From Hyphococcus flavus (GTDB taxonomy: Bacteria > Pseudomonadota > Alphaproteobacteria > Caulobacterales > Parvularculaceae): a stretch of 64,000 nt of DNA. The translations under genes were made by a program, and so were the position numbers. Location of the stretch: assembly GCF_028748065.1 (NCBI RefSeq), contig NZ_CP118166.1:635501-699500 (forward strand), in the 5' to 3' direction. The notes under the pieces are model-generated. The model saw only the letters and a list, made by a program, of their open reading frames with translations, was not told the DNA's origin and ran no database searches. Shown in pieces: positions 1 through 64,000 of this stretch (its first letter is position 1; every line of letters starts with the position of its first letter).

Positions 1-390
1 GAATTGAGCATCGCGTCGCCTGCTGTTGCAGCGGCGTGGACAAAATCCATTCGCGCGCCCGAAACAATGACCGATGCAGACATCAGGATGGTGGAGTCCC
101 ATCTTGTCGCCGTGACGCTGCAATGGGACAATCTGTTTCAGATGGAGGACAGCGGACTTGCCAGCCGCGCGCGAACAATAAGGCACATTCAAAACACCGC
201 GCCTTATTATTTCGGCTCAGCACATGCGAAAAACTGGTGGCGGCTGCAGGAACAGGGCTGGGAAAATACGCCCATGGTGGAAGTGGCTGGGCCGGTCATC
301 GAAGCGCTCGATCCGGATTTCTTGCTTAACTATCTGGAAAGCAGCCGGTTGAGCGCGCCGCCTCCGTCGTCAGAGGAGGCAGTTGAGTAA
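1..390 (+). CDS. C-terminal part of an array membrane protein (cut by window edge)
   Basis: The reading frame is open from base 1 and stops at 388-390, so only the last ~129 residues of the protein are present. They are helical, Trp-rich (N-W-W around residue 79) and end in a Pro/Ser/Glu tail. The TAA stop shares its final A with the ATG of the next gene, the same one-base overlap used throughout the downstream array, so this is very probably the last part of another array member. Its conserved N-terminal helix would lie left of the window and cannot be checked. The apparent TTG start at 4 is only an artefact of the edge. Confidence 0.7.
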   Translation, partial: ELSIASPAVAAAWTKSIRAPETMTDADIRMVESHLVAVTLQWDNLFQMEDSGLASRARTIRHIQNTAPYYFGSAHAKNWWRLQEQGWENTPMVEVAGPVIEALDPDFLLNYLESSRLSAPPPSSEEAVE

Positions 391-1190
391 TGCTCCTCCG
401 CCGCATCACCGAACATGTCAAAGCCCAGAACTGGACCGCCGTCGCGCTCGACTTTGTCATTGTCGTTGTCGGCGTCTTTATCGGGGTGCAGATCGGCAAC
501 TGGAACGCCTCGCGTCAACAACATCAAATCTATGAGGAAGCGTTCGACCGGACAATTGTCGAGCTGCAAACCAATCTCGAATCGCTGGAGTCGACTCGAG
601 AAACAGTTGAAACAAGTCTTCCCCTCGTTCAGCAGGCGATCGAGGATCTGCGCGCTTGTCGCGCGGGTGACGAAGCCCACGCCAATGTACAGGCCGCCTT
701 TGCCCCGACAGGCGTATTGGTCAGCTTTGCTCTGGACACAAAAGCCCTCGACCAATTGATCAATAATGACAATTTTCTGCCCTTCCAGACGCCGGACACC
801 CGAAAACGCCTGATGGCTTTGTCGACAAGGCTCAATACGTTGCAACAAAAGTCCATGAGCATGAATGAACGCACCGCCATGACGGCGAAAGATGTCTCTC
901 ACATCGTACAGCCTGGTCCGCTGGTGATGGAAGGCCCGGATCAGATTGTTGACGCGCTGCGACAAGGCGTTATCGGAAGCCCGGAAATGGTTCGGAAAAG
1001 CACGCTAATGGCGCCGCTGGCGCAAGTCTGTGAAGACGAGGCGTTGCGCAATAGATTCTACGCTTGGGAAGCCGAAGCCTATTATCATTCGGTGATGGCG
1101 GCGTTGGCGATAGAACGCATCCGCGAAAACCTTGAAGCGTTTGGGCGCCCAGTAAAGGCGACCGGCGATGTGACGGAAGAAACGAAATGA
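390..1190 (+). CDS. Array membrane protein 1 (DUF6090-like)
   Basis: 266 residues. Residues 1-39 are the array signature: a basic start (R-R-I-x-E-H-V-K), a membrane helix at about 16-36 with a buried Asp at 21, then Q-x2-N-W-N. Positive charges before the helix predict an N-in, C-out single-pass protein with a periplasmic C-terminal part. The C-terminal part is helical with coiled-coil character and has two isolated Cys. It keeps only a degenerate form of the family core (T-x2-L-x3-G-x-L-x2-I-x-D-x2-L-R), around residues 112-135. GGAGG lies 10 bases before the ATG, which overlaps the preceding TAA by one base. The next gene starts in an ATGA overlap. The family link rests on the motif only; function is unknown. 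Confidence 0.85.
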   Translation: MLLRRITEHVKAQNWTAVALDFVIVVVGVFIGVQIGNWNASRQQHQIYEEAFDRTIVELQTNLESLESTRETVETSLPLVQQAIEDLRACRAGDEAHANVQAAFAPTGVLVSFALDTKALDQLINNDNFLPFQTPDTRKRLMALSTRLNTLQQKSMSMNERTAMTAKDVSHIVQPGPLVMEGPDQIVDALRQGVIGSPEMVRKSTLMAPLAQVCEDEALRNRFYAWEAEAYYHSVMAALAIERIRENLEAFGRPVKATGDVTEETK

Positions 1191-1924
1191 TCCTGCGCCG
1201 CATCACCGAACACGTAAAGGCCCAGAACTGGACCGCCGTGGCGCTCGATTTCGTCATCGTCGTTGTCGGCGTCTTCATCGGCATTCAGGTCGCCAACTGG
1301 AATGATGCGAGGCAAGAGCGTGCGACGGAAGCGACCTATCTGAGGTCATTGCAAACGGATATCGCGGTATCGACCAATCTTCTCGATGAGCACATGGCTC
1401 ATATCGCTGATCGCCAGCGGGCGCTCGCCGTGCTCGCCAACGCCGACAAAGACGCCGTCGCGCGCGAGGTCTTTGACGATCTCATGCGCATTGGGCTTTA
1501 TGAGCTGCAGTTTCTCAATGTTCAGCGCAACACCTATCAGGCGCTGGAGAATGCCGGACGGATTGGCGTGCTGCGGGATCTGGCGTTGCAACAGTCACTG
1601 GTCGACCAGACCGTGCAGATTGCGGCGATCCGCGAATACGAAGCGGATATGGCTCGGTTCCAGCATCGCTGGGTCGATGAGTTTCTCCTCGAAAACTATC
1701 ACATCAGCAACATGATTGACTTCGACGGGGCGGAGGTAGAGGGCCGTCGCGACGACATTTCCGATTACACGCAAATGCTCGACGACCGGCGGATCCGGAA
1801 CCTGTCCGCATTTCTTTACGACATACTTAATGAACAGCGTGCTCACGCCGAGACCTTGCGAGCCGCTTATGATTCCTCGGCCGCGAACGCCGCCGCGCGC
1901 CTTGCCAGACTGGGAGAGAACTAA
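1187..1924 (+). CDS. Array membrane protein 2 (DUF6090-like)
   Basis: 245 residues with the array N-terminus (membrane helix ~16-36, Asp21, Q-V-A-N-W-N at 34-39). The periplasmic part has a clear family core near residues 110-135 (T-Y-Q-A-L-E-N-A-G, then I-G-V-L-R-D-x-A-L). It resembles members 11 and 12 more than its immediate neighbours, with no Cys pair. Translation starts at an ATGA overlap with the preceding stop, with GGAAG a few bases upstream; the next gene overlaps by one base (TAATG). It is expected to be translationally coupled in one long mRNA. No enzymatic motif is visible. Confidence 0.87.
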   Translation: MILRRITEHVKAQNWTAVALDFVIVVVGVFIGIQVANWNDARQERATEATYLRSLQTDIAVSTNLLDEHMAHIADRQRALAVLANADKDAVAREVFDDLMRIGLYELQFLNVQRNTYQALENAGRIGVLRDLALQQSLVDQTVQIAAIREYEADMARFQHRWVDEFLLENYHISNMIDFDGAEVEGRRDDISDYTQMLDDRRIRNLSAFLYDILNEQRAHAETLRAAYDSSAANAAARLARLGEN

Positions 1925-2697
1925 TGATCCTCCGCCGCATCACCGAACACGTCAAAGCGCAGAACTGGACCGCCGTCGCGCTGGACTTTGTCATTGTCGT
2001 CGTCGGCGTTTTCATCGGTATTCAGGTCTCGAACTTGAACGCGGCGCGGGCGGATCATGTGCGCGAAGCCCGATATCTCAACAACCTTGCTGTCGAAATC
2101 AGGGAAGAAGTTGTTGCGTTGGATGAGGTGATGCTTGCTCATCGCGCGCGCATAACGGTGATTGATAGGATGTTAACCGATGCGGGCGGCGCCCCGCCTC
2201 GGCGGGAGAGCAGAATGTCAGCACCCGCAAACGCGGTTGATGTCGCCAGGAAGTTTCCGGCGCCGGAGTTTCTTCCCATCGCTGAGGATGAGCGCGAGTA
2301 TTTTTTGAACTACGGTATCCTTGCGCGGACATTCAATGAAAAGAACACGACGTTTCGCACCCTGCAATCGACCGGAGATATCACAATTTTAAGGGATGAG
2401 ACTCTAGCTCTCGATATTTCGGATTACTACGCCAATATCGAGGATTTGATTTATTTTGAAGGCGGTACTGCGCGCCATGCGCGCGATGCGACAACAGCGG
2501 TCGCCAGGCGTCACGGCTTCAATCCTTTTGGCGAAAACTCATATGATCTTGTCGTGACCGCGCTGCGGGAAGATCCGGAATTCACCGCCTCTTTGCGTGC
2601 GCTTTACAATGTTTCCATCTTGAATCACTTCGTGATTGCCAATTTAAAACGTGAAGCAGAGGAGATTTTGGCCAGGCTTCCGGATGGTGAAGTATGA
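1924..2697 (+). CDS. Array membrane protein 3 (DUF6090-like)
   Basis: 257 residues. The N-terminal signature is kept, but the usual N-W-N reads N-L-N here (residues 37-39), the only copy to lose that Trp. The variable part carries the core T-F-R-T-L-Q-S-T-G-D-I-x-I-L-R-D around residues 140-155, followed by an S-D-Y-Y turn. A GGGAG ribosome site lies ~7 bases before the ATG, inside the end of the preceding gene. The following gene starts in an ATGA overlap. Predicted to be inner-membrane anchored with a helical periplasmic domain; role unknown. Confidence 0.87.
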   Translation: MILRRITEHVKAQNWTAVALDFVIVVVGVFIGIQVSNLNAARADHVREARYLNNLAVEIREEVVALDEVMLAHRARITVIDRMLTDAGGAPPRRESRMSAPANAVDVARKFPAPEFLPIAEDEREYFLNYGILARTFNEKNTTFRTLQSTGDITILRDETLALDISDYYANIEDLIYFEGGTARHARDATTAVARRHGFNPFGENSYDLVVTALREDPEFTASLRALYNVSILNHFVIANLKREAEEILARLPDGEV

Positions 2698-3473
2698 TTC
2701 TTCGCCGCATCATCGAACACGTCAAAGCGCAGAACTGGACCGCCGTCGCGCTCGACTTCGTCATTGTTGTTGTCGGCGTCTTTATTGGGATTCAGGTCGC
2801 CAACTGGAATGACATGCGTCGCCTTAACCAGACTACACAAACCTATTATGATCGCCTAATTGACGATCTGCGCGCTGAACAGAAAATGCAGGCCGAACTT
2901 GCCGGGTATTATGATCAGGTCAAACGTCACGGCGTCGCGACATTGGCTAGACTGGAAGCGGGGGAGATACAGGCCAGTGAGGAATTCTTTATTGACGCAT
3001 ACCAAGCGTCTCAAATCCGTTATTACACTGCGCAAAGAGCAACGTATAATGAACTGCTTGGCGCCGGAATTGCGAGCGCTATTCCTGACGCCGAGCTTCG
3101 CAGCCTGTTGGCGACGTATTACCTCACGTTAGGAAATGCGGAGCGCCTTCATGAAGAGACGACGCCCTATCGTTCGAATCTTCGGATTTATATGCCGTAC
3201 AGGTTGCAGGCGCTCATACGTGAAAAATGCAAGGAGAAATTCATTTTGCAGGACGACGGCTCTCTCGTTGTTGATCTGACGGGTGAGTGTAGCTTGAATG
3301 CGAACCCGGAGTTATTACAACAATCATTGTTGGCGCTGCAGGATTATGACGCAATGGAACGTGAGCTTGGGCGCCATTTAAGTAATATCGATATCAAAAT
3401 CATCTCGTTGCAGATTTATCAAGAGTCGACAAAGAGTATTCTTGACGCTCTAGTTGCGGAGCGCGAAAGATGA
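2694..3473 (+). CDS. Array membrane protein 4 (DUF6090-like, Cys-pair subgroup)
   Basis: 259 residues, array N-terminus intact. The variable part belongs to a subgroup shared with members 5, 9 and 10: an A-Y-Q-A-S-Q motif, then T-Y-N-E-L-L-G-A-G, a tyrosine pair (T-Y-Y), P-Y-R, a basic/Pro segment and two Cys separated by 19 residues (K-C-K ... E-C-S). Both Cys would face the periplasm and could form a disulfide; that is inference. The ribosome site is weak (GGTGAAG), so expression probably depends on coupling through the ATGA overlap with member 3. Another ATGA overlap joins it to member 5. Confidence 0.87.
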   Translation: MILRRIIEHVKAQNWTAVALDFVIVVVGVFIGIQVANWNDMRRLNQTTQTYYDRLIDDLRAEQKMQAELAGYYDQVKRHGVATLARLEAGEIQASEEFFIDAYQASQIRYYTAQRATYNELLGAGIASAIPDAELRSLLATYYLTLGNAERLHEETTPYRSNLRIYMPYRLQALIREKCKEKFILQDDGSLVVDLTGECSLNANPELLQQSLLALQDYDAMERELGRHLSNIDIKIISLQIYQESTKSILDALVAERER

Positions 3474-4231
3474 TCCTCCGCCGCGTCATCGAACATGTGA
3501 AAGCCCAGAACTGGACCGCCGTCGCGCTCGACTTCGTGATTGTCGTCGTCGGCGTCTTCATCGGTATTCAGGTTGCGAATTGGAACGCGGAGATTGCCGA
3601 AAGAAAGCGGGCGCACAGTAATCTCGAGCGTATCTACGGTGATCTCGCACTAGACGAGCGTTTATTGACGTTGCGCCTCGACTTCTGGGCGCAGGTTTAT
3701 GATTACGGCGTCGGCGCTCTGGCCGTCGCTGAAGGCCGTGAGCAACAGCCGGAAGAAGCGTGGCCGCTTGTTCTTGCTTTCTATCAGGCGAGCCAGGTCT
3801 CGCATTTCAACAAGGTGGATACGACCTACGAAGAGCTGAAGGGCGCCGGCGAACTTGCGCTGATTGACGACCTTGAGCTGCGCACGACAATCGCTCGTTA
3901 TTACGCAGGCGCAGGCCGGAAACTCTTTATGTTCTCCACGCTGCCCCTCTACCGCGAACGCATTCGCGCCATGACGCCATTCGATGTGCAGAACTATATC
4001 TGGGACGCCTGCCACCAATCGGACATAGAAGAGCAGAGTCTCATCGAATGCCCGTCACCGATCAGCGCGGCGCGCGCAGAAAATATTCTGGCAATGTACC
4101 TTAACGACGAAGAGCTGGTGAATGAATTGCGCTTCTGGATGGCCGAACTTCGTATGACGATTGGCGTGGCCGAATCCACGCTTTCCGATGTCAGGGCAAC
4201 AGCCCAGCAAGTTGCAGGTGCGCTGAAATGA
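3470..4231 (+). CDS. Array membrane protein 5 (DUF6090-like, Cys-pair subgroup)
   Basis: 253 residues. After the standard N-terminal helix and Q-V-A-N-W-N, the C-terminal part has F-Y-Q-A-S-Q, T-Y-E-E-L-K-G-A-G-E-L-A-L-I-D-D-L-E-L-R (the fullest form of the family core) and a Cys pair 12 residues apart (A-C-H ... E-C-P). It is the best reference for the core motif. A GGAG sits 8 bases before the ATG, which overlaps the previous stop as ATGA; the same overlap links it to the next gene. Predicted inner-membrane protein with periplasmic C-terminus. Confidence 0.87.
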   Translation: MILRRVIEHVKAQNWTAVALDFVIVVVGVFIGIQVANWNAEIAERKRAHSNLERIYGDLALDERLLTLRLDFWAQVYDYGVGALAVAEGREQQPEEAWPLVLAFYQASQVSHFNKVDTTYEELKGAGELALIDDLELRTTIARYYAGAGRKLFMFSTLPLYRERIRAMTPFDVQNYIWDACHQSDIEEQSLIECPSPISAARAENILAMYLNDEELVNELRFWMAELRMTIGVAESTLSDVRATAQQVAGALK

Positions 4232-4989
4232 TCCTCCGTCGCGTCATAGAACACGTAAAGACCCAGAACTGGGTCGCCGTTTTCCTCGACTTCGTTATCG
4301 TCGTCGTCGGCATCCTCATCGCATTTCAAATCAACGCATGGTCGGCGCGACAGGCAGAAAAACAATCCTTGCACGTTGCGCTGGAACGATTGCGTGATGA
4401 AATCCAGTTAAACATCGGCGTTATTGATGAGAATTCGAAACTGCACGACGACATTGCCGCTGCCGGTCACGAATTGCTTGACGCAATTCGTGACCCGGAA
4501 TTGGATGAAATTCCCATGGTGTTGATCGGCACTGTCTTCGCTGAAGGATTCACCAGCGATTACTCAACAGGAGCGCTCACCTATGTGCTGAACCAGCAGC
4601 CATTTCACAATACTGAAAATGGCGACCTCCGACGCATAATTACAACTTTGCCGGCGCAATACCTAGATGCGCTGGAGGATGAGAGAGTCACAATCCAGCT
4701 TCTTGATAGGCAATGGGTGCCCTATATTAGCCAATATTTGCCAGTTGAAACATTCTGGAATTTGGTCAACGAGAAAAGAGACAGGGCGGGATCATTCCAA
4801 TCGGAAGACGGCGCTACCATCCAAGATGTTGTTTCATTGGATGAGTTCAAACAGCTCGCATCGACCCTGAGGTTTCAAAACGAAATTGTAAATCGCATAG
4901 GGTATCAAGATCTAATCGTGATTGAGCAACGGGAGTTGCGAAAAGTTCTTGGGCAGGCTCTGGCGCTGATTGAAGAGGAGTTAGAATAG
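4228..4989 (+). CDS. Array membrane protein 6 (DUF6090-like, divergent N-terminus)
   Basis: 253 residues. This copy has the most diverged signature: the helix reads F-L-D-F-V-I-V-V-V-G-I-L-I-A-F-Q-I and ends N-A-W-S. That is close to the general DUF6090 pattern (G-I-L-I-A-L-Q-x-N-x-W), so it best supports the family link and may be an older or less homogenised member. The variable part lacks a clear core and has no Cys pair. It is joined to its neighbours by an ATGA overlap upstream and a TAGTG overlap downstream. Role unknown. Confidence 0.85.
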   Translation: MILRRVIEHVKTQNWVAVFLDFVIVVVGILIAFQINAWSARQAEKQSLHVALERLRDEIQLNIGVIDENSKLHDDIAAAGHELLDAIRDPELDEIPMVLIGTVFAEGFTSDYSTGALTYVLNQQPFHNTENGDLRRIITTLPAQYLDALEDERVTIQLLDRQWVPYISQYLPVETFWNLVNEKRDRAGSFQSEDGATIQDVVSLDEFKQLASTLRFQNEIVNRIGYQDLIVIEQRELRKVLGQALALIEEELE

Positions 4990-5825
4990 TGCTCCTGCGC
5001 CGCGTCATCGAACACGTAAAGACCCAGAACTGGACGGCCGTCGCGCTCGACTTCGTCATTGTTGTCGTCGGCGTCTTCATCGGTATTCAGGTGAGTAACT
5101 GGAACGATGCTCGCGGCGAACGGCAGCGCGAAACGCAAATTCTGGGGGATATCGCAACCGACATCGCCGCTGATATTGAGGGCTATGACATCGCAATCGA
5201 TGGCGCCCTGGTCCGTATCGCGACCATGAATTACATATTTGAAAATACGCCCAGTGCGGCGTTAAGCGCTTTGATGCCGGACACGGAACAGGTCGAGCTG
5301 CACCTGAGCTGGTCCAGCGATATGGAAGAATCCGTGCGCTTAGGGTCACAAAATAATGAGTTCAATTTCGAAGAATATGCCGCGGCGGCGAAAGAAAGTT
5401 TATGGTCGTCTGCTGTGATTGTCGGCAATGTCGAGCGGAGCGCTACGGCTTCGGATGCGCTCGTAAATTCGGGTGAGCTGGGCATTCTCAGAAACAAGGA
5501 AATCGTACGTCAATTACAGGAATATCGCCTTATTACGGCGGCGATTGAAAACTCCCAGGATGTCACATTTCGCCCAGCGCGAGATGCGGCGATAGAAGTG
5601 GGACAGAAATTTGGTCTGGCCGCCTTTGGTGCGGTGGACGAGGAAAAATTCTTACAACTCGTCAGCGCGGAACCTGAATTGGCCGCGACGTTGCAATCGC
5701 AATTAGGATGGGCGACGGGTCATTATTTAATGCTTGTCGCGGCTGACCAGTCCGCGCATAGGCTTTTACAGAATATTCGAACCGAGCTCGGCGAAATGCC
5801 CGGCCAAACTGACGGTGTGAAATAA
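4989..5825 (+). CDS. Array membrane protein 7 (DUF6090-like, GTG start)
   Basis: 278 residues, the longest member. It starts with GTG whose G is the last base of the preceding TAG (TAGTG), with AGGAG 8 bases upstream, so this start is well supported. The N-terminal signature is standard (Asp21, Q-V-S-N-W-N). The C-terminal part has a degenerate core (S-G-E-L-G-I-L-R-N around residues 160-168) and no Cys. It overlaps the next gene by one base (TAATG). Predicted single-pass, periplasmic helical domain; function unknown. Confidence 0.86.
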   Translation: MLLRRVIEHVKTQNWTAVALDFVIVVVGVFIGIQVSNWNDARGERQRETQILGDIATDIAADIEGYDIAIDGALVRIATMNYIFENTPSAALSALMPDTEQVELHLSWSSDMEESVRLGSQNNEFNFEEYAAAAKESLWSSAVIVGNVERSATASDALVNSGELGILRNKEIVRQLQEYRLITAAIENSQDVTFRPARDAAIEVGQKFGLAAFGAVDEEKFLQLVSAEPELAATLQSQLGWATGHYLMLVAADQSAHRLLQNIRTELGEMPGQTDGVK

Positions 5826-6637
5826 TGCTTCTCCGCCGCGTCATAGAGCATGTGAAAACCCAGAACTGGACCGCCGTCGCGCTCGATTTTGTCATTGTCG
5901 TCGTCGGCGTGTTTATCGGTATTCAGGTGTCGAACTGGAACGATGCGCGCGCCGAGCGTGTAGAGGAGCGGCAATTGCTGACGCGGCTTCTCGAAGAGAC
6001 CGGCTCGCTTCTGGAAATCCAGAAATACGAATATTCAAGGCATTTGCCGCGCATCGACGCGATGAGCGGTATTCCGCCTTTGCTGTTCGATCCGCCGCCG
6101 GGCCGGGACCTGACGGAAATCGAATGCCGCCTCATTACCATCTCTCACTGGCTGCCGGCGCCAAGCGATGAATTGCCCATATTGGAGGAGTCCATTGCGA
6201 CGGGCCGCTTCGACCTGATTTCAAATGAAGATGTGAAGGCGCAATTGCGCGGCTTCGCGCTGGTTCGCAATCGGTCCCGCCGCCAATACGAGGAATCAAT
6301 TAATGAGTTGTTCCGGCTTTACTCCCGCCATCCCGATGCACTCTGGTTTGTCCGCAGGCCGATTGATGAGGTCAAGGATATGCCTGTGTGGCTGCAGCGC
6401 GATTCAACGCAATTGGCGCGGAGCGCGGGCGACGGCTACCGCTTATGGAACGAATGCGATCTGGAGCAAATGCGCCATAACAAAGCCTTTCTCGGGGAGT
6501 ACGCAGACAATCTCTCGCGGCTGAATTCTTACGTTGAACGATATGAAGAAACGATCGCAGCGCTTGAGGACCTGGAGGAGGCGCTTGCGACTGAACTCGG
6601 CGTTCCTCAATTGTCTGAATTGGGAGGGCATCCCTGA
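5825..6637 (+). CDS. Array membrane protein 8 (DUF6090-like)
   Basis: 270 residues with the standard N-terminus. The variable part is distinctive: a Pro-rich stretch (P-P-P-G-R near residue 91), then E-S-I-A-T-G-R-F-D-L-I-S-N matching the family core, and a long charged helix near the end (E-R-Y-E-E-T-I-A-A-L-E-D-L-E-E) likely to form a coiled coil. Two Cys are present but not in the subgroup spacing. The ATG overlaps the previous TAA by one base, and the TGA overlaps the next ATG by one base. No catalytic motif seen. Confidence 0.86.
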   Translation: MLLRRVIEHVKTQNWTAVALDFVIVVVGVFIGIQVSNWNDARAERVEERQLLTRLLEETGSLLEIQKYEYSRHLPRIDAMSGIPPLLFDPPPGRDLTEIECRLITISHWLPAPSDELPILEESIATGRFDLISNEDVKAQLRGFALVRNRSRRQYEESINELFRLYSRHPDALWFVRRPIDEVKDMPVWLQRDSTQLARSAGDGYRLWNECDLEQMRHNKAFLGEYADNLSRLNSYVERYEETIAALEDLEEALATELGVPQLSELGGHP

Positions 6638-7410
6638 TGCTCCTCCGCCGAGTCATTGAACACGTAAAGGCGCAAAACTGGACGGCCGTCGCGCTCGACT
6701 TTGTCATTGTCGTCGTCGGCGTCTTTATCGGCATTCAGGTGGCGAACTGGAACGAGGCGCGGGCCGACCGTTCGCTGGGCGAGGATTACACCGTCCGGCT
6801 CGTCGCCGATCTTGAAAATGATCTAACGGCGGCGCGCACGCTGACCAGCTATTATAACGTCGTGACCCAGAACATTAAGATGACCGACAATTTGCTCTCG
6901 AGCCCCGACCCCGGTCCGAAAGCCTTGGTCGTCGCTGCTTACCGGGCAAGCGAGTTCAGCAGTAATCCGTCGAACCGGGCGACGTGGGATCAGGTCGTCT
7001 CATCTGGGCATCTGGGTCTGCTCCCGGCCGCCGCCATAGAAAGCGGCCTGCCGGATTATTACAGATTCCAGGACAGCAATGATGACACGATTGCGCGGTT
7101 ACAAGATACGCCATACAGACGGAAAGTTCGTTCGCTCATTCCTCTGGCTGTGCAGATCTCGATGCGAGAGGGCTGTAGCGATGAGATGGATGACAATCAG
7201 GTTATCGTCGGCTTTGTGACCAACTGCAATCTGGATGTGGATGCATCCACAATCAACGAAACAGCGCGCGAGCTTATAGCTTCTGCTGAACTGCGCGAAT
7301 TGCTTCGATATCAATATTCCATGGTCGCATCGGTGCAGATCAATAATACCGGCAATGTCGCTCTTTTGGAGAAAATCCTAAACGCCCTCAATGCGGAGGA
7401 TACTGACTGA
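6637..7410 (+). CDS. Array membrane protein 9 (DUF6090-like, Cys-pair subgroup), end of first block
   Basis: 257 residues. Standard N-terminus, then the subgroup features A-Y-R-A-S-E, a core with S-S-G-H-L-G-L-L, D-Y-Y, P-Y-R and two Cys 16 residues apart (G-C-S ... N-C-N). GGGAGGG lies about 8 bases before the ATG, which overlaps the previous TGA by one base. This is the last gene of the first tightly coupled block: 145 non-coding bases follow before the exported protein gene at 7556. No strong intrinsic terminator is visible in that gap. Confidence 0.87.
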   Translation: MLLRRVIEHVKAQNWTAVALDFVIVVVGVFIGIQVANWNEARADRSLGEDYTVRLVADLENDLTAARTLTSYYNVVTQNIKMTDNLLSSPDPGPKALVVAAYRASEFSSNPSNRATWDQVVSSGHLGLLPAAAIESGLPDYYRFQDSNDDTIARLQDTPYRRKVRSLIPLAVQISMREGCSDEMDDNQVIVGFVTNCNLDVDASTINETARELIASAELRELLRYQYSMVASVQINNTGNVALLEKILNALNAEDTD

Positions 7411-7555
7411 CGCGCCTTGGCACTGTTTAGCCGAAACTTCGGGCAGCGGGAGTTCAATTTATGCCTCCAAACGGGGCGTTACAGGCGCGCTTGACTCATT
7501 AACCCTGATCGTTTCTGCTAATCGTTCATGACGATGTTGCAACAGGAGGCATCTC

Positions 7556-8131
7556 ATGGCGACCTTTAACAAGAAAGCCATTGTTCTTTCGGGCGCGGGG
7601 CTGGCGGCCGCCGGTTCCGCTACGCTGATTGCGTTAGCCCTCGACGGCGACACGGTCGTGAACGAGGCGGAAGCGGTTCGCGATACGGGCGTTTCTGTCG
7701 CCCAAGCCGAACCCAGCGAAAGCGCTGATAGCGCTCAACAAGAACCGGCTGCGATTAATAACAATAGCACCAGGCGCGCTGTCAGCATTGATTTTTCCCG
7801 CGGCGGCGTCGATGACCTTCGGGACCTTCAGTTGACGGAGCTTTTATCGAAACTCGAAAGCGTCCCCGGTGTTTCCGACGACACAAAAGTCTGGATCGCA
7901 TCTGCGGATGTGGCGAGCACGCCGGGTTCTGAAACGCTTTATCATATCAAAGGGCCGCTCACATGCGGCAGCGCCGGTTGTGACCTCATCGTCGCCGGCG
8001 GATCGCAAATATTGCTGGAGACTGTCGGCGAAAGCGTCGATGCGCCGGCAATCGACACGCTCATCATTAATCAAGGCACGAGCTCTGAGACTGTTTGGGA
8101 ATTCAACGGCGACAGGTTCGTCAGGAAATAA
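7556..8131 (+). CDS. Exported protein A with P-L-T-C-G-S-x-G-C motif
   Basis: 191 residues. AGGAGG six bases before the ATG sets the start. Residues ~8-30 form a hydrophobic, Ala/Gly-rich signal or anchor segment, followed by a Glu/Ser/Asn-rich linker to about 80. The C-terminal domain (~85-190) contains T-K-V-W near 106 and P-L-T-C-G-S-A-G-C, and ends with a T-V-W-E-F-N-G-D-R-F strand pattern. It is clearly a paralogue of the next gene: same motif order, same spacing. The two Cys probably form a disulfide outside the cytoplasm (inference). I recognise no named family. It lies between the two blocks of array genes, in the same direction. Confidence 0.8.
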   Translation: MATFNKKAIVLSGAGLAAAGSATLIALALDGDTVVNEAEAVRDTGVSVAQAEPSESADSAQQEPAAINNNSTRRAVSIDFSRGGVDDLRDLQLTELLSKLESVPGVSDDTKVWIASADVASTPGSETLYHIKGPLTCGSAGCDLIVAGGSQILLETVGESVDAPAIDTLIINQGTSSETVWEFNGDRFVRK

Positions 8132-8180
8132 GCGTTTAGCCAGATTAGGGGAAAGGCAAGTGTTTGCCGGGAGGAGTATT

Positions 8181-8732
8181 ATGAAAGCCGTCAGCAAGGT
8201 GACTAAATTGCGTTTTGCATTTTCTGCGCTCGCTGTCTTTGCGCTAGCCGGGGCCGGCGCCAGCGCCGCCAACGCGCAATCAAACCGCAGCCAGAACGAC
8301 GCGGCGCGTGCGGAACTTCAAATCCCGCTTGATCGCCCGGTCGGCGTTGAAGGACGTCTGGCGCAGACACTATGGGGGACTGGGTCGGAAAAGGACCTTT
8401 ACGACATGCGCCTGATCAATGAGGTGCGGCGCCTGGCGCGCGTTCCCGGCGCCATGAGAAATACGAAAGTTTGGACAACAAGGGCCGACGTCAGCGCCTT
8501 GGCGGGTGAAGAAATCCTTATACAGATCAGAAGCCCGCTCACATGCGGCAGCCTCGGCTGTGAAATGATTGTGCTAAGCGAGGCGAGCGGCAGCCCGCTG
8601 GTGTTGTTGCGCACCATCGGGGACACCATCGACGCGCCGCGAATGGACGAGCTGGTGGTCAATCGCGGCTCAAACCGCGAGCGCGCCTGGCGCCTTCGCA
8701 GCAACCGCTTTCAACAGATGGATAAGCGCTAA
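8181..8732 (+). CDS. Exported protein B, paralogue of the preceding gene
   Basis: 183 residues from the ATG at 8181, which has GGGAGGAG just upstream; the frame is open further upstream but that part overlaps the previous gene and lacks a ribosome site. Residues ~10-34 look like a cleavable signal peptide ending in A-N-A-Q. The mature part repeats the features of the preceding protein: T-K-V-W, P-L-T-C-G-S-L-G-C, then L-R-T-I-G-D-T-I-D-A-P and a W-R-L-R-S-N-R-F end. The pair therefore arose by tandem duplication. No catalytic residues are recognised; a small Cys-bridged periplasmic domain is likely. Confidence 0.82.
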   Translation: MKAVSKVTKLRFAFSALAVFALAGAGASAANAQSNRSQNDAARAELQIPLDRPVGVEGRLAQTLWGTGSEKDLYDMRLINEVRRLARVPGAMRNTKVWTTRADVSALAGEEILIQIRSPLTCGSLGCEMIVLSEASGSPLVLLRTIGDTIDAPRMDELVVNRGSNRERAWRLRSNRFQQMDKR

Positions 8733-8755
8733 GCGCATTGGACGGAGTATTTATC

Positions 8756-9388
8756 ATGTTGAATAATGCATTGAAAATTTCAGCAATTACGCTTTGCGCC
8801 GCAGGACTTGGCGCATGCGGCACGACGTCCGGCGCGCCCGGCGGTGGGTCGTCTGGCGGCGGCACGCCGCCCTCCTCCTATGTGGGCGATGTCGACGATT
8901 TTTACGACGCGCTGGCGCAACGCGAATCGAGCGGCAATGCGTCCGTAGAAAACAGCTACGGTTATCTTGGCCTCTATCAGATGGGCGAGCCCGCCATGAT
9001 GGACGCGCAGTGGTATGATGAAACCGCGCCGTCTGAAACATCGGCCAATGACTGGATCGGTTCGTGGCTGACGAGAGCACAAAACAACAGCGTGTATTCA
9101 AAGAACGATTATCTGAACCGGCCAGGCGCGCAGGACGTCGCCGTCCGCCAGTATCATGACCGCGTGGCGGTCTATATTTCCGCGCTCGATCTCCTCAGGT
9201 TTGAGGGCGACATCATCAACGGCGTTGAAATTACGCGCTCGGGCCTTCTCGCGGCCTGTCACCTGTTGGGGTGCGGAACGGTTGAGGATTATCTCGAAGC
9301 GCCGGGTTCTGGCACGCCGGCGGATGCATACGGCACAACCATCGAAGAGTATTTGAGTCTCTTCGCCAATTACGAGACCGACTTTTAG
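8756..9388 (+). CDS. Lysozyme-like (transglycosylase fold) lipoprotein
   Basis: 210 residues from the ATG at 8756 with GGAG upstream; a TTG 18 bases earlier is less likely because it would precede the signal. Residues 1-20 form a lipoprotein signal with lipobox L-G-A-C, then a Gly/Ser linker. The domain starts at ~45 with A-L-A-Q-R-E-S-S-G-N, followed by N-S-Y-G-Y-L-G-L-Y-Q-M-G-E, the pattern of lysozyme-like/SLT domains where the Glu of R-E-S-S is the candidate catalytic acid. Likely role: cutting or binding peptidoglycan from a membrane anchor. It is the third gene of the insert within the array. Activity is inferred from motif only. Confidence 0.75.
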   Translation: MLNNALKISAITLCAAGLGACGTTSGAPGGGSSGGGTPPSSYVGDVDDFYDALAQRESSGNASVENSYGYLGLYQMGEPAMMDAQWYDETAPSETSANDWIGSWLTRAQNNSVYSKNDYLNRPGAQDVAVRQYHDRVAVYISALDLLRFEGDIINGVEITRSGLLAACHLLGCGTVEDYLEAPGSGTPADAYGTTIEEYLSLFANYETDF

Positions 9389-9451
9389 ATTCAGGCTGGA
9401 CTAGTCGCCCTGATATTAGGGCCAGCACGGATTTTCTCTCGACGAGCGATT

Positions 9452-9482
9452 ATCGCGGCCCCTGAAAAGGGCCGCGATTTTT
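9452..9482 (+). terminator. Intrinsic terminator after the lysozyme-like gene
   Basis: A perfect 10-bp stem (9452-9461 with 9469-9478), a 7-base loop and a run of five T. It separates the exported/lysozyme-like genes from the second array block, which must therefore have its own promoter between about 9483 and 9537. Confidence 0.9.
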
Positions 9483-9537
9483 ATTCCGCTGACGGCGGTT
9501 TATGCTATCAAACGCAGAATCAGCCGGGGGGCGAAAA

Positions 9538-10296
9538 ATGCTATTACGCCGCGTCATTGAACACGTCAGAGCCCAGAACTGGACCGCCGTCGCGCTCGAC
9601 TTCGTCATTGTCGTCGTCGGCGTCTTTATCGGCATTCAGGTCGCCAACTGGAATGAAGCACAGGCCGCAAAAGCGCGCGAGACTGAATTGCTGGCCGAGC
9701 TTAAACGTGAAATCGAAACGTCAATTCGCCTCACCAACCAAAAGCGCGACGCCATCGCGCAAGTCGTATCTGCGGGGGAGCGTTCGCTCGATTTCATTAC
9801 GAGCGGCGCCTCATGCGGCGCTGAATGCTGGCCAATTCTGGTTGACTTTTTCCACGCATCGCAGTGGCAACCGATCGATGTCGATCATTCAACTTATGAC
9901 GAGATGCGCCGGCAAGGATTGCCGCGGTCGCGTGCGGTAATCGATGCCGTTGAAGGCTACCTTTCGCAAAACGCCGTACTTACCAGCACACACCTCCTAC
10001 CCCCTTATCGTTCTCTGGTTCGTCAGAATATTCCCGTGGATGCGCAATCCTATTACTGGGACAACTGCTACGATCTCGACAACGGTGCGGAGACTTACGT
10101 TCTCGATTGCCCGAGGGGCGTCAGCCGCGAAATGTCAGCGGCGGCGGTAAATAAAATCATCAACAATCCGGATATTGAACTCTTTCTCACCGAATGGACG
10201 GGCCTGATGTGGTCGACGCCCTCTGGCCTTGGCGAGCAAAACACAGCAGCGCAAACCGCACTCGACGCCATCGAAGCCGAACTGGAGAAACGTTGA
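9538..10296 (+). CDS. Array membrane protein 10 (DUF6090-like, Cys-pair subgroup), start of second block
   Basis: 252 residues from the ATG at 9538, chosen because a G-rich ribosome site (GGGGGG) precedes it and it aligns with the N-termini of all other copies; an upstream in-frame ATG at 9502 would add 12 unrelated residues. Standard signature with R replacing K at residue 11. The variable part has F-H-A-S-Q, T-Y-D-E-M, P-Y-R and a Cys pair 13 residues apart (N-C-Y ... D-C-P), plus an extra C-G-A-E-C. It is the first gene after the terminator and overlaps the next by one base (TGATG). Confidence 0.87.
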   Translation: MLLRRVIEHVRAQNWTAVALDFVIVVVGVFIGIQVANWNEAQAAKARETELLAELKREIETSIRLTNQKRDAIAQVVSAGERSLDFITSGASCGAECWPILVDFFHASQWQPIDVDHSTYDEMRRQGLPRSRAVIDAVEGYLSQNAVLTSTHLLPPYRSLVRQNIPVDAQSYYWDNCYDLDNGAETYVLDCPRGVSREMSAAAVNKIINNPDIELFLTEWTGLMWSTPSGLGEQNTAAQTALDAIEAELEKR

Positions 10297-11051
10297 TGCT
10301 CCTCCGCCGCATTATCGAACATGTGAAGGCCCAGAACTGGACGGCGGTTGCGCTCGACTTCGTCATTGTCGTCGTCGGCGTCTTTATCGGCATTCAGGTC
10401 GCAAACTGGAACGAGGCGCAAGCGGAAAGCCGCAGAGCATTTCAGTCTCTTGAAGAGCTGCGCGCCGAATACGAATCAATCGCTGTGATCACCGACGAGC
10501 TTGTCGGATTCTATGAAGGCGTTATCGGCGATCTGCAAATTGTGGTGTCGACGGTCCACGAGGGGGGGATCGACGATGAAGCGGAGGCGGCGCTGATCAG
10601 GGCGCTGAGTTATGGAGACGTCTTCGGCGATCCGCCGCCGCCGTCAGGTACGTTCCGCGATCTGCAAAGCGCAGGAGAGCTTCGCCTCATTACTGACAAG
10701 GTATTGCGTCTTCGTTTGATCGAATACGACCAAAGCCTTGAAACAATCAACCTGTCGAACGCTGCGATCACCGATATGATGACGCCCTTCGTCGCGGCGT
10801 TCCGGCGCCATTCTCGTCTTTCAACCAGTTACCAACTCCCAAAGGGCGATGATTTCAGCTTTATTGAGGCCGAGCTTCCCGCGGTTGTCGATGCCGATTA
10901 CGCAGCGCTTTTGTCTGATCCCGAGTTTCGCGTCGCTTCGGAGCAATATCTCCGACTGCAGGTTGGAAGATACTTCAATGCAAAGGTGGCGCAGAGCAAA
11001 GTCCAGCAGATCCAGGCGATGATCGGCCGCAACCTTGCGGAGGCCCGTTGA
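10296..11051 (+). CDS. Array membrane protein 11 (DUF6090-like)
   Basis: 251 residues from the ATG that overlaps the preceding TGA by one base; GGAG lies ~8 bases upstream. The frame is open upstream to 10194 but that part only overlaps the previous gene. Standard N-terminus, then a helical domain with the core T-F-R-D-L-Q-S-A-G-E-L-R-L-I-T-D-x-V-L-R-L-R and E-Y-D. No Cys pair; most like members 2 and 12. The stop overlaps the next start by one base. Confidence 0.87.
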   Translation: MLLRRIIEHVKAQNWTAVALDFVIVVVGVFIGIQVANWNEAQAESRRAFQSLEELRAEYESIAVITDELVGFYEGVIGDLQIVVSTVHEGGIDDEAEAALIRALSYGDVFGDPPPPSGTFRDLQSAGELRLITDKVLRLRLIEYDQSLETINLSNAAITDMMTPFVAAFRRHSRLSTSYQLPKGDDFSFIEAELPAVVDADYAALLSDPEFRVASEQYLRLQVGRYFNAKVAQSKVQQIQAMIGRNLAEAR

Positions 11052-11776
11052 TGCTCCTCCGCCGCATCACCGAACACGTCAAAGCCCAGAACTGGACGGC
11101 GGTGGCGCTCGACTTCGTCATTGTCGTTGTCGGGGTTTTTATCGGTATTCAGGTGAGTAACTGGAATGACGCGCGGGAACAGCGCGCGCAGGAAGAACTT
11201 TATCTGCAACGTCTGGCGCAGGACTTTGACGTTATCATTGACCGGCTGGAATCCGGCTTGCGCGCCAGCCGAGCCAGCGTTGTGTCCGGTCAAATGTTGC
11301 TGGATTATATCGATGCATCGCAACAACAGACCGAAGGCCCGACAAAAGAAGACGCGATGAATGCGCTCATCCGGATCGGGGCGAGCGCCGCCCCCACCGG
11401 ACCATCGGCGACATTCGTGGAAATGGTGTCAACGGGCGACCTCAGCATCATTCGTGATGAAGCCTTGCGCGACGCGTTGTTCGAATACGACCTTGTGGCG
11501 TCGAGCAATCGCGATAGCTGGCAGGTATTGCGTCAGAATATTATCGAGGAGCAGCGCACGGTCTTTTCCTATTATGAAGCGGATTTTGAAATCACGCCGG
11601 AGCAATTGTCGTTTCAGGTAACCGGCTTTGACCATGACAGGTTTTTGTCGGACGACGCCATTCCGCCGGCCATCGGCGTCATCGCCGGCGTTTCCATCAA
11701 TGAAAACCAGCTTCTTTCGCAGCAATTGGAAAAAGCACGGGACGTGCGTAACCATATTACATTGGAAAACGACTAA
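11051..11776 (+). CDS. Array membrane protein 12 (DUF6090-like), last copy
   Basis: 241 residues from the ATG at 11051 (TGATG overlap, GGAGG upstream); a TTG three bases earlier is ignored. Standard N-terminus followed by a domain with T-F-V-E-M-V-S-T-G-D-L-S-I-I-R-D-E-A-L-R and E-Y-D, the cleanest core after member 5. It ends the array: ~180 non-coding bases follow, with an imperfect inverted repeat around 11855-11880 but no T-run, so termination there is uncertain. Confidence 0.87.
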   Translation: MLLRRITEHVKAQNWTAVALDFVIVVVGVFIGIQVSNWNDAREQRAQEELYLQRLAQDFDVIIDRLESGLRASRASVVSGQMLLDYIDASQQQTEGPTKEDAMNALIRIGASAAPTGPSATFVEMVSTGDLSIIRDEALRDALFEYDLVASSNRDSWQVLRQNIIEEQRTVFSYYEADFEITPEQLSFQVTGFDHDRFLSDDAIPPAIGVIAGVSINENQLLSQQLEKARDVRNHITLEND

Positions 11777-11955
11777 GCCTTTCGCTGCGCCGCGTTTCTT
11801 TTGAACCCCTCAATTTGCGCTGACCCCGCCGCTGTTGGCTGGCATGGGGTGTTGCCGGAATTGTTAATTCGCCGGGCAAGCGGCTTCAATCGCCGTTTTG
11901 TCCTTGGAGGGGCCTCTGCGCCGTTCTAAATTCAGGCTTCACGATGGAGACTGAT

Positions 11956-12855
11956 ATGAAACGATTTTGTTCTGCGGCGCTCGCCGCGCTCGCGGTCGCC
12001 GCCGCGCCAGCCTTTGCGCAAACACAGGAACAAGCCGACGTCCTGGCCGCGGAACAAAACTGGCAAGGCGCTGCAAACGCGTATCGCGCTTTACTGTCGG
12101 CTGATGAAGAAAATGCTTCGAACTGGTTCAATCTCGCCAGCGCACTGCACCAACTGGAGGATTACAAGGGTGCTCGTGACGCCTACCTCAAGGCGCTTGA
12201 TGCTGGTTACCCCAGCATTCCCAAGGCGCGTTTCCGGCTTGCCCGCGTTTACATGTCATTAGGTGATGAAGAGAACGCGCTTTCGCAGCTTGAAGAACTG
12301 GCAAGAATTGGCGGCCCGAACGGTAACTTCGTCAGGAACACAGCAGAGTTCGCGCCGCTTGCGGAAGATGAACGTTTTCTCGCCGTCGTTTTGGCGTTAA
12401 CACCGTGTACGGATGATGCCTATCGTCATTTCGACTTCTGGCTTGGCCAGTGGGACGTTACCAGCGCCGGCGCGCCGCAACCCTCAGCGAAGAGCAGTAT
12501 CACTGCAAAACACGGCGGCTGCATGGTGCTCGAAGAATATGAAGTCAATAGCGGCGCCTATACAGGCATGAGCATCAATTACTATGACAATGTCAGAAAT
12601 CTCTGGCATCAGTCATGGATGGCTAACAACGGCGTGCCGGTTTACCTCGAAGGCGGCTTGAACGATGAAGGCGCCATGGTTCTTAGCGACGCCGGTCTCG
12701 ACTACAGCGACATGACAGGCGCGATTAATCGCGTCACCTGGACGCCCAATGATGACGGCAGCGTGCGCCAGCATTGGGAAGTCTCATCAGATAAAGGCGA
12801 AACATGGTCGACGGCGTTTGACGGTCACTACACGCCGCGCGAGGAAAGCGACTAG
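11956..12855 (+). CDS. Exported TPR protein with DUF1579-like C-terminal domain
   Basis: 299 residues from the ATG at 11956, preceded by GGAGA; an ATG 12 bases upstream is possible. Residues 1-21 are a signal peptide ending A-F-A-Q. Residues ~25-120 contain two to three TPR-like helical pairs (W-F-N-L-A-S-A-L-H, A-R-F-R-L-A-R-V-Y). From ~155 the sequence H-F-D-F-W-L-G-Q-W-D-V begins a beta-rich domain like the DUF1579 group (lipocalin-type fold), similar to the gene at 54087. Likely periplasmic; ligand unknown. It stands alone between the array and a convergent gene. Confidence 0.8.
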   Translation: MKRFCSAALAALAVAAAPAFAQTQEQADVLAAEQNWQGAANAYRALLSADEENASNWFNLASALHQLEDYKGARDAYLKALDAGYPSIPKARFRLARVYMSLGDEENALSQLEELARIGGPNGNFVRNTAEFAPLAEDERFLAVVLALTPCTDDAYRHFDFWLGQWDVTSAGAPQPSAKSSITAKHGGCMVLEEYEVNSGAYTGMSINYYDNVRNLWHQSWMANNGVPVYLEGGLNDEGAMVLSDAGLDYSDMTGAINRVTWTPNDDGSVRQHWEVSSDKGETWSTAFDGHYTPREESD

Positions 12856-12867
12856 GCGAAACGCAAC

Positions 12868-13569
12868 TTACGCCGCGAGTTCAGCTTCGCCTGACAATTT
12901 ACGGGAACGCAAACGCGCGCGCACATACGTCACCGGCGTGACGAGCGTTCTTAGCACCGCCAGCACGAAGGCGAATCCGTAAAGCCTGATCCCGGCAAGA
13001 AACACATCTCCATCGACAGACGCCGAAACGATCGGCTTGTCGATAACAGCGCTGGTGATTGGCTTCAAATTATCGGGCCCCAGAAAAAACAGGAAATACC
13101 CGATTGAGCCGGCGACGCCCTGACGAATAAACGCGTCGATCGCCTCGACCGGCGCATAATCGCCGAAGAGATTTTCCTGAACCGCCTGCGGCGCAGAAGC
13201 GTAGCTTAATCCCAGCGCCGAAAAAATGATCAGGAACAGCGCCACTCTCGCCGCATAGGCGCCGGAGAGAAGCGCAATTGTCTGGCCGGGTTGCAGGCGA
13301 TTGATAAGCCAGGCGCGCTTCACGGCTGTTTTATCAAGGTCAGGAACCAAATCAGGAAAGGTCGTGTTGAATATGCTGATGACCTTCGCAATGAGATCCG
13401 CCAGCACAATTGCGATCACCAGCAAAAACAATGCAGACGTCACGGTTAAGTCAGACAGCAAGATATTAATCGTCTCGGACGATCCCATCATTGCGACGAC
13501 GCCGATAAGCACCATCGCCACCACCGATCCTTCAATCGTCTGGCGGACGAGTTTTACTATTCCCAACAT
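12868..13569 (-). CDS. Multi-pass inner-membrane protein, unknown family
   Basis: 233 residues from the ATG at 13569; the frame is open to 13662 but the hydrophobic protein begins naturally at M-L-G-I-V-K-L and the longer form adds a basic Ser/Pro stretch. There are about four to five hydrophobic segments (near residues 12-32, 40-62, 100-122, 155-170 and 195-215), with a charged loop around 65-95 (D-K-T-A-V-K-R-A-W). I do not recognise the family. It is convergent with the TPR gene. The 290 bases upstream, before the penicillin-binding protein gene, show no gene and no clear regulatory motif. Confidence 0.7.
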   Translation of the reverse strand: MLGIVKLVRQTIEGSVVAMVLIGVVAMMGSSETINILLSDLTVTSALFLLVIAIVLADLIAKVISIFNTTFPDLVPDLDKTAVKRAWLINRLQPGQTIALLSGAYAARVALFLIIFSALGLSYASAPQAVQENLFGDYAPVEAIDAFIRQGVAGSIGYFLFFLGPDNLKPITSAVIDKPIVSASVDGDVFLAGIRLYGFAFVLAVLRTLVTPVTYVRARLRSRKLSGEAELAA

Positions 13570-13859
13570 TGAAACACCCCACGAATTTACCAGGCGTGGT
13601 CTGACGGCCTTGCTCACGCCGTGGCGCGCCCCACTCGGCGACGCCGCTGTCACACACCCCAATAGACGCGGTATTGTTGGCTTTTATAGCGCCTCAGCGC
13701 AACAGGCTGGCGCCATCCTCGCTTTCGCCTTACCCGATTGTCATGGAAGTCCCGCGATTGCGCCGCTTTCACGCCTTTTTTGTCGCGCACCAAACGCTCT
13801 ATAGTCTCACGGGCCGGTGCGCCCTATAAGGCGGGCGCGCGGTTACGGTTCGAGTTGTT

Positions 13860-16022
13860 ATGGGCGACGACAAACAGGAAAAATCAAAAACGCCAGCCAC
13901 CAAGCGGGCGGCAAAGCAGAACTACGACCCGAGTGGCCTGCGGGCGATCGCTATTGGCCTCATGGCCGGGCTGAACCGCAACGCAAAAGCTTTGGGCGCA
14001 GTCACCGCACGCCTTGCCGGGAGGGTTTTCAACAAGGGAAAATCCAAAAAGCGCAACCCTTACGCCGAAGATACAAAATATCCGAAAAAACCGGGCGAAG
14101 GTTTCGCGTGGCGGAACCTCATGGGCTCCATCGGCGGCGCCGGCGTCTCACTTGTTTTTCTCGGCGCGATCGCCGGACTGGGATTCGCTTTTATCTATAT
14201 GGCGCCGCGCGTACCCGAGGGCGCTGACTTATGGAACGTCAATCGTCAGGCGGCGATTATCGTGCTTGACCGAAACGGCGAAGAGATCGCCGCGCGCGGC
14301 GCCCGTTATGGCGAGCATGTCGATCCCGGCGAGCTGCCCGATCATTTAATTCAGGCCATTCTGTCTACGGAGGATCGCCGGTTTTACGATCATGGCGGTG
14401 TTGACCTGCGCGGCACGACGCGGGCGATGATCTCCAATCTCAAAGCCGGCGGCGTGGTTGAGGGCGGCTCAACGATCACCCAGCAGCTTGCCAAAAACCT
14501 TTTTCTCTCGCCGCGTCAAACTTATGAACGCAAAGCGCGCGAAGCCCTGCTCGCGCTGTGGATCGAAGGGCATTATTCGAAAGACGAAATTCTCTCGCTT
14601 TACTTGAACCGGATTTATCTTGGCGCTGGCGCCTATGGCGTTGAGTCGGCTTCGCAAACCTATTTCGGCAAATCGGCGCGGGATGTGACGCTCGCCGAGG
14701 CGGCGATGCTTGCCGGACTGCCAAAAGCGCCCTCGACATACGCGCCAACGCAAAATCCGGCGGGCGCCCAGCGCCGCGCCAATGAAGTGCTCGACAACCT
14801 GTTGGAAATCGGCGCGGTCGAACCCTTTGCTGCACGTGAAGCGCGCCTGAAGCCACCGGTGATTATCAACCAGAACGTCGATAGTGACCTCGGTTATTTC
14901 TTCGACTATGTCGCGGCGGAAGCGAAAAAACGCAGTCCCAACGCGACCGGCGACGTGATTGTCCGTACAACGATCGATCAAAAGCTGCAGCGCGACGCGG
15001 AAGCGGCGGTGAAAGCCGCTCTGGACGTGGAAACGAGAATCAAAGGCGCCGACCAGGCCGCGCTCGTTGCCTACGATGCTTCGGGCGCGTTGCGCGCCAT
15101 GGTGGGCGGGCGCAGCTATAAGGAAAGCCAGTTCAATCGCGCAGTGCAATCAAAACGTCAGCCGGGTTCAGCATTCAAACCATTCGTATACGTCGCCGCA
15201 ATGGAAGCGGGCATGACGCCGAACACGCGTTTTGTGGACCGGCCCATTGATATCGCAGGCTGGCAGCCGACCAACTACACCGAAGGCTTCGCCGGGCCCG
15301 TCCGCCTTTCGGAAGCCTTGGCGAAATCCATCAACACGGTCGCCGTCCAGGTTACGGAAACAGTGGGGCGCGGCAGGGTCGCCGAAGCGGCGAAACGTCT
15401 TGGCATCAAATCCGACATTCAATCGCACCGTTCCATTGCGCTCGGCGCCGTAGACGTAACACTGGAAGAATTGACTGGCGCCTATATTCCCTTCGCCAAT
15501 CACGGACTGGCGCCAACGCCATACGCCATCGAAAAAATAGAAACCCGCGATGGCGAGGTTTTGTTCGAACATGAAAATTCTGAACCGCAACGCGTGATGA
15601 GCGAAGATGTTGCAATGAAGATGAACCACCTTCTTTATCAGGTCATGCTTTCCGGCACCGGGCGGCGCGCCTATCTCGGGCGGCGTCAGGCGGCCGGGAA
15701 AACCGGCACGACAAACGACTGGCGCGATGCATGGTTCGTCGGCTACACGCCGCAATTGATCGCCGGGGTCTGGGTCGGCAATGATGCCTACACGCCCATG
15801 GAAAAAGTTACCGGCGGATCAACCCCTGCTGCGATCTGGAAAGAGTTCATGCTGTCAGCGCATCAGGGCTTGCGGCTTGAAGAGTTGGACGGCGCCTACC
15901 CCGCTGTCACCTACGCATCCGAACCGGTCCTGCTCGATTTTTATGATCAGGTCGCACGCGGGTTCCGCCGGGTCCGCCGCGACGGCGATGAACGCCGCGG
16001 CAGACGGATGCGGCGCAATTAA
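13860..16022 (+). CDS. Class A penicillin-binding protein (PBP1A family)
   Basis: 720 residues. It polymerises lipid II and crosslinks peptidoglycan in the periplasm. A basic cytoplasmic N-terminus (~1-80) is followed by a membrane helix (~95-117). The GT51 glycosyltransferase domain holds E-D-R-R-F-Y-D-H-G-G (catalytic Glu), G-G-S-T-I-T-Q-Q-L-A-K-N and N-R-I-Y-L-G-A-G-A-Y-G. The transpeptidase domain holds S-A-F-K (nucleophile Ser), S-I-N and K-T-G-T-T, all intact. Length is near that of short alphaproteobacterial PBP1A-type proteins. The tail is Arg-rich. Monocistronic; family assignment is firm, the exact orthologue is not. Confidence 0.95.
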   Translation: MGDDKQEKSKTPATKRAAKQNYDPSGLRAIAIGLMAGLNRNAKALGAVTARLAGRVFNKGKSKKRNPYAEDTKYPKKPGEGFAWRNLMGSIGGAGVSLVFLGAIAGLGFAFIYMAPRVPEGADLWNVNRQAAIIVLDRNGEEIAARGARYGEHVDPGELPDHLIQAILSTEDRRFYDHGGVDLRGTTRAMISNLKAGGVVEGGSTITQQLAKNLFLSPRQTYERKAREALLALWIEGHYSKDEILSLYLNRIYLGAGAYGVESASQTYFGKSARDVTLAEAAMLAGLPKAPSTYAPTQNPAGAQRRANEVLDNLLEIGAVEPFAAREARLKPPVIINQNVDSDLGYFFDYVAAEAKKRSPNATGDVIVRTTIDQKLQRDAEAAVKAALDVETRIKGADQAALVAYDASGALRAMVGGRSYKESQFNRAVQSKRQPGSAFKPFVYVAAMEAGMTPNTRFVDRPIDIAGWQPTNYTEGFAGPVRLSEALAKSINTVAVQVTETVGRGRVAEAAKRLGIKSDIQSHRSIALGAVDVTLEELTGAYIPFANHGLAPTPYAIEKIETRDGEVLFEHENSEPQRVMSEDVAMKMNHLLYQVMLSGTGRRAYLGRRQAAGKTGTTNDWRDAWFVGYTPQLIAGVWVGNDAYTPMEKVTGGSTPAAIWKEFMLSAHQGLRLEELDGAYPAVTYASEPVLLDFYDQVARGFRRVRRDGDERRGRRMRRN

Positions 16023-16035
16023 TATCAGACACGAA

Positions 16036-16065
16036 AACGGCCCCGCGAGGGACTGCGGAGCCGTG
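16036..16065 (-). terminator. Intrinsic terminator downstream of the 25-residue gene
   Basis: A 10-bp stem with one G-U pair (16056-16065 with 16038-16047), an 8-base loop and TTTT on the minus strand. It lies 30 bases after the stop of the tiny gene at 16095-16172 and would end a transcript of only about 200 bases. Confidence 0.75.
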
Positions 16066-16094
16066 AGCGCTTTTCCATCATGTGCTGTGCTGAC

Positions 16095-16172
16095 TTAAAC
16101 AAGAGCGGCGATAGCACTGACATATCCAGCGAGAATGAGGGCGATGGCGCTGACGCCGGCGGCGCGGTGCAT
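16095..16172 (-). CDS. Tiny hydrophobic protein, 25 residues
   Basis: An ATG at 16172 preceded by AAGGAG at ideal distance opens a 25-codon frame ending TAA. The product starts M-H-R-A-A-G-V-S and continues as one hydrophobic Ala/Ile/Leu/Val helix, long enough to span a membrane. An intrinsic terminator follows, and an OxyR-type half-site lies ~90 bases upstream. Strong ribosome site, hydrophobic product and own terminator make this a credible small membrane protein gene. No family is recognised. It could alternatively be a leader peptide on a small RNA. Confidence 0.55.
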   Translation of the reverse strand: MHRAAGVSAIALILAGYVSAIAALV

Positions 16173-16259
16173 GGTTTGATCTCCTTTCTTTCCAACCTGT
16201 TGCGTGACTGATATGCGCCCGGGATCGAAAAGAACAAGCGACCGTTTTGCGATGTTTTA

Positions 16260-16274
16260 ATCGATATTTCCTAT
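16260..16274. promoter_or_regulatory. OxyR-type half-site (ATCG-N7-CTAT)
   Basis: The sequence matches the OxyR element ATAG-N7-CTAT at 7 of 8 defined bases. It shares the 13-mer TTTCCTATCAAAC with the site at 17229. It lies upstream of the 25-residue gene and just beyond the 3' end of the LysR gene. Confidence 0.45.
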
Positions 16275-16286
16275 CAAACGCGAAAT

Positions 16287-17204
16287 TCAGACGACCCTCA
16301 GATCGTCGAATTTTTTCTGAACCACCGTGCGGACGATGTCCGCAATCTGGCGATACGCTTCCGCACGGCCAGCGCTTTTGCGCCAGACCAGTCCGACGCT
16401 TCGCGTCACGGCTCGGCCTTTCAGCTTTTTAACAACAACTTCGCTGCGAGCGGTGATCTCCGAATGAATGTACAAGGAAGGAAGAAACGCCGCCCCCATG
16501 CCCATGCCAACCATCAAGCGCAAGGCATCAAGGCTGGTGCCTTCGTAATCACGAACGAGCTTCGCCCCGAAGGTCTCGCACAGGGAAGCCACTTGATCGT
16601 AAAGGTGATAGCTCGGGTTTACCGTCAGGATTTCCAGCCCCTTCAAAGCGGAAACGGAAATGCCGTCTTCTTTTGCAAGCGGGTGGTCTCGCGCCAGCGC
16701 CAAATACAACGGCTCGCCAAATAGCGGTTCGCCGACATGCTCAGTACTGGCGGCTGGAAGCTGCGTTAAAATGACATCATGGACGCCCCTGCCGAGCTCA
16801 TCTTCGAGATGACGGGGCTCGCTTTCACGCACATAAAGCCGAAGGTCCTTATGAGAACGGTGCAACGCCGCCACAACATGCGGCAATAGATACGGACCGA
16901 GTGTGGGCTTGGCGCCGAGGCGTATGACACCAACCAAACCACTTTGAGCGCCGGCCGCAAAATCGGCGATACCTTGCGTCTCATCCATCACTCTTCGCGC
17001 GCGCAAGGCGATCTCCCGCCCCACCGGGGTTAGCGCAACACCAGAGCGGCTGCGCTCAGCCAGCCGGACGCCGAGCGCTTCTTCAAGATTTTGAAACTGC
17101 GCGCTCAACGACGGCTGGGTCATCTCAAGGCGTTCGGCCGCACGCCGGAAATGTGACGCTTCCTCGACGGCAAGCAAGCATTGAAGTTGTTTCAGCGTGA
17201 CCAT
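16287..17204 (-). CDS. OxyR-like LysR-family regulator lacking the peroxidatic Cys
   Basis: 305 residues from the ATG at 17204, which has GGAG seven bases upstream; upstream in-frame starts lack one. Residues 1-60 are the LysR winged helix-turn-helix (S-H-F-R-R-A-A-E-R-L, T-Q-P-S-L-S-A-Q). The effector domain closely follows OxyR (N-P-S-Y-H-L-Y-D-Q-V-A-S-L-C, T-S-L-D-A-L-R-L-M-V). By alignment with E. coli OxyR as I recall it, His stands where peroxidatic Cys199 is expected, while the Cys208 equivalent is kept. An ATAG-N7-CTAT element is in its promoter region, consistent with OxyR-type DNA binding. Divergent from the gene at 17322. Peroxide sensing by the usual disulfide is unlikely (inference). 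Confidence 0.88.
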   Translation of the reverse strand: MVTLKQLQCLLAVEEASHFRRAAERLEMTQPSLSAQFQNLEEALGVRLAERSRSGVALTPVGREIALRARRVMDETQGIADFAAGAQSGLVGVIRLGAKPTLGPYLLPHVVAALHRSHKDLRLYVRESEPRHLEDELGRGVHDVILTQLPAASTEHVGEPLFGEPLYLALARDHPLAKEDGISVSALKGLEILTVNPSYHLYDQVASLCETFGAKLVRDYEGTSLDALRLMVGMGMGAAFLPSLYIHSEITARSEVVVKKLKGRAVTRSVGLVWRKSAGRAEAYRQIADIVRTVVQKKFDDLRVV

Positions 17205-17228
17205 CCAAATACTCCTGATCGGCATTCC

Positions 17229-17243
17229 ATAGGATTTTCCTAT
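17229..17243. promoter_or_regulatory. OxyR-type half-site (ATAG-N7-CTAT)
   Basis: A perfect match to one half of the OxyR site, and a palindrome (ATAGGA-TTT-TCCTAT). It lies 25 bases upstream of the regulator start and ~80 bases before the divergent gene, where autoregulation and divergent activation are expected for LysR regulators. A second, degenerate half may follow at about 17250-17264. Confidence 0.6.
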
Positions 17244-17321
17244 CAAACTATATTTCTTGATATTATTTTCAATAGACGGATTTCTCTTATTTTCAGAGGG
17301 ATCAAAAAAAGGAAACGCCTT

Positions 17322-17702
17322 ATGTTCGACTCAACCCCTTTCAAATCCGTGCGCCCCGCCGGCCAAAACGAAATCATACACGCCCTTGTATCGGGGCGGG
17401 GGTCTGCAAAGCAAAACAGAGCCGCCAGAGGCCGCTTGCTCGACCTTATCGCGCTGTGGAATGACGACGTTTCGTTACTGCGTAGCGAGGTCGAACTGGA
17501 AACCGATTGGGGGCCTTTCGAACTTGCAGATATTACGCCTGCCTATTTTGATGCGTATGGCGCAAGACGCGTTTTCTGCCGGTTCGTTTTTCATGGCGAA
17601 CCAAAAGACCGCTTTCATTTCGAGCAGATTCTGTTCGAACGCCTCAACCGCATCACAAGCTGGAAATTCGCCCCTAGAGCTGAAACGACTGACACGGATT
17701 AA
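17322..17702 (+). CDS. Hypothetical protein upstream of nhaA
   Basis: 126 residues from the ATG at 17322 (AGGA upstream); an open frame extends back to 17181 but overlaps the regulator start. The sequence is soluble and charged, with a helical first half (R-G-R-L-L-D-L-I-A-L-W-N-D-D) and a second half of probable strands (V-F-C-R-F-V-F-H-G). No family recognised. It is divergent from the OxyR-like gene across a candidate OxyR site and only five bases before nhaA, so the two are probably cotranscribed. Confidence 0.72.
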   Translation: MFDSTPFKSVRPAGQNEIIHALVSGRGSAKQNRAARGRLLDLIALWNDDVSLLRSEVELETDWGPFELADITPAYFDAYGARRVFCRFVFHGEPKDRFHFEQILFERLNRITSWKFAPRAETTDTD

Positions 17703-17707
17703 GAACA

Positions 17708-18919
17708 ATGACCGCCACTTCGAGTAAAAAAGTAATTCACAGCGATGCGTTTGTCGGCGTCCTTCTGGTCGCCGCAGCCATCCTGGCGTTATTCGCCAGC
17801 AACAGTATTTTCAAAAATTATTACGATGCGCTTTTACTGACGCCTGCGGCTATCCAGATCGGCGGTTTTGCAATTGAAAAACCGCTGCTTCTCTGGATCA
17901 ATGACGGTTTGATGGCGGTCTTTTTCTTCCTCGTCGGGCTTGAGATCAAGCGTGAGGTCATGCACGGCGAGCTATCGACTTTCGACAAGGCGTCGCTGCC
18001 CATCTTTGCCGCCATTGGCGGCATGGCGGTCCCGGCGCTGGTTTATTTGCTTTTTAATGCAAACGACCCTGTCGCAGTGAACGGGTGGGCGATCCCGGCT
18101 GCGACGGACATTGCTTTTGCGCTTGGCTTTCTGGCGCTTGTCGCTGTGGGAGCGCCAGCGAGCCTGAAAATCTTTCTGCTTGCGGTCGCGATTATCGATG
18201 ACCTTGGCGCCATCGCGATCATTGCGCTTTTTTACACGGCGGATTTATCGCTGACGATGCTGGGCTTTGCCTTGGCCGGCGTCACCCTGCTCGCCGTATT
18301 GAACATTGCGGGCGTCAAGCGGATCACGCCTTACGCCATTATCGGCGTCGCCATTTGGGCGTTTGTTCTGAAATCGGGCGTGCATGCAACGCTGGCTGGC
18401 GTCATCACAGCGCTGATGATCCCTATGCAAGGTCAGTCGGCTGATGCGCCCTCGCCTTTGAAAGTGCTGGAGCATCAATTGCACCCATGGGTGATTTTCA
18501 TGGTGCTGCCGCTGTTCGCATTCGCCAATGCCGGTCTTTCCTTCGAAGGAATGAAAGCGGCGGACCTGCTGACGCCAGTCACGCTCGGCGTCGCTCTGGG
18601 CCTTTTCATTGGCAAGCCCCTTGGCGTGCTCGCCTTCGCCGCCGCCGCGGTTAAAGCAGGCTGGGCGAAGCTGCCTCAAGGCGTTAGCTGGATGCAAATG
18701 GCAGGTGTCGCCGCACTGACAGGCGTTGGTTTCACCATGAGTCTGTTTATCGGCGGGCTCGCATTCGATGAAGCCGCTCTATTGAACGAAGTTCGCCTCG
18801 GCGTACTGGCGGGCTCGCTTGGTTCAGGCGTGTTGGGATGCACACTGATCATCATGGCGCGAAACGCGAATGAGATGAGGCAGAGGGCGACACCGGCCTG
18901 TCAGGGCGCTCCCGCCTAA
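17708..18919 (+). CDS. nhaA: Na+/H+ antiporter NhaA
   Basis: 403 residues, about 11-12 membrane helices. It expels Na+ in exchange for two H+ across the inner membrane. The essential Asp pair is visible in A-I-I-D-D-L-G-A-I, with a further conserved Asp in A-T-D-I-A-F-A-L-G; W-I-N-D-G-L-M-A-V-F-F-F-L-V-G-L-E-I-K-R-E is the family hallmark. It follows a small gene by five bases, possibly in one transcript responding to the OxyR-like regulator. Its stop overlaps the stop of the convergent gene by four bases. Confidence 0.97.
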   Translation: MTATSSKKVIHSDAFVGVLLVAAAILALFASNSIFKNYYDALLLTPAAIQIGGFAIEKPLLLWINDGLMAVFFFLVGLEIKREVMHGELSTFDKASLPIFAAIGGMAVPALVYLLFNANDPVAVNGWAIPAATDIAFALGFLALVAVGAPASLKIFLLAVAIIDDLGAIAIIALFYTADLSLTMLGFALAGVTLLAVLNIAGVKRITPYAIIGVAIWAFVLKSGVHATLAGVITALMIPMQGQSADAPSPLKVLEHQLHPWVIFMVLPLFAFANAGLSFEGMKAADLLTPVTLGVALGLFIGKPLGVLAFAAAAVKAGWAKLPQGVSWMQMAGVAALTGVGFTMSLFIGGLAFDEAALLNEVRLGVLAGSLGSGVLGCTLIIMARNANEMRQRATPACQGAPA

Positions 18920-19428
18920 CGGCGGAGGCGCGCCATAATGGCAGCGGCCAGGTCAAGCCCGGCGACCCACGGGCTTGCCTTCGCCGCCCAGATATGTCCG
19001 ACTTCCAACGGATCGTGAACGACAGGCAGTTTACCGGTCGGCGTCGGGATCACAAATAAGTCGAAGACTTTCAGGTCCGATCCGTAAGTCCAAACGACAA
19101 TCGGACCGGTGACGACCAGAAAAATCAGTAGCGCAACCAATGCCCACAAAATGATTTTGCCGATGCGGCCGAGCGTATCGCGCTGGAAATAAGGTGTTCT
19201 CTCAGCGTGCAACCGCAAAAATGCATAAGCCAGAACAAGCGGAGTGGAGACAACGCCCCAACCGACATGGTTCCAGATGGCGGCAATGATCGCTTCGCGC
19301 CCCATCTGGCCCGATATCGCCGCTTCGATTACTTCACCGTTCAGATAAAGCCAGATGACAAGCGCGGCGCCAGCGGCGGCGATAACAAGATCAATCAAGG
19401 ATGGTTTTTGAATACCGGTCATCTTCAC
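18916..19428 (-). CDS. Cytochrome b561-like membrane protein
   Basis: 170 residues with four hydrophobic segments (about 12-30, 45-68, 88-112, 140-160). Candidate haem-ligand histidines occur in N-H-V-G-W-G, R-L-H-A-E-R and V-V-H-D-P-L-E-V-G-H-I-W, in an arrangement like the cytochrome b561 / prokaryotic DiHaem cytochrome group. A role in membrane electron transfer is plausible but not proven. It overlaps the upstream 63-residue gene by four bases (ATGA), forming a two-gene operon that lies just downstream of the TonB receptor gene and in the same direction. Confidence 0.55.
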   Translation of the reverse strand: MKMTGIQKPSLIDLVIAAAGAALVIWLYLNGEVIEAAISGQMGREAIIAAIWNHVGWGVVSTPLVLAYAFLRLHAERTPYFQRDTLGRIGKIILWALVALLIFLVVTGPIVVWTYGSDLKVFDLFVIPTPTGKLPVVHDPLEVGHIWAAKASPWVAGLDLAAAIMARLRR

Positions 19429-19616
19429 GCGGCCTTTTTGCCCGACAGGTTTTCGATCTGCGCCGCTAACCAGTCATGATGGTGTTCGAGTTTGGCGATG
19501 AAATCGGTTTCCCTCGGCGCGGTGGCGAGCGCTTCGTCGATCCACATTTTCAGGATTTTCTCCTGCATGACCAGCCACGAATACAAGGAACGATCTTCGC
19601 CGTGCTGTTTTATCAT
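19425..19616 (-). CDS. Small protein, 63 residues, coupled to the cytochrome b561-like gene
   Basis: Starts at the ATG at 19616 with AGGAG ~11 bases upstream; the longer frame to 19781 runs into the preceding gene and is rejected. The product is soluble and helical (Y-S-W-L-V-M-Q-E-K-I-L-K-M-W-I-D), with a His-rich turn (L-E-H-H-H-D-W-L). No family recognised. The ATGA overlap with the membrane protein gene suggests a shared function. Confidence 0.65.
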   Translation of the reverse strand: MIKQHGEDRSLYSWLVMQEKILKMWIDEALATAPRETDFIAKLEHHHDWLAAQIENLSGKKAA

Positions 19617-19762
19617 GTTCTCGCTGCTCCTTTTCCTCTCCCCGCGCCTTGAACGCGACCCCTTATTGACGGCGGAAAGGGCATGAACCGGGAGGGCGCG
19701 CCCTTTCCACCTTTTCACGAGCCGCACTATCTCATCTCCCCTGAAACAGTGCGGCGCGCGTC

Positions 19763-21919
19763 TTAAAAGCCTTGCCGCCAACTGATCGCGGCCTTGAAAT
19801 TCAGGCCCGGTTGGCTGACGCCTGCAGCGACGACTTCGTAATCAGTATCGGTGACGTTATCGACGCCAAGGTCGATACGCAGACCTTCCAGCGCACCGTT
19901 AGACGGTTCCCACACGGCGTACACATCGCCGACGGTATACCCGTCGCGTGCATTGGCGATGTCGTTCACCTTGTCGAAGTCTTCCGCGATGACGACGCGC
20001 GCGCCGATACGGAAGTCAGCTTGCGGCCATTTGATGCCGCCATCGAGAAAAACCGTTGACGGAGAAAGCACGCCGACAAAATCACCCGTGTCCGCGTCCT
20101 CGCCGTCGATGGTGGAATAGTTGCCGCGGATGTAGAAGTACTCAGCATCATACTGCGCTTCGAGTTCGAAACCGTCGATCTCCGCATTGGTCACGTTGAC
20201 ATTGCGCGAGAAATTGCCGAACGCCTCGCCTGAACCGCAAGGCGGCGCGCCGGGGAACAACTCGTCGGGCGTCAGGAAACAGGTGAACGGGATATTCACT
20301 TCCAGATCGATGAGATTGTCGACGTCGGACTGATAGTAAGAGCCCTTCGCCGTGAAGCTGTCGCCATTGAACAGGACATTATCGAAATCGACGCCGGCGC
20401 CGACTTCCCATGTCTGCGATTCTTCCGGCACAAGGTCAGGGTTAGGAACGAAGAAGTTCGTCACGAATGCCGGCGGGCCGAAGGGACCGAACGGTCCCGG
20501 TACGGTAAGGTTCGGAATCTGGAAGTGGACGTTGTCAGCGTAGATCTCGTTGAAAGACGGCGCACGGAACGCCTCCGCCCAGTTGCCGAAGATGATGAGT
20601 TCAGGAACCGGCTTATAGGAAACGCCCACCTTCGGTGAAAACGCCTCATCTTTTGTGGACGGATCGCCTGGCGCTTCGTTTTCAAACCGGTCCCAGCGAA
20701 TGCCGGGGATGACCGTGAAGACGCCGAACGAGCCGGAAAGCGCCAGCTCGCCCTGTACGAACGCGCCATAGAAATCGCTGGTCGCGTCAGGCACGCCGCC
20801 GCGCGTACCATCGGCTGTCATGTTGTCGCGACCGATCTGTTCGTCACGATAATATTCGCCGCCATAGGTCAATGTCAGCGACGCTGCATCACTAAAATCA
20901 AATCGCGAGCGGTTATCGAAAGAAATCCCGATGGTCTCAACCTCGCGGGTGACGATGCGCGTTGAGTCCACTTCATCTTCGGTGACGTTGTTGCGGGTGA
21001 AGTAGCCGACAAGGTTGGCGTCAATCAGGTTCGTCGAGGCCGGGTTGAAGTTGATACTGCCCTGGATAGTGTTGGAATCAATATCGCGCTGGACGTTTTC
21101 ATTGCCCGGCCCGGCGGTATTATTGCCTTGGGGATTGCTCGGGTCGACGCTGTCGCCGCCATAGCGAATCCATTGCGCTGACAATGTCCACTCGTCGTTG
21201 GGACGAATGGTGGTTTTTAGAAGCGACGACAGAATTTCATCGTCCGCCGGTAATTCGAGACCATTGCCAAGTTCGATGTCACCGGAATTGCGATGCGTAA
21301 AATTGCCGACCACGTCGACCACTTCGTCGGCGCTGCGCCATACGCCAGTACCGGTGATGCGCGCTTCGTCATTGACGCTTTGAAAACCGGCGCCGACTTT
21401 AACGCCCGCCGTTTCACCGTCTTCGAGCAAGTCATCAGCGGTAATGGTGCGCATGGCGATAACGCCGCCAAGGGCGCCGGAACCGTAAAGCGCGGAAGTC
21501 GGCCCGCGGACAACTTCCACCGCGCGCACAAGATCCGGATCGATAAAGAACCGCCCGTCATGACCGGACAGGAAGCTCTGCCGCGCGCCGTCAAACAGCA
21601 CCAGCACGCCCTCGCCCGAAAGCCCGCGCACATCCGGCGTGTCGCCCGTTCGGCGGGGTCCGCTGGAAAAGTTGGAGCCCGGCACAGCGTCAAAAATGTC
21701 GGAAAGGGTCGACGGATTGAAATCGTCGATGACGTCTTTTTCGATCACCGTCACCTGGCCCGGATAATCGAACGCCGGAATCGGGTTGCGTGTGGCGTAG
21801 ACCGTAATCTCGTCTTCGATCATCGCTGCGCTGGCGAGCATGATCTCGCCGTCATCCTGCGCCAGCGCCGCGCCGTTCAGCGCCAGAACGCCTGCGCCTG
21901 TCAAAAGTATGTTTTTCAT
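19763..21919 (-). CDS. TonB-dependent outer-membrane receptor, haem/haemoglobin type
   Basis: 718 residues with a signal peptide (cleaved near A-L-A-Q, residue 21). The N-terminus has a TonB box-like segment (D-E-I-T-V-Y-A) and a plug domain (~45-160) with F-L-S-G-H-D-G-R-F-F-I-D-P-D and V-E-V-V-R-G-P-T-S-A-L-Y-G-S-G-A-L-G-G-V, typical of haem/haemoglobin receptors. The beta-barrel has V-P-N-P-D-L-V-P-E-E-S-Q-T-W-E-V-G and ends in Phe. A Fur-like site lies ~25 bases upstream, and the divergent gene encodes a DUF6607-like lipoprotein. Iron-regulated haem uptake is the likely role; substrate is inferred. Confidence 0.9.
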   Translation of the reverse strand: MKNILLTGAGVLALNGAALAQDDGEIMLASAAMIEDEITVYATRNPIPAFDYPGQVTVIEKDVIDDFNPSTLSDIFDAVPGSNFSSGPRRTGDTPDVRGLSGEGVLVLFDGARQSFLSGHDGRFFIDPDLVRAVEVVRGPTSALYGSGALGGVIAMRTITADDLLEDGETAGVKVGAGFQSVNDEARITGTGVWRSADEVVDVVGNFTHRNSGDIELGNGLELPADDEILSSLLKTTIRPNDEWTLSAQWIRYGGDSVDPSNPQGNNTAGPGNENVQRDIDSNTIQGSINFNPASTNLIDANLVGYFTRNNVTEDEVDSTRIVTREVETIGISFDNRSRFDFSDAASLTLTYGGEYYRDEQIGRDNMTADGTRGGVPDATSDFYGAFVQGELALSGSFGVFTVIPGIRWDRFENEAPGDPSTKDEAFSPKVGVSYKPVPELIIFGNWAEAFRAPSFNEIYADNVHFQIPNLTVPGPFGPFGPPAFVTNFFVPNPDLVPEESQTWEVGAGVDFDNVLFNGDSFTAKGSYYQSDVDNLIDLEVNIPFTCFLTPDELFPGAPPCGSGEAFGNFSRNVNVTNAEIDGFELEAQYDAEYFYIRGNYSTIDGEDADTGDFVGVLSPSTVFLDGGIKWPQADFRIGARVVIAEDFDKVNDIANARDGYTVGDVYAVWEPSNGALEGLRIDLGVDNVTDTDYEVVAAGVSQPGLNFKAAISWRQGF

Positions 21920-21943
21920 CGACCCCTCGTCAGAAAGTTTAGT

Positions 21944-21963
21944 TGCAAATCATTCTCAATTGC
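21944..21963. promoter_or_regulatory. Fur-like operator between TonB receptor and DUF6607-like gene
   Basis: TGCAAATCATTCTCAATTGC contains GAGAATGATT on the minus strand, a strong Fur half-site, inside a partly symmetric TGCAA...TTGC frame. Its place in the promoter gap of a TonB receptor fits iron control. Irr or another regulator could bind instead. Confidence 0.55.
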
Positions 21964-22126
21964 GGTCCTATCATTGTGATTTTGCGATTGCAACTTAGAA
22001 TCACTCGCAGTATGGATCTTTTTGAACAGGGTCTGGTCAGGGTGGAAGTTCGCTTTCCGGCCAGGCCCATCCGGCCCGCCGGACCGGGCAACAGAGACGA
22101 TCAGGACCAACCGATTGGGGTATGAA

Positions 22127-23170
22127 ATGACTTTGAAGACGATGACATTCGCCGCGCTTGCGGCGATTTCACTTACCGGATGCGCTACAACAGGTACGAC
22201 AACGGGAACAACTTCCGCCAGCGCCGCCGCCACACAGCAGGACGAGAATTTCGAGGCGGACCGCGCCGCTATCCTCGCCATGGCGGGAAACTATAAAGTC
22301 ACCTTCGATTTTATTGAGTCCGTCTCTTTCGACGCCGATTATGAAATCAAGGATCGCAAGCTTTCCGGCGGCAATGAAATCGTGCGGGTGATCGCAGACG
22401 AGGGCGATTTCATCAGCCTACAACATATTCTCGTGGTCGGCGGTGATGAGAAGTTTCCGGTAAAGCATTGGCGTCAGGACTGGTATTACGAGCCATCAAG
22501 CGTTCTTGTATTTAAAGGCGGCAATGTCTGGGAAAAGCGTCCCGTCAGCGCTGCAAAAGCTCAAGGAAAATGGTCTCAAATCGTCTATCAGGTTGACGAT
22601 GCACCGCGTTACGGCGCGCTCGGAAAATGGACCCACAAAGACGAGATTTCAGAATGGACGCCGCCATCCGAATGGCGCCCGCTGCCGCGACGCGACGCGA
22701 CAACGCGAGATGACTATCACGCTGTCGATGCCGTCAACCGTCACACGATCACCCATGACGGCTGGGTGCATGAACAAGACAACACCAAGCTGATCCTGAC
22801 CGGCGGTACGCCGCGCGCGCTGGTGCGAGAAATCGCCATCAACACCTACAGAAAATTCGATGACTTCGACATCAATGTCGGCGACGACTATTGGGCCGAG
22901 ACTGCCGACTACTGGGCGGAGGTGCGCGCTGAATGGACCCGTATCGAAAATGAGAACGCCGAATTCGGTCTGACTATTCAGGGCGAACCGGAAGAGTTTT
23001 ACATGAAAGTGCTGAACCTCGCTGGCGAGGTGAATGATGGCGAAAAAACCACCGCTGAAGCCGCCGCTGACGCCAAAGCGGTGATCGCCGAATATCTGAC
23101 GACGTCGCCTGACGCCTTACCCGCGCGCATCGCCGCAACCCCGGCGTTAGAGGCCGACGAGACCGATTAA
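22127..23170 (+). CDS. DUF6607-like lipoprotein
   Basis: 347 residues from the ATG at 22127, which gives a clean lipoprotein signal with lipobox L-T-G-C (~residue 19) and a Thr/Ser/Ala linker; the open frame upstream is not a signal sequence. The body has W-R-Q-D-W-Y-Y-E-P-S-S-V-L-V-F-K-G and many Trp in W-T-H-K-D-E-I and W-T-P-P-S-E-W, matching my memory of the DUF6607 family, which is often beside TonB receptors. Divergent from a haem-type receptor over a Fur-like site, so probably an iron-regulated envelope protein; molecular function unknown. Confidence 0.75.
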   Translation: MTLKTMTFAALAAISLTGCATTGTTTGTTSASAAATQQDENFEADRAAILAMAGNYKVTFDFIESVSFDADYEIKDRKLSGGNEIVRVIADEGDFISLQHILVVGGDEKFPVKHWRQDWYYEPSSVLVFKGGNVWEKRPVSAAKAQGKWSQIVYQVDDAPRYGALGKWTHKDEISEWTPPSEWRPLPRRDATTRDDYHAVDAVNRHTITHDGWVHEQDNTKLILTGGTPRALVREIAINTYRKFDDFDINVGDDYWAETADYWAEVRAEWTRIENENAEFGLTIQGEPEEFYMKVLNLAGEVNDGEKTTAEAAADAKAVIAEYLTTSPDALPARIAATPALEADETD

Positions 23171-23268
23171 ACGCGCCGAGAAGCGTCTTTAACAAGGCGA
23201 GTTGAGATTTTACATATGTAGCAGGGCGGCTATCCTCATCCCGGATTCAGGCAACGGGGATAGTCCGC

Positions 23269-24366
23269 ATGTTTTTCAAGTCGCTATCAAGCATCTGTAT
23301 TAGTTTTGTTTTTCTCGCCAGCGCCGCATACGCGCAAGCAGAGCCAACGCAAAACGTGCGGAACAGCCGCGCGACCGCCCTTTTCGAGGAATTCGCACGG
23401 GACTTTCCCGCCATCAACGCCGTCGCGATCGTTGACGGCGAAACAGTCTGGGAGGCGAGCGGCGGCGTTCTGAGCGATGATCGGGACGGACCAGATAGAG
23501 ATTACAACGCCTATTCCGTTGCGAAGATGCTGACCGGCATGGCGTACGCCCGGCTGGTCTACGAGCATGACCTTTCAATCGATACGCCGGTAACTGAAAT
23601 CGACCCGGACCTTCCGGCGCACTACAAACCGGTAAAGCTGAAGCATCTTCTGTCGCATCTTGGCGGGGTGCGGCACTACACGTCAGAGGAAGACTGGATA
23701 GCCTTCGCCAAGCGCCGGTGCGAGACTCCTGCGGATGCACTCGGTCACTTCATTGATGACCCGCTGATTGCCGCACCTGCAGAGAAACACCAGTACACGA
23801 CTTTCGGGTTTACACTGCTTAGTCATTTACTGACCATCATTACGCAGACCAATACATATGATGACGCGATGCGATCAGCATTGGGAGAACACTATTACGC
23901 GACCACCGATCACGACGGCGCCGATAAAGCCGTCAATTTCGGCAAAAGCGAGGATGGTGACTTTTCGCCGCTCGATAATATCAATGCGCAATGCAAATAT
24001 GGCGGCGGCGGCATTCTGGCGAGCGCACGCGGCCTCGCACGAACGGCGGCGGCGCTCTATGCTGGCGATATTATTCCGCTCGACGATATTCCGGACGCAT
24101 TCGCGCCAGTTAAAACAAAAGACGGCGAGGTCACGGGGCACGCCTTTGGCATGAACGCCGGGAAAACCAGAACCATTCAACCGTCAATCTATTACGCCGC
24201 CCACAGCGGGGGATCGCCCGGCGGGCGGGCCTATATGGTCTCCCTGATCGAGCCCAAAGTCGCTGTAGCGCTCACCGCCAATTTCGACGGACCGGGCATG
24301 AGCGAAATCGCTTTCGACCTGGCGAAGCTCTTTGCCGGGATCGAGCCGGCCAAGAAAGAAGACTAG
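23269..24366 (+). CDS. Exported serine hydrolase (beta-lactamase fold)
   Basis: 365 residues with signal peptide (cleaved near A-Y-A-Q, residue 23). The serine motif S-V-A-K is at about residue 84; Y-T-T-F-G-F stands in the position of the Y-x-N motif; A-H-S-G-G-S-P-G-G gives the third motif. L-L-S-H-L-G-G-V-R-H-Y is typical of the class C-like/esterase branch (Beta-lactamase PF00144). Probably a periplasmic esterase or peptidase rather than an antibiotic-degrading enzyme. Monocistronic. Confidence 0.88.
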   Translation: MFFKSLSSICISFVFLASAAYAQAEPTQNVRNSRATALFEEFARDFPAINAVAIVDGETVWEASGGVLSDDRDGPDRDYNAYSVAKMLTGMAYARLVYEHDLSIDTPVTEIDPDLPAHYKPVKLKHLLSHLGGVRHYTSEEDWIAFAKRRCETPADALGHFIDDPLIAAPAEKHQYTTFGFTLLSHLLTIITQTNTYDDAMRSALGEHYYATTDHDGADKAVNFGKSEDGDFSPLDNINAQCKYGGGGILASARGLARTAAALYAGDIIPLDDIPDAFAPVKTKDGEVTGHAFGMNAGKTRTIQPSIYYAAHSGGSPGGRAYMVSLIEPKVAVALTANFDGPGMSEIAFDLAKLFAGIEPAKKED

Positions 24367-24553
24367 CCAAAGCCTTTACCGCTCTCAAAAAGGCCCCCTA
24401 TCCGCCCCGCCCTGTGTCCCCCGTCACAGCGGAGAGGCGGCATTTCGGCTCTACTCCTAAACGTGATGAGACGCCTGAAAATAGACGCAATTTGAACCAT
24501 CAACGGTCACGCCGCGCGTCCATATTCAGGGAAGATCTCGAGGGAGATAAGCG

Positions 24554-24769
24554 ATGCAGATGACCGCGAACAGTAAAGCAATCGTCAAGGACGCTGTCTT
24601 TTACGGCGCCAGCAGCAACTGCCGCCGCGCGCCGCTTGGCGAGTACACCGTCAACAAACGCTGCGACTGCGTGCTCTTGTGCTCCTGCAACGGCGGCAAG
24701 GCGTTTTCCCTGTCGCTCGACAGTTTCCTGCAGCACCTCACCGAAGGCCGCATTGCGCTGGTTGGGTAA
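24554..24769 (+). CDS. Small Cys-containing protein, 71 residues
   Basis: GGGAG eight bases before the ATG supports translation. The product has a Cys near residue 23 and a cluster R-C-D-C-V-L-L-C-S-C-N-G-G at 36-48, suggesting metal or Fe-S binding, followed by a helix (F-S-L-S-L-D-S-F-L-Q-H-L). The stop abuts the end of the convergent SH3 gene without overlap. No family recognised; no membrane segment. A real gene is likely but unproven. Confidence 0.6.
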   Translation: MQMTANSKAIVKDAVFYGASSNCRRAPLGEYTVNKRCDCVLLCSCNGGKAFSLSLDSFLQHLTEGRIALVG

Positions 24770-25540
24770 TTAGAATTCCACCAGCTCGTCAGGCGCGTTT
24801 TCACCCGGCGGCGGTGGCGGCGCGATACGCCAGCCCGTTCCGTCATTACAGGCCGTCCCTTCCCATTCCACCCGATCTGAATACATATTGATCCGCTGGC
24901 GGAAATTCCGGCACAAAACGGGCTTGCGCATGGGCCCGCCGGCAAGTTCCAGCTCTGAGCCTGGCGCCTTGATGAGCAAGTCCCCGAAAACATACCCGCG
25001 CACCACGTCATTGACAGCGACCAGCATCCAGTTGCGGTCGCGCACGCGTCCCACCACATCAACACCGGTGCCGGAATTCAGCACTTCAACCGCCGAGGAA
25101 CTCGTATTCGGACCGGTGCGAATGTTCGAATTTCGCGTCAGCACGTAAAGTCCAAGCTCGGTTTCAACGACTTGTGCAAGGTTCAAATCCCCGCGCGCCG
25201 CTTCGATACGCTGATTGGGATCAGCTTTCAAATTGCCGAGCGCATAGGACAAAGGTTCAACCACGCCGCGTGCGCGTGAACCACTCCACCCTTGCGGCTT
25301 GCCTGACGCCATGGCCTCGGTAAATGCGTAGCCAAGCGCATCGCGATCACGACCCGAGAGATTGAAATCAACCGGCGCGCCAAGAGTGTAGTTGGCCGAA
25401 CCGCCATCAAAAGGATCGAGACCGGAAAAACTTTCACACGCCGCCAGCGTCACAAAAGCCGTTCCAATTAAAGTCAATTTTGAAGCGAATTTGATGCAGC
25501 GTTCTCCTGCAATGAATTCTCGAAAAATTTTTAGCGGCAT
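24770..25540 (-). CDS. SH3-domain lipoprotein with a possible ATC start
   Basis: 256 residues if read from the only in-frame ATG (25540). A better biological start may be the ATC at 25493-25495: AGGAG lies eight bases before it, and the protein would then begin x-K-F-A-S-K-L-T-L-I-G-T-A-F-V-T-L-A-A-C, a perfect lipoprotein signal. The ATG form puts 15 extra residues before that signal. Residues ~130-195 form a bacterial SH3 domain (N-S-N-I-R-T-G-P, V-V-G-R-V-R-D-R-N-W, G-Y-V-F-G-D-L-L), which usually binds the cell wall. The C-terminus is Pro-rich. Divergent from the DUF2336 gene. Confidence 0.8.
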   Translation of the reverse strand: MPLKIFREFIAGERCIKFASKLTLIGTAFVTLAACESFSGLDPFDGGSANYTLGAPVDFNLSGRDRDALGYAFTEAMASGKPQGWSGSRARGVVEPLSYALGNLKADPNQRIEAARGDLNLAQVVETELGLYVLTRNSNIRTGPNTSSSAVEVLNSGTGVDVVGRVRDRNWMLVAVNDVVRGYVFGDLLIKAPGSELELAGGPMRKPVLCRNFRQRINMYSDRVEWEGTACNDGTGWRIAPPPPPGENAPDELVEF

Positions 25541-25626
25541 ACGCGAACCTTCTTCTTTTCACCGGGTTTCAGGCGACGGATTTTTTACCTTTGTTGCACA
25601 GTCTCGATCCATTGTGGAGAGTATAG

Positions 25627-26772
25627 ATGGCGTCGTCGCAGGTTCAATTGAATCAACTTGTTGAGTTCGCGAAAGACCGGTCGGAATCCGGCCGGTCGAA
25701 ACTTTTCCGCACGCTCGCCAGCCTGTACCTCACTCAACCGAACGCTCTTTCCGAGCAAGCCCGCCGCACATTTGACCAGCTTCTGGCATCGCTGTGCCTC
25801 CAGGCGGATTTCGGCGCACGCCGCGACGTCGCTGCAAAGGTTCTCGAAACCCCCGCGCCGCCCAAAGAATTGCTCCTGGCGCTCGCGCATTCGGAACTCG
25901 AGATCGCCGCACCGATTTTACGGAGCCCGTTGAACCTCACCGATCGCGATCTTGTTCAATTTATCGACGAAGGCGAGCCCTCGCGCCTCACCGCTATCGC
26001 GGCGCGCAAGAAGCTGTCAGAACCTGTCGTGAACAAACTTGTTGCAACAGGCCATGACGCAGTCTACCTGGCGATCGCCAGGAACCAGGATGTGACGCTA
26101 TCCGCAGGCGCGATGCTTGCGCTGGTGAACAAAGCAAGACAGCAAGTGACGCTGCAAGAACCGCTATTGGCGCGCTATGACTTGCCGCCGTATCTCTTGA
26201 TCCGGATGTTTTTCTTTATCGCCGGGGACTTGCGCAAGGAGCTTCTCGCCCGTGCGGATATGATCGAACCGGCCCTTGTGCGCGATGCAATGGATTCAAC
26301 GCGCGACGGTTTGCTTGCGCCATCACAGGAAGACAGCGCCGAGTTAAGCGAAGCCCGGCATGTTGTTGCCGATAAGGCGGATCAAGGCCGCGTGGACGAT
26401 GCTTTTTTAGGCGCGCTAATCGAGGCGCGCGAGCACAAGGCGGTGCTGATCGCTTTTGCATACATAACAGGCGTCGACTTTCGGTCCGCAAAAATTATTT
26501 TCAAAGACAGCTCTTATGAGTCGCTGGTGATTGCGTGCCGGGCGTCTAAGATTTCGCGCGATATGTTCGCGGCTCTCGCGCAGCATGTACCCGAGGCTCA
26601 AACCGCCAGCGGCGCCCGGGGCCCGGCCATGCTCAATTTATATGAAAAAATCTCACCTGAAATTGCCGAACGATTGATGCGGTTCTGGCGCCTTCGCGCG
26701 CGCGCCAGCGCCGACGCCGCAAAAATCGCATCCCTGCTGCGTGATGTGGAAGGGTTGTCGGACAAACAGTAG
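25627..26772 (+). CDS. DUF2336 protein (first of two)
   Basis: 381 residues, soluble, nearly all helical, built of HEAT-like repeats (A-P-I-L-R-S-P-L-N-L-T-D-R-D-L-V, L-T-A-I-A-A-R-K-K-L-S-E-P-V). This is the DUF2336 pattern common in alphaproteobacteria, of unknown biochemical function. Divergent from the SH3 lipoprotein. A second, shorter-related member is at 59150-60358. Confidence 0.85.
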   Translation: MASSQVQLNQLVEFAKDRSESGRSKLFRTLASLYLTQPNALSEQARRTFDQLLASLCLQADFGARRDVAAKVLETPAPPKELLLALAHSELEIAAPILRSPLNLTDRDLVQFIDEGEPSRLTAIAARKKLSEPVVNKLVATGHDAVYLAIARNQDVTLSAGAMLALVNKARQQVTLQEPLLARYDLPPYLLIRMFFFIAGDLRKELLARADMIEPALVRDAMDSTRDGLLAPSQEDSAELSEARHVVADKADQGRVDDAFLGALIEAREHKAVLIAFAYITGVDFRSAKIIFKDSSYESLVIACRASKISRDMFAALAQHVPEAQTASGARGPAMLNLYEKISPEIAERLMRFWRLRARASADAAKIASLLRDVEGLSDKQ

Positions 26773-26781
26773 ACGCACGCC

Positions 26782-27117
26782 CTAGTCTAGAAACGCGCGC
26801 CCCGCCCGATCCTCTATTTCAACAATCCACAAGTCCGGATCAATCCGTACTTCTTTTTCAAGCCAGGCGTCGATTTTCATTTCAACGTCCTCAGCCTGCG
26901 GATCGCCTTCAAACGGCTCGCGCCAGACTGGGTTTCCATCAAGGTCGCGGCTTTGAATAAACAATCGTGCGCGGCCGCGTTCAATAAAAACCTTTACCGC
27001 GACGGCGCCAGCGTCAGGGTCGCCGCGGCGAACGATCGTTGCAAATGCCCCCTGCCCTTGCGCACGGCGCAGATGCGCGCTAACGCGAATGTCTGTTTTG
27101 ATACGTGGTTCAATCAT
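26782..27117 (-). CDS. DUF1491 protein
   Basis: 111 residues with R-I-K-T-D-I-R-V-S-A-H-L-R-R near the start and V-R-R-G-D-P-D-A-G-A-V-A-V-K-V in the middle, the hallmark of the alphaproteobacterial DUF1491 family. The end has L-W-I-V-E-I-E-D-R. Soluble, cytoplasmic; function not established. Convergent with the DUF2336 gene ten bases away and divergent from the PadR gene. Confidence 0.88.
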   Translation of the reverse strand: MIEPRIKTDIRVSAHLRRAQGQGAFATIVRRGDPDAGAVAVKVFIERGRARLFIQSRDLDGNPVWREPFEGDPQAEDVEMKIDAWLEKEVRIDPDLWIVEIEDRAGRAFLD

Positions 27118-27209
27118 TCCGCTATCTTAACAGTCTCGCAGGTGGAAGATCACATCCGGTCAATACATTGGCGGGAACGGGCGCGAACACAACATAAGAA
27201 ACCAATATC

Positions 27210-27719
27210 ATGACCAAACGCAAAAACGATACCTCTGTTACCGAACTTGAAGGAACCGCCATGGCCATCATCAAACGGGATGGGCCATGCACTACTTACG
27301 CTATAAAGGAAGTTTTCCGAACCTCGCCATCAGAGTACTGGTCAGGCAGCGCCGGCGCCGTCTATCCGCTCATGAACCGCCTGGAAGCGCGGAAATATAT
27401 AAAGTCCAAGGCCGACAAGTCCGACGGCCGGGCGCGCCGCGAGTTTACAATCACAAAAGCCGGTGAAAAAGCCTTGATGGCTTGGCTGACTGATTCCGAC
27501 CGGGCCACCGGGCTTGGATTTGATCCCCTTCGAACCCGGCTCTTCTTCGCCGACCTCCTTACCGATAAAGCCTACGAAAAATTCCATTCGGAAGTCATGG
27601 AAAAGATGGAGCAGGTAAAGTCACGATCGAAGGAAGGCGAGCCGCCACTGACCAGCAAGATTATGGACATATGGATCAAGCTCCGCCTGGACGGGCTCCG
27701 GAAATTTAATAGAAAGTAA
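27210..27719 (+). CDS. PadR-family transcription regulator
   Basis: 169 residues. An N-terminal winged helix (~10-90) has G-P-C-T-T-Y-A-I-K, A-V-Y-P-L-M-N-R-L-E and a wing with R-R-E-F-T-I-T-K-A-G, then a C-terminal helical dimerisation part (~95-165). PadR proteins are usually repressors of nearby transport or stress genes; the MFS gene 97 bases downstream on the same strand is a plausible target but no operator is visible. Confidence 0.85.
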   Translation: MTKRKNDTSVTELEGTAMAIIKRDGPCTTYAIKEVFRTSPSEYWSGSAGAVYPLMNRLEARKYIKSKADKSDGRARREFTITKAGEKALMAWLTDSDRATGLGFDPLRTRLFFADLLTDKAYEKFHSEVMEKMEQVKSRSKEGEPPLTSKIMDIWIKLRLDGLRKFNRK

Positions 27720-27816
27720 TGCCCCAGAAGGTCGGCGAATGGCGCCGGCATGCTATGCGCCGCCGCGCAAATATGTTTAGACCGGGATTATTCACGTTGG
27801 CGCGGGCGGCGGATTA

Positions 27817-29046
27817 ATGACCAACACCATAAGAACCTTGTCGGCGCTGCTGCTCGCCGCTTTCATTCTTATTGCCGGCAACAACCTTCAAGGCACGCTG
27901 CTTGCCATTCGTGGTGATCTTGAAGGGTTTTCGCTGACGCTGGTCGGCCTTCTGATGTCGGCATACTTTGTCGGCTTCATCGCCGGCTGCCGCTATGCGC
28001 CCGGCATGGTCAAGCGCGTCGGCCATATCCGCAGCTTTACAGCACTAGCTTCGCTCGCATCGGCATCGGCCTTGGCGCACCTGCTCGCTATCGATGCAAC
28101 AATCTGGATCGTGCTGCGCGTCATCAGCGGTTTCTGTCTTGCCGGATTACACATGATTCTGGAAAGCTGGCTCAATGAGAACGCCACGAATGAAACACGC
28201 GGTCGAATATTATCCGTCTACAGGATAACAGACCTGTCGGCCGCCACAGCGGGACAGATGCTGCTCGCCGCCAGCGACCCCGCGGGGTTTGTTCTATTCG
28301 CTCTCGTTTCAATTCTGATGTCGATTGCGCTTGTTCCTGTTGCCCTGACCACATCAACAGCGCCGCAACCGATCTCTGACGACACGTTGAATCTCAAGCG
28401 AATATTTCACATCTCTCCGCTTGCGGGCGCAGGCTGTTTCGCGGTGGGCGCTGCAAACGGCGCCTTCTGGGCTATCGCCGCCGTGTTCGTGCAGCGTCTT
28501 GGCTATAGCGTCACGATTGTCGCCTGGTTCATGAGCGCGGTCGTCATCGCCGGCGCCGTTTCACAATGGCCGCTCGGCCATCTTTCAGACCGCATTGACC
28601 GGCGCCTTGTCATCATTGGCGCTGCCGGCGGCAGCACGCTCGGCGGCGTTTTTCTTTCACTCACCAGCACCATTTCGCCATTGATGTTGCTCGCCGGCGG
28701 TTGCGTGTTCGGGTTGTTCGCCATGCCGCTTTTTGGGTTATCGGTGGCCCATGCAAATGATCGGGCAAAACCGACTGAATACGTTTCCCTCAATGCGGGT
28801 CTGTTGTTGCTCTATGGCGCCGGCGCGGTCGCCGGACCGGTCATCGCGCCCGTCATCATGCAGTTTACAGCGCCGCAAGCGCTCTTCCTCTACACGTCTT
28901 CCATTCACGTTTTACTGGTTGTTTTCGGCATCTGGCGGGTCATCAGGCGTGACGCAGTACCGGAAGAAGAAAGAGAAGACTTCATCTCAGTCCCACGCAC
29001 TTCGCCCGGCGTTTTCGAAATGAACCCGAATGTGGAAGAGGATTAA
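27817..29046 (+). CDS. MFS transporter (YcaD-like)
   Basis: 409 residues with 12 predicted membrane helices. Visible features are G-L-L-M-S-A-Y-F-V-G-F-I-A-G near the second helix, the R-V-I-S-G-F-C-L-A-G-L segment, L-E-S-W-L-N-E, and the G-H-L-S-D-R-I-D-R-R loop, a good match to the MFS cytoplasmic signature. The E-S-W-L-N segment is typical of the YcaD branch. Substrate unknown. The last ~30 residues are acidic and cytoplasmic. Follows the PadR gene. Confidence 0.85.
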   Translation: MTNTIRTLSALLLAAFILIAGNNLQGTLLAIRGDLEGFSLTLVGLLMSAYFVGFIAGCRYAPGMVKRVGHIRSFTALASLASASALAHLLAIDATIWIVLRVISGFCLAGLHMILESWLNENATNETRGRILSVYRITDLSAATAGQMLLAASDPAGFVLFALVSILMSIALVPVALTTSTAPQPISDDTLNLKRIFHISPLAGAGCFAVGAANGAFWAIAAVFVQRLGYSVTIVAWFMSAVVIAGAVSQWPLGHLSDRIDRRLVIIGAAGGSTLGGVFLSLTSTISPLMLLAGGCVFGLFAMPLFGLSVAHANDRAKPTEYVSLNAGLLLLYGAGAVAGPVIAPVIMQFTAPQALFLYTSSIHVLLVVFGIWRVIRRDAVPEEEREDFISVPRTSPGVFEMNPNVEED

Positions 29047-29180
29047 GCAGGCGCTATTTCCGTCATTGGGCCAGACTGCTTTTTGGATGCAACAACACTA
29101 AGCCGTTGAAAAATAAAGAAGCCGCGCGCCGGCGTTCTCATAAACACAGTTTCGTATTTTTGAACCTGCTCTAGGAATCA

Positions 29181-29203
29181 ATTGTTGCTTGAGAACCAAC
29201 AAT
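29181..29203. promoter_or_regulatory. Inverted repeat upstream of the beta-helix membrane protein gene
   Basis: ATTGTTG and CAACAAT form a perfect 7-bp inverted repeat with a 9-base centre, 65 bases before the start at 29268. It has no T-run, so an operator is more likely than a terminator. Confidence 0.4.
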
Positions 29204-29267
29204 ACTTGCGGCATCTTCACCGTCATCGCTGAGCAAAGCAGGAAATGGACCGGGGGGTGCAGCCGCA

Positions 29268-31685
29268 ATGTCGCGCATAGATTTGACCAATCCGCAACGT
29301 CAATGGTTTGAAAATTGGTGGGCGATTGATTTCTCTTGGGATCACGTAACTGACAGCGGCGAGTTTGTTGACGGCGCCCATAGCGCCGCCATCAAAGAAG
29401 TTTTCGGACAGGAATTTCATCAAACCTATTTTGGAGAAAGCCAGCCAAAACTCTATTCGGTGGAATGGAACGGGCAGGTGCGCCGTTTTACCCGTTTACA
29501 TTTGCCACTCTGGAATGGCGGCGGATATCTGACGCCGCGCCACCCGGAGTATGATGGACCAAACTCTTGGAGCCAGGACGAATACAATCTGACTTATGAA
29601 GCGGCGATGTACATCATCAAAACACTTCGCACGCATCAACCACTGATAAAACCAGAAGCATTCCACAAGTTTAAAGAAGAACAAAGCAGAGCAGAACGCA
29701 TCTCCCTGGATGCAAACAACCCTAAGAGAAAAAAGTCACGACTTTCATGGCTTCGCAATGAACAACAAAATAAAATAAGCGAAAGAAATGATCGTCAACA
29801 AGCTGCGAGCGCCTACCCTCTCCGCATGCGTTCAGCAATGGAGCGGTTAACACAGAAAGCTTCCGTCAACGCTCAACGCCTAATCGAAAAAGACAAGAGC
29901 TATTGGCAAAACAAGTCGCTTGCATCGAATGCCACAATAGCGAACCCGGTGACGTCGAACCTGACACCAAAGCCTTTGGTCCGCCGGTTTGAGCCAGAGG
30001 GTGAACATACTCGTTCAACCTCTAAAAACGCTGAATTTATACCGCTTGACGGCATGACTGTCGGCTGGGTGTCTTCCACACAACTGGACAATAAAATTAG
30101 GGGTCATCTGTGTGGAAGTTTTTGCTACTTTGGCGCCTCCTTCTATTTAGCAGAGGCGGACATACGAGGGGATTTGCACCTTGAGTACGCCCATTTAAGC
30201 CATGGAATATTTGCCCATAAGGTAACTTTACAAGGCAACGTTGTTGCTCATCACGCCACTTGCGGACAGGGAAGCTGGATTCGTTTTACTGGCGACATAT
30301 CCGGCAACATAAATCTTTCTAACGTCAAAACTGATGGTTGGATCGCGCTCTTGGAAAGCAAGTATGTCGGCAATATCAATATTGAAAAATCTACAGCAGA
30401 AGTCATTGCATTATGGAAATCGAAAGTTGAGGGAACTGTAACTGCAACTCATATTTTCGCCAAAAATTCGATCTCAGCATGGGATCTGGAGATTAAGCAA
30501 TCGCTGTTCGCACAACACATCAGATCTGATCTTTACACCTCATTTGGAGGCCTTACCGTACATGGCGATGTCCATCTTTCAGAGTATTCCAGCGGCAAAA
30601 ACGGTTTATCTGCTCCTAACATCGTCATCGACGGAAAACTCGACATTTCCGAGGCAAATATCCGAACCGACGCCGATCTGACAAGTCTTTCGGTAAAAAG
30701 AGGAGTAAACTTCAGCAAGTCTTACATTGAGCATGACCTGAAGCTGGTAAACGCCAAATTGGGATCGGATATCCGAAACAATCAGGAATGCGCTGATTTT
30801 TCTGAACTTTACGTCGGCGGCCAAACCGATCTAGAGCGCGCAAAAATAGGCAATCGGCCCGCCGGCCCCACAAACTTCAAAGACGCCACATTCGTGCAAC
30901 AGGTTAACTTCAAGAATGCGCATTTTTTAAACGCAGTCGATTTTGAAGGCACTCAATTTCAGGGAATAGCAAACTATCGCTATACGGTCTTTCACGACCT
31001 TGTTAACTTTGCAGCTGTTGAATTTCGGCCGTCAACAACGTTGCAAGGCGCAATATTTAAAAAACGCGTCGGCAACAACGACGAAGAAAAAGCAAATATG
31101 GAAGAAACTTTTCGTACGCTGAAAAGAATTATGCACGTCGCTCAGGCGCGCCAGGATGAAGCCCGGTTTTATGCATACGAACTGAATGCCCGCAGAGCAC
31201 GCTGGGACATCAATTTTGCTGAAAAGCTTTTTCTATTGGGTTTCGGATTCGCTAGCGACTATGGAGGCGGGCTTCTTAAACCCTTATTTATTATCGCCAC
31301 CAGCTTATTGTTTTTCGCTTTGGCATACATGCGTATTGGAGCTGAAACCAACGATGGCATTCCAGCCCCTTCGTTCGCCGAAATGCTGTCCGTATCCACC
31401 GATCAAAGCGTGCGTCCGTTTCAAGCCTGGAGTGCGGACTTCAAACAGTCATTGCTAACAGATGGATTTGGTCCCGAATATGACTGGTTGTTAGCCAAAG
31501 ATGCTTGTTATGAGTCTGACCGCGAAACTGGCGCCGCATCAGAAGATCCGGAACTTTCCTGCACACCAAAGCTGGGCAAAAGCTGGGAAAGTTTCAAAAC
31601 GCTTGCGTTTCTTCAGTCTTTGATGACTGTGGTGTTTCTCGCACTGTTCCTGTTGGGATTACGTCGTCGTTTCCAGATGGGTTAA
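29268..31685 (+). CDS. 805-residue membrane protein with beta-helix-like repeats
   Basis: Residues 1-100 form a compact Trp/His-rich domain (F-E-N-W-W-A-I-D-F-S-W-D). A charged linker (~130-260) follows. Residues ~260-610 are repeats of ~20 residues with alternating hydrophobic positions (D-G-K-L-D-I-S-E-A-N-I, F-K-D-A-T-F, F-K-N-A-H-F, F-E-G-T-Q-F) like pentapeptide-repeat or right-handed beta-helix proteins. Then a helical segment, a membrane helix (~672-694), a loop with two Cys and a second membrane helix near the end. Codon use looks more AT-rich than its neighbours, suggesting transfer. Function unknown; monocistronic. Confidence 0.8.
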   Translation: MSRIDLTNPQRQWFENWWAIDFSWDHVTDSGEFVDGAHSAAIKEVFGQEFHQTYFGESQPKLYSVEWNGQVRRFTRLHLPLWNGGGYLTPRHPEYDGPNSWSQDEYNLTYEAAMYIIKTLRTHQPLIKPEAFHKFKEEQSRAERISLDANNPKRKKSRLSWLRNEQQNKISERNDRQQAASAYPLRMRSAMERLTQKASVNAQRLIEKDKSYWQNKSLASNATIANPVTSNLTPKPLVRRFEPEGEHTRSTSKNAEFIPLDGMTVGWVSSTQLDNKIRGHLCGSFCYFGASFYLAEADIRGDLHLEYAHLSHGIFAHKVTLQGNVVAHHATCGQGSWIRFTGDISGNINLSNVKTDGWIALLESKYVGNINIEKSTAEVIALWKSKVEGTVTATHIFAKNSISAWDLEIKQSLFAQHIRSDLYTSFGGLTVHGDVHLSEYSSGKNGLSAPNIVIDGKLDISEANIRTDADLTSLSVKRGVNFSKSYIEHDLKLVNAKLGSDIRNNQECADFSELYVGGQTDLERAKIGNRPAGPTNFKDATFVQQVNFKNAHFLNAVDFEGTQFQGIANYRYTVFHDLVNFAAVEFRPSTTLQGAIFKKRVGNNDEEKANMEETFRTLKRIMHVAQARQDEARFYAYELNARRARWDINFAEKLFLLGFGFASDYGGGLLKPLFIIATSLLFFALAYMRIGAETNDGIPAPSFAEMLSVSTDQSVRPFQAWSADFKQSLLTDGFGPEYDWLLAKDACYESDRETGAASEDPELSCTPKLGKSWESFKTLAFLQSLMTVVFLALFLLGLRRRFQMG

Positions 31686-31704
31686 GTAGAAATTTCTGCG
31701 ACTT

Positions 31705-32937
31705 CTAGGCCGCATCGCGGCCAATGCGCTCGCGGCGATACTGGGCGACGCGATCAAGCTGGCTTTGTATGTCCGCCGGACCCGTTGTGATGTTCGCGCC
31801 GGTCATTTCTTTCAGCGATTTTCGAACCGGCAAAACAAAATGCGCGACCGTGCCCTCGCCTGGCGCCGATGTCAGCTTCAACACGCCGCCATGCAGGTTT
31901 GCGAGCCGATAGGCCATGGAAAGGCCGAGCCCCGTGCCACCTGTTCCGCGTACGCCGTTTTTATGCAACGCCGTGAAACGCTCGCCAAGACGGGCGAGCG
32001 CCGTCTGGCTCATGCCGACGCCGGTGTCGATGACGGAAAATTCGATTGCGCCGTCTTTTTCACGAACGCTCAAGGTCACGGCGCCGTCAGCAGTGAACTT
32101 CACCGCATTGTTCAAGAGATTGACAATGATGCGCCTTACCGCGCTTGCGTCGAGCATGGTTTCGGGAAGGTCTTCAGCAATTTCGACATTGAGGTCGAGA
32201 CCGGCCCGCTCTGCTTCCCCGCGCACCATTTCGGCACAGGTTCGCGCCAGCGGCGCCGGGGACGAAAGCGCGGGCGCCAGCTCATATCTCCCGGCATCGA
32301 GTTTCGCCCGGTCGAGCATCGCCGCTATCAGGTCTGAGGCATGACCGCCCGTCGCATGTATAAGGTCGGCGTATTCGCGATACTTGTCGTGACCGAGCGG
32401 GCCAAAGGCTTCTGCCCGCATGGCCTCGGCAAAACCCATGATCGCGCCGAGCGGGGTTTTCAACTCATGTCCCAGATCAGCAAGCATCGCCGTATCGGGC
32501 CGCGCCTCGTCCGCCGCACTGGCTTTATCACTCGCGCCTCGTGACTGGCGAAGCGCTGCAAGCTCCGGCCCGCGATCGCGGAGCAGGGCCGAAAGATCAT
32601 GCCCGTCCCGCACAAGGGCGATTTCCGTAAAAACCGGCCCTGCATGAGGCCGCAAAAGCCGGAATTTCAAACGCTCGGCCGCCTCCGCCCTTGTGTTCTG
32701 GAGCGCGCGCGAAAGCGCCTCTTTCAATGCCGCCCGGTCATCACGGCCGGCAAAATCGAGAATCGACCGGCCTTTCAGGTTGGTTTCGCCGCCAATAAGC
32801 GTTCGCGCGCCGTCGCTCGACGCCAAAATCTCGCCGTCGGGGGCAAGGCGCAGCACGGGATCGCCCGATCCGGCGCGCCATTCGGCCCGATCCTTGCGGT
32901 TCGATCCGGTAAGAAATGCAAACGGGCGAAAAGCCAT
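31705..32937 (-). CDS. Soluble PAS-type sensor histidine kinase
   Basis: 410 residues without membrane helices. Residues ~25-135 resemble a PAS domain (L-R-L-A-P-D-G-E-I-L). The H-box L-G-H-E-L-K-T-P-L-G-A-I-M-G-F-A-E carries the phosphorylated His; the catalytic domain has N-L-L-N-N-A-V-K-F-T (N), D-T-G-V-G-M (G1) and G-T-G-L-G-L-S-M (G2). It resembles the cytoplasmic PleC/DivJ-type kinase cores of alphaproteobacteria. No response regulator is adjacent, so it is an orphan; partner unknown. Confidence 0.9.
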   Translation of the reverse strand: MAFRPFAFLTGSNRKDRAEWRAGSGDPVLRLAPDGEILASSDGARTLIGGETNLKGRSILDFAGRDDRAALKEALSRALQNTRAEAAERLKFRLLRPHAGPVFTEIALVRDGHDLSALLRDRGPELAALRQSRGASDKASAADEARPDTAMLADLGHELKTPLGAIMGFAEAMRAEAFGPLGHDKYREYADLIHATGGHASDLIAAMLDRAKLDAGRYELAPALSSPAPLARTCAEMVRGEAERAGLDLNVEIAEDLPETMLDASAVRRIIVNLLNNAVKFTADGAVTLSVREKDGAIEFSVIDTGVGMSQTALARLGERFTALHKNGVRGTGGTGLGLSMAYRLANLHGGVLKLTSAPGEGTVAHFVLPVRKSLKEMTGANITTGPADIQSQLDRVAQYRRERIGRDAA

Positions 32938-33187
32938 GAAAGACCTTGAGTTTCAAACCCCCGCGCCGCACAAGGCCGTGCCTCAGGAGAATCAATTCGT
33001 TAACGCCCCTTCACCATGCGCAAATTGACGTTAACAAATGATAAATCAGGAAATGTGGGAAAATATGGCTTTGCACCGCGTCAACCGGTCGAATTTGATA
33101 ATAATTCGGTTAGGATGGTGAGCGCCGTGTTAATCGGTGGGGCGTTAGCGTGGCGGCTGCTGTGTTGCCGTCATTCAGGGAGAATTC

Positions 33188-34231
33188 ATGTCTCAGTCGC
33201 GTAGATGCAAGGGGCCGCGTCAGGTGTCTGTCTCGTACAGATCAGGGTCAAATAACCGGAAAATCCGTCCCGCAGCCGCTCTTGCTGCAATCGTGGCGGG
33301 CCTGGCGGCGACGACCGTTTCCGCCGATACGCTTGCCCAGCCAAAAGATAACTCGCTCGAGCGGTCCGCCGCGAACTACATCCGCTTTCGGGAAGACGTC
33401 GCCGCCATAGAGGCGATGCCGTTCACCGATGAAGAGGTCACCCGCGAAGCGCACCGGCGCCTGTCCACGCATGATTCAACAGAACTCGCTGGCGGCTGGG
33501 TCGCCTACGCCGCGCTGGTGGCGGCCGATTCCCCGGCTTTCGCAGAAGCGATCCAGGACGAGATCAAGAAAAAGTCAAACCGCCGGAAAGGCGTCATCGG
33601 CGGCGTCGACGGGCTGATGGCGAACATCGCCCAGGACCCGGCCTATTTGCGAAACCTGTCCGGCGCCGATGAAGCGGTAAGTGCTATCCTCGCCATGTCG
33701 GTTCAGGACTCAACGCGTATCGCCGAGCTTGGCGACGCTTTTAAAACGCAAGCTTACGCCATGCAGAAAACAAGCTGGGGCAAGAAACGAATCTCGCCGC
33801 CGCAATCGCGTCTCGATGAAGCGGCGAATTATGGCCGCGCACGTGCAAAGCCAGCAACGCCTGTTTTCGAACGGCCTGTTAATGACGGGGTGATGGCGCC
33901 AGCGCTCGCCAATGCGCGGCAGGAATGGGCCGCCGACTGGGGCGCCTCCGGCGGCGCCGGACGTGTTTCAGAAAAAAGCGCTGACATCATCATCAACAAC
34001 ATTCTCAATCTCGCCGCGCGTTATTCGACAAACGCACTCAACCCACGACTGGTTGAGGTTTACGCCGCCAATCCGAAATCGGAACGCTGCCTTTCCATGG
34101 CGAAGCTGACGCTCGACCAGTGCATCGCGGCGACGCGCACGCCCTATGAGGAGGCGTTCTGTCTTGGCGAACATGGGTTGAATGACGTTGCAACTTGCAA
34201 TGGCTGGGTCGCGGACGCAGGCGCGAGCTAA
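33188..34231 (+). CDS. Exported hypothetical protein
   Basis: 347 residues; GGGAG six bases before the ATG. A long basic N-region precedes a hydrophobic Ala-rich segment (~27-46), giving a signal peptide probably cleaved after V-S-A. The mature part is helical with four Cys in the last 60 residues (E-R-C-L, D-Q-C-I, A-F-C-L, A-T-C-N) that could pair as two disulfides. No family recognised. The 250 bases upstream contain no gene; a weak TTAA-N7-TAAA sequence near 33034 is the only feature seen. Confidence 0.78.
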   Translation: MSQSRRCKGPRQVSVSYRSGSNNRKIRPAAALAAIVAGLAATTVSADTLAQPKDNSLERSAANYIRFREDVAAIEAMPFTDEEVTREAHRRLSTHDSTELAGGWVAYAALVAADSPAFAEAIQDEIKKKSNRRKGVIGGVDGLMANIAQDPAYLRNLSGADEAVSAILAMSVQDSTRIAELGDAFKTQAYAMQKTSWGKKRISPPQSRLDEAANYGRARAKPATPVFERPVNDGVMAPALANARQEWAADWGASGGAGRVSEKSADIIINNILNLAARYSTNALNPRLVEVYAANPKSERCLSMAKLTLDQCIAATRTPYEEAFCLGEHGLNDVATCNGWVADAGAS

Positions 34232-34260
34232 GGTCTAGGCTCTTTCTTTGCAGACACATG

Positions 34261-34291
34261 AAACAGGCCGCTCCCAAAGGCGGCCTGTTTT
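34261..34291 (+). terminator. Intrinsic terminator between exported protein and AraC gene
   Basis: A perfect 11-bp stem (34261-34271 with 34280-34290) with an 8-base loop and TTTT. It ends only ~12 bases before the start codon of the next gene, leaving little room for a separate leader. Confidence 0.85.
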
Positions 34292-34302
34292 GCTATGTTA
34301 CC

Positions 34303-35478
34303 ATGATGGAAGGCTTTGAACTCAACGTTCCGGTGCGCCAGCTCGTCAATGTCGTCACGCTTGCACAGGCCATAATTTTTGCGGCGATGCTTGCGCCGCG
34401 GGCGCATCGCGTTTCTCCCGCCGGATGGCTGCTGGTTTCATCCTTGCTCATTCTGGCGACGGTCAAGGCTGATCAACTCTACCAGGGGCTGGGTCTGCTT
34501 CATCAGTTTCCTGATCACGGATTTTTGCTGGCGCCGTTTCAGGCGCTGATGACCCCGGCGCTTTACCTTTATGTCTGCGCAAAAACCGATCGGGATTTCA
34601 AACTGCATAAAGGCCATCTCTGGCACGCATCGCTGTTTGCGCTGTTTTTTCTATATCTCTTTGTTTTCTATTTCCGTCTCGCGCCAGAGGCGAAAGCAGC
34701 CATGATTGAAAGCGGTTTTTCCGGACCGCTTCACAGACTTGTTATTCCCTTGATCGGAGATCTCGTTCAGCTTGGATACGTCATCGCCGCTCTCAGACGC
34801 CTTCAAAAATTCGGCGTCTCTCTCGAAAACTGGTTTTCACGCACGGAAGACCGCAACCTCTTATGGCTGAAGCGATTGATGACCTTGTGGGGCGCGATCT
34901 TCGTTTTACATGCTGCATGGACGGCGGCGGCTGGGATTTTCGGGGCGGCGCCATTCGCGCGCGGCGTTATGGATCTCTTGAACTTTGCGCATCTCGCCAT
35001 CGCAAACGCCCTCGCGGCGATCGGATTTACCGACGCCGCCTCGCCAGCGCGAACGGAGCAACCCCGCCCGGCGGAGAAATACGCCGGATCAGCCCTCTCC
35101 GCCGATGATCGCGACACGCTGTTTAACAAGATATCGAAAGTAATGACGGATGACGCGCTTTATCTCAGCCCCGATCTTACCCTTCGCGATCTCGCCGAGC
35201 GGGCGGGTGCGACGCCGCGCGAGCTTTCAGAAGCGATCAACGGCGCCGGAGGCGTCACGTTTTTCGAGTTCGTCAACCGCGCGCGCGTCGAGCATGCAAG
35301 GCGTCTACTTATTGATCAGCCCGGTCTGCAGGTTCTGAGCATCGCCCATCAATCAGGGTTTAACTCCAAAACCGCCTTCAACGAGTCGTTCCGCAAGGCG
35401 ACTGGCGAAACGCCAACGGGCTATCGCCGACGCGCTTTAGCCGGCAGAACCGTTCAATCCGTCGAAAAACCAGCCTGA
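34303..35478 (+). CDS. Membrane-bound AraC-family regulator
   Basis: 391 residues from the ATG at 34303 (a second ATG follows at once); the frame upstream overlaps the terminator and is not used. The first ~260 residues hold about six to seven membrane helices; residues ~290-385 are the AraC DNA-binding domain (L-R-D-L-A-E-R-A-G-A-T-P-R-E-L, I-A-H-Q-S-G-F-N-S-K-T-A-F-N-E-S-F-R-K, G-E-T-P-T-G-Y-R-R). A membrane sensor fused to an AraC output is a known layout. The following M23 peptidase gene is a candidate target. Confidence 0.88.
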   Translation: MMEGFELNVPVRQLVNVVTLAQAIIFAAMLAPRAHRVSPAGWLLVSSLLILATVKADQLYQGLGLLHQFPDHGFLLAPFQALMTPALYLYVCAKTDRDFKLHKGHLWHASLFALFFLYLFVFYFRLAPEAKAAMIESGFSGPLHRLVIPLIGDLVQLGYVIAALRRLQKFGVSLENWFSRTEDRNLLWLKRLMTLWGAIFVLHAAWTAAAGIFGAAPFARGVMDLLNFAHLAIANALAAIGFTDAASPARTEQPRPAEKYAGSALSADDRDTLFNKISKVMTDDALYLSPDLTLRDLAERAGATPRELSEAINGAGGVTFFEFVNRARVEHARRLLIDQPGLQVLSIAHQSGFNSKTAFNESFRKATGETPTGYRRRALAGRTVQSVEKPA

Positions 35479-35564
35479 ACCGCGTTCGCTTGCGCGCGGG
35501 CGTATGACTTTTTGCCGTTCCATTCGCATAAATGGTGAAAAATTTAAGCGATGGAGCCTGCCCA

Positions 35565-36752
35565 ATGATTCGATTCTTCAGTCTGTCCCTTTCAGCACTC
35601 GCCGCTCTGGCAATGACCGCTCAGGGCGCCCACGCTCTCGATATTGTCACGGCCCCGGATAAGCATGTGTTCGTGAACGACGCCAATCCGGGTAAAGGCT
35701 ATTACGACGTCATGATCGGGACGATCCTGCTGCGCAATGACGAGGCGGAGGCCGCGACGCTGAAGGGCCTGCATATCGACGTTCTGGGCGGCGAAGGCGA
35801 GATTATTTCAAAGTCGCTCCCAGTTTCGGACGTGGTCGCCAAAACCCGGGAATTCGCTGGCATGACCCAGCAAGGGCTTGGCGTTTTTCTCAATTCGCAG
35901 GTGCTGAATGAGGGCGGGCCCTCCGCCGTTTTCGGAGATGAAACCAGATTCGCCGGCAGCCCCCAATTGGGGTCAGGCGATATGTTGATCGCAACGGCGC
36001 AATATTTCGCCGCAGACTTCGCGCCACGGGCGATCGCGATCACCGCAGTCTATGAGGATGGCGCCGGCCGCATTAATTCCGTTCGGCATGATCTCGCCGT
36101 TAAACGCCGCGAACAAAAAATCGATTACATCGCGCCGCTCGACGGCGCCTGGCTGATGCGGGCCTTTCCCAATCTCTTCAGCCATCACCGCTTTATCCCG
36201 AGCAATGAATTCGCACTCGATTTTTTCAAAACCGGCCCCGATGGTGCGCTTGATCGCGGCGAACGTTTGAGCGGCGATGACGACTATGGATATGGCGAAC
36301 CGGTTCGCGCTGTCGCGGACGGTGAAGTTGTGTTTGTCATATCAGGCGAAACGCAAAACGCCGATGCATTGACGCGACGTGAGGGAGAAAACGTAAGCGA
36401 TGCGCAGGCGCGCATTACACAGTATCAGTTCTCACGGTTTATAGAGGACATACGCTCCGCCGCCGCTGGCAATCTCGTGGTCATTAAACACGAACAGGAT
36501 GGTCAGACCGAATATTCATCGTATGGTCACCTTGCCTCCGGGAGCGTGAAAGTGAAAACCGGCGACCGCGTTCGTCAAGGCGATGTCATCGCCTCAGTCG
36601 GCAATACCGGCGATAGCACGCTTACGCATTTGCATTTCCAGTTGAATGCGGGACCTGATCCGTTCTTTTCCCAAAGCCTTCCCGTAACATTTTCGAATGC
36701 ACGTCCCGCTTATATCGGACAGGACCCGGGTTTGTTCATGCAGTTCGAGTAA
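35565..36752 (+). CDS. Exported M23-family metallopeptidase
   Basis: 395 residues from the ATG at 35565 (GGAG nine bases upstream, signal peptide ending A-H-A); a GTG/ATG at 35532 would put polar residues before the signal. The peptidase domain begins near 215: H-H-R-F-I-P-S-N-E-F-A-L-D (zinc His/Asp), Y-G-E-P-V-R-A-V-A-D-G-E, Y-S-S-Y-G-H-L and T-H-L-H-F-Q, the M23/LytM hallmarks, all intact. The first ~200 residues are beta-rich and unassigned. Likely a peptidoglycan endopeptidase or a related periplasmic enzyme. Confidence 0.9.
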   Translation: MIRFFSLSLSALAALAMTAQGAHALDIVTAPDKHVFVNDANPGKGYYDVMIGTILLRNDEAEAATLKGLHIDVLGGEGEIISKSLPVSDVVAKTREFAGMTQQGLGVFLNSQVLNEGGPSAVFGDETRFAGSPQLGSGDMLIATAQYFAADFAPRAIAITAVYEDGAGRINSVRHDLAVKRREQKIDYIAPLDGAWLMRAFPNLFSHHRFIPSNEFALDFFKTGPDGALDRGERLSGDDDYGYGEPVRAVADGEVVFVISGETQNADALTRREGENVSDAQARITQYQFSRFIEDIRSAAAGNLVVIKHEQDGQTEYSSYGHLASGSVKVKTGDRVRQGDVIASVGNTGDSTLTHLHFQLNAGPDPFFSQSLPVTFSNARPAYIGQDPGLFMQFE

Positions 36753-36777
36753 CTGAGCGCAGGCCTATACGAGTTCC

Positions 36778-37137
36778 TTACGCCAGCGCTTTTTTCTTTC
36801 GCCGCTTCAGTTTCTTTCCAACCGCCGCAATCGCTTCAATCGCCGGCAAAAGCTCCCGCCCCTCTCGCGTCAGGGAATATTCGACCGATGGCGGCGAGGT
36901 CGGCTTGACCTCACGGTCGATGACGCCTTTTTCCTCAAGTTCCTTGAGCCGGGTCGTCAGGATTTTCGCCGAGACCCCCGGCATATCGAGTTTCAGTTCG
37001 GAAAACCGCCGCGGCCCGGCGCTGAGATTCCAGATGACGTTTGGCGTCCAGGCGCCGCCGATCACGGAAAGGCATTCCGATAAAGGACAGTCATGAGGCG
37101 CTGGCGGGCTCTGGTTTTTGCGCATTTTAAGGGCCAT
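36778..37137 (-). CDS. HxlR-family transcription regulator
   Basis: 119 residues with the DUF24/HxlR winged helix: C-P-L-S-E-C-L-S-V-I-G-G-A-W-T, R-R-F-S-E-L, G-V-S-A-K-I-L-T-T-R-L-K-E-L-E-E and Y-S-L-T-R-E-G. The Cys near residue 17 is at the position used for redox sensing by several HxlR proteins. The C-terminus is Lys-rich. Divergent from the glutathione transferase operon, which it probably controls; an inverted repeat lies in the shared gap. Confidence 0.9.
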   Translation of the reverse strand: MALKMRKNQSPPAPHDCPLSECLSVIGGAWTPNVIWNLSAGPRRFSELKLDMPGVSAKILTTRLKELEEKGVIDREVKPTSPPSVEYSLTREGRELLPAIEAIAAVGKKLKRRKKKALA

Positions 37138-37209
37138 GGGACCGGACTTTCTTCGACGTTATCAGGTAACCAAACGGAAACTCAGTTCTTTAATATCACA
37201 AATATATGA

Positions 37210-37226
37210 AGTTTACAAAAGTAACT
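37210..37226. promoter_or_regulatory. Candidate HxlR operator (AGTTTAC-N4-GTAACT)
   Basis: Near-perfect inverted repeat in the 140-base gap between the divergent HxlR and glutathione transferase genes. A second GGTAACC sequence lies at about 37165. The position fits control of both genes; the binding protein is inferred. Confidence 0.45.
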
Positions 37227-37277
37227 CCTGTTCCTAGATGGGCTGCACGACACCCCGTTTAAAGAGGAGAAACAGAC

Positions 37278-37901
37278 ATGAAACTTTATTACAAACCCGG
37301 CGCGTGCTCGCTTGCCTCTCACATAGCGCTGAACGAGGCTGGCGCTGACTTTTCAATCGAAAAAGTCGACACGAAAGCAAAACGCACGGAAACCGGCGAA
37401 GATTTTTTGAAGATAAGCCCGAACGGCTACGTGCCCGCCCTTGAAGTCAATACTGGCGAGATCCTGACCGAAGGTCCGGCGATCCTGCAATATATCGCGG
37501 ACACCAACAAAGCCGCCAACCTCGCGCCTGAAAACGGAACCGTCGCTCGCGCACGCGTAAACGGCTATCTCAACTTTGTCGGCTCGGAACTCCACAAAGC
37601 ATTCGGACCGTTTTTCGGCGATACCCCGCTTGAAGGCGCGGCGCGCGAACAGGCCGAGGCTAATGTTGCGCGGCGGTTCAACTATCTCGAAGAAGAACTC
37701 TCCGATGGCCGCAAGTTTCTGACCGGCGATCAGTTCACCATTGCTGACGCCTATTTATTCGTGGTCGCAAACTGGACGAGCTTTGCAAAAATCGACCTTG
37801 GGCAATGGCCGAATATCGCTTCGTTCGTCGCCCGCGTCGCCGAACGTCCGGCGGTGCAAAAAGCGCTTGCCGCAGAAGGCTTGCTGAAAAAGGCCGCCTA
37901 G
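37278..37901 (+). CDS. gstA: Glutathione S-transferase (beta class, GstA type)
   Basis: 207 residues. The N-terminal thioredoxin-like domain opens M-K-L-Y-Y-K-P-G-A-C-S-L-A-S-H, with the Cys at residue 10 typical of bacterial beta-class enzymes, and has N-G-Y-V-P-A-L and E-G-P-A-I-L-Q-Y-I-A-D for glutathione binding. The C-terminal helical domain carries F-T-I-A-D-A-Y-L-F-V. It conjugates glutathione to electrophiles. GAGGAG precedes the start. First gene of a three-gene operon with an NTF2-like protein and a tautomerase. Confidence 0.92.
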   Translation: MKLYYKPGACSLASHIALNEAGADFSIEKVDTKAKRTETGEDFLKISPNGYVPALEVNTGEILTEGPAILQYIADTNKAANLAPENGTVARARVNGYLNFVGSELHKAFGPFFGDTPLEGAAREQAEANVARRFNYLEEELSDGRKFLTGDQFTIADAYLFVVANWTSFAKIDLGQWPNIASFVARVAERPAVQKALAAEGLLKKAA

Positions 37902-37904
37902 GCG

Positions 37905-38285
37905 ATGCCTGATCAATTCGCAGCAATCAACGGCGTGCTGCGCAACTATTATGACGGTCTTTATCATTGCGATGTCGCGTTGCTGAAGACCGTCTTTCAT
38001 GAAAACGCGCATTACCACACGACATCGCCCGGCGAGCATCTTCACTATGACATGGAGACTTATTTCGGCGTCATCGCAGAACGAATGCCGCCCGCCGCCG
38101 GAGAGGCCTATGGCTACGAGGTTGAAACAATCCGCTTTGCCGGAAACGATACCGCGTTCGCCATCCTCAAATGCGAGATGATGGGTAAGCGCTTTACGGA
38201 CTTTCTGTCATTCATTCGCGAAAACAATGAATGGCGGATTGTTGCAAAAGTTTTTCACTATGACCTGATTGAGGGAGAAGCCTGA
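37905..38285 (+). CDS. NTF2-like (lumazine-binding type) protein
   Basis: 126 residues with the alpha+beta cone pattern of the SnoaL/NTF2 group: Y-Y-D-G-L-Y-H-C-D near the start, then F-H-E-N-A-H-Y and an end with F-L-S-F-I-R-E-N-N-E-W-R-I-V-A-K-V-F. This matches the putative lumazine-binding subgroup. It starts three bases after the glutathione transferase stop and overlaps the tautomerase start by one base, so it is coupled to both. Ligand or reaction unknown. Confidence 0.82.
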   Translation: MPDQFAAINGVLRNYYDGLYHCDVALLKTVFHENAHYHTTSPGEHLHYDMETYFGVIAERMPPAAGEAYGYEVETIRFAGNDTAFAILKCEMMGKRFTDFLSFIRENNEWRIVAKVFHYDLIEGEA

Positions 38286-38491
38286 TGCCTTACGTCAATA
38301 TAAAGATCACCCGTGAAGGCGGGACGACGCCTGAACAAAAAGCCGAACTGATTAAGGGAACGACCGACCTGCTGCAGCGCGTGCTTGATAAAAACCCCGC
38401 GACTACTTTCGTCGTCATTGACGAGGTGGAGATGGAGGACTGGGGCGTTGGCGGCCTGCCAGTAGAGGAATATCGAAAGCGCGCTACATAA
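38285..38491 (+). CDS. 4-oxalocrotonate tautomerase-like enzyme
   Basis: 68 residues, the usual size. After removal of Met the chain starts with Pro-1 (P-Y-V-N-I-K-I-T), the catalytic base of this superfamily, and continues G-G-T-T-P-E-Q-K-A-E-L-I-K-G-T-T and V-V-I-D-E-V. Arg at residue 10 is retained; the second Arg equivalent is not evident, so the substrate may differ. Last gene of the operon, followed by a terminator. Confidence 0.9.
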   Translation: MPYVNIKITREGGTTPEQKAELIKGTTDLLQRVLDKNPATTFVVIDEVEMEDWGVGGLPVEEYRKRAT

Positions 38492-38519
38492 AAAACCGCC
38501 GGCGCGAACCGGCGGTTTT
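38492..38519. terminator. Bidirectional intrinsic terminator
   Basis: A perfect 11-bp stem (38492-38502 with 38509-38519), 6-base loop and T-runs on both strands, between the tautomerase gene and a convergent lipoprotein gene. Confidence 0.88.
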
Positions 38520-38541
38520 AGAGTTACAATCGCCCGGCGCT

Positions 38542-39063
38542 CTAGCCCGGTTTTTTCATCGTCACGAGCTGAACGGTCAGTTGCGGCCCGCCGGAGATCA
38601 GGTTGACGTTCGTCATGCGATCATCCTTGACGAAATTGATCCGCTGCATCTGCGGCGTCGGTTGGTCGGACGCTTCTTCCGTCCAGCCTTTAGCGCCAAG
38701 GGAACTGCGTAGCTTCGACAGCGTTTCCTCAACGCTGTCATCGGTCATGGCGTTGACCATGAAGCCGTCAACGCCCGGCGCGGGGCTAATGGCCATCACA
38801 GACCAATTATCATCAACGGAAACGTCGGATGGAAAATTGTCAGGCAGCGACAGATTACTGCCCACTGTCGCACCGCCCATGCCGTTGTTGATTTTGACGC
38901 TCGCGACCTCGCCTTTGTCGTCAAGCTCCACATCCGCATTGACGCCATGGCGCTTGGCCATATCCTCGATCTGTTTTTCGCGGGCTTCCTCGCCGCCGCC
39001 GCCGCAGGCCGCCAGTAAACCGGCGCCAGCGGCTATCGCAGCAAATCTGGTTACGTTTTTCAC
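38542..39063 (-). CDS. Small lipoprotein, unknown
   Basis: 173 residues with a lipoprotein signal (lipobox L-A-A-C at ~20) and a Gly run after the Cys. The mature part is acidic with a possible domain at ~70-170 (D-N-F-P-S-D-V, T-L-S-K-L-R-S-S-L-G-A-K-G-W-T) resembling small periplasmic domains with a beta-sheet and one helix. No named family recognised. Monocistronic, convergent with the tautomerase operon. Confidence 0.82.
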   Translation of the reverse strand: MKNVTRFAAIAAGAGLLAACGGGGEEAREKQIEDMAKRHGVNADVELDDKGEVASVKINNGMGGATVGSNLSLPDNFPSDVSVDDNWSVMAISPAPGVDGFMVNAMTDDSVEETLSKLRSSLGAKGWTEEASDQPTPQMQRINFVKDDRMTNVNLISGGPQLTVQLVTMKKPG

Positions 39064-39127
39064 AGGATATCCTTCCCCTCATTAAAAAAAAATGCAGTTT
39101 AGGCCGTGCCGGGCTTGAACCGCAATA

Positions 39128-39172
39128 GAAACAAAACCGGCGCCGCGGGGGAGAGAGAACTTGCGGCGCCGG
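39128..39172 (-). terminator. Intrinsic terminator after the coiled-coil protein gene
   Basis: A perfect 10-bp GC stem (39163-39172 with 39137-39146), a 16-base loop and TTTTGTTT on the minus strand, 44 bases beyond the stop at 39216. Confidence 0.75.
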
Positions 39173-39215
39173 CTCATGCTCTGGCGATACGTGTGTGCAG
39201 TCGCCAAATCAGTGA

Positions 39216-39830
39216 CTATCGCATATCAACGAAGTCGTATTTCTCACCTGATTGCGCTTGCGCGGGATGAGCTTCTGCGCCGCTGACGCCTGAAGCTTTA
39301 TTCTCTGCACGGCGCATTTTTTCGCGACCCAATGCGACTTGCTCCTCACCATTGCGCAAAGCAGACGCGGCGGCGGCGATTCTGGCTTCAGCTTCGCGAA
39401 CGCGGTCTGTCGCCTTGCCAAGCGCCTCGACATCGTCTTTCCAGTCATCAAGCGCTTTGTCAGCAAGCTTCATTGCGCTAGCGCCTTCGCCAGGCGTCTT
39501 CGCAAGACCGATGCGGCCTGAGACAGTTACGAATTGGGCGCGCCGATCTTCGGATATGGCTGTAAATTTAGCCTGCTTTTCTTCCGCCTTGCGCAGATCC
39601 TTGCGCGCCGATTTGTCTAGCTTTTGCGCGTCTTCTATCAACGCAAGGCCAGCATATTCCTGACGCTTTCCATCTTCCCACATACTGGCGAGTGATGAGG
39701 CGTTGTCAGCTTGGCTCATGGTAATTTCCATAGGCGCGGTGATCGTCTTGATCTTGCCGGCGTGGGCGGCGAGCGGTGCCGCCGCAAACAAAAGCGCCAG
39801 AACAGTGGAATTGATCAATCTATTTTTCAT
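39216..39830 (-). CDS. Exported coiled-coil protein
   Basis: 204 residues from the second of two adjacent ATGs (39830), because AGGAGG is five bases upstream of it and only two bases from the first. Signal peptide cleaved after A-H-A. The mature protein is almost wholly charged helix (K-D-L-R-K-A-E-E-K-Q, R-V-R-E-A-E-A-R-I-A-A-A) and should form a coiled coil. No family recognised. Divergent from a LysR gene, which may control it. Confidence 0.8.
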   Translation of the reverse strand: MKNRLINSTVLALLFAAAPLAAHAGKIKTITAPMEITMSQADNASSLASMWEDGKRQEYAGLALIEDAQKLDKSARKDLRKAEEKQAKFTAISEDRRAQFVTVSGRIGLAKTPGEGASAMKLADKALDDWKDDVEALGKATDRVREAEARIAAAASALRNGEEQVALGREKMRRAENKASGVSGAEAHPAQAQSGEKYDFVDMR

Positions 39831-39954
39831 CATGGCCTCCTGTAGGCTCGAAATTTCGGGAGCATCCCGTCCGAGACCGGATATTGGGTCTAGCTTTAAT
39901 TTATTCAAACGAATATAATCGCATGATAATATCGATTTTCGCGAATTATAGATT

Positions 39955-40830
39955 ATGGACGTCATACAGGCAAAAACATTCCTCGCAATCGTTGAAGGGG
40001 GAAATTTCCTCGCCGCCGCCCGGCGCGTACACGTCACCCAATCAACAGTGAGCGCACGCATCAAAGCGCTCGAAGACCAACTCGGCAAACCGCTGTTTGT
40101 GCGTTCGAAAGCTGGGTGCGCGCTGACGCCAGCGGGCCACCAGTTTCATCGTTACGCGCAATCCATGGTGAGGGCCTGGGAAGAAGCAAAACACCAGGTC
40201 GCCGTGCCGGACGGATTTGACGAAACGCTGATAGTGGGCGGGCAATACAGTCTGTGGAACAGGCTGCTTCTGCGATGGGTGCCGGCTTTTCAATCGGCCG
40301 CGCCGCGTGTCGCATTACGTTGTGAAATCGGCATGCCTCAGCGACTCATGCGCGAGATGACCGAGGGCGTCATTGACCTCGCCGTCATCTACAGGCCTGA
40401 ACATCGGCCTGGCGTGAAAGTCAAAGAATTGTTCGAAGACAGATTAATTCTTGTCACCGCCGACCCTATGCTGCCGGTGGAAGAAAATTATATATTTATC
40501 GACTGGGGTGATGCATTTCGTGAAGCGCATGCGCTGTCATTCTCTCATCTTCACAATCCGGGCCTCACCCTCGACCTTGGCGCGCTTGGCGTCAATCTTT
40601 TGATCAGCCGTAAAGCGTCGGGTTACTTTCCCGAACGGATCGTGCAGCCGCACATCGACAGCAAACTTCTGACCCGCGTTGATGACGCGCCGACATTTTC
40701 CTATCCGGCATATGTAGTTTATCAGGAAAATTTTTCTTCCCCGGAAGTCATGCTGACCGCGCTGAGACTACTTGAAGAGACTGCAGAACAGGCTGTGACG
40801 GGTTCCCTTCCTCCGCCCTTCTGGACCTGA
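39955..40830 (+). CDS. LysR-family transcription regulator
   Basis: 291 residues. Helix-turn-helix at ~15-45 (N-F-L-A-A-A-R-R-V-H-V-T-Q-S-T-V-S-A-R-I), then an effector domain whose strands are visible (L-I-V-G-G-Q-Y, G-V-I-D-L-A-V-I-Y-R-P, D-R-L-I-L-V-T-A-D). Divergent from the coiled-coil gene over a 124-base AT-rich gap. Co-inducer unknown. Confidence 0.9.
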   Translation: MDVIQAKTFLAIVEGGNFLAAARRVHVTQSTVSARIKALEDQLGKPLFVRSKAGCALTPAGHQFHRYAQSMVRAWEEAKHQVAVPDGFDETLIVGGQYSLWNRLLLRWVPAFQSAAPRVALRCEIGMPQRLMREMTEGVIDLAVIYRPEHRPGVKVKELFEDRLILVTADPMLPVEENYIFIDWGDAFREAHALSFSHLHNPGLTLDLGALGVNLLISRKASGYFPERIVQPHIDSKLLTRVDDAPTFSYPAYVVYQENFSSPEVMLTALRLLEETAEQAVTGSLPPPFWT

Positions 40831-40886
40831 CAAAGATAGCGCCCAGCCGCATTGCCAAATCCTGACCGGGCCCCTATCTCGGACCT

Positions 40887-41306
40887 ATGGCGACTTTTGA
40901 AGACATCCGCAGCGATTTTGAGTTCCTCGACGAATGGGATGACCGGTACAAGTATCTGATTGATCTTGGCCGTAATCTAGAGCCGTACCCTGATGACAAA
41001 CGTGACGATGCTCATAAAGTGCGTGGTTGCGCCAGCCAGGTCTGGCTGCATGCGGATGCTTCCGGTGAGACGATTGTTTTAAAAGGCGATTCTGACGCCC
41101 ATATCGTCAAGGGGTTGGTCGCACTCCTGCTCGCGCTTTATTCCGGCAAGTCCGCAAGCGACATATTAAGCACCAATCCCGAAGCTGAACTCAAACCTTT
41201 TGACTTAACGGACCATCTGACGCCGCAGCGTTCAAACGGGCTGCATTCCATGATCGGCCGCATCCGCGAAATCGCCGAAATGCAATCTGCGGACAACAGG
41301 CCCTGA
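40887..41306 (+). CDS. sufE: SufE sulfur-transfer protein
   Basis: 139 residues. SufE accepts sulfur from the cysteine desulfurase SufS for Fe-S cluster assembly. The hallmark V-R-G-C-A-S-Q-V-W (acceptor Cys at ~49) is present, with F-L-D-E-W-D-D-R-Y-K-Y-L-I-D-L-G-R at the start and S-N-G-L-H-S-M-I near the end. No other suf gene is adjacent, so it stands apart from the main operon. Length and motifs are canonical. Confidence 0.95.
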   Translation: MATFEDIRSDFEFLDEWDDRYKYLIDLGRNLEPYPDDKRDDAHKVRGCASQVWLHADASGETIVLKGDSDAHIVKGLVALLLALYSGKSASDILSTNPEAELKPFDLTDHLTPQRSNGLHSMIGRIREIAEMQSADNRP

Positions 41307-41477
41307 CACTCTAATCCCGGTGCTATTTCCGGCGCACCCAAATCATTGTTGCTCGCATGAGACGAGTCGTTGATGCATTGCGATGAAACGAAGCCGCCTG
41401 TCGATTTTTGTCGCAGCCGCAACTTCCTATAACGTCTGCACAAGAGACAGTATTCGGACTCAATGAAAAGGCGAGCC

Positions 41478-42938
41478 ATGAAACAACTTGCATCTTCCGC
41501 TGCAGTATTTTTCCTCGCGCTTTCGGCAAATGCACTGGGGCAAGCGCCATCCATCACGGCCGATGGCGGCTTTGCGGCGACGGCTCTCACAGAATGTAAA
41601 ACAGACCTTCGTTACCTTAATCAAGTCACAGGTTGGCAAGTGACCTGGCCGCGCCAATGGGCGGGCGTCGCGAACCGTGATGACGGTTTCACGGAAGCAG
41701 CAGTTGAGTGGCAGGATGCGCCGCAAGCGCTGGACGCGCTGATCGGCAAATTACGCGCTGGCATTGACAATGATGAAACGGCGCCCCGTCCTGTCGTTCT
41801 GCGCGTAACACAGCAGATAAGCGATCTCGCCAGCGATCTTGAAACAATGAACCCTCGGTATTTCTCCGAGAGCAAGAACGCAAAGCCCTGGAACGGCTTG
41901 CTGAGTGTTAGGGTGGCGCCAATGCTGCGCATGTTGGAAAGCTTTCTAACAGAGGAGTATCTGCCTGCTGCAAAGGGCACGCCGGGATTGTCGGGCATTG
42001 CAAATGGCGAAGCATGCTTTCGCAATGCGGTGGAGTTCTGGACGACGCTCACGCTGACAAAAGAAGAGATAGAATCCATCGGGCGCCGGATGCTGGATGA
42101 CGCTCGAACAGATCTCGCCGCCACGGCGCGCCTGGACGAAACAGCAGATGACGTGATGCACCGCCTGCGTGACGCGCAAAATGCAGACGATACGACAGAA
42201 GAAGAACTGATCGCCATTTCACAAGCAGCGCTGGACCAGGCGCACGATACAGTGTTGGGAGCCTTTTTATATCAGCCGCCGCGGCGGATCGTTGTTGAAC
42301 CGATGGCGAACCACCTGCAGGCTTCCGCGCCGGCTGGTTATTACCGCCCGCCCCAAGGCGACGGGCCTGCTGGATACATTATTAATCCGTCACGGCCGGG
42401 CGAGCGCCGGTTAATGGCTGAAGTTATCGCCTTTCATGAAGGCGTGCCGGGCCATCATCTGTTTTTCGACTACCCACGAGACAGGGAGTCTTCCGGTTTT
42501 AATGCTGGACTATTGGAAGGCTGGGCCATTTACGCCGAATATGTTGCTGATGAAATGGGCCTCTATTCCACGACGCTCGATCGTCAGGGCATGATGACAA
42601 AACATCTCTGGGCGGCGAGCCGCTTGCTGGTCGAACCCGGACTGCATCTTGGCGGATGGACGCGAGAAGATGCGATCGGCTTCATGCTCGACAATACCGT
42701 TCTCTCACGCACCGAAATTGAAATCGAAGTTGACCGGTATATCGCCATGCCTGGCCATTCGCTGAGCTATATGCTTGGCGCCGACTTGATACTAACCGAA
42801 CGCGAGCAAGCAAGAGAAATGCTGGGAGAAAAGTTCGACATCAAAGACTTTCACGATGTCGTTTTATCTCCAGGCGTTCGACCGCTGCCGCAAGTGAGAA
42901 CGGATGTTCGCGCTTGGGTTCAAAGGGTAAATGAGTAG
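41478..42938 (+). CDS. Exported DUF885 family (predicted metallopeptidase)
   Basis: 486 residues from the ATG at 41478, preceded by AAGGCGAG; an ATG at 41463 would add five residues. Signal peptide ends A-L-G-Q. The DUF885 core is clear: F-H-E-G-V-P-G-H-H-L (H-E-x4-H-H metal-site candidate), L-L-E-G-W-A-I-Y-A-E and E-I-E-V-D-R-Y-I-A-M-P-G-H-S-L-S-Y. Family members include oligopeptidases; substrate here is unknown. The length is shorter than many members (about 560-600). Convergent with a TonB receptor gene. Confidence 0.88.
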   Translation: MKQLASSAAVFFLALSANALGQAPSITADGGFAATALTECKTDLRYLNQVTGWQVTWPRQWAGVANRDDGFTEAAVEWQDAPQALDALIGKLRAGIDNDETAPRPVVLRVTQQISDLASDLETMNPRYFSESKNAKPWNGLLSVRVAPMLRMLESFLTEEYLPAAKGTPGLSGIANGEACFRNAVEFWTTLTLTKEEIESIGRRMLDDARTDLAATARLDETADDVMHRLRDAQNADDTTEEELIAISQAALDQAHDTVLGAFLYQPPRRIVVEPMANHLQASAPAGYYRPPQGDGPAGYIINPSRPGERRLMAEVIAFHEGVPGHHLFFDYPRDRESSGFNAGLLEGWAIYAEYVADEMGLYSTTLDRQGMMTKHLWAASRLLVEPGLHLGGWTREDAIGFMLDNTVLSRTEIEIEVDRYIAMPGHSLSYMLGADLILTEREQAREMLGEKFDIKDFHDVVLSPGVRPLPQVRTDVRAWVQRVNE

Positions 42939-42949
42939 ACTATGCGAAC

Positions 42950-45136
42950 TTAAAATGTTCCGCTGAAAGTCAGCCGCACATTGCCGCCGTTCTGATTGCC
43001 GCGCATTTCGCGAAACAGAGCGACGCCGCTCGCGCGGGTCATGTCAAACACCGTCCTGTCGCGTTTCACATTGACGTTCAAAATATCCCCTGCCGCCAGC
43101 CTTACCTTTACGCCCTTGATGGCGGTTGTTTCGATGAACGCATCAAGCTCCGGCTTGGGAAAGGAAAACGTCGTGATTTCATCGAGACCGAAATTGGTTT
43201 CCTTGCCGGACTTATAAAGCCCCCAACCCCAACTGAATTTCCGCTCCGGGAAATCCTGGCGAAAATCGACATCGATGGAATAAGGCGAAATAAATGAAAA
43301 CTCGCGGTCGACGCCCGTGACGGGATCGGTCACGGAGGATTCCTGCATCATTCCGGTGGTTTCAAGCCGGGCGTTTTTGAGCCCCAAAAAATCAAGCGGC
43401 GCAGTCAGCGCGATTTCACCACCCCAAACCTCGCCATCGCCGATATTGCCTGGCACTTCGGCGCCGCCGCCAATCGGGAGCAAGTCTTCGACGTCATTGA
43501 CGTAATTATAAAATCCCGAAAGTTTGATCACGCCGATATCGCCAAACCGCTGCTCAAAAGACGTTTCAAAAGCCCATGTGCGCTGCGGCTGCAAATCCGG
43601 ATTGCCGAAATCGACATCCTCATCGTCGAAATTCACGGAGCTGACGAATTCATCAAAATCTAGCTGATTAACGCGCCGTTCAGCGTTAAAACGCACCTGT
43701 GTTTGCGGCGTGAATGAATAGGCTAATGCGAGCGACGGTTTTGGATAAACAAAGAAGCGTGCGTTTTCAGAATCGCCGGACTGAGAGATGCTGGAAAGCT
43801 CAACCGCCATGCCGATATCGAGAGTTGCTTTTTCGCTTAGGGTCCAACTGTCCTTGGCAAAAGGTTCGCCCCGCAATTCCGATACGCGCGTGTTGGCGCC
43901 ATTGATAACCTGCGGCGTCAATACGCCTGAACCATCATCAACAAAAAACTCGACGGCGCTTTCAATGAAATTCTTGGCGATTTCACCACCGAACTGAATA
44001 TTATGCCGATCGAGACCGTTAAAGCCAAACTCAACGCGGCCGATGGTTTCGCCGATATCGCGATCAGAGATGAAAAGCGACTGAACTGGCGTACCGGCAG
44101 CTGGCGTAAACTCAAAACGGCTTTCGAAGTTTTCAAACTCGCGCTCGTAAAGGCCGATAAGTTTTATACTGAAGCTGTCTGTAATGTTGTGCTCGTAATC
44201 GCCGCCGACTTCAAACCCGTATTCTTCATAGTCAAACGGAAAGAATGCGATATCCGGACCATCCATTGCTGGAAATCGGGTCTCTGTCGTCTCTTCGAGG
44301 GAATCGAACCAATCGCCTTCAATATTCAAATGCGCAATGTCGCCGTTTGCCAGTGCGTATTCCAGATTCAAGTTTCCGCCGACGCCTTTTTCCTTGTACT
44401 GTCCGCGCCGCTGACGCAGTTCGTCATCGCCAAAAAATCGCGTGATCTGCTCGTCGCCGCCATAACGGAGCCTGGCGGCGAAACCGTTCGCGCCAAGTGT
44501 ATATTTCAGCCCGCCTATTCGGCCGATATAAGAGATCTCGCCGCCCGGCGTGACGCCGCCATCGGGCCGACGCTTCAAGATATAGAATTCCCACGGAGAC
44601 GGAGTTGAACTACCGGCGCCCTGTTTCTGTACGACATTCACAACAACAGACTGCCCGCCCACATCGAGCCCGCCAGTGCCGCCGCGAATAAGTTCGATAT
44701 GTTCGATATTGCCGGCGCCGATGCGGCCGAGAATTTCAAAAATGTCAGCCGATTTCGTGCTTGGCCTTTGTCCGTCAATCAAGACGTTGCCTGCTGCGCC
44801 GCCAAATCCGCGCACCTGGTCGCCCGCATCGATTGAAAATCCCGGCACGCGCTGAACCATGTCGAGCGCCGTGATAGGATTGAACTGTGAAAAATAACCG
44901 GGGAGATAAATCACCCGGCCATTGACCGTGCAAGTTTGGGCGCCGTCAGGGCAAACAGACTGTTCTGTTTCCTGTGCATGAGCGCCGGTGAAAGAAATGA
45001 AGGCGACGCAAGCAGTATTTAAAAGCACTGATCGGGAGGTGCGGCGTTTCGTTTTTTGCAGGAGGTAGGCCTCACGACTGCTGCGGCTGATGTTTGCACC
45101 AGCGCGCGAGATACACAAAATCATGAAGCCCCTCAC
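42950..45136 (-). CDS. TonB-dependent receptor with atypical N-terminus
   Basis: 728 residues. The plug domain (~85-190) has V-P-G-F-S-I-D-A-G-D-Q-V-R-G-F, N-V-L-I-D-G-Q-R-P-S and I-E-L-I-R-G-G-T-G-G-L-D-V-G-G; the barrel ends in F-S-G-T-F. This is the branch often annotated as 'TonB-dependent receptor plug' of unknown substrate. The signal sequence is preceded by ~30 basic residues, so the real start may lie inside; a palindrome lies upstream. Barrel strands are all present and there is no frameshift. Substrate unknown. Confidence 0.85.
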   Translation of the reverse strand: MRGFMILCISRAGANISRSSREAYLLQKTKRRTSRSVLLNTACVAFISFTGAHAQETEQSVCPDGAQTCTVNGRVIYLPGYFSQFNPITALDMVQRVPGFSIDAGDQVRGFGGAAGNVLIDGQRPSTKSADIFEILGRIGAGNIEHIELIRGGTGGLDVGGQSVVVNVVQKQGAGSSTPSPWEFYILKRRPDGGVTPGGEISYIGRIGGLKYTLGANGFAARLRYGGDEQITRFFGDDELRQRRGQYKEKGVGGNLNLEYALANGDIAHLNIEGDWFDSLEETTETRFPAMDGPDIAFFPFDYEEYGFEVGGDYEHNITDSFSIKLIGLYEREFENFESRFEFTPAAGTPVQSLFISDRDIGETIGRVEFGFNGLDRHNIQFGGEIAKNFIESAVEFFVDDGSGVLTPQVINGANTRVSELRGEPFAKDSWTLSEKATLDIGMAVELSSISQSGDSENARFFVYPKPSLALAYSFTPQTQVRFNAERRVNQLDFDEFVSSVNFDDEDVDFGNPDLQPQRTWAFETSFEQRFGDIGVIKLSGFYNYVNDVEDLLPIGGGAEVPGNIGDGEVWGGEIALTAPLDFLGLKNARLETTGMMQESSVTDPVTGVDREFSFISPYSIDVDFRQDFPERKFSWGWGLYKSGKETNFGLDEITTFSFPKPELDAFIETTAIKGVKVRLAAGDILNVNVKRDRTVFDMTRASGVALFREMRGNQNGGNVRLTFSGTF

Positions 45137-45161
45137 AAAACCAAAGTAACGCGACTAGATC

Positions 45162-45175
45162 GCGACAACTGTCGC
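45162..45175. promoter_or_regulatory. Inverted repeat GCGACA-AC-TGTCGC
   Basis: A perfect 6-bp inverted repeat with a 2-base centre, 26 bases upstream of the TonB receptor start and downstream of the DnaA-C gene. It is a plausible operator; no regulator can be assigned. Confidence 0.4.
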
Positions 45176-45284
45176 ATACCTTTGACGGCATCCCTGCATT
45201 AAGAAAAGCATGCAAAGGATAAGGCGACGTTATTCCGCGATGAAACGTTCAGGAATATTGCCCGTATCTTTGTTGCATCGCAGT

Positions 45285-45692
45285 CTATTCCAACCCGTTG
45301 CGGACGGTGAGCCTTCCTTTCTCTTCGGTTCGGGGCTGTAAAAGCCCAGCCTCACAGAGCGCCTCAAGCCGGTCGCGCAATCGCCGCTCCATGAAATCAA
45401 GCTGCATTTCAATGACAGGGCTGTCGCGGCTGTCCTCAACATTGATGCAAGCGTGGCTAACCGTGGATCTGTCGCGATAGTATTCAATGGCGACCTCGTT
45501 GAGCGTCAACCGGCCAATTACATGCGACAGATACATGGCGACCTGCCGCGCCTTTGCAAGGCCAATGCTGCGGCGGTCATTCGCCAAAAGTTCCGCATGC
45601 GGAATACCATATGCTTCACAAACGACTTCTTTCGACAGGCGCGCGATCAGTTTTACTTTTCGGCGCGCAGCACAATCCGATTTCTTCGGCAT
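45285..45692 (-). CDS. Stand-alone DnaA domain IV-like protein
   Basis: 135 residues from the ATG at 45692 with GGGAGG seven bases upstream; a longer frame exists but lacks a ribosome site. Residues ~50-95 match the DNA-binding domain IV of the initiator DnaA: A-R-Q-V-A-M-Y-L-S-H, L-T-L-N-E-V-A, then Y-R-D-R-S-T-V-S-H-A in the place of the R-D-H-T-T-V signature. No ATPase domain is present. A role in binding DnaA boxes or regulating transcription is plausible but not shown. An N-terminal basic segment precedes. Confidence 0.82.
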   Translation of the reverse strand: MPKKSDCAARRKVKLIARLSKEVVCEAYGIPHAELLANDRRSIGLAKARQVAMYLSHVIGRLTLNEVAIEYYRDRSTVSHACINVEDSRDSPVIEMQLDFMERRLRDRLEALCEAGLLQPRTEEKGRLTVRNGLE

Positions 45693-45834
45693 TGAGCGCC
45701 CTCCCGCAAGCAACCCGCCGTTCGAGCGGGCTGTTTACGCAAGACGATAAGAGCAGTCTGGCTATTGAGGATAAGTTTTCGGAATTGGTTTATTATTGAT
45801 TAGGCGTTTTACTATTAACACGCTGCACTTTCTT

Positions 45835-47562
45835 TTACGCCAAGAAAGACAGTATCAGGACCAACGCCAGTAAAACTGCGGTCCACAGCGCCATAAAGCC
45901 GATTGGCCATGACCGCGACATCTGACCCTCCGGCCCGTGAACATAGTAAATGCGCTCCATCAGCGCTTGTATGCGGCCGGAGAAAATCCCCCATAGCGCG
46001 TTCCATGTTGCGCGCGACGCACCAGTTACCCAGCCAAGAAACGCCCGGCCCGGCACGCGCCAGAACCAGTCAGTGTCCAGGTTGGTGGACGGCACTTCGG
46101 CCGGATACCACTTGATCAGCACCAGCACGGCAAAGGCGAGCACCGCCCAGAGCAATAGCTGCAACTGTTCCACCAGATGATAGGCCGAGTATGGGTGATA
46201 ACCGGCAATAGCTTCCTGGTCTGGCATCAGGGCGTAGAGCGGATCGGGGTAAACGCCGATGCCGATGCAGAGGACGGCGGCGATACCCATGGCGATCAGC
46301 ATAGGCATGGGCGCTTCCTTCGGGCGCTTGCCGCTGTCATGGGCGAAGAACGTGAAGAACGGAATTTTGATGCCCGCATGTTCAAGAACGCCGGCGGAAG
46401 CAAAGAGCAGCACCAGCCAGATCCAGAACATGTGCGCCTCACCGGCGGCGTTGATGATCAGCCCCTTTGTGACGAAGCCGAGCGTGCCGGGGAATGCAGA
46501 AATCGACAGGGCGCCGACAATACAAAGCCCCATGGTGATCGGCATAGTGCGGTAAAGCCCGCCAAGCTCGGTGGCTTTCGACGTGCCGGTGCGGAACATG
46601 GCCGCGCCGAGCGCCATGAACAAAAGCCCCTCGAAAATGATGTTGCCGAACGCGTAACCGGCGGCTCCGTTAATGGCGCCGAAGCCGATGGCGACCACCA
46701 TGAAGCCGACCTGGTTATTGATAGAGTAGCAAAGAACCTTGCGAAGATCGTTTTCAATGAGGGCAAAGAAAATCGGGAACAGCGTCATCACCGCGCCGAT
46801 ATAAATCAGCTCGTTCGTGCCGGGGAAGGCGCGCGCCAGCGAATAGACCGCCAGCTTGGTCGTGAAGATCGAGAGAATGATCGCGCCGGTGATGGTCGAT
46901 TTCGGGTAAGAGTCCTGCACCCAGTTGTGCAGCAGCGGGAACGCCGACTTGATGCCGAAGGCGAGAAACATGACCAGCCCGGCGAATTTGATAGCGCCGC
47001 TTTCGTCGCGCAGGCCGATGAAATCGAACGCCAAGTCTTTGGTTTCGTTGAAGATCAGTACAACGCCCGCCAGCAGCAACACGCCCGACAGGATCTGGAT
47101 CGACAAATAGCGCATGCCGGAGAGGTAAGTGACGCGCGTGCCCGGCGCCCATACGAGGAAGACAGAGGTGATCGCCGCCATCTCCCACCAGAAGAACAGC
47201 GTGATGAGATCGCCGGCCAGCACGCCGCCAAGCGCCGCCGCCGGATAGCCGAGCGTTGCAAAATTCTGCGCGCGGTCGCGCTGGCCCCACGCGTAGATGA
47301 CGTTGAGCGCAATGGCGATGTGAAAAACGACTGCAAATATCCGCGACAATCCGTCGACGCGCACCGTAGTCAGTTGCTGACCGAACAACTCCAGCCCGCC
47401 ATATTCGCCAAGACCGAGCGTATAAAGCTTGATCGCCGAAAGCGCCGTCACCAGCAGCATCCAAACGCCAGCCAGGTGACGCGGCAGCGCCAGCAAGACG
47501 AACGCGCCGACCGTCAGGATGACAGCCGGATTGGCGAGGAGAGCGTCGAACAGCGCCGTCAT
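45835..47562 (-). CDS. Mrp antiporter MrpD-like subunit (third copy)
   Basis: 575 residues, about 14-16 membrane helices. It carries the proton-channel features of the MrpD/NuoN group: F-F-W-W-E-M-A-A-I-T-S (conserved Glu in helix 5), F-G-I-K-S-A-F-P-L-L-H-N-W (key Lys) and L-C-Y-S-I-N-N-Q-V-G-F. The last ~100 residues hold extra helices and a W-R-V-P-G-R-A-F-L segment seen in MrpA/NuoL-like C-termini. It ends the operon, one base after the 93-residue gene. Confidence 0.88.
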   Translation of the reverse strand: MTALFDALLANPAVILTVGAFVLLALPRHLAGVWMLLVTALSAIKLYTLGLGEYGGLELFGQQLTTVRVDGLSRIFAVVFHIAIALNVIYAWGQRDRAQNFATLGYPAAALGGVLAGDLITLFFWWEMAAITSVFLVWAPGTRVTYLSGMRYLSIQILSGVLLLAGVVLIFNETKDLAFDFIGLRDESGAIKFAGLVMFLAFGIKSAFPLLHNWVQDSYPKSTITGAIILSIFTTKLAVYSLARAFPGTNELIYIGAVMTLFPIFFALIENDLRKVLCYSINNQVGFMVVAIGFGAINGAAGYAFGNIIFEGLLFMALGAAMFRTGTSKATELGGLYRTMPITMGLCIVGALSISAFPGTLGFVTKGLIINAAGEAHMFWIWLVLLFASAGVLEHAGIKIPFFTFFAHDSGKRPKEAPMPMLIAMGIAAVLCIGIGVYPDPLYALMPDQEAIAGYHPYSAYHLVEQLQLLLWAVLAFAVLVLIKWYPAEVPSTNLDTDWFWRVPGRAFLGWVTGASRATWNALWGIFSGRIQALMERIYYVHGPEGQMSRSWPIGFMALWTAVLLALVLILSFLA

Positions 47563-47844
47563 CTATTCACGCTCCTCATAATAATCTTCCTTGCGGCCGA
47601 CGAGCTTGCGCAAGTGCTGGCCGGCAAGAACGATAAACATGAACGCGGCAAAGCCCCACACGGCGAAAAAGACGCCCCAATGTTCCTGAGGGAAATGCGG
47701 ATGCGGGTTCTGGAACGCCGGCACGAAACCCGCGACGACCGCGAGAACGCACGAGACGATCAACACGCCGAGAAACGCATTACGGAAGCCTTTGGTATCG
47801 GCCCAGCCAGGTTTTTCATCGGGGTTATGGTGATGTTCGGTCAT
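47563..47844 (-). CDS. Small two-helix membrane protein within the Mrp operon
   Basis: 93 residues from the ATG at 47844, which overlaps the upstream stop by one base. Two hydrophobic segments (~22-45 and ~57-78) with a Pro/His loop between; the N-terminus is His-rich (M-T-E-H-H-H-N-P) and the C-terminus charged. No match to a standard Mrp subunit. It is coupled to two MrpD-like genes and may be an accessory subunit. Confidence 0.8.
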   Translation of the reverse strand: MTEHHHNPDEKPGWADTKGFRNAFLGVLIVSCVLAVVAGFVPAFQNPHPHFPQEHWGVFFAVWGFAAFMFIVLAGQHLRKLVGRKEDYYEERE

Positions 47845-49367
47845 TACTGGCCCCCGATCAACGGCGTGAGGAATTGGTAAAGCGGGTCGGCGAAGAAGAA
47901 GAGAATAAACGCACCAGTTGCTGTGAAGATCGGCGGCAATACACATAACAGCGGCGCTTCTTTCAAGCTCCCCCATTTGATGCCTTCGCCCCCTCTTCCA
48001 CTTTCATTGACCCCCTGCGGTTTCACACCCTCTTCGGCCGGGCTCATGTAAAACGCCTGCACGGGGATTGAGAGGAGATAGATCACGTTCAAAATCGACG
48101 AGATCATCAGGACAATGATGATGAGAAGCTGTCCGGCGTCAGCCGCGCCCAGCATCAAAAAGAATTTTGGCCACGATCCGGCGAGCGGCGGCAAGCCAAT
48201 GATTGACATGGCGCCAAGAAAAAACGCGCCGAAGGTGAACGGCATCACCCGGCCCATCCCGCGCAGTTCCGACACCAGCGTCTTGTGGTGCGCCACATAA
48301 ACAGCGCCGGCGCACATGAAGAGCGTCATCTTGCCGAGTGCGTGGGCCGCGATCTGCGTTGCGCCGCCCATGACGCCCATGGAGGTCGCAAGCATCGCCC
48401 CGAGCGTGACGTAAGAAAGCTGCGACACCGTCGAATAGGCGAGCCGCGCTTTCAGATTATCCTTGTGCATGGCGATGGCGGAGGCGAGCAATATCGAGCC
48501 CGCCGCGATCCACATAAACGGAATGCTGGCGCCGGTTTCAGCCAAAAAGTCGACGCCGAAAATATAGACGGCGACCTTGAGGATCGAAAAGACGCCCGCT
48601 TTGACGACCGCAACTGCGTGCAGGAAAGCCGAGACCGGCGTCGGCGCCACCATGGCATTCGGCAGCCACGGATGCGCGGGCATTAAAGCCGCCTTGCCGA
48701 TGCCGAAGGCGTAAAGGCCGAGCAGAATGGCGGCGATGGGCTCAACCGCTTCCTTGTGATCCATCATGATGCCGCCGAGAACGAAATCCGACGTGCCGGT
48801 GATTGCGTAGGTCCAGACAATCGCCGGCAATAACAGACCGATGGACGTCGCCATCAGGACGCCGAGGTAAACACGTCCGCCGCGCCGCGCGTCATCGTTG
48901 CCCTTGTGGGTTACCAGCGGAAACGTCGACAGCGTCAACACTTCATAGAAGATAAAAAGCGTGAACAGGTTCGCCGCGAACGCAACGCCTATGGCGGCGG
49001 AGATTGCCACGGCGAACGACATATAAAAGCGCGTCTGGTGCTTTTCATTGCCGCCGCGCATGTAGCCAATGGCGTAAACCGAATTGACCGCCCAAAGCCC
49101 GCTCGCGATCAGTGCGAACATGGCGCCCAACGGTTCCACCGAGAAAGCAATGGGCAGCCCGTCGATGACTTCGAGCATCGTAAACTCGGGCCGCGCGCCG
49201 CCAGCGACGCTCACGAAAACGGTAATCGCCAGCGACAACAATATCGCCGCCGTAACAAGCGTCGCGCCCTCGCGCAGGTTTGGTTGCTTGTCCAAAAGCC
49301 AGATGGCAAAGCAGCCGACGAGCGGTACGGCCAGCGCTAACGGTATGGCGAGTTCGGGCGCGATCAT
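47844..49367 (-). CDS. Mrp antiporter MrpD-like subunit (second copy)
   Basis: 507 residues, ~14 membrane helices. Features: L-F-I-F-Y-E-V-L-T-L-S-T-F-P-L-V (channel Glu), F-G-I-G-K-A-A-L-M-P-A-H-P-W-L-P (Lys), P-T-P-V-S-A-F-L-H-A and L-A-Y-S-T-V-S-Q-L-S-Y, the NuoN/MrpD hallmarks. A Gly/Glu-rich hydrophilic insert is near residue 445. It overlaps its neighbours by one and four bases. Confidence 0.9.
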   Translation of the reverse strand: MIAPELAIPLALAVPLVGCFAIWLLDKQPNLREGATLVTAAILLSLAITVFVSVAGGARPEFTMLEVIDGLPIAFSVEPLGAMFALIASGLWAVNSVYAIGYMRGGNEKHQTRFYMSFAVAISAAIGVAFAANLFTLFIFYEVLTLSTFPLVTHKGNDDARRGGRVYLGVLMATSIGLLLPAIVWTYAITGTSDFVLGGIMMDHKEAVEPIAAILLGLYAFGIGKAALMPAHPWLPNAMVAPTPVSAFLHAVAVVKAGVFSILKVAVYIFGVDFLAETGASIPFMWIAAGSILLASAIAMHKDNLKARLAYSTVSQLSYVTLGAMLATSMGVMGGATQIAAHALGKMTLFMCAGAVYVAHHKTLVSELRGMGRVMPFTFGAFFLGAMSIIGLPPLAGSWPKFFLMLGAADAGQLLIIIVLMISSILNVIYLLSIPVQAFYMSPAEEGVKPQGVNESGRGGEGIKWGSLKEAPLLCVLPPIFTATGAFILFFFADPLYQFLTPLIGGQ

Positions 49368-50869
49368 GGCGCGCCTCCCGCCGTCAGCATCAGCGCTTCA
49401 GCCGCGCGCTGGGCGAGACCGCCGGTCAGATCCGTGCGCATGCCGAAATAGATGTTGGCGATCACCAAAATCCACATCGGGACAAGCATGGCGAGCGGCG
49501 CTTCCTCTTTCGGGATAGCGTATTTGCCCTCTTCCGCCGGCTCTTTCAGCAACATCACCTCGGCGATGCGGCCAACGTAAACAAGCGCGATCAGCGACGA
49601 AGCGACAATCAAAAAGCCAGCATACCAGTGACCGGCGGAGAACGCCGCATCGAGCAGATACCATTTGGAAATGAAACCGACGGTGAGCGGCACGCCGATC
49701 AGCGACAGACCGCTTAAGATAAACGCCCAGGTCGTCACGGGCATGCGTTTCGATAATCCGGCGAACGCGTGAATGGAACTCGACCCCGCGCGCAAAACAA
49801 CGCACGCCACGGCCATGAAGAGCGCGCCCTTCATCAGCGCGTGATTGAAAACGTGAACAAGGCTCGCCGTCAGTCCCTCAACCGTTGCGAAGGAAAGCCC
49901 CAGCAGCATGTAACCGATCTGACCGACTGACGAATAAGCCAGCATGCGTTTTACGTCGTCCTGAAAGACCGCGACCATGGACGCGATGAACATGCCGGCT
50001 AGTCCCAGCGGCAACAGGACGTAAGTGAACGCCGCGCCGATAAAGGCGAAGTCGAAATTGAAAACCGAAAAGAAAAACCGGATCAGCACATAGACGGCGA
50101 CCTTGGTGGCTGTCGCCGCCAGAAACGCCGACACCGCCGACGGCGCATATGTGTAGGCGTTCGGCAGCCACAGGTGCATGGGGAACATGGCGAGTTTCAG
50201 CCCCATACCCACGAGGATGAAGGCAAAGCCCGCCTGCACCATGCGGTTGTCCTGACCGATCAGGCGCTGATGCAGGTCCGCCATATTGAGCGTGCCGGTC
50301 GCCTGATAGAGAAGCCCGATGCCAATGACAAAAAACGTCGCGCCAATCGTGCCCATGACGAGATAGTTGAAAGCGGAGGTAAGTGCGCGGCGGTCGCGCC
50401 GGGCGCCCATGGCGATCAGCGCGTAAGTCGACAGCGATGAAATTTCCAGGAAGACGAAAACGTTGAACGCATCGCCGGTTATGGTGACGCCCAAAAGCCC
50501 GGTCAGGCAGATCAGCATGGCCCCGTAAAAGAGCGGCGCCTGATCCGCATCAATTTCCGCACGAACGGAATGATAGGAAAAGGCAAACACCAGCGCTGCA
50601 ACGCCTGAAACCAGGAACAAGACGAGCGCGTTGGCGAGGTCGACACGATATTCGATACCGATGGGCGGCGCCCAGTCGCCGAGATGATAGGAAATCATCC
50701 CGTCATTGGAGACCGTGACGAGAAGCCAGGCCGCAGCCGCAAATGTGATCCAGCTAATCAGTGACGCCCACGCCCACGGCAGACGCGGTTTTGGCAACAA
50801 TAGCGTCAACGGCGCTGCAATCAGCGGTATGATAATCGGCAGAACGGGAAGTTGAGCAATCAAACTCAT
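49364..50869 (-). CDS. mnhD: Mrp antiporter MrpD subunit (first copy)
   Basis: 501 residues, ~14 membrane helices. It has N-V-F-V-F-L-E-I-S-S-L-S-T-Y-A-L (channel Glu), G-M-G-L-K-L-A-M-F-P-M-H-L-W-L-P (Lys), A-P-S-A-V-S-A-F-L and L-A-Y-S-S-V-G-Q-I-G-Y, and is the copy that directly follows mnhC as in standard operons, so it is the likely true MrpD. ATGA overlap upstream. Confidence 0.92.
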   Translation of the reverse strand: MSLIAQLPVLPIIIPLIAAPLTLLLPKPRLPWAWASLISWITFAAAAWLLVTVSNDGMISYHLGDWAPPIGIEYRVDLANALVLFLVSGVAALVFAFSYHSVRAEIDADQAPLFYGAMLICLTGLLGVTITGDAFNVFVFLEISSLSTYALIAMGARRDRRALTSAFNYLVMGTIGATFFVIGIGLLYQATGTLNMADLHQRLIGQDNRMVQAGFAFILVGMGLKLAMFPMHLWLPNAYTYAPSAVSAFLAATATKVAVYVLIRFFFSVFNFDFAFIGAAFTYVLLPLGLAGMFIASMVAVFQDDVKRMLAYSSVGQIGYMLLGLSFATVEGLTASLVHVFNHALMKGALFMAVACVVLRAGSSSIHAFAGLSKRMPVTTWAFILSGLSLIGVPLTVGFISKWYLLDAAFSAGHWYAGFLIVASSLIALVYVGRIAEVMLLKEPAEEGKYAIPKEEAPLAMLVPMWILVIANIYFGMRTDLTGGLAQRAAEALMLTAGGAP

Positions 50870-51693
50870 GACGCCCTCGCTTCCGCGACGTCACCGAACT
50901 CCGCCACATTATCCATGGTCTCGAGTTCGTCTTCTTCAATCGTGCCATAAGCTTCACGAATGCGCACGGCGAGTGCGAGGCCAACCGCCGTGGTCGCAAC
51001 GCCGACCACAATGGCGGTGAGGATCAAGACATGCGGCAGCGGGTTTGAGTAGATCACCTCGCCCAGCGACGAATGGTCGGCAACCGCATTCGCGGCGTCC
51101 GCGCCGTGGAGACTGTCGCCAACCTGAAAACCAGCATCGGCGCCATGGGGCGGTATCTTGTCCGCTTCACTTAAGATTTCGTTTGAAATTTTCGATGCGC
51201 CATCGGCGGGCGCACTGTGCAAACCCGGCTCAAGCGCAGCCGCTTCGCCTGGTTCAACATTCCTGAGCGCTTCTTTCAGATCGTTGGCGGGCAGGTCGTT
51301 CTGAATTTTTGAGTGCAGCGCGACCGATTCTTCAGCACCTGAGTCGGACACGGTTTGCGCCGCCTCATGACCACCCTCCTCTGGAGCGCCGTGCAAGCCT
51401 TGTTCTCCATGCCCGGCTTCTTCGCCGCTGTGACCATCGCCCCCATGGCCTTCCCCGTGACCTTCCGCAGCGTGATCCAGCTCGCCGCCGATATAGATGG
51501 GCGCCGTGCCGCCGGCGATCTTGCCAATGGTAATGTAAAAAATGAAAACAGACGTCTGAAACAGATTCAAACCGACGATTTTTTTAACCAGATTGCCGCG
51601 CGCATAAACGATATACAAACCGGTCATCATCAGCACAATGACGATCCAGTAGTTATAGCGTTCCAGAATAAATTCGACCCAGGGTTCCATCAC
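50866..51693 (-). CDS. mnhC: Mrp antiporter MrpC subunit with a large His/Glu-rich insertion
   Basis: 275 residues, more than twice the usual ~115. Three helices of the NuoK-like core are intact: ~14-32, ~38-60 (N-L-F-Q-T-S-V-F-I-F-Y) and ~217-243 (N-P-L-P-H-V-L-I-L-T-A-I-V-V-G). Between G-G-T-A-P-I and Y-S-N-P-L-P lies a ~140-residue insert, residues ~71-212. Its first 40 residues hold seven His in H-G-E-G-H-G-G-D-G-H-type repeats with many Glu, as in metal-binding loops; the rest is acidic. The insert falls in a loop, so the fold is probably kept. Overlaps mnhD by four bases. Confidence 0.88.
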   Translation of the reverse strand: MMEPWVEFILERYNYWIVIVLMMTGLYIVYARGNLVKKIVGLNLFQTSVFIFYITIGKIAGGTAPIYIGGELDHAAEGHGEGHGGDGHSGEEAGHGEQGLHGAPEEGGHEAAQTVSDSGAEESVALHSKIQNDLPANDLKEALRNVEPGEAAALEPGLHSAPADGASKISNEILSEADKIPPHGADAGFQVGDSLHGADAANAVADHSSLGEVIYSNPLPHVLILTAIVVGVATTAVGLALAVRIREAYGTIEEDELETMDNVAEFGDVAEARAS

Positions 51694-51695
51694 GC

Positions 51696-52136
51696 CTACC
51701 AGTCTTCCTGATCGATATCAGGCTCGCGGCCCGTAAAGTGATAGAAAATCGTCAGCATGGTCGACGCAACGGTGACGCCGACGCCCCATTCGACCAGCAA
51801 AATCCCGTAATGCTGACCGGCATGGTGGGTGGATTGGGGGTCAATCTCCGTATAGGCGAGGAAGTTGCCGCCGAGCAGCAAAGTCGCAACGCCCGTGCCT
51901 GCATAGAACATCAAACCCAGGACCATGGCGATGGTTAGCGCCTTTTGCGGCAGCACTTTTTTCGTCTCAGCAAGTCCGAAACAAAAAGCATGCAGAATAA
52001 ACGCGACAGCGAAAATAACCCCGGCCTGAAAACCGCCGCCCGGCCCGTAATCGCCGTGAAACTGCACATAGAGCGCGAACAGGATGATCGGCGCGAATAA
52101 AAGCTTGGTGGTGACTTTGAGAATGAGATGATCCAT
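51696..52136 (-). CDS. mnhB: Mrp antiporter MrpB subunit
   Basis: 146 residues, four membrane helices. Hallmarks are H-G-D-Y-G-P-G-G-G-F-Q-A-G-V-I-F-A and the H-F-T-G-R-E-P tail. MrpB is a structural subunit of the Mrp Na+/H+ antiporter. Its start overlaps the upstream gene stop by one base (TGATG); two bases separate it from mnhC. Confidence 0.93.
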   Translation of the reverse strand: MDHLILKVTTKLLFAPIILFALYVQFHGDYGPGGGFQAGVIFAVAFILHAFCFGLAETKKVLPQKALTIAMVLGLMFYAGTGVATLLLGGNFLAYTEIDPQSTHHAGQHYGILLVEWGVGVTVASTMLTIFYHFTGREPDIDQEDW

Positions 52137-52741
52137 CAGGCGGCCTCATTCTTGTCGGCATCGACGTCGGAAACTTCACGACCGCCACGCACGGAACCGG
52201 CGCCAAGCAAGAGCATCACCGCAACGCCCGCTGTGAAAATCACCATCACTTCGCCAAGCGTATCAAAACCGCGATAGCTCGCCAGCACGGCGGTCACAAT
52301 ATTCGGAACGGCGATGTCGTTTGGGGTTTGCTCGACATAGGCCTGCCCCACATGCGCGTTCGCTGGCGCTGCTCCATCGCCGAAGGCCGGCATATCAATT
52401 GTCGCGTAAATAAGCGCGGCTCCCGCCGCGATCACAACCGCCAGCGCAACCGGTGCGCGACCAGGCGTTATCGGCTTCTCGCGGCGCGCCGTAAGAAGCA
52501 TCCCTGCGAGCATCAGCACGGTGGAAACGCCGGCCCCCACCGCAGCCTCGGTAAACGCCACATCAACCGCATCAAGCGAGACAAAAAACGCGGCGGACAA
52601 CAATGAATAAATACCCGACAGCATGACAACAGCAAACAAATGCCGTGAACGGAGCATCGCAATCGCCACCAGCACCATCATGGTGAGGAGCGAAAGATCG
52701 AGCCAAACGGATGGCGAAAGTTCCAGATGATAGCCGGTCAC
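52136..52741 (-). CDS. MrpA C-terminal-like subunit (DUF4040/MbhD-E type)
   Basis: 201 residues with about six hydrophobic segments. The first half has the DUF4040 pattern found in the C-terminal part of MrpA and in MbhD (V-M-L-S-G-I-Y-S-L-L-S-A, A-V-D-V-A-F-T-E-A-A-V-G-A-G-V-S-T-V-L); the second half has V-A-S-Y-R-G-F-D-T-L-G-E-V-M-V-I-F-T-A-G-V-A-V, as in MbhE/MrpB-type domains. It supplies the distal domain of MrpA as a separate chain. Overlaps mnhG by four bases. Confidence 0.88.
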   Translation of the reverse strand: MTGYHLELSPSVWLDLSLLTMMVLVAIAMLRSRHLFAVVMLSGIYSLLSAAFFVSLDAVDVAFTEAAVGAGVSTVLMLAGMLLTARREKPITPGRAPVALAVVIAAGAALIYATIDMPAFGDGAAPANAHVGQAYVEQTPNDIAVPNIVTAVLASYRGFDTLGEVMVIFTAGVAVMLLLGAGSVRGGREVSDVDADKNEAA

Positions 52742-53091
52742 TTGCCGTCTCCGTCATAACGCAGATCTTTGCCCTGCATGGGCTTGAAGCCGGTCATCCA
52801 GGCCGCGTGTGCGATGGCGTGGGTCGCAACGGGAGATGTCAGGAATAAAAACGCACCGATAAAGGCGAGCTTGGCTACAAGGAGCCAGCCGCCGGGGTAA
52901 CCAGTCGCCTGAAGCATCATGCCTATGATGATGAGTTCGGCGCCGCCCGTATCGGTGACGCCCGCTGCATGGATGCGGGAAAAGAAATCCGGAAACCGGA
53001 CAAGACCGATGGCGCCTGAAACAATGGCGATCCCGCCGGTAATCATCAGCGCCCAGGAGACGATGTCGCGAACGATGTAAAAGTCGATCAT
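52738..53091 (-). CDS. mnhG: Mrp antiporter MrpG subunit
   Basis: 117 residues, three membrane helices. It has R-F-P-D-F-F-S-R-I-H-A-A-G-V-T-D-T-G-G and L-F-L-T-S-P-V-A-T-H-A-I-A-H-A-A, the MrpG/PhaG hallmarks. ATGA overlap with mnhF. Confidence 0.95.
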   Translation of the reverse strand: MIDFYIVRDIVSWALMITGGIAIVSGAIGLVRFPDFFSRIHAAGVTDTGGAELIIIGMMLQATGYPGGWLLVAKLAFIGAFLFLTSPVATHAIAHAAWMTGFKPMQGKDLRYDGDGK

Positions 53092-53378
53092 GCCCCTTTG
53101 CCTCCCGTTGGCTCCGCTGGTGCGCCCTTGGGCGTGCGGTAGGAAAAGAACCGCAGGATCGCCAGCGTGGCGGTGAAATTGATCAGCGCATAGAGCAGCG
53201 CAATGTCGAGAAAATCGGGACGGCCAGTGATGAAACCCATCAGGCCGATCAGCAGAACCGTTTTCGTGCCGAAAGAGTTGCCTGCAAGCACGCGATCGTA
53301 AAGCGACGGCCCGGCAAAGGCGCGCACAAGCGCGAGAATCATAGCAGCGATGACAGCAGCGATAGCAATTGCGAACAC
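53088..53378 (-). CDS. mnhF: Mrp antiporter MrpF subunit
   Basis: 96 residues from a GTG at 53378: GGGAGG lies nine bases upstream, inside the end of mnhE; a TTG at 53399 has no ribosome site and is less likely. Three helices with R-A-F-A-G-P-S-L-Y-D-R-V-L-A and I-A-L-L-Y-A-L-I-N-F, the MrpF pattern. Starts a few bases after the mnhE stop. Confidence 0.9.
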   Translation of the reverse strand: MFAIAIAAVIAAMILALVRAFAGPSLYDRVLAGNSFGTKTVLLIGLMGFITGRPDFLDIALLYALINFTATLAILRFFSYRTPKGAPAEPTGGKGA

Positions 53379-53382
53379 TGCC

Positions 53383-53862
53383 CTACGCCTCCCGCTCAAT
53401 CTTCGCGACGCGGCGCCCCATGTCCGTTATAGCCGCGACATCGGCGAGGTCTTCGGTCAGTGCATGGACGAGAATTTCATTCTCTCTCATGTCAACGGAT
53501 ACGGTTCCCGGCGTCAGGGTGATGGAGTTGGCGAACGTCGCCTTGCCGACGCTCGATTTCGGCGGATTTGGAACAAGGAACAGTTTTGGCGACAGCTTGG
53601 GCTCCACCGCCAGCGCCTGGCGGATCACTTGCATATTCGCCTTGCCGATCTCCCCGCCGAGCCAGACCCAGTAAAGAAGCAAGCCTGGGAAAAGGCCGCC
53701 CGGAACGCTGTCATTGTCGATAATATGCGCGCGGCGCGCGAGATAAGCGGCGAACAGCACAGAGCCTGTCCCGAATGCGAGCAAGAGCGGCTTGTCGAAA
53801 TAGCCCGACAAAAGGAGCCAGAGCGCCGCCAGCGCAATAACAAGGATGATAAACCGCCCCAT
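53383..53862 (-). CDS. mnhE: Mrp antiporter MrpE subunit, first gene of the operon
   Basis: 159 residues from the ATG at 53862 with GAGGG upstream; a TTG 27 bases earlier is rejected. Two helices at the start, then the cytoplasmic MrpE domain: P-K-L-S-P-K-L-F-L-V-P, F-A-N-S-I-T-L-T-P-G-T-V-S-V and I-L-V-H-A-L-T-E-D. It is the first of ten leftward genes; the ~225 bases upstream should hold the promoter, though no clear one is seen. Confidence 0.92.
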   Translation of the reverse strand: MGRFIILVIALAALWLLLSGYFDKPLLLAFGTGSVLFAAYLARRAHIIDNDSVPGGLFPGLLLYWVWLGGEIGKANMQVIRQALAVEPKLSPKLFLVPNPPKSSVGKATFANSITLTPGTVSVDMRENEILVHALTEDLADVAAITDMGRRVAKIEREA

Positions 53863-54086
53863 CAGCCCTCTTCGAGAACCCCTGTTCAATCCTTGGGGCC
53901 AGCAAGATGCTGAACCCGACCTTCATGATTAGCCGTCGCGAGATACGCCTTACTGCGGGAGCGGCTTGATAGAAAGCGCGCTATTCCGCCGCGACGACGG
54001 CGAGAAGTGCGGCGAATTTCGCAGATTTTGCGCGGAAATCAACGGGTTGACCTGCAAAACAGGGACAAAACCGGACGAGAATCGGC

Positions 54087-55262
54087 CTATTGTTTGATTA
54101 GCCTATAGGTCTTTTCGAGCCTCCACGCCGTATCAGGCGCGGAGCGGGTTTCGACTTTCAACCGGATTTCAGTTTCCGTGAATTTTTCCCACACGATCCT
54201 GCGCAAGGCGCCTTCCGCTTCGAAGTACGCCTGCAGATTGTATGCGGTAAACTCGTCCTTGATGGCGAGGTCGGGCGCATGGCGGAAAACCGCACCCTCA
54301 CCAGCTTCATCGGACACATAGTATTCATGCGTCGTTCCCGGCTGATCATCGAGCGTGTAGAACATCCACTTGCCGCCGGTCGCGTTATAGCCGACGGCGA
54401 CAAAAGTCTTGATGTCATTGGCGTCCATTACGCCCATGACGCCGCAACCGTCGAGCGCAAGGCCTGCCGAAAACGTTGCGGGGGATACGGCGCCGCTTGC
54501 ATCTGCGGTTTCGCCTTGCCACACGCCTTGAAGATTATTGAACGCACCGTGCGGTTCCTCAGTACACAAATTTTGTCCGTGCACGCCCGGAAACGGCGTC
54601 CCTGCGGGACCATAGGGATCAAGAGCACGCAAAGCGTGGAAATCAACCACATACCAGGTCGACCAGGTTGCGCCTTCATCTGCTGTATTTGACCCGTCCC
54701 AGCGAAAACCAACGCCCGGACGAATGTCGGTAAAGTTATAGCGCCGATGCTGAATGTTAAATTCGCCCTCGCCGTCAGGGCGGCGCACGATGGAATACAT
54801 GCTGAGACGGCCATGATATTCTTTCCCGATTAATTGATCCATGAAACCGGACCCGTTCCCGCCAGGTCCCGGCCAGTTTTGCGCCATCACCCAGCGCTCC
54901 CGCGCAGGATCGAAATAACGAATCGAAAAGCCGCGCTGACTTGCCTCTTCCGGGTTGTCGCGAGCCCAGGCGAGTTCAATGAGCGCCTTCCCCCCAAGAA
55001 TTGGAAATACCCGTCCCCTGGTCCAGCTTCCTTCTTTTTGATGATAGAATTCGCCTTGTGGTTTAGCGCGCCAGTTGGCTTCGCCTTCGCCGATCCAGAA
55101 ATCGAATTGGCGATGAATTGGCGCGCTCCATTCGTCGCTTATGTCAGCACCAAGCGCTTCACGCCATGAACTGGCTTCTTGCGCGGACGTATCCGCGCTG
55201 CTTGTGGATACGCATGCGGATGCGCCATAATACGCCAAAGCGCACAGGAGATGTTTTTTCAT
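54087..55262 (-). CDS. Lipoprotein with DUF1579-like domains
   Basis: 391 residues; the signal ends at an A-S-A-C lipobox (~17). R-Q-F-D-F-W-I-G-E-G-E near residue 52 is the same start-of-domain motif as in the protein at 11956. A second domain begins around 245 (L-Q-G-V-W-Q-G-E). Both are beta-rich and Trp-rich, consistent with lipocalin-like folds. No catalytic motif. Divergent from an AraC gene that may regulate it. Confidence 0.78.
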   Translation of the reverse strand: MKKHLLCALAYYGASACVSTSSADTSAQEASSWREALGADISDEWSAPIHRQFDFWIGEGEANWRAKPQGEFYHQKEGSWTRGRVFPILGGKALIELAWARDNPEEASQRGFSIRYFDPARERWVMAQNWPGPGGNGSGFMDQLIGKEYHGRLSMYSIVRRPDGEGEFNIQHRRYNFTDIRPGVGFRWDGSNTADEGATWSTWYVVDFHALRALDPYGPAGTPFPGVHGQNLCTEEPHGAFNNLQGVWQGETADASGAVSPATFSAGLALDGCGVMGVMDANDIKTFVAVGYNATGGKWMFYTLDDQPGTTHEYYVSDEAGEGAVFRHAPDLAIKDEFTAYNLQAYFEAEGALRRIVWEKFTETEIRLKVETRSAPDTAWRLEKTYRLIKQ

Positions 55263-55366
55263 AATCCCGCTCCGGAATGACTGGCGAACACCCTATCGCC
55301 CGCTTTCTGGAGGCCAATGCCCCCGGGCGCGCAAGGCTTGAAAAAGGCAATTTAGGCAACGCAAAT

Positions 55367-56263
55367 ATGTTGTTACTGACAAAAACACCGTCCGCTGAAT
55401 CGGGCCTGGAAAATTATTACGAGCGACAGGCTCGGGAAGGCATGGTCCATTCCAGCATGATGTGCGGCGAACGTTTTGAACTGGCGGATAATTACAATGA
55501 GGACTGGGCGTCGCCAGCCATCACCTGGGCCGCCGGCGGGAAAGAACAATATCTTTTTTCCAACAGCGACACGATTACCGTTCGATCTGCAGGCGCGTTG
55601 ATCATCGCCCGTGAAGCCCGATACGCCTACGCCGCTTCGAACGAAAACTTCCGCTCTAACATGATCACGTTCCCGCGTTGGGTTGTGGAAGCCGCAAAGC
55701 ATGACGCGCTTGATCCGATAAAGCGCAACGACACGACACTGGCGACAGCTTTGTTCCTGCCCGACGATACAACGCAAAGCCGCATGAATACGATTGCAAG
55801 CCGTTGCGCACACGGGTTTGACGATGAGTCATGGTACATGGAGCAAATCGCACTTTTATACAGCGAACTCATCGACCACCAGGATATGAGGATCGCGTCC
55901 CGGGACAAAATAAACGCCACAAAAAAATCGACCCGGGCAGAGCTCGCTCGCCGGGTCGAGCGTGCGCATCATTACATGCTCGAAGCGTTTCACAATACTC
56001 ACCTCGATATCAACGAATTATCGAAAGCCGCCTGCCTTTCACCTTACCACCTTATTCGCGTCTTTAAGGCTGTGACCGGCCAGACTCCGATGCGAAGGCT
56101 GGCCGCTATTCGCATGGAAGCAGCATTGCGATTGCTGCAATACACTGCCATGAAGACGGCCAAGGTGGCGAACGCCGTCGGCTATTCTGACCGGACGGCG
56201 TTTTTTAAAGCCTTCAAATCGCATTACGGCTGCGCGCCGTCTGCAATAGACCGCATCAACTGA
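55367..56263 (+). CDS. AraC-family transcription regulator
   Basis: 298 residues from the ATG at 55367 (AGGCAA upstream). An ATG at 55277 would leave only 14 bases to the divergent gene, too few for two promoters. The C-terminal ~95 residues are the double helix-turn-helix (I-N-E-L-S-K-A-A-C-L-S-P-Y-H-L-I-R-V-F, V-A-N-A-V-G-Y-S-D-R-T-A-F-F-K-A-F-K). The N-terminal part is likely a cupin-like sensor. Immediately followed by a serine hydrolase gene. Confidence 0.87.
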   Translation: MLLLTKTPSAESGLENYYERQAREGMVHSSMMCGERFELADNYNEDWASPAITWAAGGKEQYLFSNSDTITVRSAGALIIAREARYAYAASNENFRSNMITFPRWVVEAAKHDALDPIKRNDTTLATALFLPDDTTQSRMNTIASRCAHGFDDESWYMEQIALLYSELIDHQDMRIASRDKINATKKSTRAELARRVERAHHYMLEAFHNTHLDINELSKAACLSPYHLIRVFKAVTGQTPMRRLAAIRMEAALRLLQYTAMKTAKVANAVGYSDRTAFFKAFKSHYGCAPSAIDRIN

Positions 56264-56288
56264 TCTTTGCCCATAGAACGGAGCTGGA

Positions 56289-57545
56289 ATGTTGTTAGGA
56301 CGAATACTCATTGCTGCATTGTTTTTCATCATTGCCGGGCTTGCGTGGTTCATCTGGCCTTTTTACGGATTTTACGCCCATCAGGGCGAAGCGCCTTTCC
56401 CGCCATGGGGATGGATCGAATTTGAAGGCGCCGATGCGCCTGCAATGCAGGATGTATTGGATGAAAACTACGCTGTTGCGGGCGAAAAGGTTCTCGCCGC
56501 GATGAAAGAGCATCGGCAAACTATCGGCGCCCCGGCGATGACGGCGGCGGTTTCCGTCGAAGGCGAAGTCGTCTGGCAAGGAGCCGTCGGGTGGGCTGAC
56601 ATCAGAAAAAAGAAACAGGCGACGCCGAACACGATCCTGCGTATTGGCAGCACGTCAAAGGCGGTGACAGCGACAGCGCTTGCAAGATTGGTCGATCGGG
56701 ACGTGATTGATCTGGACGCGCCTATTTCGACATATATGGACGATTTGCCAAACCCCGAATGGAAAACAATCACCCCGCGAATGCTGGCGTCCCACATGGC
56801 GGGCGTGCCGCATTATGGCGACAATCAGGATACCGCGGGAAAGCTTAAGACCGGGACCCTTAAGCATCACTATGCCGATGTGCGTGATGCCCTAGAGATT
56901 TTCGATGAGAGCCCGTTGTTGTTTCCTCCTGGAGAAAACTTCGAATACTCCTCTTTAGGAACTGTACTGCTTGGCGCTGTCATGAGTGAAGCGGCAGGCA
57001 AGCCTTATCGTCAGATCATCCAAGAAGAAGTAGTCGAGCCAGCGGGAACAACATCCATGATTGTTGCGCCCATGCGCGCCGGCGCAAACGAAAACCTCGC
57101 CACATTTTATTATATTGATGGCGATCGATATCGCGAATGGCGCCCGATTGACCTGTCTCACCGTCTTCCCGGCGGCGGCTGGGCGGCAAGCTCAGCCGAT
57201 CTTGTGCGGATTGGCGCGTTGCAATTCGATGAAAATTTCATTTCAACTAAAACACGCACCGAATTCTGGACGCCGCAAAAGCTGAATTCCGGCGAGGTCA
57301 ACGAACAGGACTACGCAATCGGTTGGCGCTGGCGTGAATGGGAAGTTGACGGCGTCGGACTTGCCAGGAACGCGAACCATGGCGGCGTCTCGCGCGGCGC
57401 CCAAAGCTGGCTGCTTGTTTTTCCGGACTATGAAATGGCAATCGCTTTCAACATCAATTCAAAGACAGACGAATTCAGCGAATTTGGCGGCTTTTACCAG
57501 ACGATCTTTCGTGAATTCGCTCTGGCTAAAAATCAAACGCAATAA
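56289..57545 (+). CDS. Membrane-anchored serine hydrolase (beta-lactamase fold)
   Basis: 418 residues. An N-terminal uncleaved helix (~5-30) anchors it. Active-site motifs: S-T-S-K (~residue 121, nucleophile Ser), Y-S-S in the Y-x-N position, and N-H-G-G-V-S-R-G as third motif; L-A-S-H-M-A-G-V-P-H-Y is typical of the LACTB-like branch. Probably a periplasmic peptidase or esterase. It begins 25 bases after the AraC gene and could be cotranscribed. Confidence 0.88.
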   Translation: MLLGRILIAALFFIIAGLAWFIWPFYGFYAHQGEAPFPPWGWIEFEGADAPAMQDVLDENYAVAGEKVLAAMKEHRQTIGAPAMTAAVSVEGEVVWQGAVGWADIRKKKQATPNTILRIGSTSKAVTATALARLVDRDVIDLDAPISTYMDDLPNPEWKTITPRMLASHMAGVPHYGDNQDTAGKLKTGTLKHHYADVRDALEIFDESPLLFPPGENFEYSSLGTVLLGAVMSEAAGKPYRQIIQEEVVEPAGTTSMIVAPMRAGANENLATFYYIDGDRYREWRPIDLSHRLPGGGWAASSADLVRIGALQFDENFISTKTRTEFWTPQKLNSGEVNEQDYAIGWRWREWEVDGVGLARNANHGGVSRGAQSWLLVFPDYEMAIAFNINSKTDEFSEFGGFYQTIFREFALAKNQTQ

Positions 57546-57557
57546 GACGTATGGCGA

Positions 57558-58217
57558 TTACTTGCGGGCTTTCGCCAAAAGCCGGGTGACCTCTTCCTGA
57601 ATGACATCGTCTGTCACCGGCGGCATGTCATTGGCGTCCAGGTAACACTCAAGCGCTTCAAGAATGATCGCCTGACAGGACATATCGAGATCGCGCGAAG
57701 CATATTTCAGTCGCACAAGCTCTGGCGCAGGCATCCGCAATTTGCAGATGGCCTTCCGAACGCCGCTCATGCGATCGCTTGCGTTCTTTTGAGCCGACGC
57801 CGCTTGTGACGTCAGCCGCGCACGGGCCGCCGCACGGGTCTGCATGGTCATGATTTTCCATGCGTCTGGCGAAGGAGTCGCACTTTCTTGCGTTGGCGCA
57901 TCGGGCGTGGAGTGAACCAGACGCACAGCGCTGTTCTGGCGCAAATATGGCGTTTCCCGCAGCTCGGTTTCCGTCGTCTGACCTTCACTATCAGACGCTG
58001 CGCCGGTTTCACGCAGACTTTCTATTGACTTTTCACTGATGTTTTTTGGCGCACCGGGACTGTTCGCTGGGCGCATGGGCCGCATTTCAATATCGACCCC
58101 TTCATGCGCAACGGCATCGACAGCAGGCAGCGCTTCCCCCTTACGCGCCAGCAAGCTGCCCGAAAGAGATGCGTATCCTCCGCCATCGCCGGAGGCGTTT
58201 TGAGCGTAGGCATTCAT
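57558..58217 (-). CDS. ParA partner protein with RHH-like C-terminus
   Basis: 219 residues. The first ~130 are low-complexity and charged, likely disordered. Residues ~155-205 (R-K-A-I-C-K-L-R-M-P-A-P-E-L, then Q-A-I-I-L-E-A-L-E-C-Y-L) resemble a ribbon-helix-helix DNA-binding domain. It starts in a one-base overlap with the ParA stop (TAATG), the layout of ParA/centromere-binding pairs. A role as DNA- or cargo-adaptor for the ParA protein is inferred. Confidence 0.72.
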   Translation of the reverse strand: MNAYAQNASGDGGGYASLSGSLLARKGEALPAVDAVAHEGVDIEMRPMRPANSPGAPKNISEKSIESLRETGAASDSEGQTTETELRETPYLRQNSAVRLVHSTPDAPTQESATPSPDAWKIMTMQTRAAARARLTSQAASAQKNASDRMSGVRKAICKLRMPAPELVRLKYASRDLDMSCQAIILEALECYLDANDMPPVTDDVIQEEVTRLLAKARK

Positions 58218-58930
58218 TATTGCGCCGCCCTGCGTCCGAAGACACGATTGTGCGGGTTGGTCATGCCGCTATCATCCTGCGCACGATAACCGCCCTCGGC
58301 GCGCTGCAGGCGTTCATGCAGGTATTTCCAAAGCGCGGTGACTTCCTGCGACGACTGGCAGAACGGGTCGATTTCCATCACGGTTCGCCCATCGATCATT
58401 GATGCGGCGAAATCGACGCGATGATGAACTGTAACGGGCGCGACAGTGCCATGTTGCGAAAGCGCGACCGCAGCCTCTGATGTGATCCTTGCACGCTGCG
58501 TTGCGCCATTGACAACGAAAATAAGTTGCTTGCCGCGCGCCTCGGCGATGTCAACGGTTGGACCAACAGCACGCAAGTCATGAGGGCTGGGACGCGTCGG
58601 CGCCACGACAATATCGGCGAAGCTGACGACCTCGGAAATGGCGCGGGTCACCGCTGGCGGCGTGTCGATGACAACGAGGCGAAACCCTTCTTCCCGCGCA
58701 CTATCAAGATCGTAAAAAAGATTTGAAAAGACAGACTGGATAAAGGCCGGCGACGGGTCCTTGCGCACGTTCCACCACTTCGCAAGCGACCCTTGCGGAT
58801 CGGTGTCGATCAGCGCAACGGGCCCCGCCCCCTGGCGCTCCGCCTCAACGGCGATGTGCCCTGATAATGTCGTCTTGCCAGAACCGCCCTTTTGCGATGC
58901 AAAGACGATGACACGCATCGATGAAAGCAT
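58217..58930 (-). CDS. ParA-family ATPase (orphan)
   Basis: 237 residues with the deviant Walker A motif Q-K-G-G-S-G-K-T-T at ~13, Walker B-like L-V-V-I-D-T-P-P and a D-T-D-P-Q-G-S. GGAGGG precedes the ATG. It is shorter and differs from MipZ (K-G-G-A-G-K-S-T), so it is neither chromosomal parA nor mipZ by motif; orphan ParA proteins position plasmids, chemoreceptor arrays or other cargo. A perfect CtrA-type box is ~190 bases upstream. No parB is next to it. Confidence 0.9.
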   Translation of the reverse strand: MLSSMRVIVFASQKGGSGKTTLSGHIAVEAERQGAGPVALIDTDPQGSLAKWWNVRKDPSPAFIQSVFSNLFYDLDSAREEGFRLVVIDTPPAVTRAISEVVSFADIVVAPTRPSPHDLRAVGPTVDIAEARGKQLIFVVNGATQRARITSEAAVALSQHGTVAPVTVHHRVDFAASMIDGRTVMEIDPFCQSSQEVTALWKYLHERLQRAEGGYRAQDDSGMTNPHNRVFGRRAAQ

Positions 58931-59120
58931 GCGCCCTCCAGAACACTCACGTTCGAACCCAACTGCGCGCCCAGTATGCGCAAAATCGTGTTAACGCCGC
59001 GCGTGAAGCGCTTCGATAATTTTGTTAAAATTTGCGGAAACGGATGAAGATAAAAAGCGCCGGCAGCAACCTAGATACGCAAGGCCGCCGCCAACGCATT
59101 TTTGTTTTATGGTAAATCGA

Positions 59121-59135
59121 TTAATTGACGCTTAA
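59121..59135 (-). promoter_or_regulatory. CtrA-type box TTAA-N7-TTAA upstream of parA
   Basis: TTAATTGACGCTTAA matches the CtrA consensus spacing exactly. It lies in the 219-base gap upstream of the leftward parA gene, where nothing else is seen apart from several AT-rich TTAA-containing stretches. Cell-cycle control by CtrA is inferred. Confidence 0.5.
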
Positions 59136-59149
59136 GCACGAAATCATTT

Positions 59150-60358
59150 CTACTGAAATGATTGCAGTTCGTCCAAATTCGTTATGCCGATTTCGTCCTG
59201 CACTTTCGTCATCAGACGCGTGATATGTGCGATCCGCGGATTGGATTCCCAGTCCCAGTAACGCAGCACCGCCCGGGCGAAATCGCGCGCCATGGAATCG
59301 AAAATCGCCAGAAGCGCTTCAGCCTTTTGCTTCGCCGCGTCGTCGTCGGCGGCTTTTGCAAAGAAATCGTAAAATTCTTCTCTTGGCACGCCGAGGCTCT
59401 TGCACAGGACAGCCATTGGCTCACCGCCGTTGTCGCGGACGATACGGCCGGAAAGGTCGCGGCTGACACCACCTATCATGGCGATCGCATCAATCACTTC
59501 CTGAGACGGATATTTGCACGCAGCAGACAATGTCCGCTTGACGATATCCATGGAGACCGGTTCGCCATTAACGCCGCGCGGCCGGTGGCGGCGTTCCGCG
59601 AGAATCAGGATTTCCTTGACGACCATGTCGTTGTCGCCGCCCCGGAAAACACGTGGATAAAGATCGGACAAGGCGTCCTGGACCGTCGACCGATCCATGG
59701 CGAAGCGGTTCAGTATCCGCCGGCGGCGTTCTCCATCGACCCACCAGAACATGATAAAACCGTGAGCCGGCTCCAGTTCCCGCCGCCGCAAGAGATGGGT
59801 TTGCAGTTCCTTGTTCACCGCCGACAAGGCCACAAGCTTGTTCACCGCCGCTGGCGACAGCAAACATTCCTCCCGCTTCAAAACGAGCTTGCAGACGTCC
59901 ATCTCTTCATAAGCGATGCATGCATCGGCAACTGAGGTGGAAAGATCTATGCGCCGCGCAATCATCATCCGGTGCGCCATGGCGCCTTCATGAGCCGCTT
60001 CAATCAGCAACGCTTCCGGCAGAGAATCAGCGGTTGTGATGATTTTTTCCGCGACTGCCGGTTCGTCCAGCAGCAGCATGCGAACGAGCGCTGGCGGCGA
60101 CTCCGCTACCCGCGCGACACGCCGCGCCACTTCGGCCCTCAGTTCCGGCTCAACTTTATCGAGGACCTGTAAAAGAATATCGGCGACGAGCGCGCGTTCG
60201 TTTGATGAAATGCGGCCGGCCGGCAGAACGACAATATCGTTCAATTTCCGGACGAGCAGGGTGCGCACGCTCGGCCCGGACGCGCTTAAGGGCGTCAGCA
60301 ACGCCCCTACATCCGACGAGCCCGGCCGGGCGTCCTCAACAGCGTCAAAATCGGTCAT
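59150..60358 (-). CDS. DUF2336 protein (second of two)
   Basis: 402 residues from the ATG at 60358 (AGGCGG about 12 bases upstream); an ATG at 60424 lacks a ribosome site but would add 22 residues. The central part repeats the HEAT-like helices of the other DUF2336 protein (A-L-L-I-E-A-A-H-E-G-A-M, I-D-L-S-T-S-V-A-D-A-C). Acidic N-terminus. Soluble. Function unknown. Confidence 0.83.
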   Translation of the reverse strand: MTDFDAVEDARPGSSDVGALLTPLSASGPSVRTLLVRKLNDIVVLPAGRISSNERALVADILLQVLDKVEPELRAEVARRVARVAESPPALVRMLLLDEPAVAEKIITTADSLPEALLIEAAHEGAMAHRMMIARRIDLSTSVADACIAYEEMDVCKLVLKREECLLSPAAVNKLVALSAVNKELQTHLLRRRELEPAHGFIMFWWVDGERRRRILNRFAMDRSTVQDALSDLYPRVFRGGDNDMVVKEILILAERRHRPRGVNGEPVSMDIVKRTLSAACKYPSQEVIDAIAMIGGVSRDLSGRIVRDNGGEPMAVLCKSLGVPREEFYDFFAKAADDDAAKQKAEALLAIFDSMARDFARAVLRYWDWESNPRIAHITRLMTKVQDEIGITNLDELQSFQ

Positions 60359-60503
60359 ATTGCGCGAAAACCGCCTTTCTGATCCAAGCGTTGTAACCGG
60401 AACACCGTTAACGTTGGATTTCACTTTTTTGGCGTGTTTCCCAAGACCTCGCGGCTTTCGGGTGCTAGGGTTTCACTTCGTAAACAGGGGATGACCGATA
60501 ATC

Positions 60504-60821
60504 GTGACCGTTCAGAATTCCTTTCCCAGCCTCAAACTCCTGCTGGCCGCCAGTGTTCTCGCCATTTCGGGGTGCGCCTCCACAGCCGATTATCAGGCGC
60601 TGCAAGCCTCGCCAGGCTTTGCCGCCGGATATGGCGACGGCTGCTCCACCGCGACGGAAGAAGACAAGAGCTTTTCAATAAAGCGTACCCGTGACGCCTA
60701 TGCATTTGACAACGACGAAGGGTACCGCGCCGGCTGGCGGCAGGGATATCTTGAATGCGCCCATCAGACGCCGGAAGCAAAAGACGGTGGCCGGATCCTC
60801 GGCGAGCGCAACGAATATTAA
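60504..60821 (+). CDS. Small lipoprotein (GTG start)
   Basis: 105 residues from a GTG. Signal with lipobox I-S-G-C (~24) and a mature part with Y-G-D-G-C-S-T-A-T and Y-R-A-G-W-R-Q-G-Y-L-E-C, two Cys ~40 residues apart. The repeated G-Y/G-W-x-x-G-Y motifs resemble small alphaproteobacterial lipoproteins of unknown function. Followed by a terminator. Confidence 0.8.
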   Translation: MTVQNSFPSLKLLLAASVLAISGCASTADYQALQASPGFAAGYGDGCSTATEEDKSFSIKRTRDAYAFDNDEGYRAGWRQGYLECAHQTPEAKDGGRILGERNEY

Positions 60822-60864
60822 TGAACGCTTAAAGCAAAAGACACGAAGCAATCTTTTAAAAATG

Positions 60865-60900
60865 AAAAAGGCGGCGCCGGCGTTTCCGGGCCGCCTTTTT
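60865..60900. terminator. Bidirectional intrinsic terminator
   Basis: An 11-bp stem (60865-60875 with 60890-60900) including A5/T5 ends, between the lipoprotein gene and the convergent TPR gene. Confidence 0.88.
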
Positions 60901-60920
60901 CATTGAATGGCTAATAAAGC

Positions 60921-62519
60921 TTATTCTTCGTTCGTCGCGCTCTCATCTTCGGCAGGGGCGCTTTCCTGATTATCGTCTTCCGAAGAGGCGTCACCACCGC
61001 TGGAATTACGTTGTCTGGATGGAAGTCCTGATGCTTCCAGCGCTTCACACTCCGCAATACGCTCTTGCTCACGCTGCAGTTCCGCAGGATCATCTTCGCG
61101 GTTTTGCAGGTCGCGAATGCGGCGGTCGCGCTCAAATCGTGCGATATCTGCGACGCATTCTTCCATTCTTTGCTGATAATCCAGATCAAGCCCATCCCAA
61201 TACGTGTTTTCCACTGCATTGATGTAAGCGATCCATTCGCTGGCGCGCTGCGCAGCATTACGATAGCGCTGTGCGTTACGGAATGCCTGACGGGCGCTTC
61301 TCCAACGACCTGTATCGGACGGTCCCGCCTGGCTGAAACGCGCAGTACCGAGAAGCAGCCACGCATCGCCGGTGTCGTTGCTTTCAAGACCGCCGCGGTT
61401 AAGTGCGTTTTGCAGCGCTGTTTGCGCAGCAGAATATTGTTCATCAGCAAGAAGAACCTGGCCGAGGCGGTAGAACAGCTCGCCATCGCCAGAGGCCCGC
61501 GCCGCTTCGCGCAAGATCGGGATCGACCGCTTGTGCTCTCGAGCCTGACTCCACAGCTGCGAAAGCAGGATCAGGTTATCCTGATCGCGATCGACATTGC
61601 CGGCGTTCATCTCGCGATCGAGCATTACAGCGCCGCGATAAGGGTTTTCAAAAAACGAATAATACTGGACCAGGGTGATAATCTCGCTCTCGCTGTCGAG
61701 AAGTCCAGCACGATACGCAACCTCCAGCACAGAAAAGGCTTCGCGGTCGCGATTGGTCTGGGAATAAGCGCCAGAAAGCTGTGTCCAGTAGCTCTTTTCA
61801 CCTGGCCACAAGTTGATCATCCGCTCGAGCAGATCAATGCGCTTGGTCGTTCTTCTCAGTTCCGAATAAACAAGGTTGGCGAGATCGTAATAGTTTTTCC
61901 GGGACTCAGTCGAACCGGCAAGGGCCTGCTCAATCGGACTTTCAGCCGCATTATAGTTAGGCGGGTTGATAGAAACATAAGCCGCGCCCAGCAGATAATA
62001 CGCATTCGGATCAACCGAAACGCCACATTGTTGCGCCGTGCGGATCCATTGGTTCAATCCGGAAATCGCCGTCTGGTAATCTTCCATCTGGAAGTTCAGC
62101 TGAGCGATGAAGTAGCGCAGCTGGTTATTACGTGACGGCGGCAGGCCGTTGGCATTCAACGCCGCCTGCATGTCTTGCAAGGCGCCGCGATAGTTATCCA
62201 TGTTGACTTTGACGTTGGCGCGCAGTTCCAGCACCGTTGAACGCTCATAAGCGCTCATGCCGTCGCCGCGATTGGCGATCAGTTCATTAAAGCCGGCAAG
62301 CGCTTCGGCCCAGCGCTCTTCCTGCATCATCACGTACAGGTCCTGGATCGCCAAACCGATACGCGGCGACAAGGTTGCGGAAGGACCGCCCTCTTCAGCG
62401 TCACATTGCGACTGCTGCGCATAGGCTGGCGCGGTCGTCACGCCTGTCATCAGCAATGCCGAAACCGATGCAGCGGCCGTCAAACAAAGATTACGATAGT
62501 TACCACGCATAATATTCAT
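60921..62519 (-). CDS. Exported TPR protein of the TonB/ExbD operon
   Basis: 532 residues; signal peptide ending A-Y-A-Q (~35). Residues ~60-430 form many TPR-like helical repeats (Y-F-I-A-Q-L-N-F-Q-M-E-D-Y-Q-T-A-I, L-F-Y-R-L-G-Q-V-L-L-A-D-E-Q-Y). The C-terminal ~90 residues are charged and low complexity, with two Cys. A TPR protein following tonB is known from TonB2-type systems (TtpC-like); it may help couple TonB to receptors. It is the distal gene of the operon. Confidence 0.85.
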   Translation of the reverse strand: MNIMRGNYRNLCLTAAASVSALLMTGVTTAPAYAQQSQCDAEEGGPSATLSPRIGLAIQDLYVMMQEERWAEALAGFNELIANRGDGMSAYERSTVLELRANVKVNMDNYRGALQDMQAALNANGLPPSRNNQLRYFIAQLNFQMEDYQTAISGLNQWIRTAQQCGVSVDPNAYYLLGAAYVSINPPNYNAAESPIEQALAGSTESRKNYYDLANLVYSELRRTTKRIDLLERMINLWPGEKSYWTQLSGAYSQTNRDREAFSVLEVAYRAGLLDSESEIITLVQYYSFFENPYRGAVMLDREMNAGNVDRDQDNLILLSQLWSQAREHKRSIPILREAARASGDGELFYRLGQVLLADEQYSAAQTALQNALNRGGLESNDTGDAWLLLGTARFSQAGPSDTGRWRSARQAFRNAQRYRNAAQRASEWIAYINAVENTYWDGLDLDYQQRMEECVADIARFERDRRIRDLQNREDDPAELQREQERIAECEALEASGLPSRQRNSSGGDASSEDDNQESAPAEDESATNEE

Positions 62520-62591
62520 CCTGCTGTCCCGGCCCCTGTTCCTAGCAGTCTCTTAGCGCCTGCTTTTTTGTCTTCAGGCGCCGCACACAAG

Positions 62592-63191
62592 TTACTCCGA
62601 CAATTCAAACGTAATGACGGTCTGAACACCGCGGCGCCACTGCGCCTGATTGTCAACGATCTTCGGCTGATACTTCCAGCGCTCGACCGAGCGTGTCGCA
62701 GCGCGATTCAAGCAGCTGTTACTGGTATCGACCACCTGAATATTCGTCGTCTGTCCGTCTGGCGTCACATCAAACTGGACGGATACGGATTCGCTGGCCG
62801 ACGCACGGCCCATACAACGCTCAGGATATTGCGGCGGAATACGCACCAATGGCTGCGCGTCGCGGTCTGGGTTGAAACCGGAGCCAATATTCAAATTCGC
62901 GTCGATTGTCGGTATCTCTGCACGAACGCCGTCAAGCGCCGGACGGTTCGACGGGTCATTAACCGCAGGCGGCGGCGGCGGCGGCGCATCCAGCGTCGGC
63001 CGCTTGAATTCCTGATTGGCTGAATTGAGATCGGTGTCGTCAATTTGCGACGTAATGCTCAAATTCAGGGCGTCGCGTTCTTCATCGAGCTTGAGGTCGT
63101 TGCGGATCAGTTCCGCCATCAGCAGGAACAGGCCAACTGTAACGACAACCGCGCCAGGAACGCCAACAAACAACCGAAAAAAAGATCCCAT
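62592..63191 (-). CDS. tonB: TonB-family energy transducer
   Basis: 199 residues: an N-terminal membrane helix (~8-30), a Pro-rich linker (six Pro near residue 70, shorter than in E. coli TonB) and a C-terminal TonB domain with Y-P-E-R-C, G-R-A-S-A-S-E-S-V-S-V-Q-F and S-V-E-R-W-K-Y-Q-P. Two Cys in the domain (Y-P-E-R-C and S-C-L) may bridge. It transmits proton-motive energy from ExbB/ExbD to outer-membrane receptors such as the two in this window. Confidence 0.92.
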   Translation of the reverse strand: MGSFFRLFVGVPGAVVVTVGLFLLMAELIRNDLKLDEERDALNLSITSQIDDTDLNSANQEFKRPTLDAPPPPPPAVNDPSNRPALDGVRAEIPTIDANLNIGSGFNPDRDAQPLVRIPPQYPERCMGRASASESVSVQFDVTPDGQTTNIQVVDTSNSCLNRAATRSVERWKYQPKIVDNQAQWRRGVQTVITFELSE

Positions 63192-63203
63192 GATCTTGTC
63201 TCC

Positions 63204-63608
63204 TTAAACGTCTTCCGTAGAGACGGCGACATCGGTAATGCCGGTGGCGCGAATCTGATTGACGACTTCAACGAGAAGCCGTGTTTTCGAAGCGGAGTCG
63301 GCCTGCACGACCGCCGTCCCTCTAGGGTTTTCACGACGCAACTGTTCGACAGCGGTCTTTACGCCTTCCAGCTCGACACGCTCTTTATTAATCCAGATCT
63401 CATCATCTTCGGAAATGGCGACAATGATGGAGGCGAGCTTGCGTTCTGACGCTGTCACCGCGCCCGGACGCTCAATTTCAACGCCAGGCTCTTTCACGAA
63501 GGTCGACGTCACGATGAAGAAGATCAGCATGATGAAGACGATATCGAGCAGCGGCGTGACGTTTACGTCATCATCGTTGTCGGGTTGTGCAAAACTACGT
63601 CTCGCCAT
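63204..63608 (-). CDS. exbD: ExbD proton-channel subunit
   Basis: 134 residues: D-D-D-V-N-V-T-P-L-L-D-I-V-F-I-M-L-I-F-F-I-V contains the conserved Asp of the membrane helix used for proton coupling. The periplasmic part has V-E-R-P-G-A and ends near V-A-V-S-T-E-D-V. Starts 45 bases after the upstream ExbD stop; tonB begins 12 bases downstream. Confidence 0.95.
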   Translation of the reverse strand: MARRSFAQPDNDDDVNVTPLLDIVFIMLIFFIVTSTFVKEPGVEIERPGAVTASERKLASIIVAISEDDEIWINKERVELEGVKTAVEQLRRENPRGTAVVQADSASKTRLLVEVVNQIRATGITDVAVSTEDV

Positions 63609-63653
63609 AATTTTTCCGCCTACAAACTAACTTCTTACCGAGCCTGCGCTCGC

Positions 63654-64000
63654 CTATTGTTGCGCTTTCTGCAATGCCAGCGTCACCGGACAACCGGAAT
63701 TACAACCGTCTCTCGCCTGGTCCATCACCTCAACCACCACGCCGGATTCCGATTCCGGCGCCGCGCTGACAAGGACCACGCCCTGCGGCTCGCGCGCATA
63801 AAACTCCTGCACCACCGGCGTCACAGAACCCGGATCAATCACGCGAACATTATTGACACGCACAAAACCGTCTTCTTGCACCGCCAACAAAATCGCCGGC
63901 GGCGGCACGCTATCTGTTTCCTCATTGTCTTCCGGCACGTTCACGTCGATGCCCTGCTCGCGCAGGAAGGTCGCCGTAACGATAAAGAAGATCAGCAGGA
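63654..64000 (-). CDS. Second ExbD-type subunit, cut by the right window edge
   Basis: 115 residues are visible. The frame continues through 64000 (…L-L-I-F-F-I-V-T-A-T-F-L-R-E-Q-G), so the N-terminus with its Asp lies outside. The visible part is the end of the membrane helix and the periplasmic domain, with an extra C-terminal C-N-S-G-C pair. The GTG at 63944 is not the start. An exbB gene is expected upstream beyond the edge. Confidence 0.9.
   Translation of the reverse strand, partial: LLIFFIVTATFLREQGIDVNVPEDNEETDSVPPPAILLAVQEDGFVRVNNVRVIDPGSVTPVVQEFYAREPQGVVLVSAAPESESGVVVEVMDQARDGCNSGCPVTLALQKAQQ

Follow-up and report, generated by a model that had tools for sequence, protein, structure and literature searches.

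The members of a tandem gene array in Hyphococcus flavus very probably exchange their C-terminal domains (C-domains) laterally as modules, in a pattern marked by few duplicate domain types per genome, overlapping genes and a chromosomal site that is empty or differently filled in relatives. The array lies in the window, by which we mean the whole 64,000-nucleotide stretch of DNA analysed. A sequence-only reading had described a tandem array of at least 13 members across 1-11776. Our analysis confirmed a run of same-strand genes with a near-fixed start and divergent C-terminal parts, but the run has 12 members, spans 390-11776 and is split at 7556-9388 by three unrelated genes, all of which have relatives within the array of another genome (G007). 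The supposed truncated thirteenth member, the open reading frame (ORF) at 1-390, proved to be the 3' end of a gene for a 183-aa protein (L005:16839-17390) with a different membrane helix; the genome has no second copy of this gene. All 12 array genes are open and complete, and an overlap of 1 or 4 nt is found at all 10 window junctions as well as at 141 of 153 junctions in 33 loci.

Table 1. Features of the array and its surroundings (positions in the window)
Feature	Positions	Strand	Length (aa)	Remarks
Variable island	1-13859	.		~19.4 kb in all (C1:629944-649359); between a 142-aa gene and the PBP1A-like gene
183-aa gene, 3' end	1-390	+	183	Single-pass protein from a different family; no truncated copy of an array gene
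g1	390-1190	+	266	Constant start 390-506; start profile E 9.1e-34
g2	1187-1924	+	245	C-domain shares 88% identity with one at the same chromosomal site in G027
g3	1924-2697	+	257	
g4	2694-3473	+	259	C-domain group with invariant Cys pair
g5	3470-4231	+	253	Predicted structure, pLDDT 95.7; C-domain 85% identical to G027
g6	4228-4989	+	253	Most diverged start in the array
g7	4989-5825	+	278	GTG start
g8	5825-6637	+	270	Predicted structure, pLDDT 91.2; C-domain 89% identical to G004
g9	6637-7410	+	257	C-domain 79% identical to G027
Interrupting gene	7556-8131	+		Small protein that looks secreted; Pfam gave nothing at E<=0.1
Interrupting gene	8178-8732	+		Likeness to 7556-8131 and start codon read by eye; start in the ORF list, 7869
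Interrupting gene	8738-9388	+		Lipoprotein-like; weak transglycosylase-like match under the Pfam cut-off
g10	9538-10296	+	252	
g11	10296-11051	+	251	
g12	11051-11776	+	241	Last in the array
PBP1A-like gene	13860-16022	+		Conserved flank gene, named by reading the sequence; right edge of the island

The division of each protein into a near-fixed start of ~39 residues and a diverged C-terminal part, as originally proposed, was borne out. Pairwise identity over the first 40 residues is 62-100% (82-100% among 11 members and 62-72% for g6) and falls to 9-26% beyond them. The start consists of a short helix and a membrane helix common to all 12 proteins; 23 of its 39 positions do not vary and another 9 hardly do, and the membrane helix is near-invariant, with D21, G28, G32 and Q34 conserved. 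Using a profile of the start, we identified 14 copies in the 3.47-Mb genome (E 1.9e-24 to 2.9e-36); because 12 of these fall in the 11.4 kb of the array, chance clustering is excluded. The C-domains form one helical family that is predicted to be periplasmic (AlphaFold pLDDT 96 for g5 and 91 for g8), and a C-domain profile matched 205 of 253 family ORFs and 0 of 468 neighbour ORFs. The number of Cys residues is 0, 2 or 4 in 260 of 271 members. As modelled, structure and topology would suit sensor, immunity and adaptor roles alike. In ten close pairs, C-domain dN/dS was 0.07-0.29, which points to purifying selection and not to arms-race positive selection.

The array proteins had also been called DUF6090-like. 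Their membrane helix and the stretch that follows do match DUF6090 (PF19578), but only g3 (23.8 bits) and g6 (24.4 bits) exceed the Pfam cut-off of 23.5 bits, a search of the genome also giving two, and 9 of the 11 matching members end at positions 32-66 of the 182 in the profile. The two longer matches cover positions 2-126 (g6) and 2-115 (g9), and g1 has no match at E<=1. More widely, DUF6090 matches 78 of the 124 members of alignment A4 at E<=0.01, and no paper in the literature searched mentions the name.

For the comparison of start and C-domain histories, 401 start matches were reduced to 271 distinct proteins by removing loci fetched twice, proteins of <180 aa and start scores of <40 bits. 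An ungapped anchored start was present in 252 of these, and the 187 in groups of at least 4 were used in a nearest-neighbour test, from which nine named loci with lone genes were left out. The nearest start lay in the same genome for 82.8 of 187 members (expected, 10.8), a value matched by 0 of 2,000 label shuffles. The nearest C-domain lay in the same genome for 13.5 of 183 members (expected, 10.7), and 401 of 2,000 shuffles matched this value. Among eight genomes of the genus, the corresponding values were 32.4 of 93 (expected, 14.4) for starts and 6.5 of 89 (expected, 13.8) for C-domains, the latter deficit occurring in 61 of 2,000 shuffles; the mean excess of start identity within the genus was weak and matched in 67 of 2,000 shuffles. 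C-domains common to different genomes are hardly repeated within an array, and related C-domains mostly have unrelated neighbours, whose similarity is at background on average.

Synonymous divergence (dS) was compared in 29 between-genome pairs with C-domain identity of >=75% and both members anchored. Of 17 array pairs, 13 had a start older than the C-domain (pooled dS 0.89 versus 0.56) and 4 did not. In the six array pairs whose C-domains were shared recently, which are all those with both genes in arrays and a C-domain dS of <0.45, dS was 0.65-1.0 in the start versus 0.21-0.42 in the C-domain (each p<0.05 uncorrected, with some genes in common). In the controls, four pairs of single-copy genes whose upstream DNA is conserved, the direction was opposite, the C-domain being older. 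Two recent pairs in which only one gene lies behind another array gene differed little between start and C-domain (dS 0.23 versus 0.17 and 0.49 versus 0.42), and a lone-gene pair, L109-L116, excluded from the controls because its surroundings differ, had an older start (0.95 versus 0.62, p 0.18); together with the 4 contrary array pairs, these count against the exchange. Since the background start dS is 1.40, the starts of the compared pairs are not wholly unrelated. Change points fell at codons 13-41. The start of the next gene had a pooled synonymous identity of 0.65 (11 pairs) versus 0.62 for the gene's own start (17 pairs), and with these pairs the 3' joint, at which a C-domain might move along with the next gene's start, could not be placed.

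C-domain relatedness extends beyond the genus. One C-domain common to another genus is ~3 times younger than rpoB, with a dS of 0.26-0.30 versus 0.91-0.94 for rpoB (G000-G004 and G000-G036; rpoB of G027 was excluded as invalid, being in the wrong frame with 30.6% identity). The g3 C-domain is 89% identical to one in G036, which belongs to another genus, and 86% identical to one in G004, while the g3 start is much older. The C-domain of g10 is 71% identical to one in a Hyphomonas MAG and 68% identical to one in a Gammaproteobacteria MAG; that of g7 has kin at 45-47% in G001, G017 and a Paraglaciecola contig; and the best kin of the g1 C-domain, at 28-29%, are single-copy genes of Alteromonas-type genomes.

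The island site is empty in G003, G008, G021 and G025 and differently filled in G007 and G027. The same-site arrays of G027 and G007 each have 3 of 12 members in common with the window array, at 79-88% and 63-76% identity, respectively, and in scrambled order; fixed one-to-one orthologues in relatives, which the sequence-only reading had named as the counter-evidence to look for, were not found. Because the start follows the genome and the C-domain does not, and because the site is empty or refilled in relatives, we infer lateral exchange of C-domains, with the joints falling in the start or close to it. The suggestion of interchangeable domains on one membrane platform is well supported in an evolutionary sense: C-domains cross genomes and starts track the genome.

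Two further suggestions, that the run is unusual in size and that the set is expanding, did not fare as well. Relatives carry 0 to 37 copies per genome, with at least 1 copy in 58 of 99 and at least 10 in 11 of 99 (the set of 100 genomes includes that of H. flavus); in this clade, a large set is nothing unusual. These numbers are lower bounds, as several MAGs are fragmented or have N runs at the repeated start; G027 has assembly gaps and truncated copies there. Single-copy members with conserved surroundings are present in Alteromonas-type genomes. Close copies within one genome are few: at 45% identity, the 154 members taken from 14 genomes, several of which were sampled for part of their copies only, gave 148 genome-by-type entries. 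These members comprise 100 C-types, and the accumulation curve is still rising.

The start has a dN/dS of 0.11 and is under protein-level constraint. Recent tandem duplication was rejected as a source of the array, as the window-array starts differ at synonymous sites (dS 0.72) and the closest C-domains are in other genomes. Recent homogenisation of start DNA was only partly accepted as the main cause of the sameness of the start. Start dS is 1.11 within genomes versus 1.40 between genomes, and synonymous codons agree in 0.60 at the same array position versus 0.46 at different positions, which supports some homogenisation or shared descent; the sameness of the start needs protein-level selection besides homogenisation. 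A type IV pilin-like identity was also rejected. The pilin motif has G, A or S before the cleavage site and an acid at +5 of the helix; here, D21 is the sole acid in the helix, and the residue at the would-be -1 (position 16) is T in all window members but one, V in g6 and often F in relatives.

Gene calls at neighbouring loci were mechanical. Among 16 neighbour proteins scanned with Pfam (8 from the H. flavus genome and 8 from other loci), we found no toxin family and no recombinase gene, and no toxins were recognised by eye among the remaining neighbours. The type VI secretion system (T6SS) sheath gene VipB was found in 0 of 60 genomes, H. flavus included, while the positive control was found in E. 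coli. We note that orphan immunity would not require a T6SS in the same genome. PADLOC models gave nothing beyond noise (best E 0.016 for 2 of 12 members and 0.034 for 1 of 12), and Rz-spanin matches, which were weak and present for 7 of 12 members (best E 0.0036), were judged to be coiled-coil noise. In searches for mobile carriers, 15 stretches in IMG/VR fit a pattern using alignment A3 and none was confirmed, and GenBank phage and plasmid records queried with g5 yielded no relative. The 183-aa gene family occurs in 20 of 100 genomes, each of which also has array-family matches; it lies inside or behind arrays in G027, G037, G004, G005 and G011 and away from arrays in G026 and G018. Its variable position and its absence from 39 of 59 family-bearing genomes led us to reject it as an obligate partner and to regard it as a frequent companion only. 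TPR proteins, with 20 members in 16 of 74 loci, are encoded 23-5078 bp from a family gene, and the array-near TPR copy in the H. flavus genome has two distant relatives there. TIR_2 gave 56 matches in ten array-bearing genomes, of which at least 7 are within 10 kb of a family match (1 in G007, 2 in G012, 3 in G017 and 1 in G050, among the matches listed) and none in H. flavus; by a rough hand estimate, perhaps 2 to 3 would be expected near by chance. The TIR-array proximity is a lead, not a result.

The reading we favour, tentatively and at somewhat less than an even chance, is that the island array is a co-translated periplasmic immunity or recognition repertoire. The island would encode a co-translated set of inner-membrane proteins. 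In each, a short cytoplasmic helix and one membrane helix would continue into a long helix in the periplasm, followed by a variable helical domain that often carries a disulfide. C-domains from other arrays or species would bring in new specificities and come to sit behind a resident start. The joints, inside the ~117-bp start or directly after it, would arise either through homologous recombination or through gene conversion that later altered the start. Each C-domain would bind a different incoming envelope-acting agent, such as a toxin, bacteriocin or phage factor, and the constant platform would hold the protein at the membrane and bind a common partner or sister proteins. As the constant part is constrained, it can be used to seek such a partner. 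We counted against the repertoire that the searches above gave no toxin, no T6SS and no defence match beyond noise, that C-domains are under purifying selection and that the conserved-context single-copy members of Alteromonas-type genomes fit a housekeeping role. A periplasmic sensor set is possible at a clearly lower probability; its C-domains would bind different small ligands or peptides and its constant helices would signal to one partner, for which TPR or TIR-TPR proteins are candidates. The overlapping genes, which imply joint translation, and the near-invariant membrane helix with its conserved residues would also suit a hetero-oligomeric envelope assembly in which co-expressed members mix via that helix and recombination swaps subunits; however, a range of 0 to 37 copies between relatives is easier to reconcile with a repertoire than with a fixed complex, and we consider such an assembly unlikely.

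Phage defence or superinfection exclusion, in which each C-domain would block the entry of, or sense, particular phages, is likewise improbable. The repertoire-like turnover, the membrane location and the TIR-TPR genes near some arrays are in agreement with it, but PADLOC gave nothing beyond noise, IMG/VR (alignment A3) and the GenBank phage and plasmid records (g5) gave no confirmed relative, the spanin matches were judged to be noise, and the family matches listed place just 7 of the 56 TIR genes in ten genomes close to arrays, none of them in H. flavus. Largely non-adaptive turnover of a recombination-prone repeat, with genes gained and lost at little benefit, could account for the variable copy number and for what the repeated start of G027 shows, namely assembly gaps and truncated copies; the low dN/dS of the C-domains, the 12 open genes in the window and the mostly non-redundant types make it very unlikely. 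A constant start plus a variable rest is typical of antigenic-variation families. The switching of one expressed copy is nevertheless extremely unlikely here, as complete genes overlapping by 1 or 4 nt at ten junctions are expected to be made together and the predicted site is the inner membrane and periplasm, not the surface.

Recombining constant-block arrays are known from Firmicutes immunity gene strings (PMC9484751). To this, our analysis adds a similar pattern from Proteobacteria, in which exchange appears to cross genus boundaries, one genome can carry as many as 37 copies and the members sampled from 14 genomes comprise ~100 domain types, and it predicts a new envelope-directed conflict or sensing system. 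Comparison with relatives indicates that the outer domains on the one membrane anchor are swapped between species, much as a stockpile of recognition or protection modules would be. A bolder reading, which we regard as doubtful, is a "restockable" Gram-negative immunity organ: at least 100 domain kinds would circulate in Alpha- and Gammaproteobacteria and be recombined onto the start of each species, giving a co-translated, non-redundant set that pairs via the membrane helix, with the gene transfer agent as a possible courier in Alphaproteobacteria. A gene transfer agent gene cluster lies 14.5 kb upstream of the array; the ~4 kb parcels of such an agent would have room for about five array genes.

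Several known systems resemble the array in part. Homogeneous polyimmunity loci consist of paralogues from a single family, arranged in tandem and proposed to guard against many toxins (PMC3482391); the array shares the tandem paralogues but has no toxin link and far more diverged C-domains, and its family is not named among these loci in the portion available of that paper. The rAID arrays of gut Bacteroidales, as summarised in PMC12247911, are likewise arrays of orphan protective genes; those described there have SUKH domains, an associated recombinase and action against T6SS effectors, in which they would differ from the array. The esaG, tipC and tsaI genes form tandem type VII secretion system (T7SS) immunity gene families of Firmicutes, with strings of non-identical paralogues (12 esaG in RN6390 and 15 tipC in a S. 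mitis strain), and TipC is membrane-bound and outward-facing (PMC9484751). According to the same source, the families have constant blocks and variable regions and vary in copy number between strains; esaG and tipC recombine via the constant blocks, and tsaI, which has one conserved 5' block over the first two membrane segments, shows little recombination. The array differs from esaG and tipC in its proteins and phyla, in that neither a linked toxin nor a linked secretion system turned up and in that exchange appears to occur between genera; moreover, esaG and tipC have more than one homology block, whereas the constant part here is the gene start only. In common with them, it is a tandem set of paralogues that are not identical, each made of a constant block and a variable remainder, and recombination joins the two (a likeness that is weaker within the genus, with 4 of 17 pairs contrary). 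By this comparison, the recombining immunity arrays esaG and tipC appear to be its closest analogues.

The array comprises 12 complete genes on the + strand with one common start (table), in a genome represented by a single contig of 3,472,649 bases, of which the window covers C1:635501-699500; two more family genes lie outside the array at C1:2981595 and C1:1418914. Three unrelated genes separate g9 and g10. The sequence-only reading had included a truncated 13th member at 1-390, but this stretch proved to be the end of a 183-aa gene from a different single-pass family. Junctions of <60 nt consisted of a 4- or 1-nt overlap in 10/10 cases in the window and in 141 of 153 cases across 33 loci. 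Sequence searches yielded 72 named loci; 37 of these carry the label Marinicaulis, Parvularcula or Parvularculaceae, and the remainder include other Alphaproteobacteria and Gammaproteobacteria. A genome from a different family of the order (G067) gave 25 family matches, in which the starts have diverged further (best E 1.7e-21). At 45% identity, the 154 members fetched from 14 genomes fall into 100 types (148 when types are summed genome by genome), and the type curve is still rising, with ~5 new types from the last genome.

Array genes and neighbouring features (window positions unless a locus, L, or contig, C1, is named)
Feature	Position	Strand	Remark
g1	390-1190	+	array member
g2	1187-1924	+	array member
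g3	1924-2697	+	array member
g4	2694-3473	+	array member
g5	3470-4231	+	array member
g6	4228-4989	+	array member
g7	4989-5825	+	array member, GTG start
g8	5825-6637	+	array member
g9	6637-7410	+	array member
g10	9538-10296	+	array member
g11	10296-11051	+	array member
g12	11051-11776	+	array member
Three-gene set	7556-9388; L122 (G007) 12368-14156; L135 (G050) 166-2069		
Metallopeptidase-like protein	L122 (G007) 9747-10646; L128 (G017) 7314-8180; L124 (G027) 10246-11103		HEMKH motif, by sequence reading
Other small single-pass families	L005:15856-17390; L122 5394-6499, 16283-18595; L060 7820-8476, 10892-11383		
TIR_2 + TPR proteins	L063:10262-12607; L130:1685-4006; L135:4433-6859		domain matches
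TPR protein upstream of window array	L005:13482-15296		TPR match, without TIR match
Gene transfer agent cluster	about C1:607144-621409 (L205:4144-18409)		RcGTA-like
Truncated copies	L124 (G027) 5136-5348, 14882-15091		

Pairwise identity over the first 40 residues is 82-100% among members except g6 (62-72%), and beyond residue 40 members are 9-26% identical in a MAFFT alignment. Within the array, BLAST detected C-domain kinship only for g4-g5, g4-g9 and g5-g10 (25-31%). A C-domain profile made from the g5 group with the start left out matched 205 of 253 family C-domains, its own building sequences included, and 0 of 468 non-family ORFs; it reached 10 of the 12 window members, with g7 at E 0.001 only. 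Iterated searches in a family-only pool, which holds no independent control, reached all 12 members when begun with any of 6 of the 8 other members tried; the search begun with g11 reached 10, and that begun with g6 found g1 and g6 alone. Because the profile and the iterated searches link the members, the C-domains very probably form one deeply diverged family. Based on dN/dS values of 0.11 for the start (window array) and 0.07-0.29 for the C-domain (ten close pairs), both parts are maintained, and we infer that the constraint on the start exceeds the needs of a mere anchor.

AlphaFold models of g5 (pLDDT 95.7, pTM 0.85; 87 sequences) and g8 (pLDDT 91.2, pTM 0.83; 124 sequences) have a common plan, in which a helix at residues 2-11 precedes a helix from 15 to 81-87 that opens with the membrane segment. 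Next come two short helices, near 98-106 and 118-126, and one at 135-155/161; a variable insert containing a pair of strands then leads to the final helix of 39 residues. Foldseek searches of the PDB returned nothing at E≤0.001 for either model, and VIA matches of the g5 model were helical bundles of many kinds. By the positive-inside rule, the basic start fits a predicted N-terminus inside. Two Cys are invariant in the g5 group (87 sequences). Beyond residue 40, the number of Cys is 0 (92 proteins), 2 (150) or 4 (18) in 260 of 271 members of the family, as expected for putative periplasmic disulfides.

The nearest C-domain kin of the window genes are in other genomes, with identities to the best relative of 86-89% for g2, g3, g6 and g8, 85% for g5 and down to 28-30% for g1 and g12. 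We compared 187 array members, drawn from 22 genomes or loci, with one another. The nearest start was within the same genome for 82.8 of 187 versus 10.8 expected, and the nearest C-domain for 13.5 of 183 versus 10.7 expected. Start identity had a within-genome excess of 0.081 in pairs without C-domain kinship (shuffle sd 0.0066) that 0 of 2000 shuffles reached, and C-domain identity in the 187-member set had none (401/2000 shuffles). This excess of starts partly reflects taxonomic distance. Among eight genomes from the own genus, start identity was in weak excess on average (67/2000 shuffles); the nearest start was in the same genome for 32.4 of 93 versus 14.4 expected (0/2000), and the nearest C-domain for 6.5 of 89, below the ~13.9 expected (61/2000).

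We compared dS between start and C-domain in 29 between-genome pairs with C-domain identity ≥75%. In 17 pairs, each of the two genes follows another array gene; the start was older than the C-domain in 13 of these (pooled dS, 0.89 versus 0.56), including 6/6 with a C-domain dS of <0.45 (individual p values between 0.0016 and 0.042, without correction; some genes occur in more than one pair), and in 8 of the remaining 12 pairs (pooled, 0.61 versus 0.57). The start was younger in the four pairs of single-copy genes whose upstream DNA is conserved (three within L050-L052, and L106-L107), and older, not significantly, in the lone-gene pair L109-L116 without conserved upstream DNA. Unlike the arrays, L050, L051 and L052 are single-copy members in Alteromonas-type genomes with constant neighbours (thiL/pgpA-like and dxs-like, named by sequence reading). 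C-domain dS to G004 was 0.26 for g3 and 0.30 for g8 (rpoB, 0.91), and that of g3 to G036, another genus in which the match sits on a 2.9 Mb contig, was 0.29 (rpoB, 0.94). In five recently shared pairs, the best change points were at codons 13, 27, 32, 37 and 41, with 2dlnL of 8.7 to 14.5 in three and only 3.3 and 4.1 in two. On average, DNA similarity was at background both upstream (0.53; 92 pairs) and past the next start (0.55; 41 pairs), the clearest exception being a G036-G004 neighbour pair (0.82).

The left flank of the island that holds the array contains HTH, oxidoreductase-like, 174-aa and 142-aa genes (named by sequence reading). The island's upstream genes lie 0.3 kb (G025) and 1.5 kb (G008) from the PBP1A-like gene of the right edge, and the oxidoreductase-like gene 1.1 kb (G003) and 0.5 kb (G021) from it. 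Twelve PBP1A regions were found, and the nine of them that were retrieved contained 0 family members. In G007, an array lies between the same flanks, inverted relative to them, and has g4, g5 and g6 in common with the window (63-76%) in a different order. The G027 array lies beside the same right flank, the left flank being past the contig end, and has g2, g5 and g9 in common (79-88%), also reordered. Two truncated copies in G027 have the same C-domain beginning and two different starts, which may be an assembly effect, as several starts contain N runs. Between the window genome and G007/G027, identity is 91-95% for a 156-aa neighbour gene and lower, at 76-85%, for the flanking PBP1A-like gene. 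At a second array site, beside gatB- and cysK-like genes (named by sequence reading) in six loci of other species, two of them (L128, L133) known from the cysK-like side only, 15 pairs had no C-domain in common above 40%.

A possible vehicle for array cassettes is a gene transfer agent (GTA) cluster 14.5 kb upstream of g1 with GTA_TIM (E 4e-146), Rcc01698_C, capsid, prohead protease, portal, terminase and tail genes. According to PMC10883770, homologous recombination integrates the DNA that GTAs deliver, and such exchange should be confined to close relatives, which disfavours this route between genera. In the three-gene set, two genes encode small proteins that resemble each other, and one a lipoprotein whose transglycosylase-like match is weak. 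The set is found again in or near arrays of other species and therefore seems to move as one block. In G007, the metallopeptidase-like protein has 11 residues from the constant array start at its beginning; the opening in G017 is similar and more altered, and that in G027 looks ordinary. An unrelated gene may thus have captured the array start, as judged from these openings. Interspersed among array members are other small single-pass families, whose membrane helices end in VRQN or IRQ.

For the array proteins, Pfam contained no family except a partial DUF6090 match, NCBIfam, PADLOC and PHROGs gave nothing above noise, and no relative was found among solved structures. Among the open-licence papers searched, DUF6090 was named in none, and the titles and abstract openings inspected, which cover long lists in part, held no description of the family. 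Of 74 loci, 16 encode membrane-TPR or TIR-TPR proteins at a distance of 23-5078 bp from a family gene. Three of seven scanned membrane-TPR proteins near family genes have a TIR domain, and TIR_2 genes are ≤10 kb from the family in 7/56 cases (ten genomes). By sequence reading, L119 holds two further TIR-TPR proteins. These proteins are a lead as a candidate partner and left the odds of the functional readings as they were. Those readings include three live rivals, namely that the array proteins are sensors, that they form mixed oligomers, or that they act in phage exclusion. A T6SS sheath gene was missing from 60/60 genomes searched. We tentatively favour, at rather less than an even chance, an array that would provide a periplasmic immunity or recognition repertoire, because its pattern most resembles strings of immunity genes that recombine via constant blocks (PMC9484751) and polyimmunity loci (PMC3482391).
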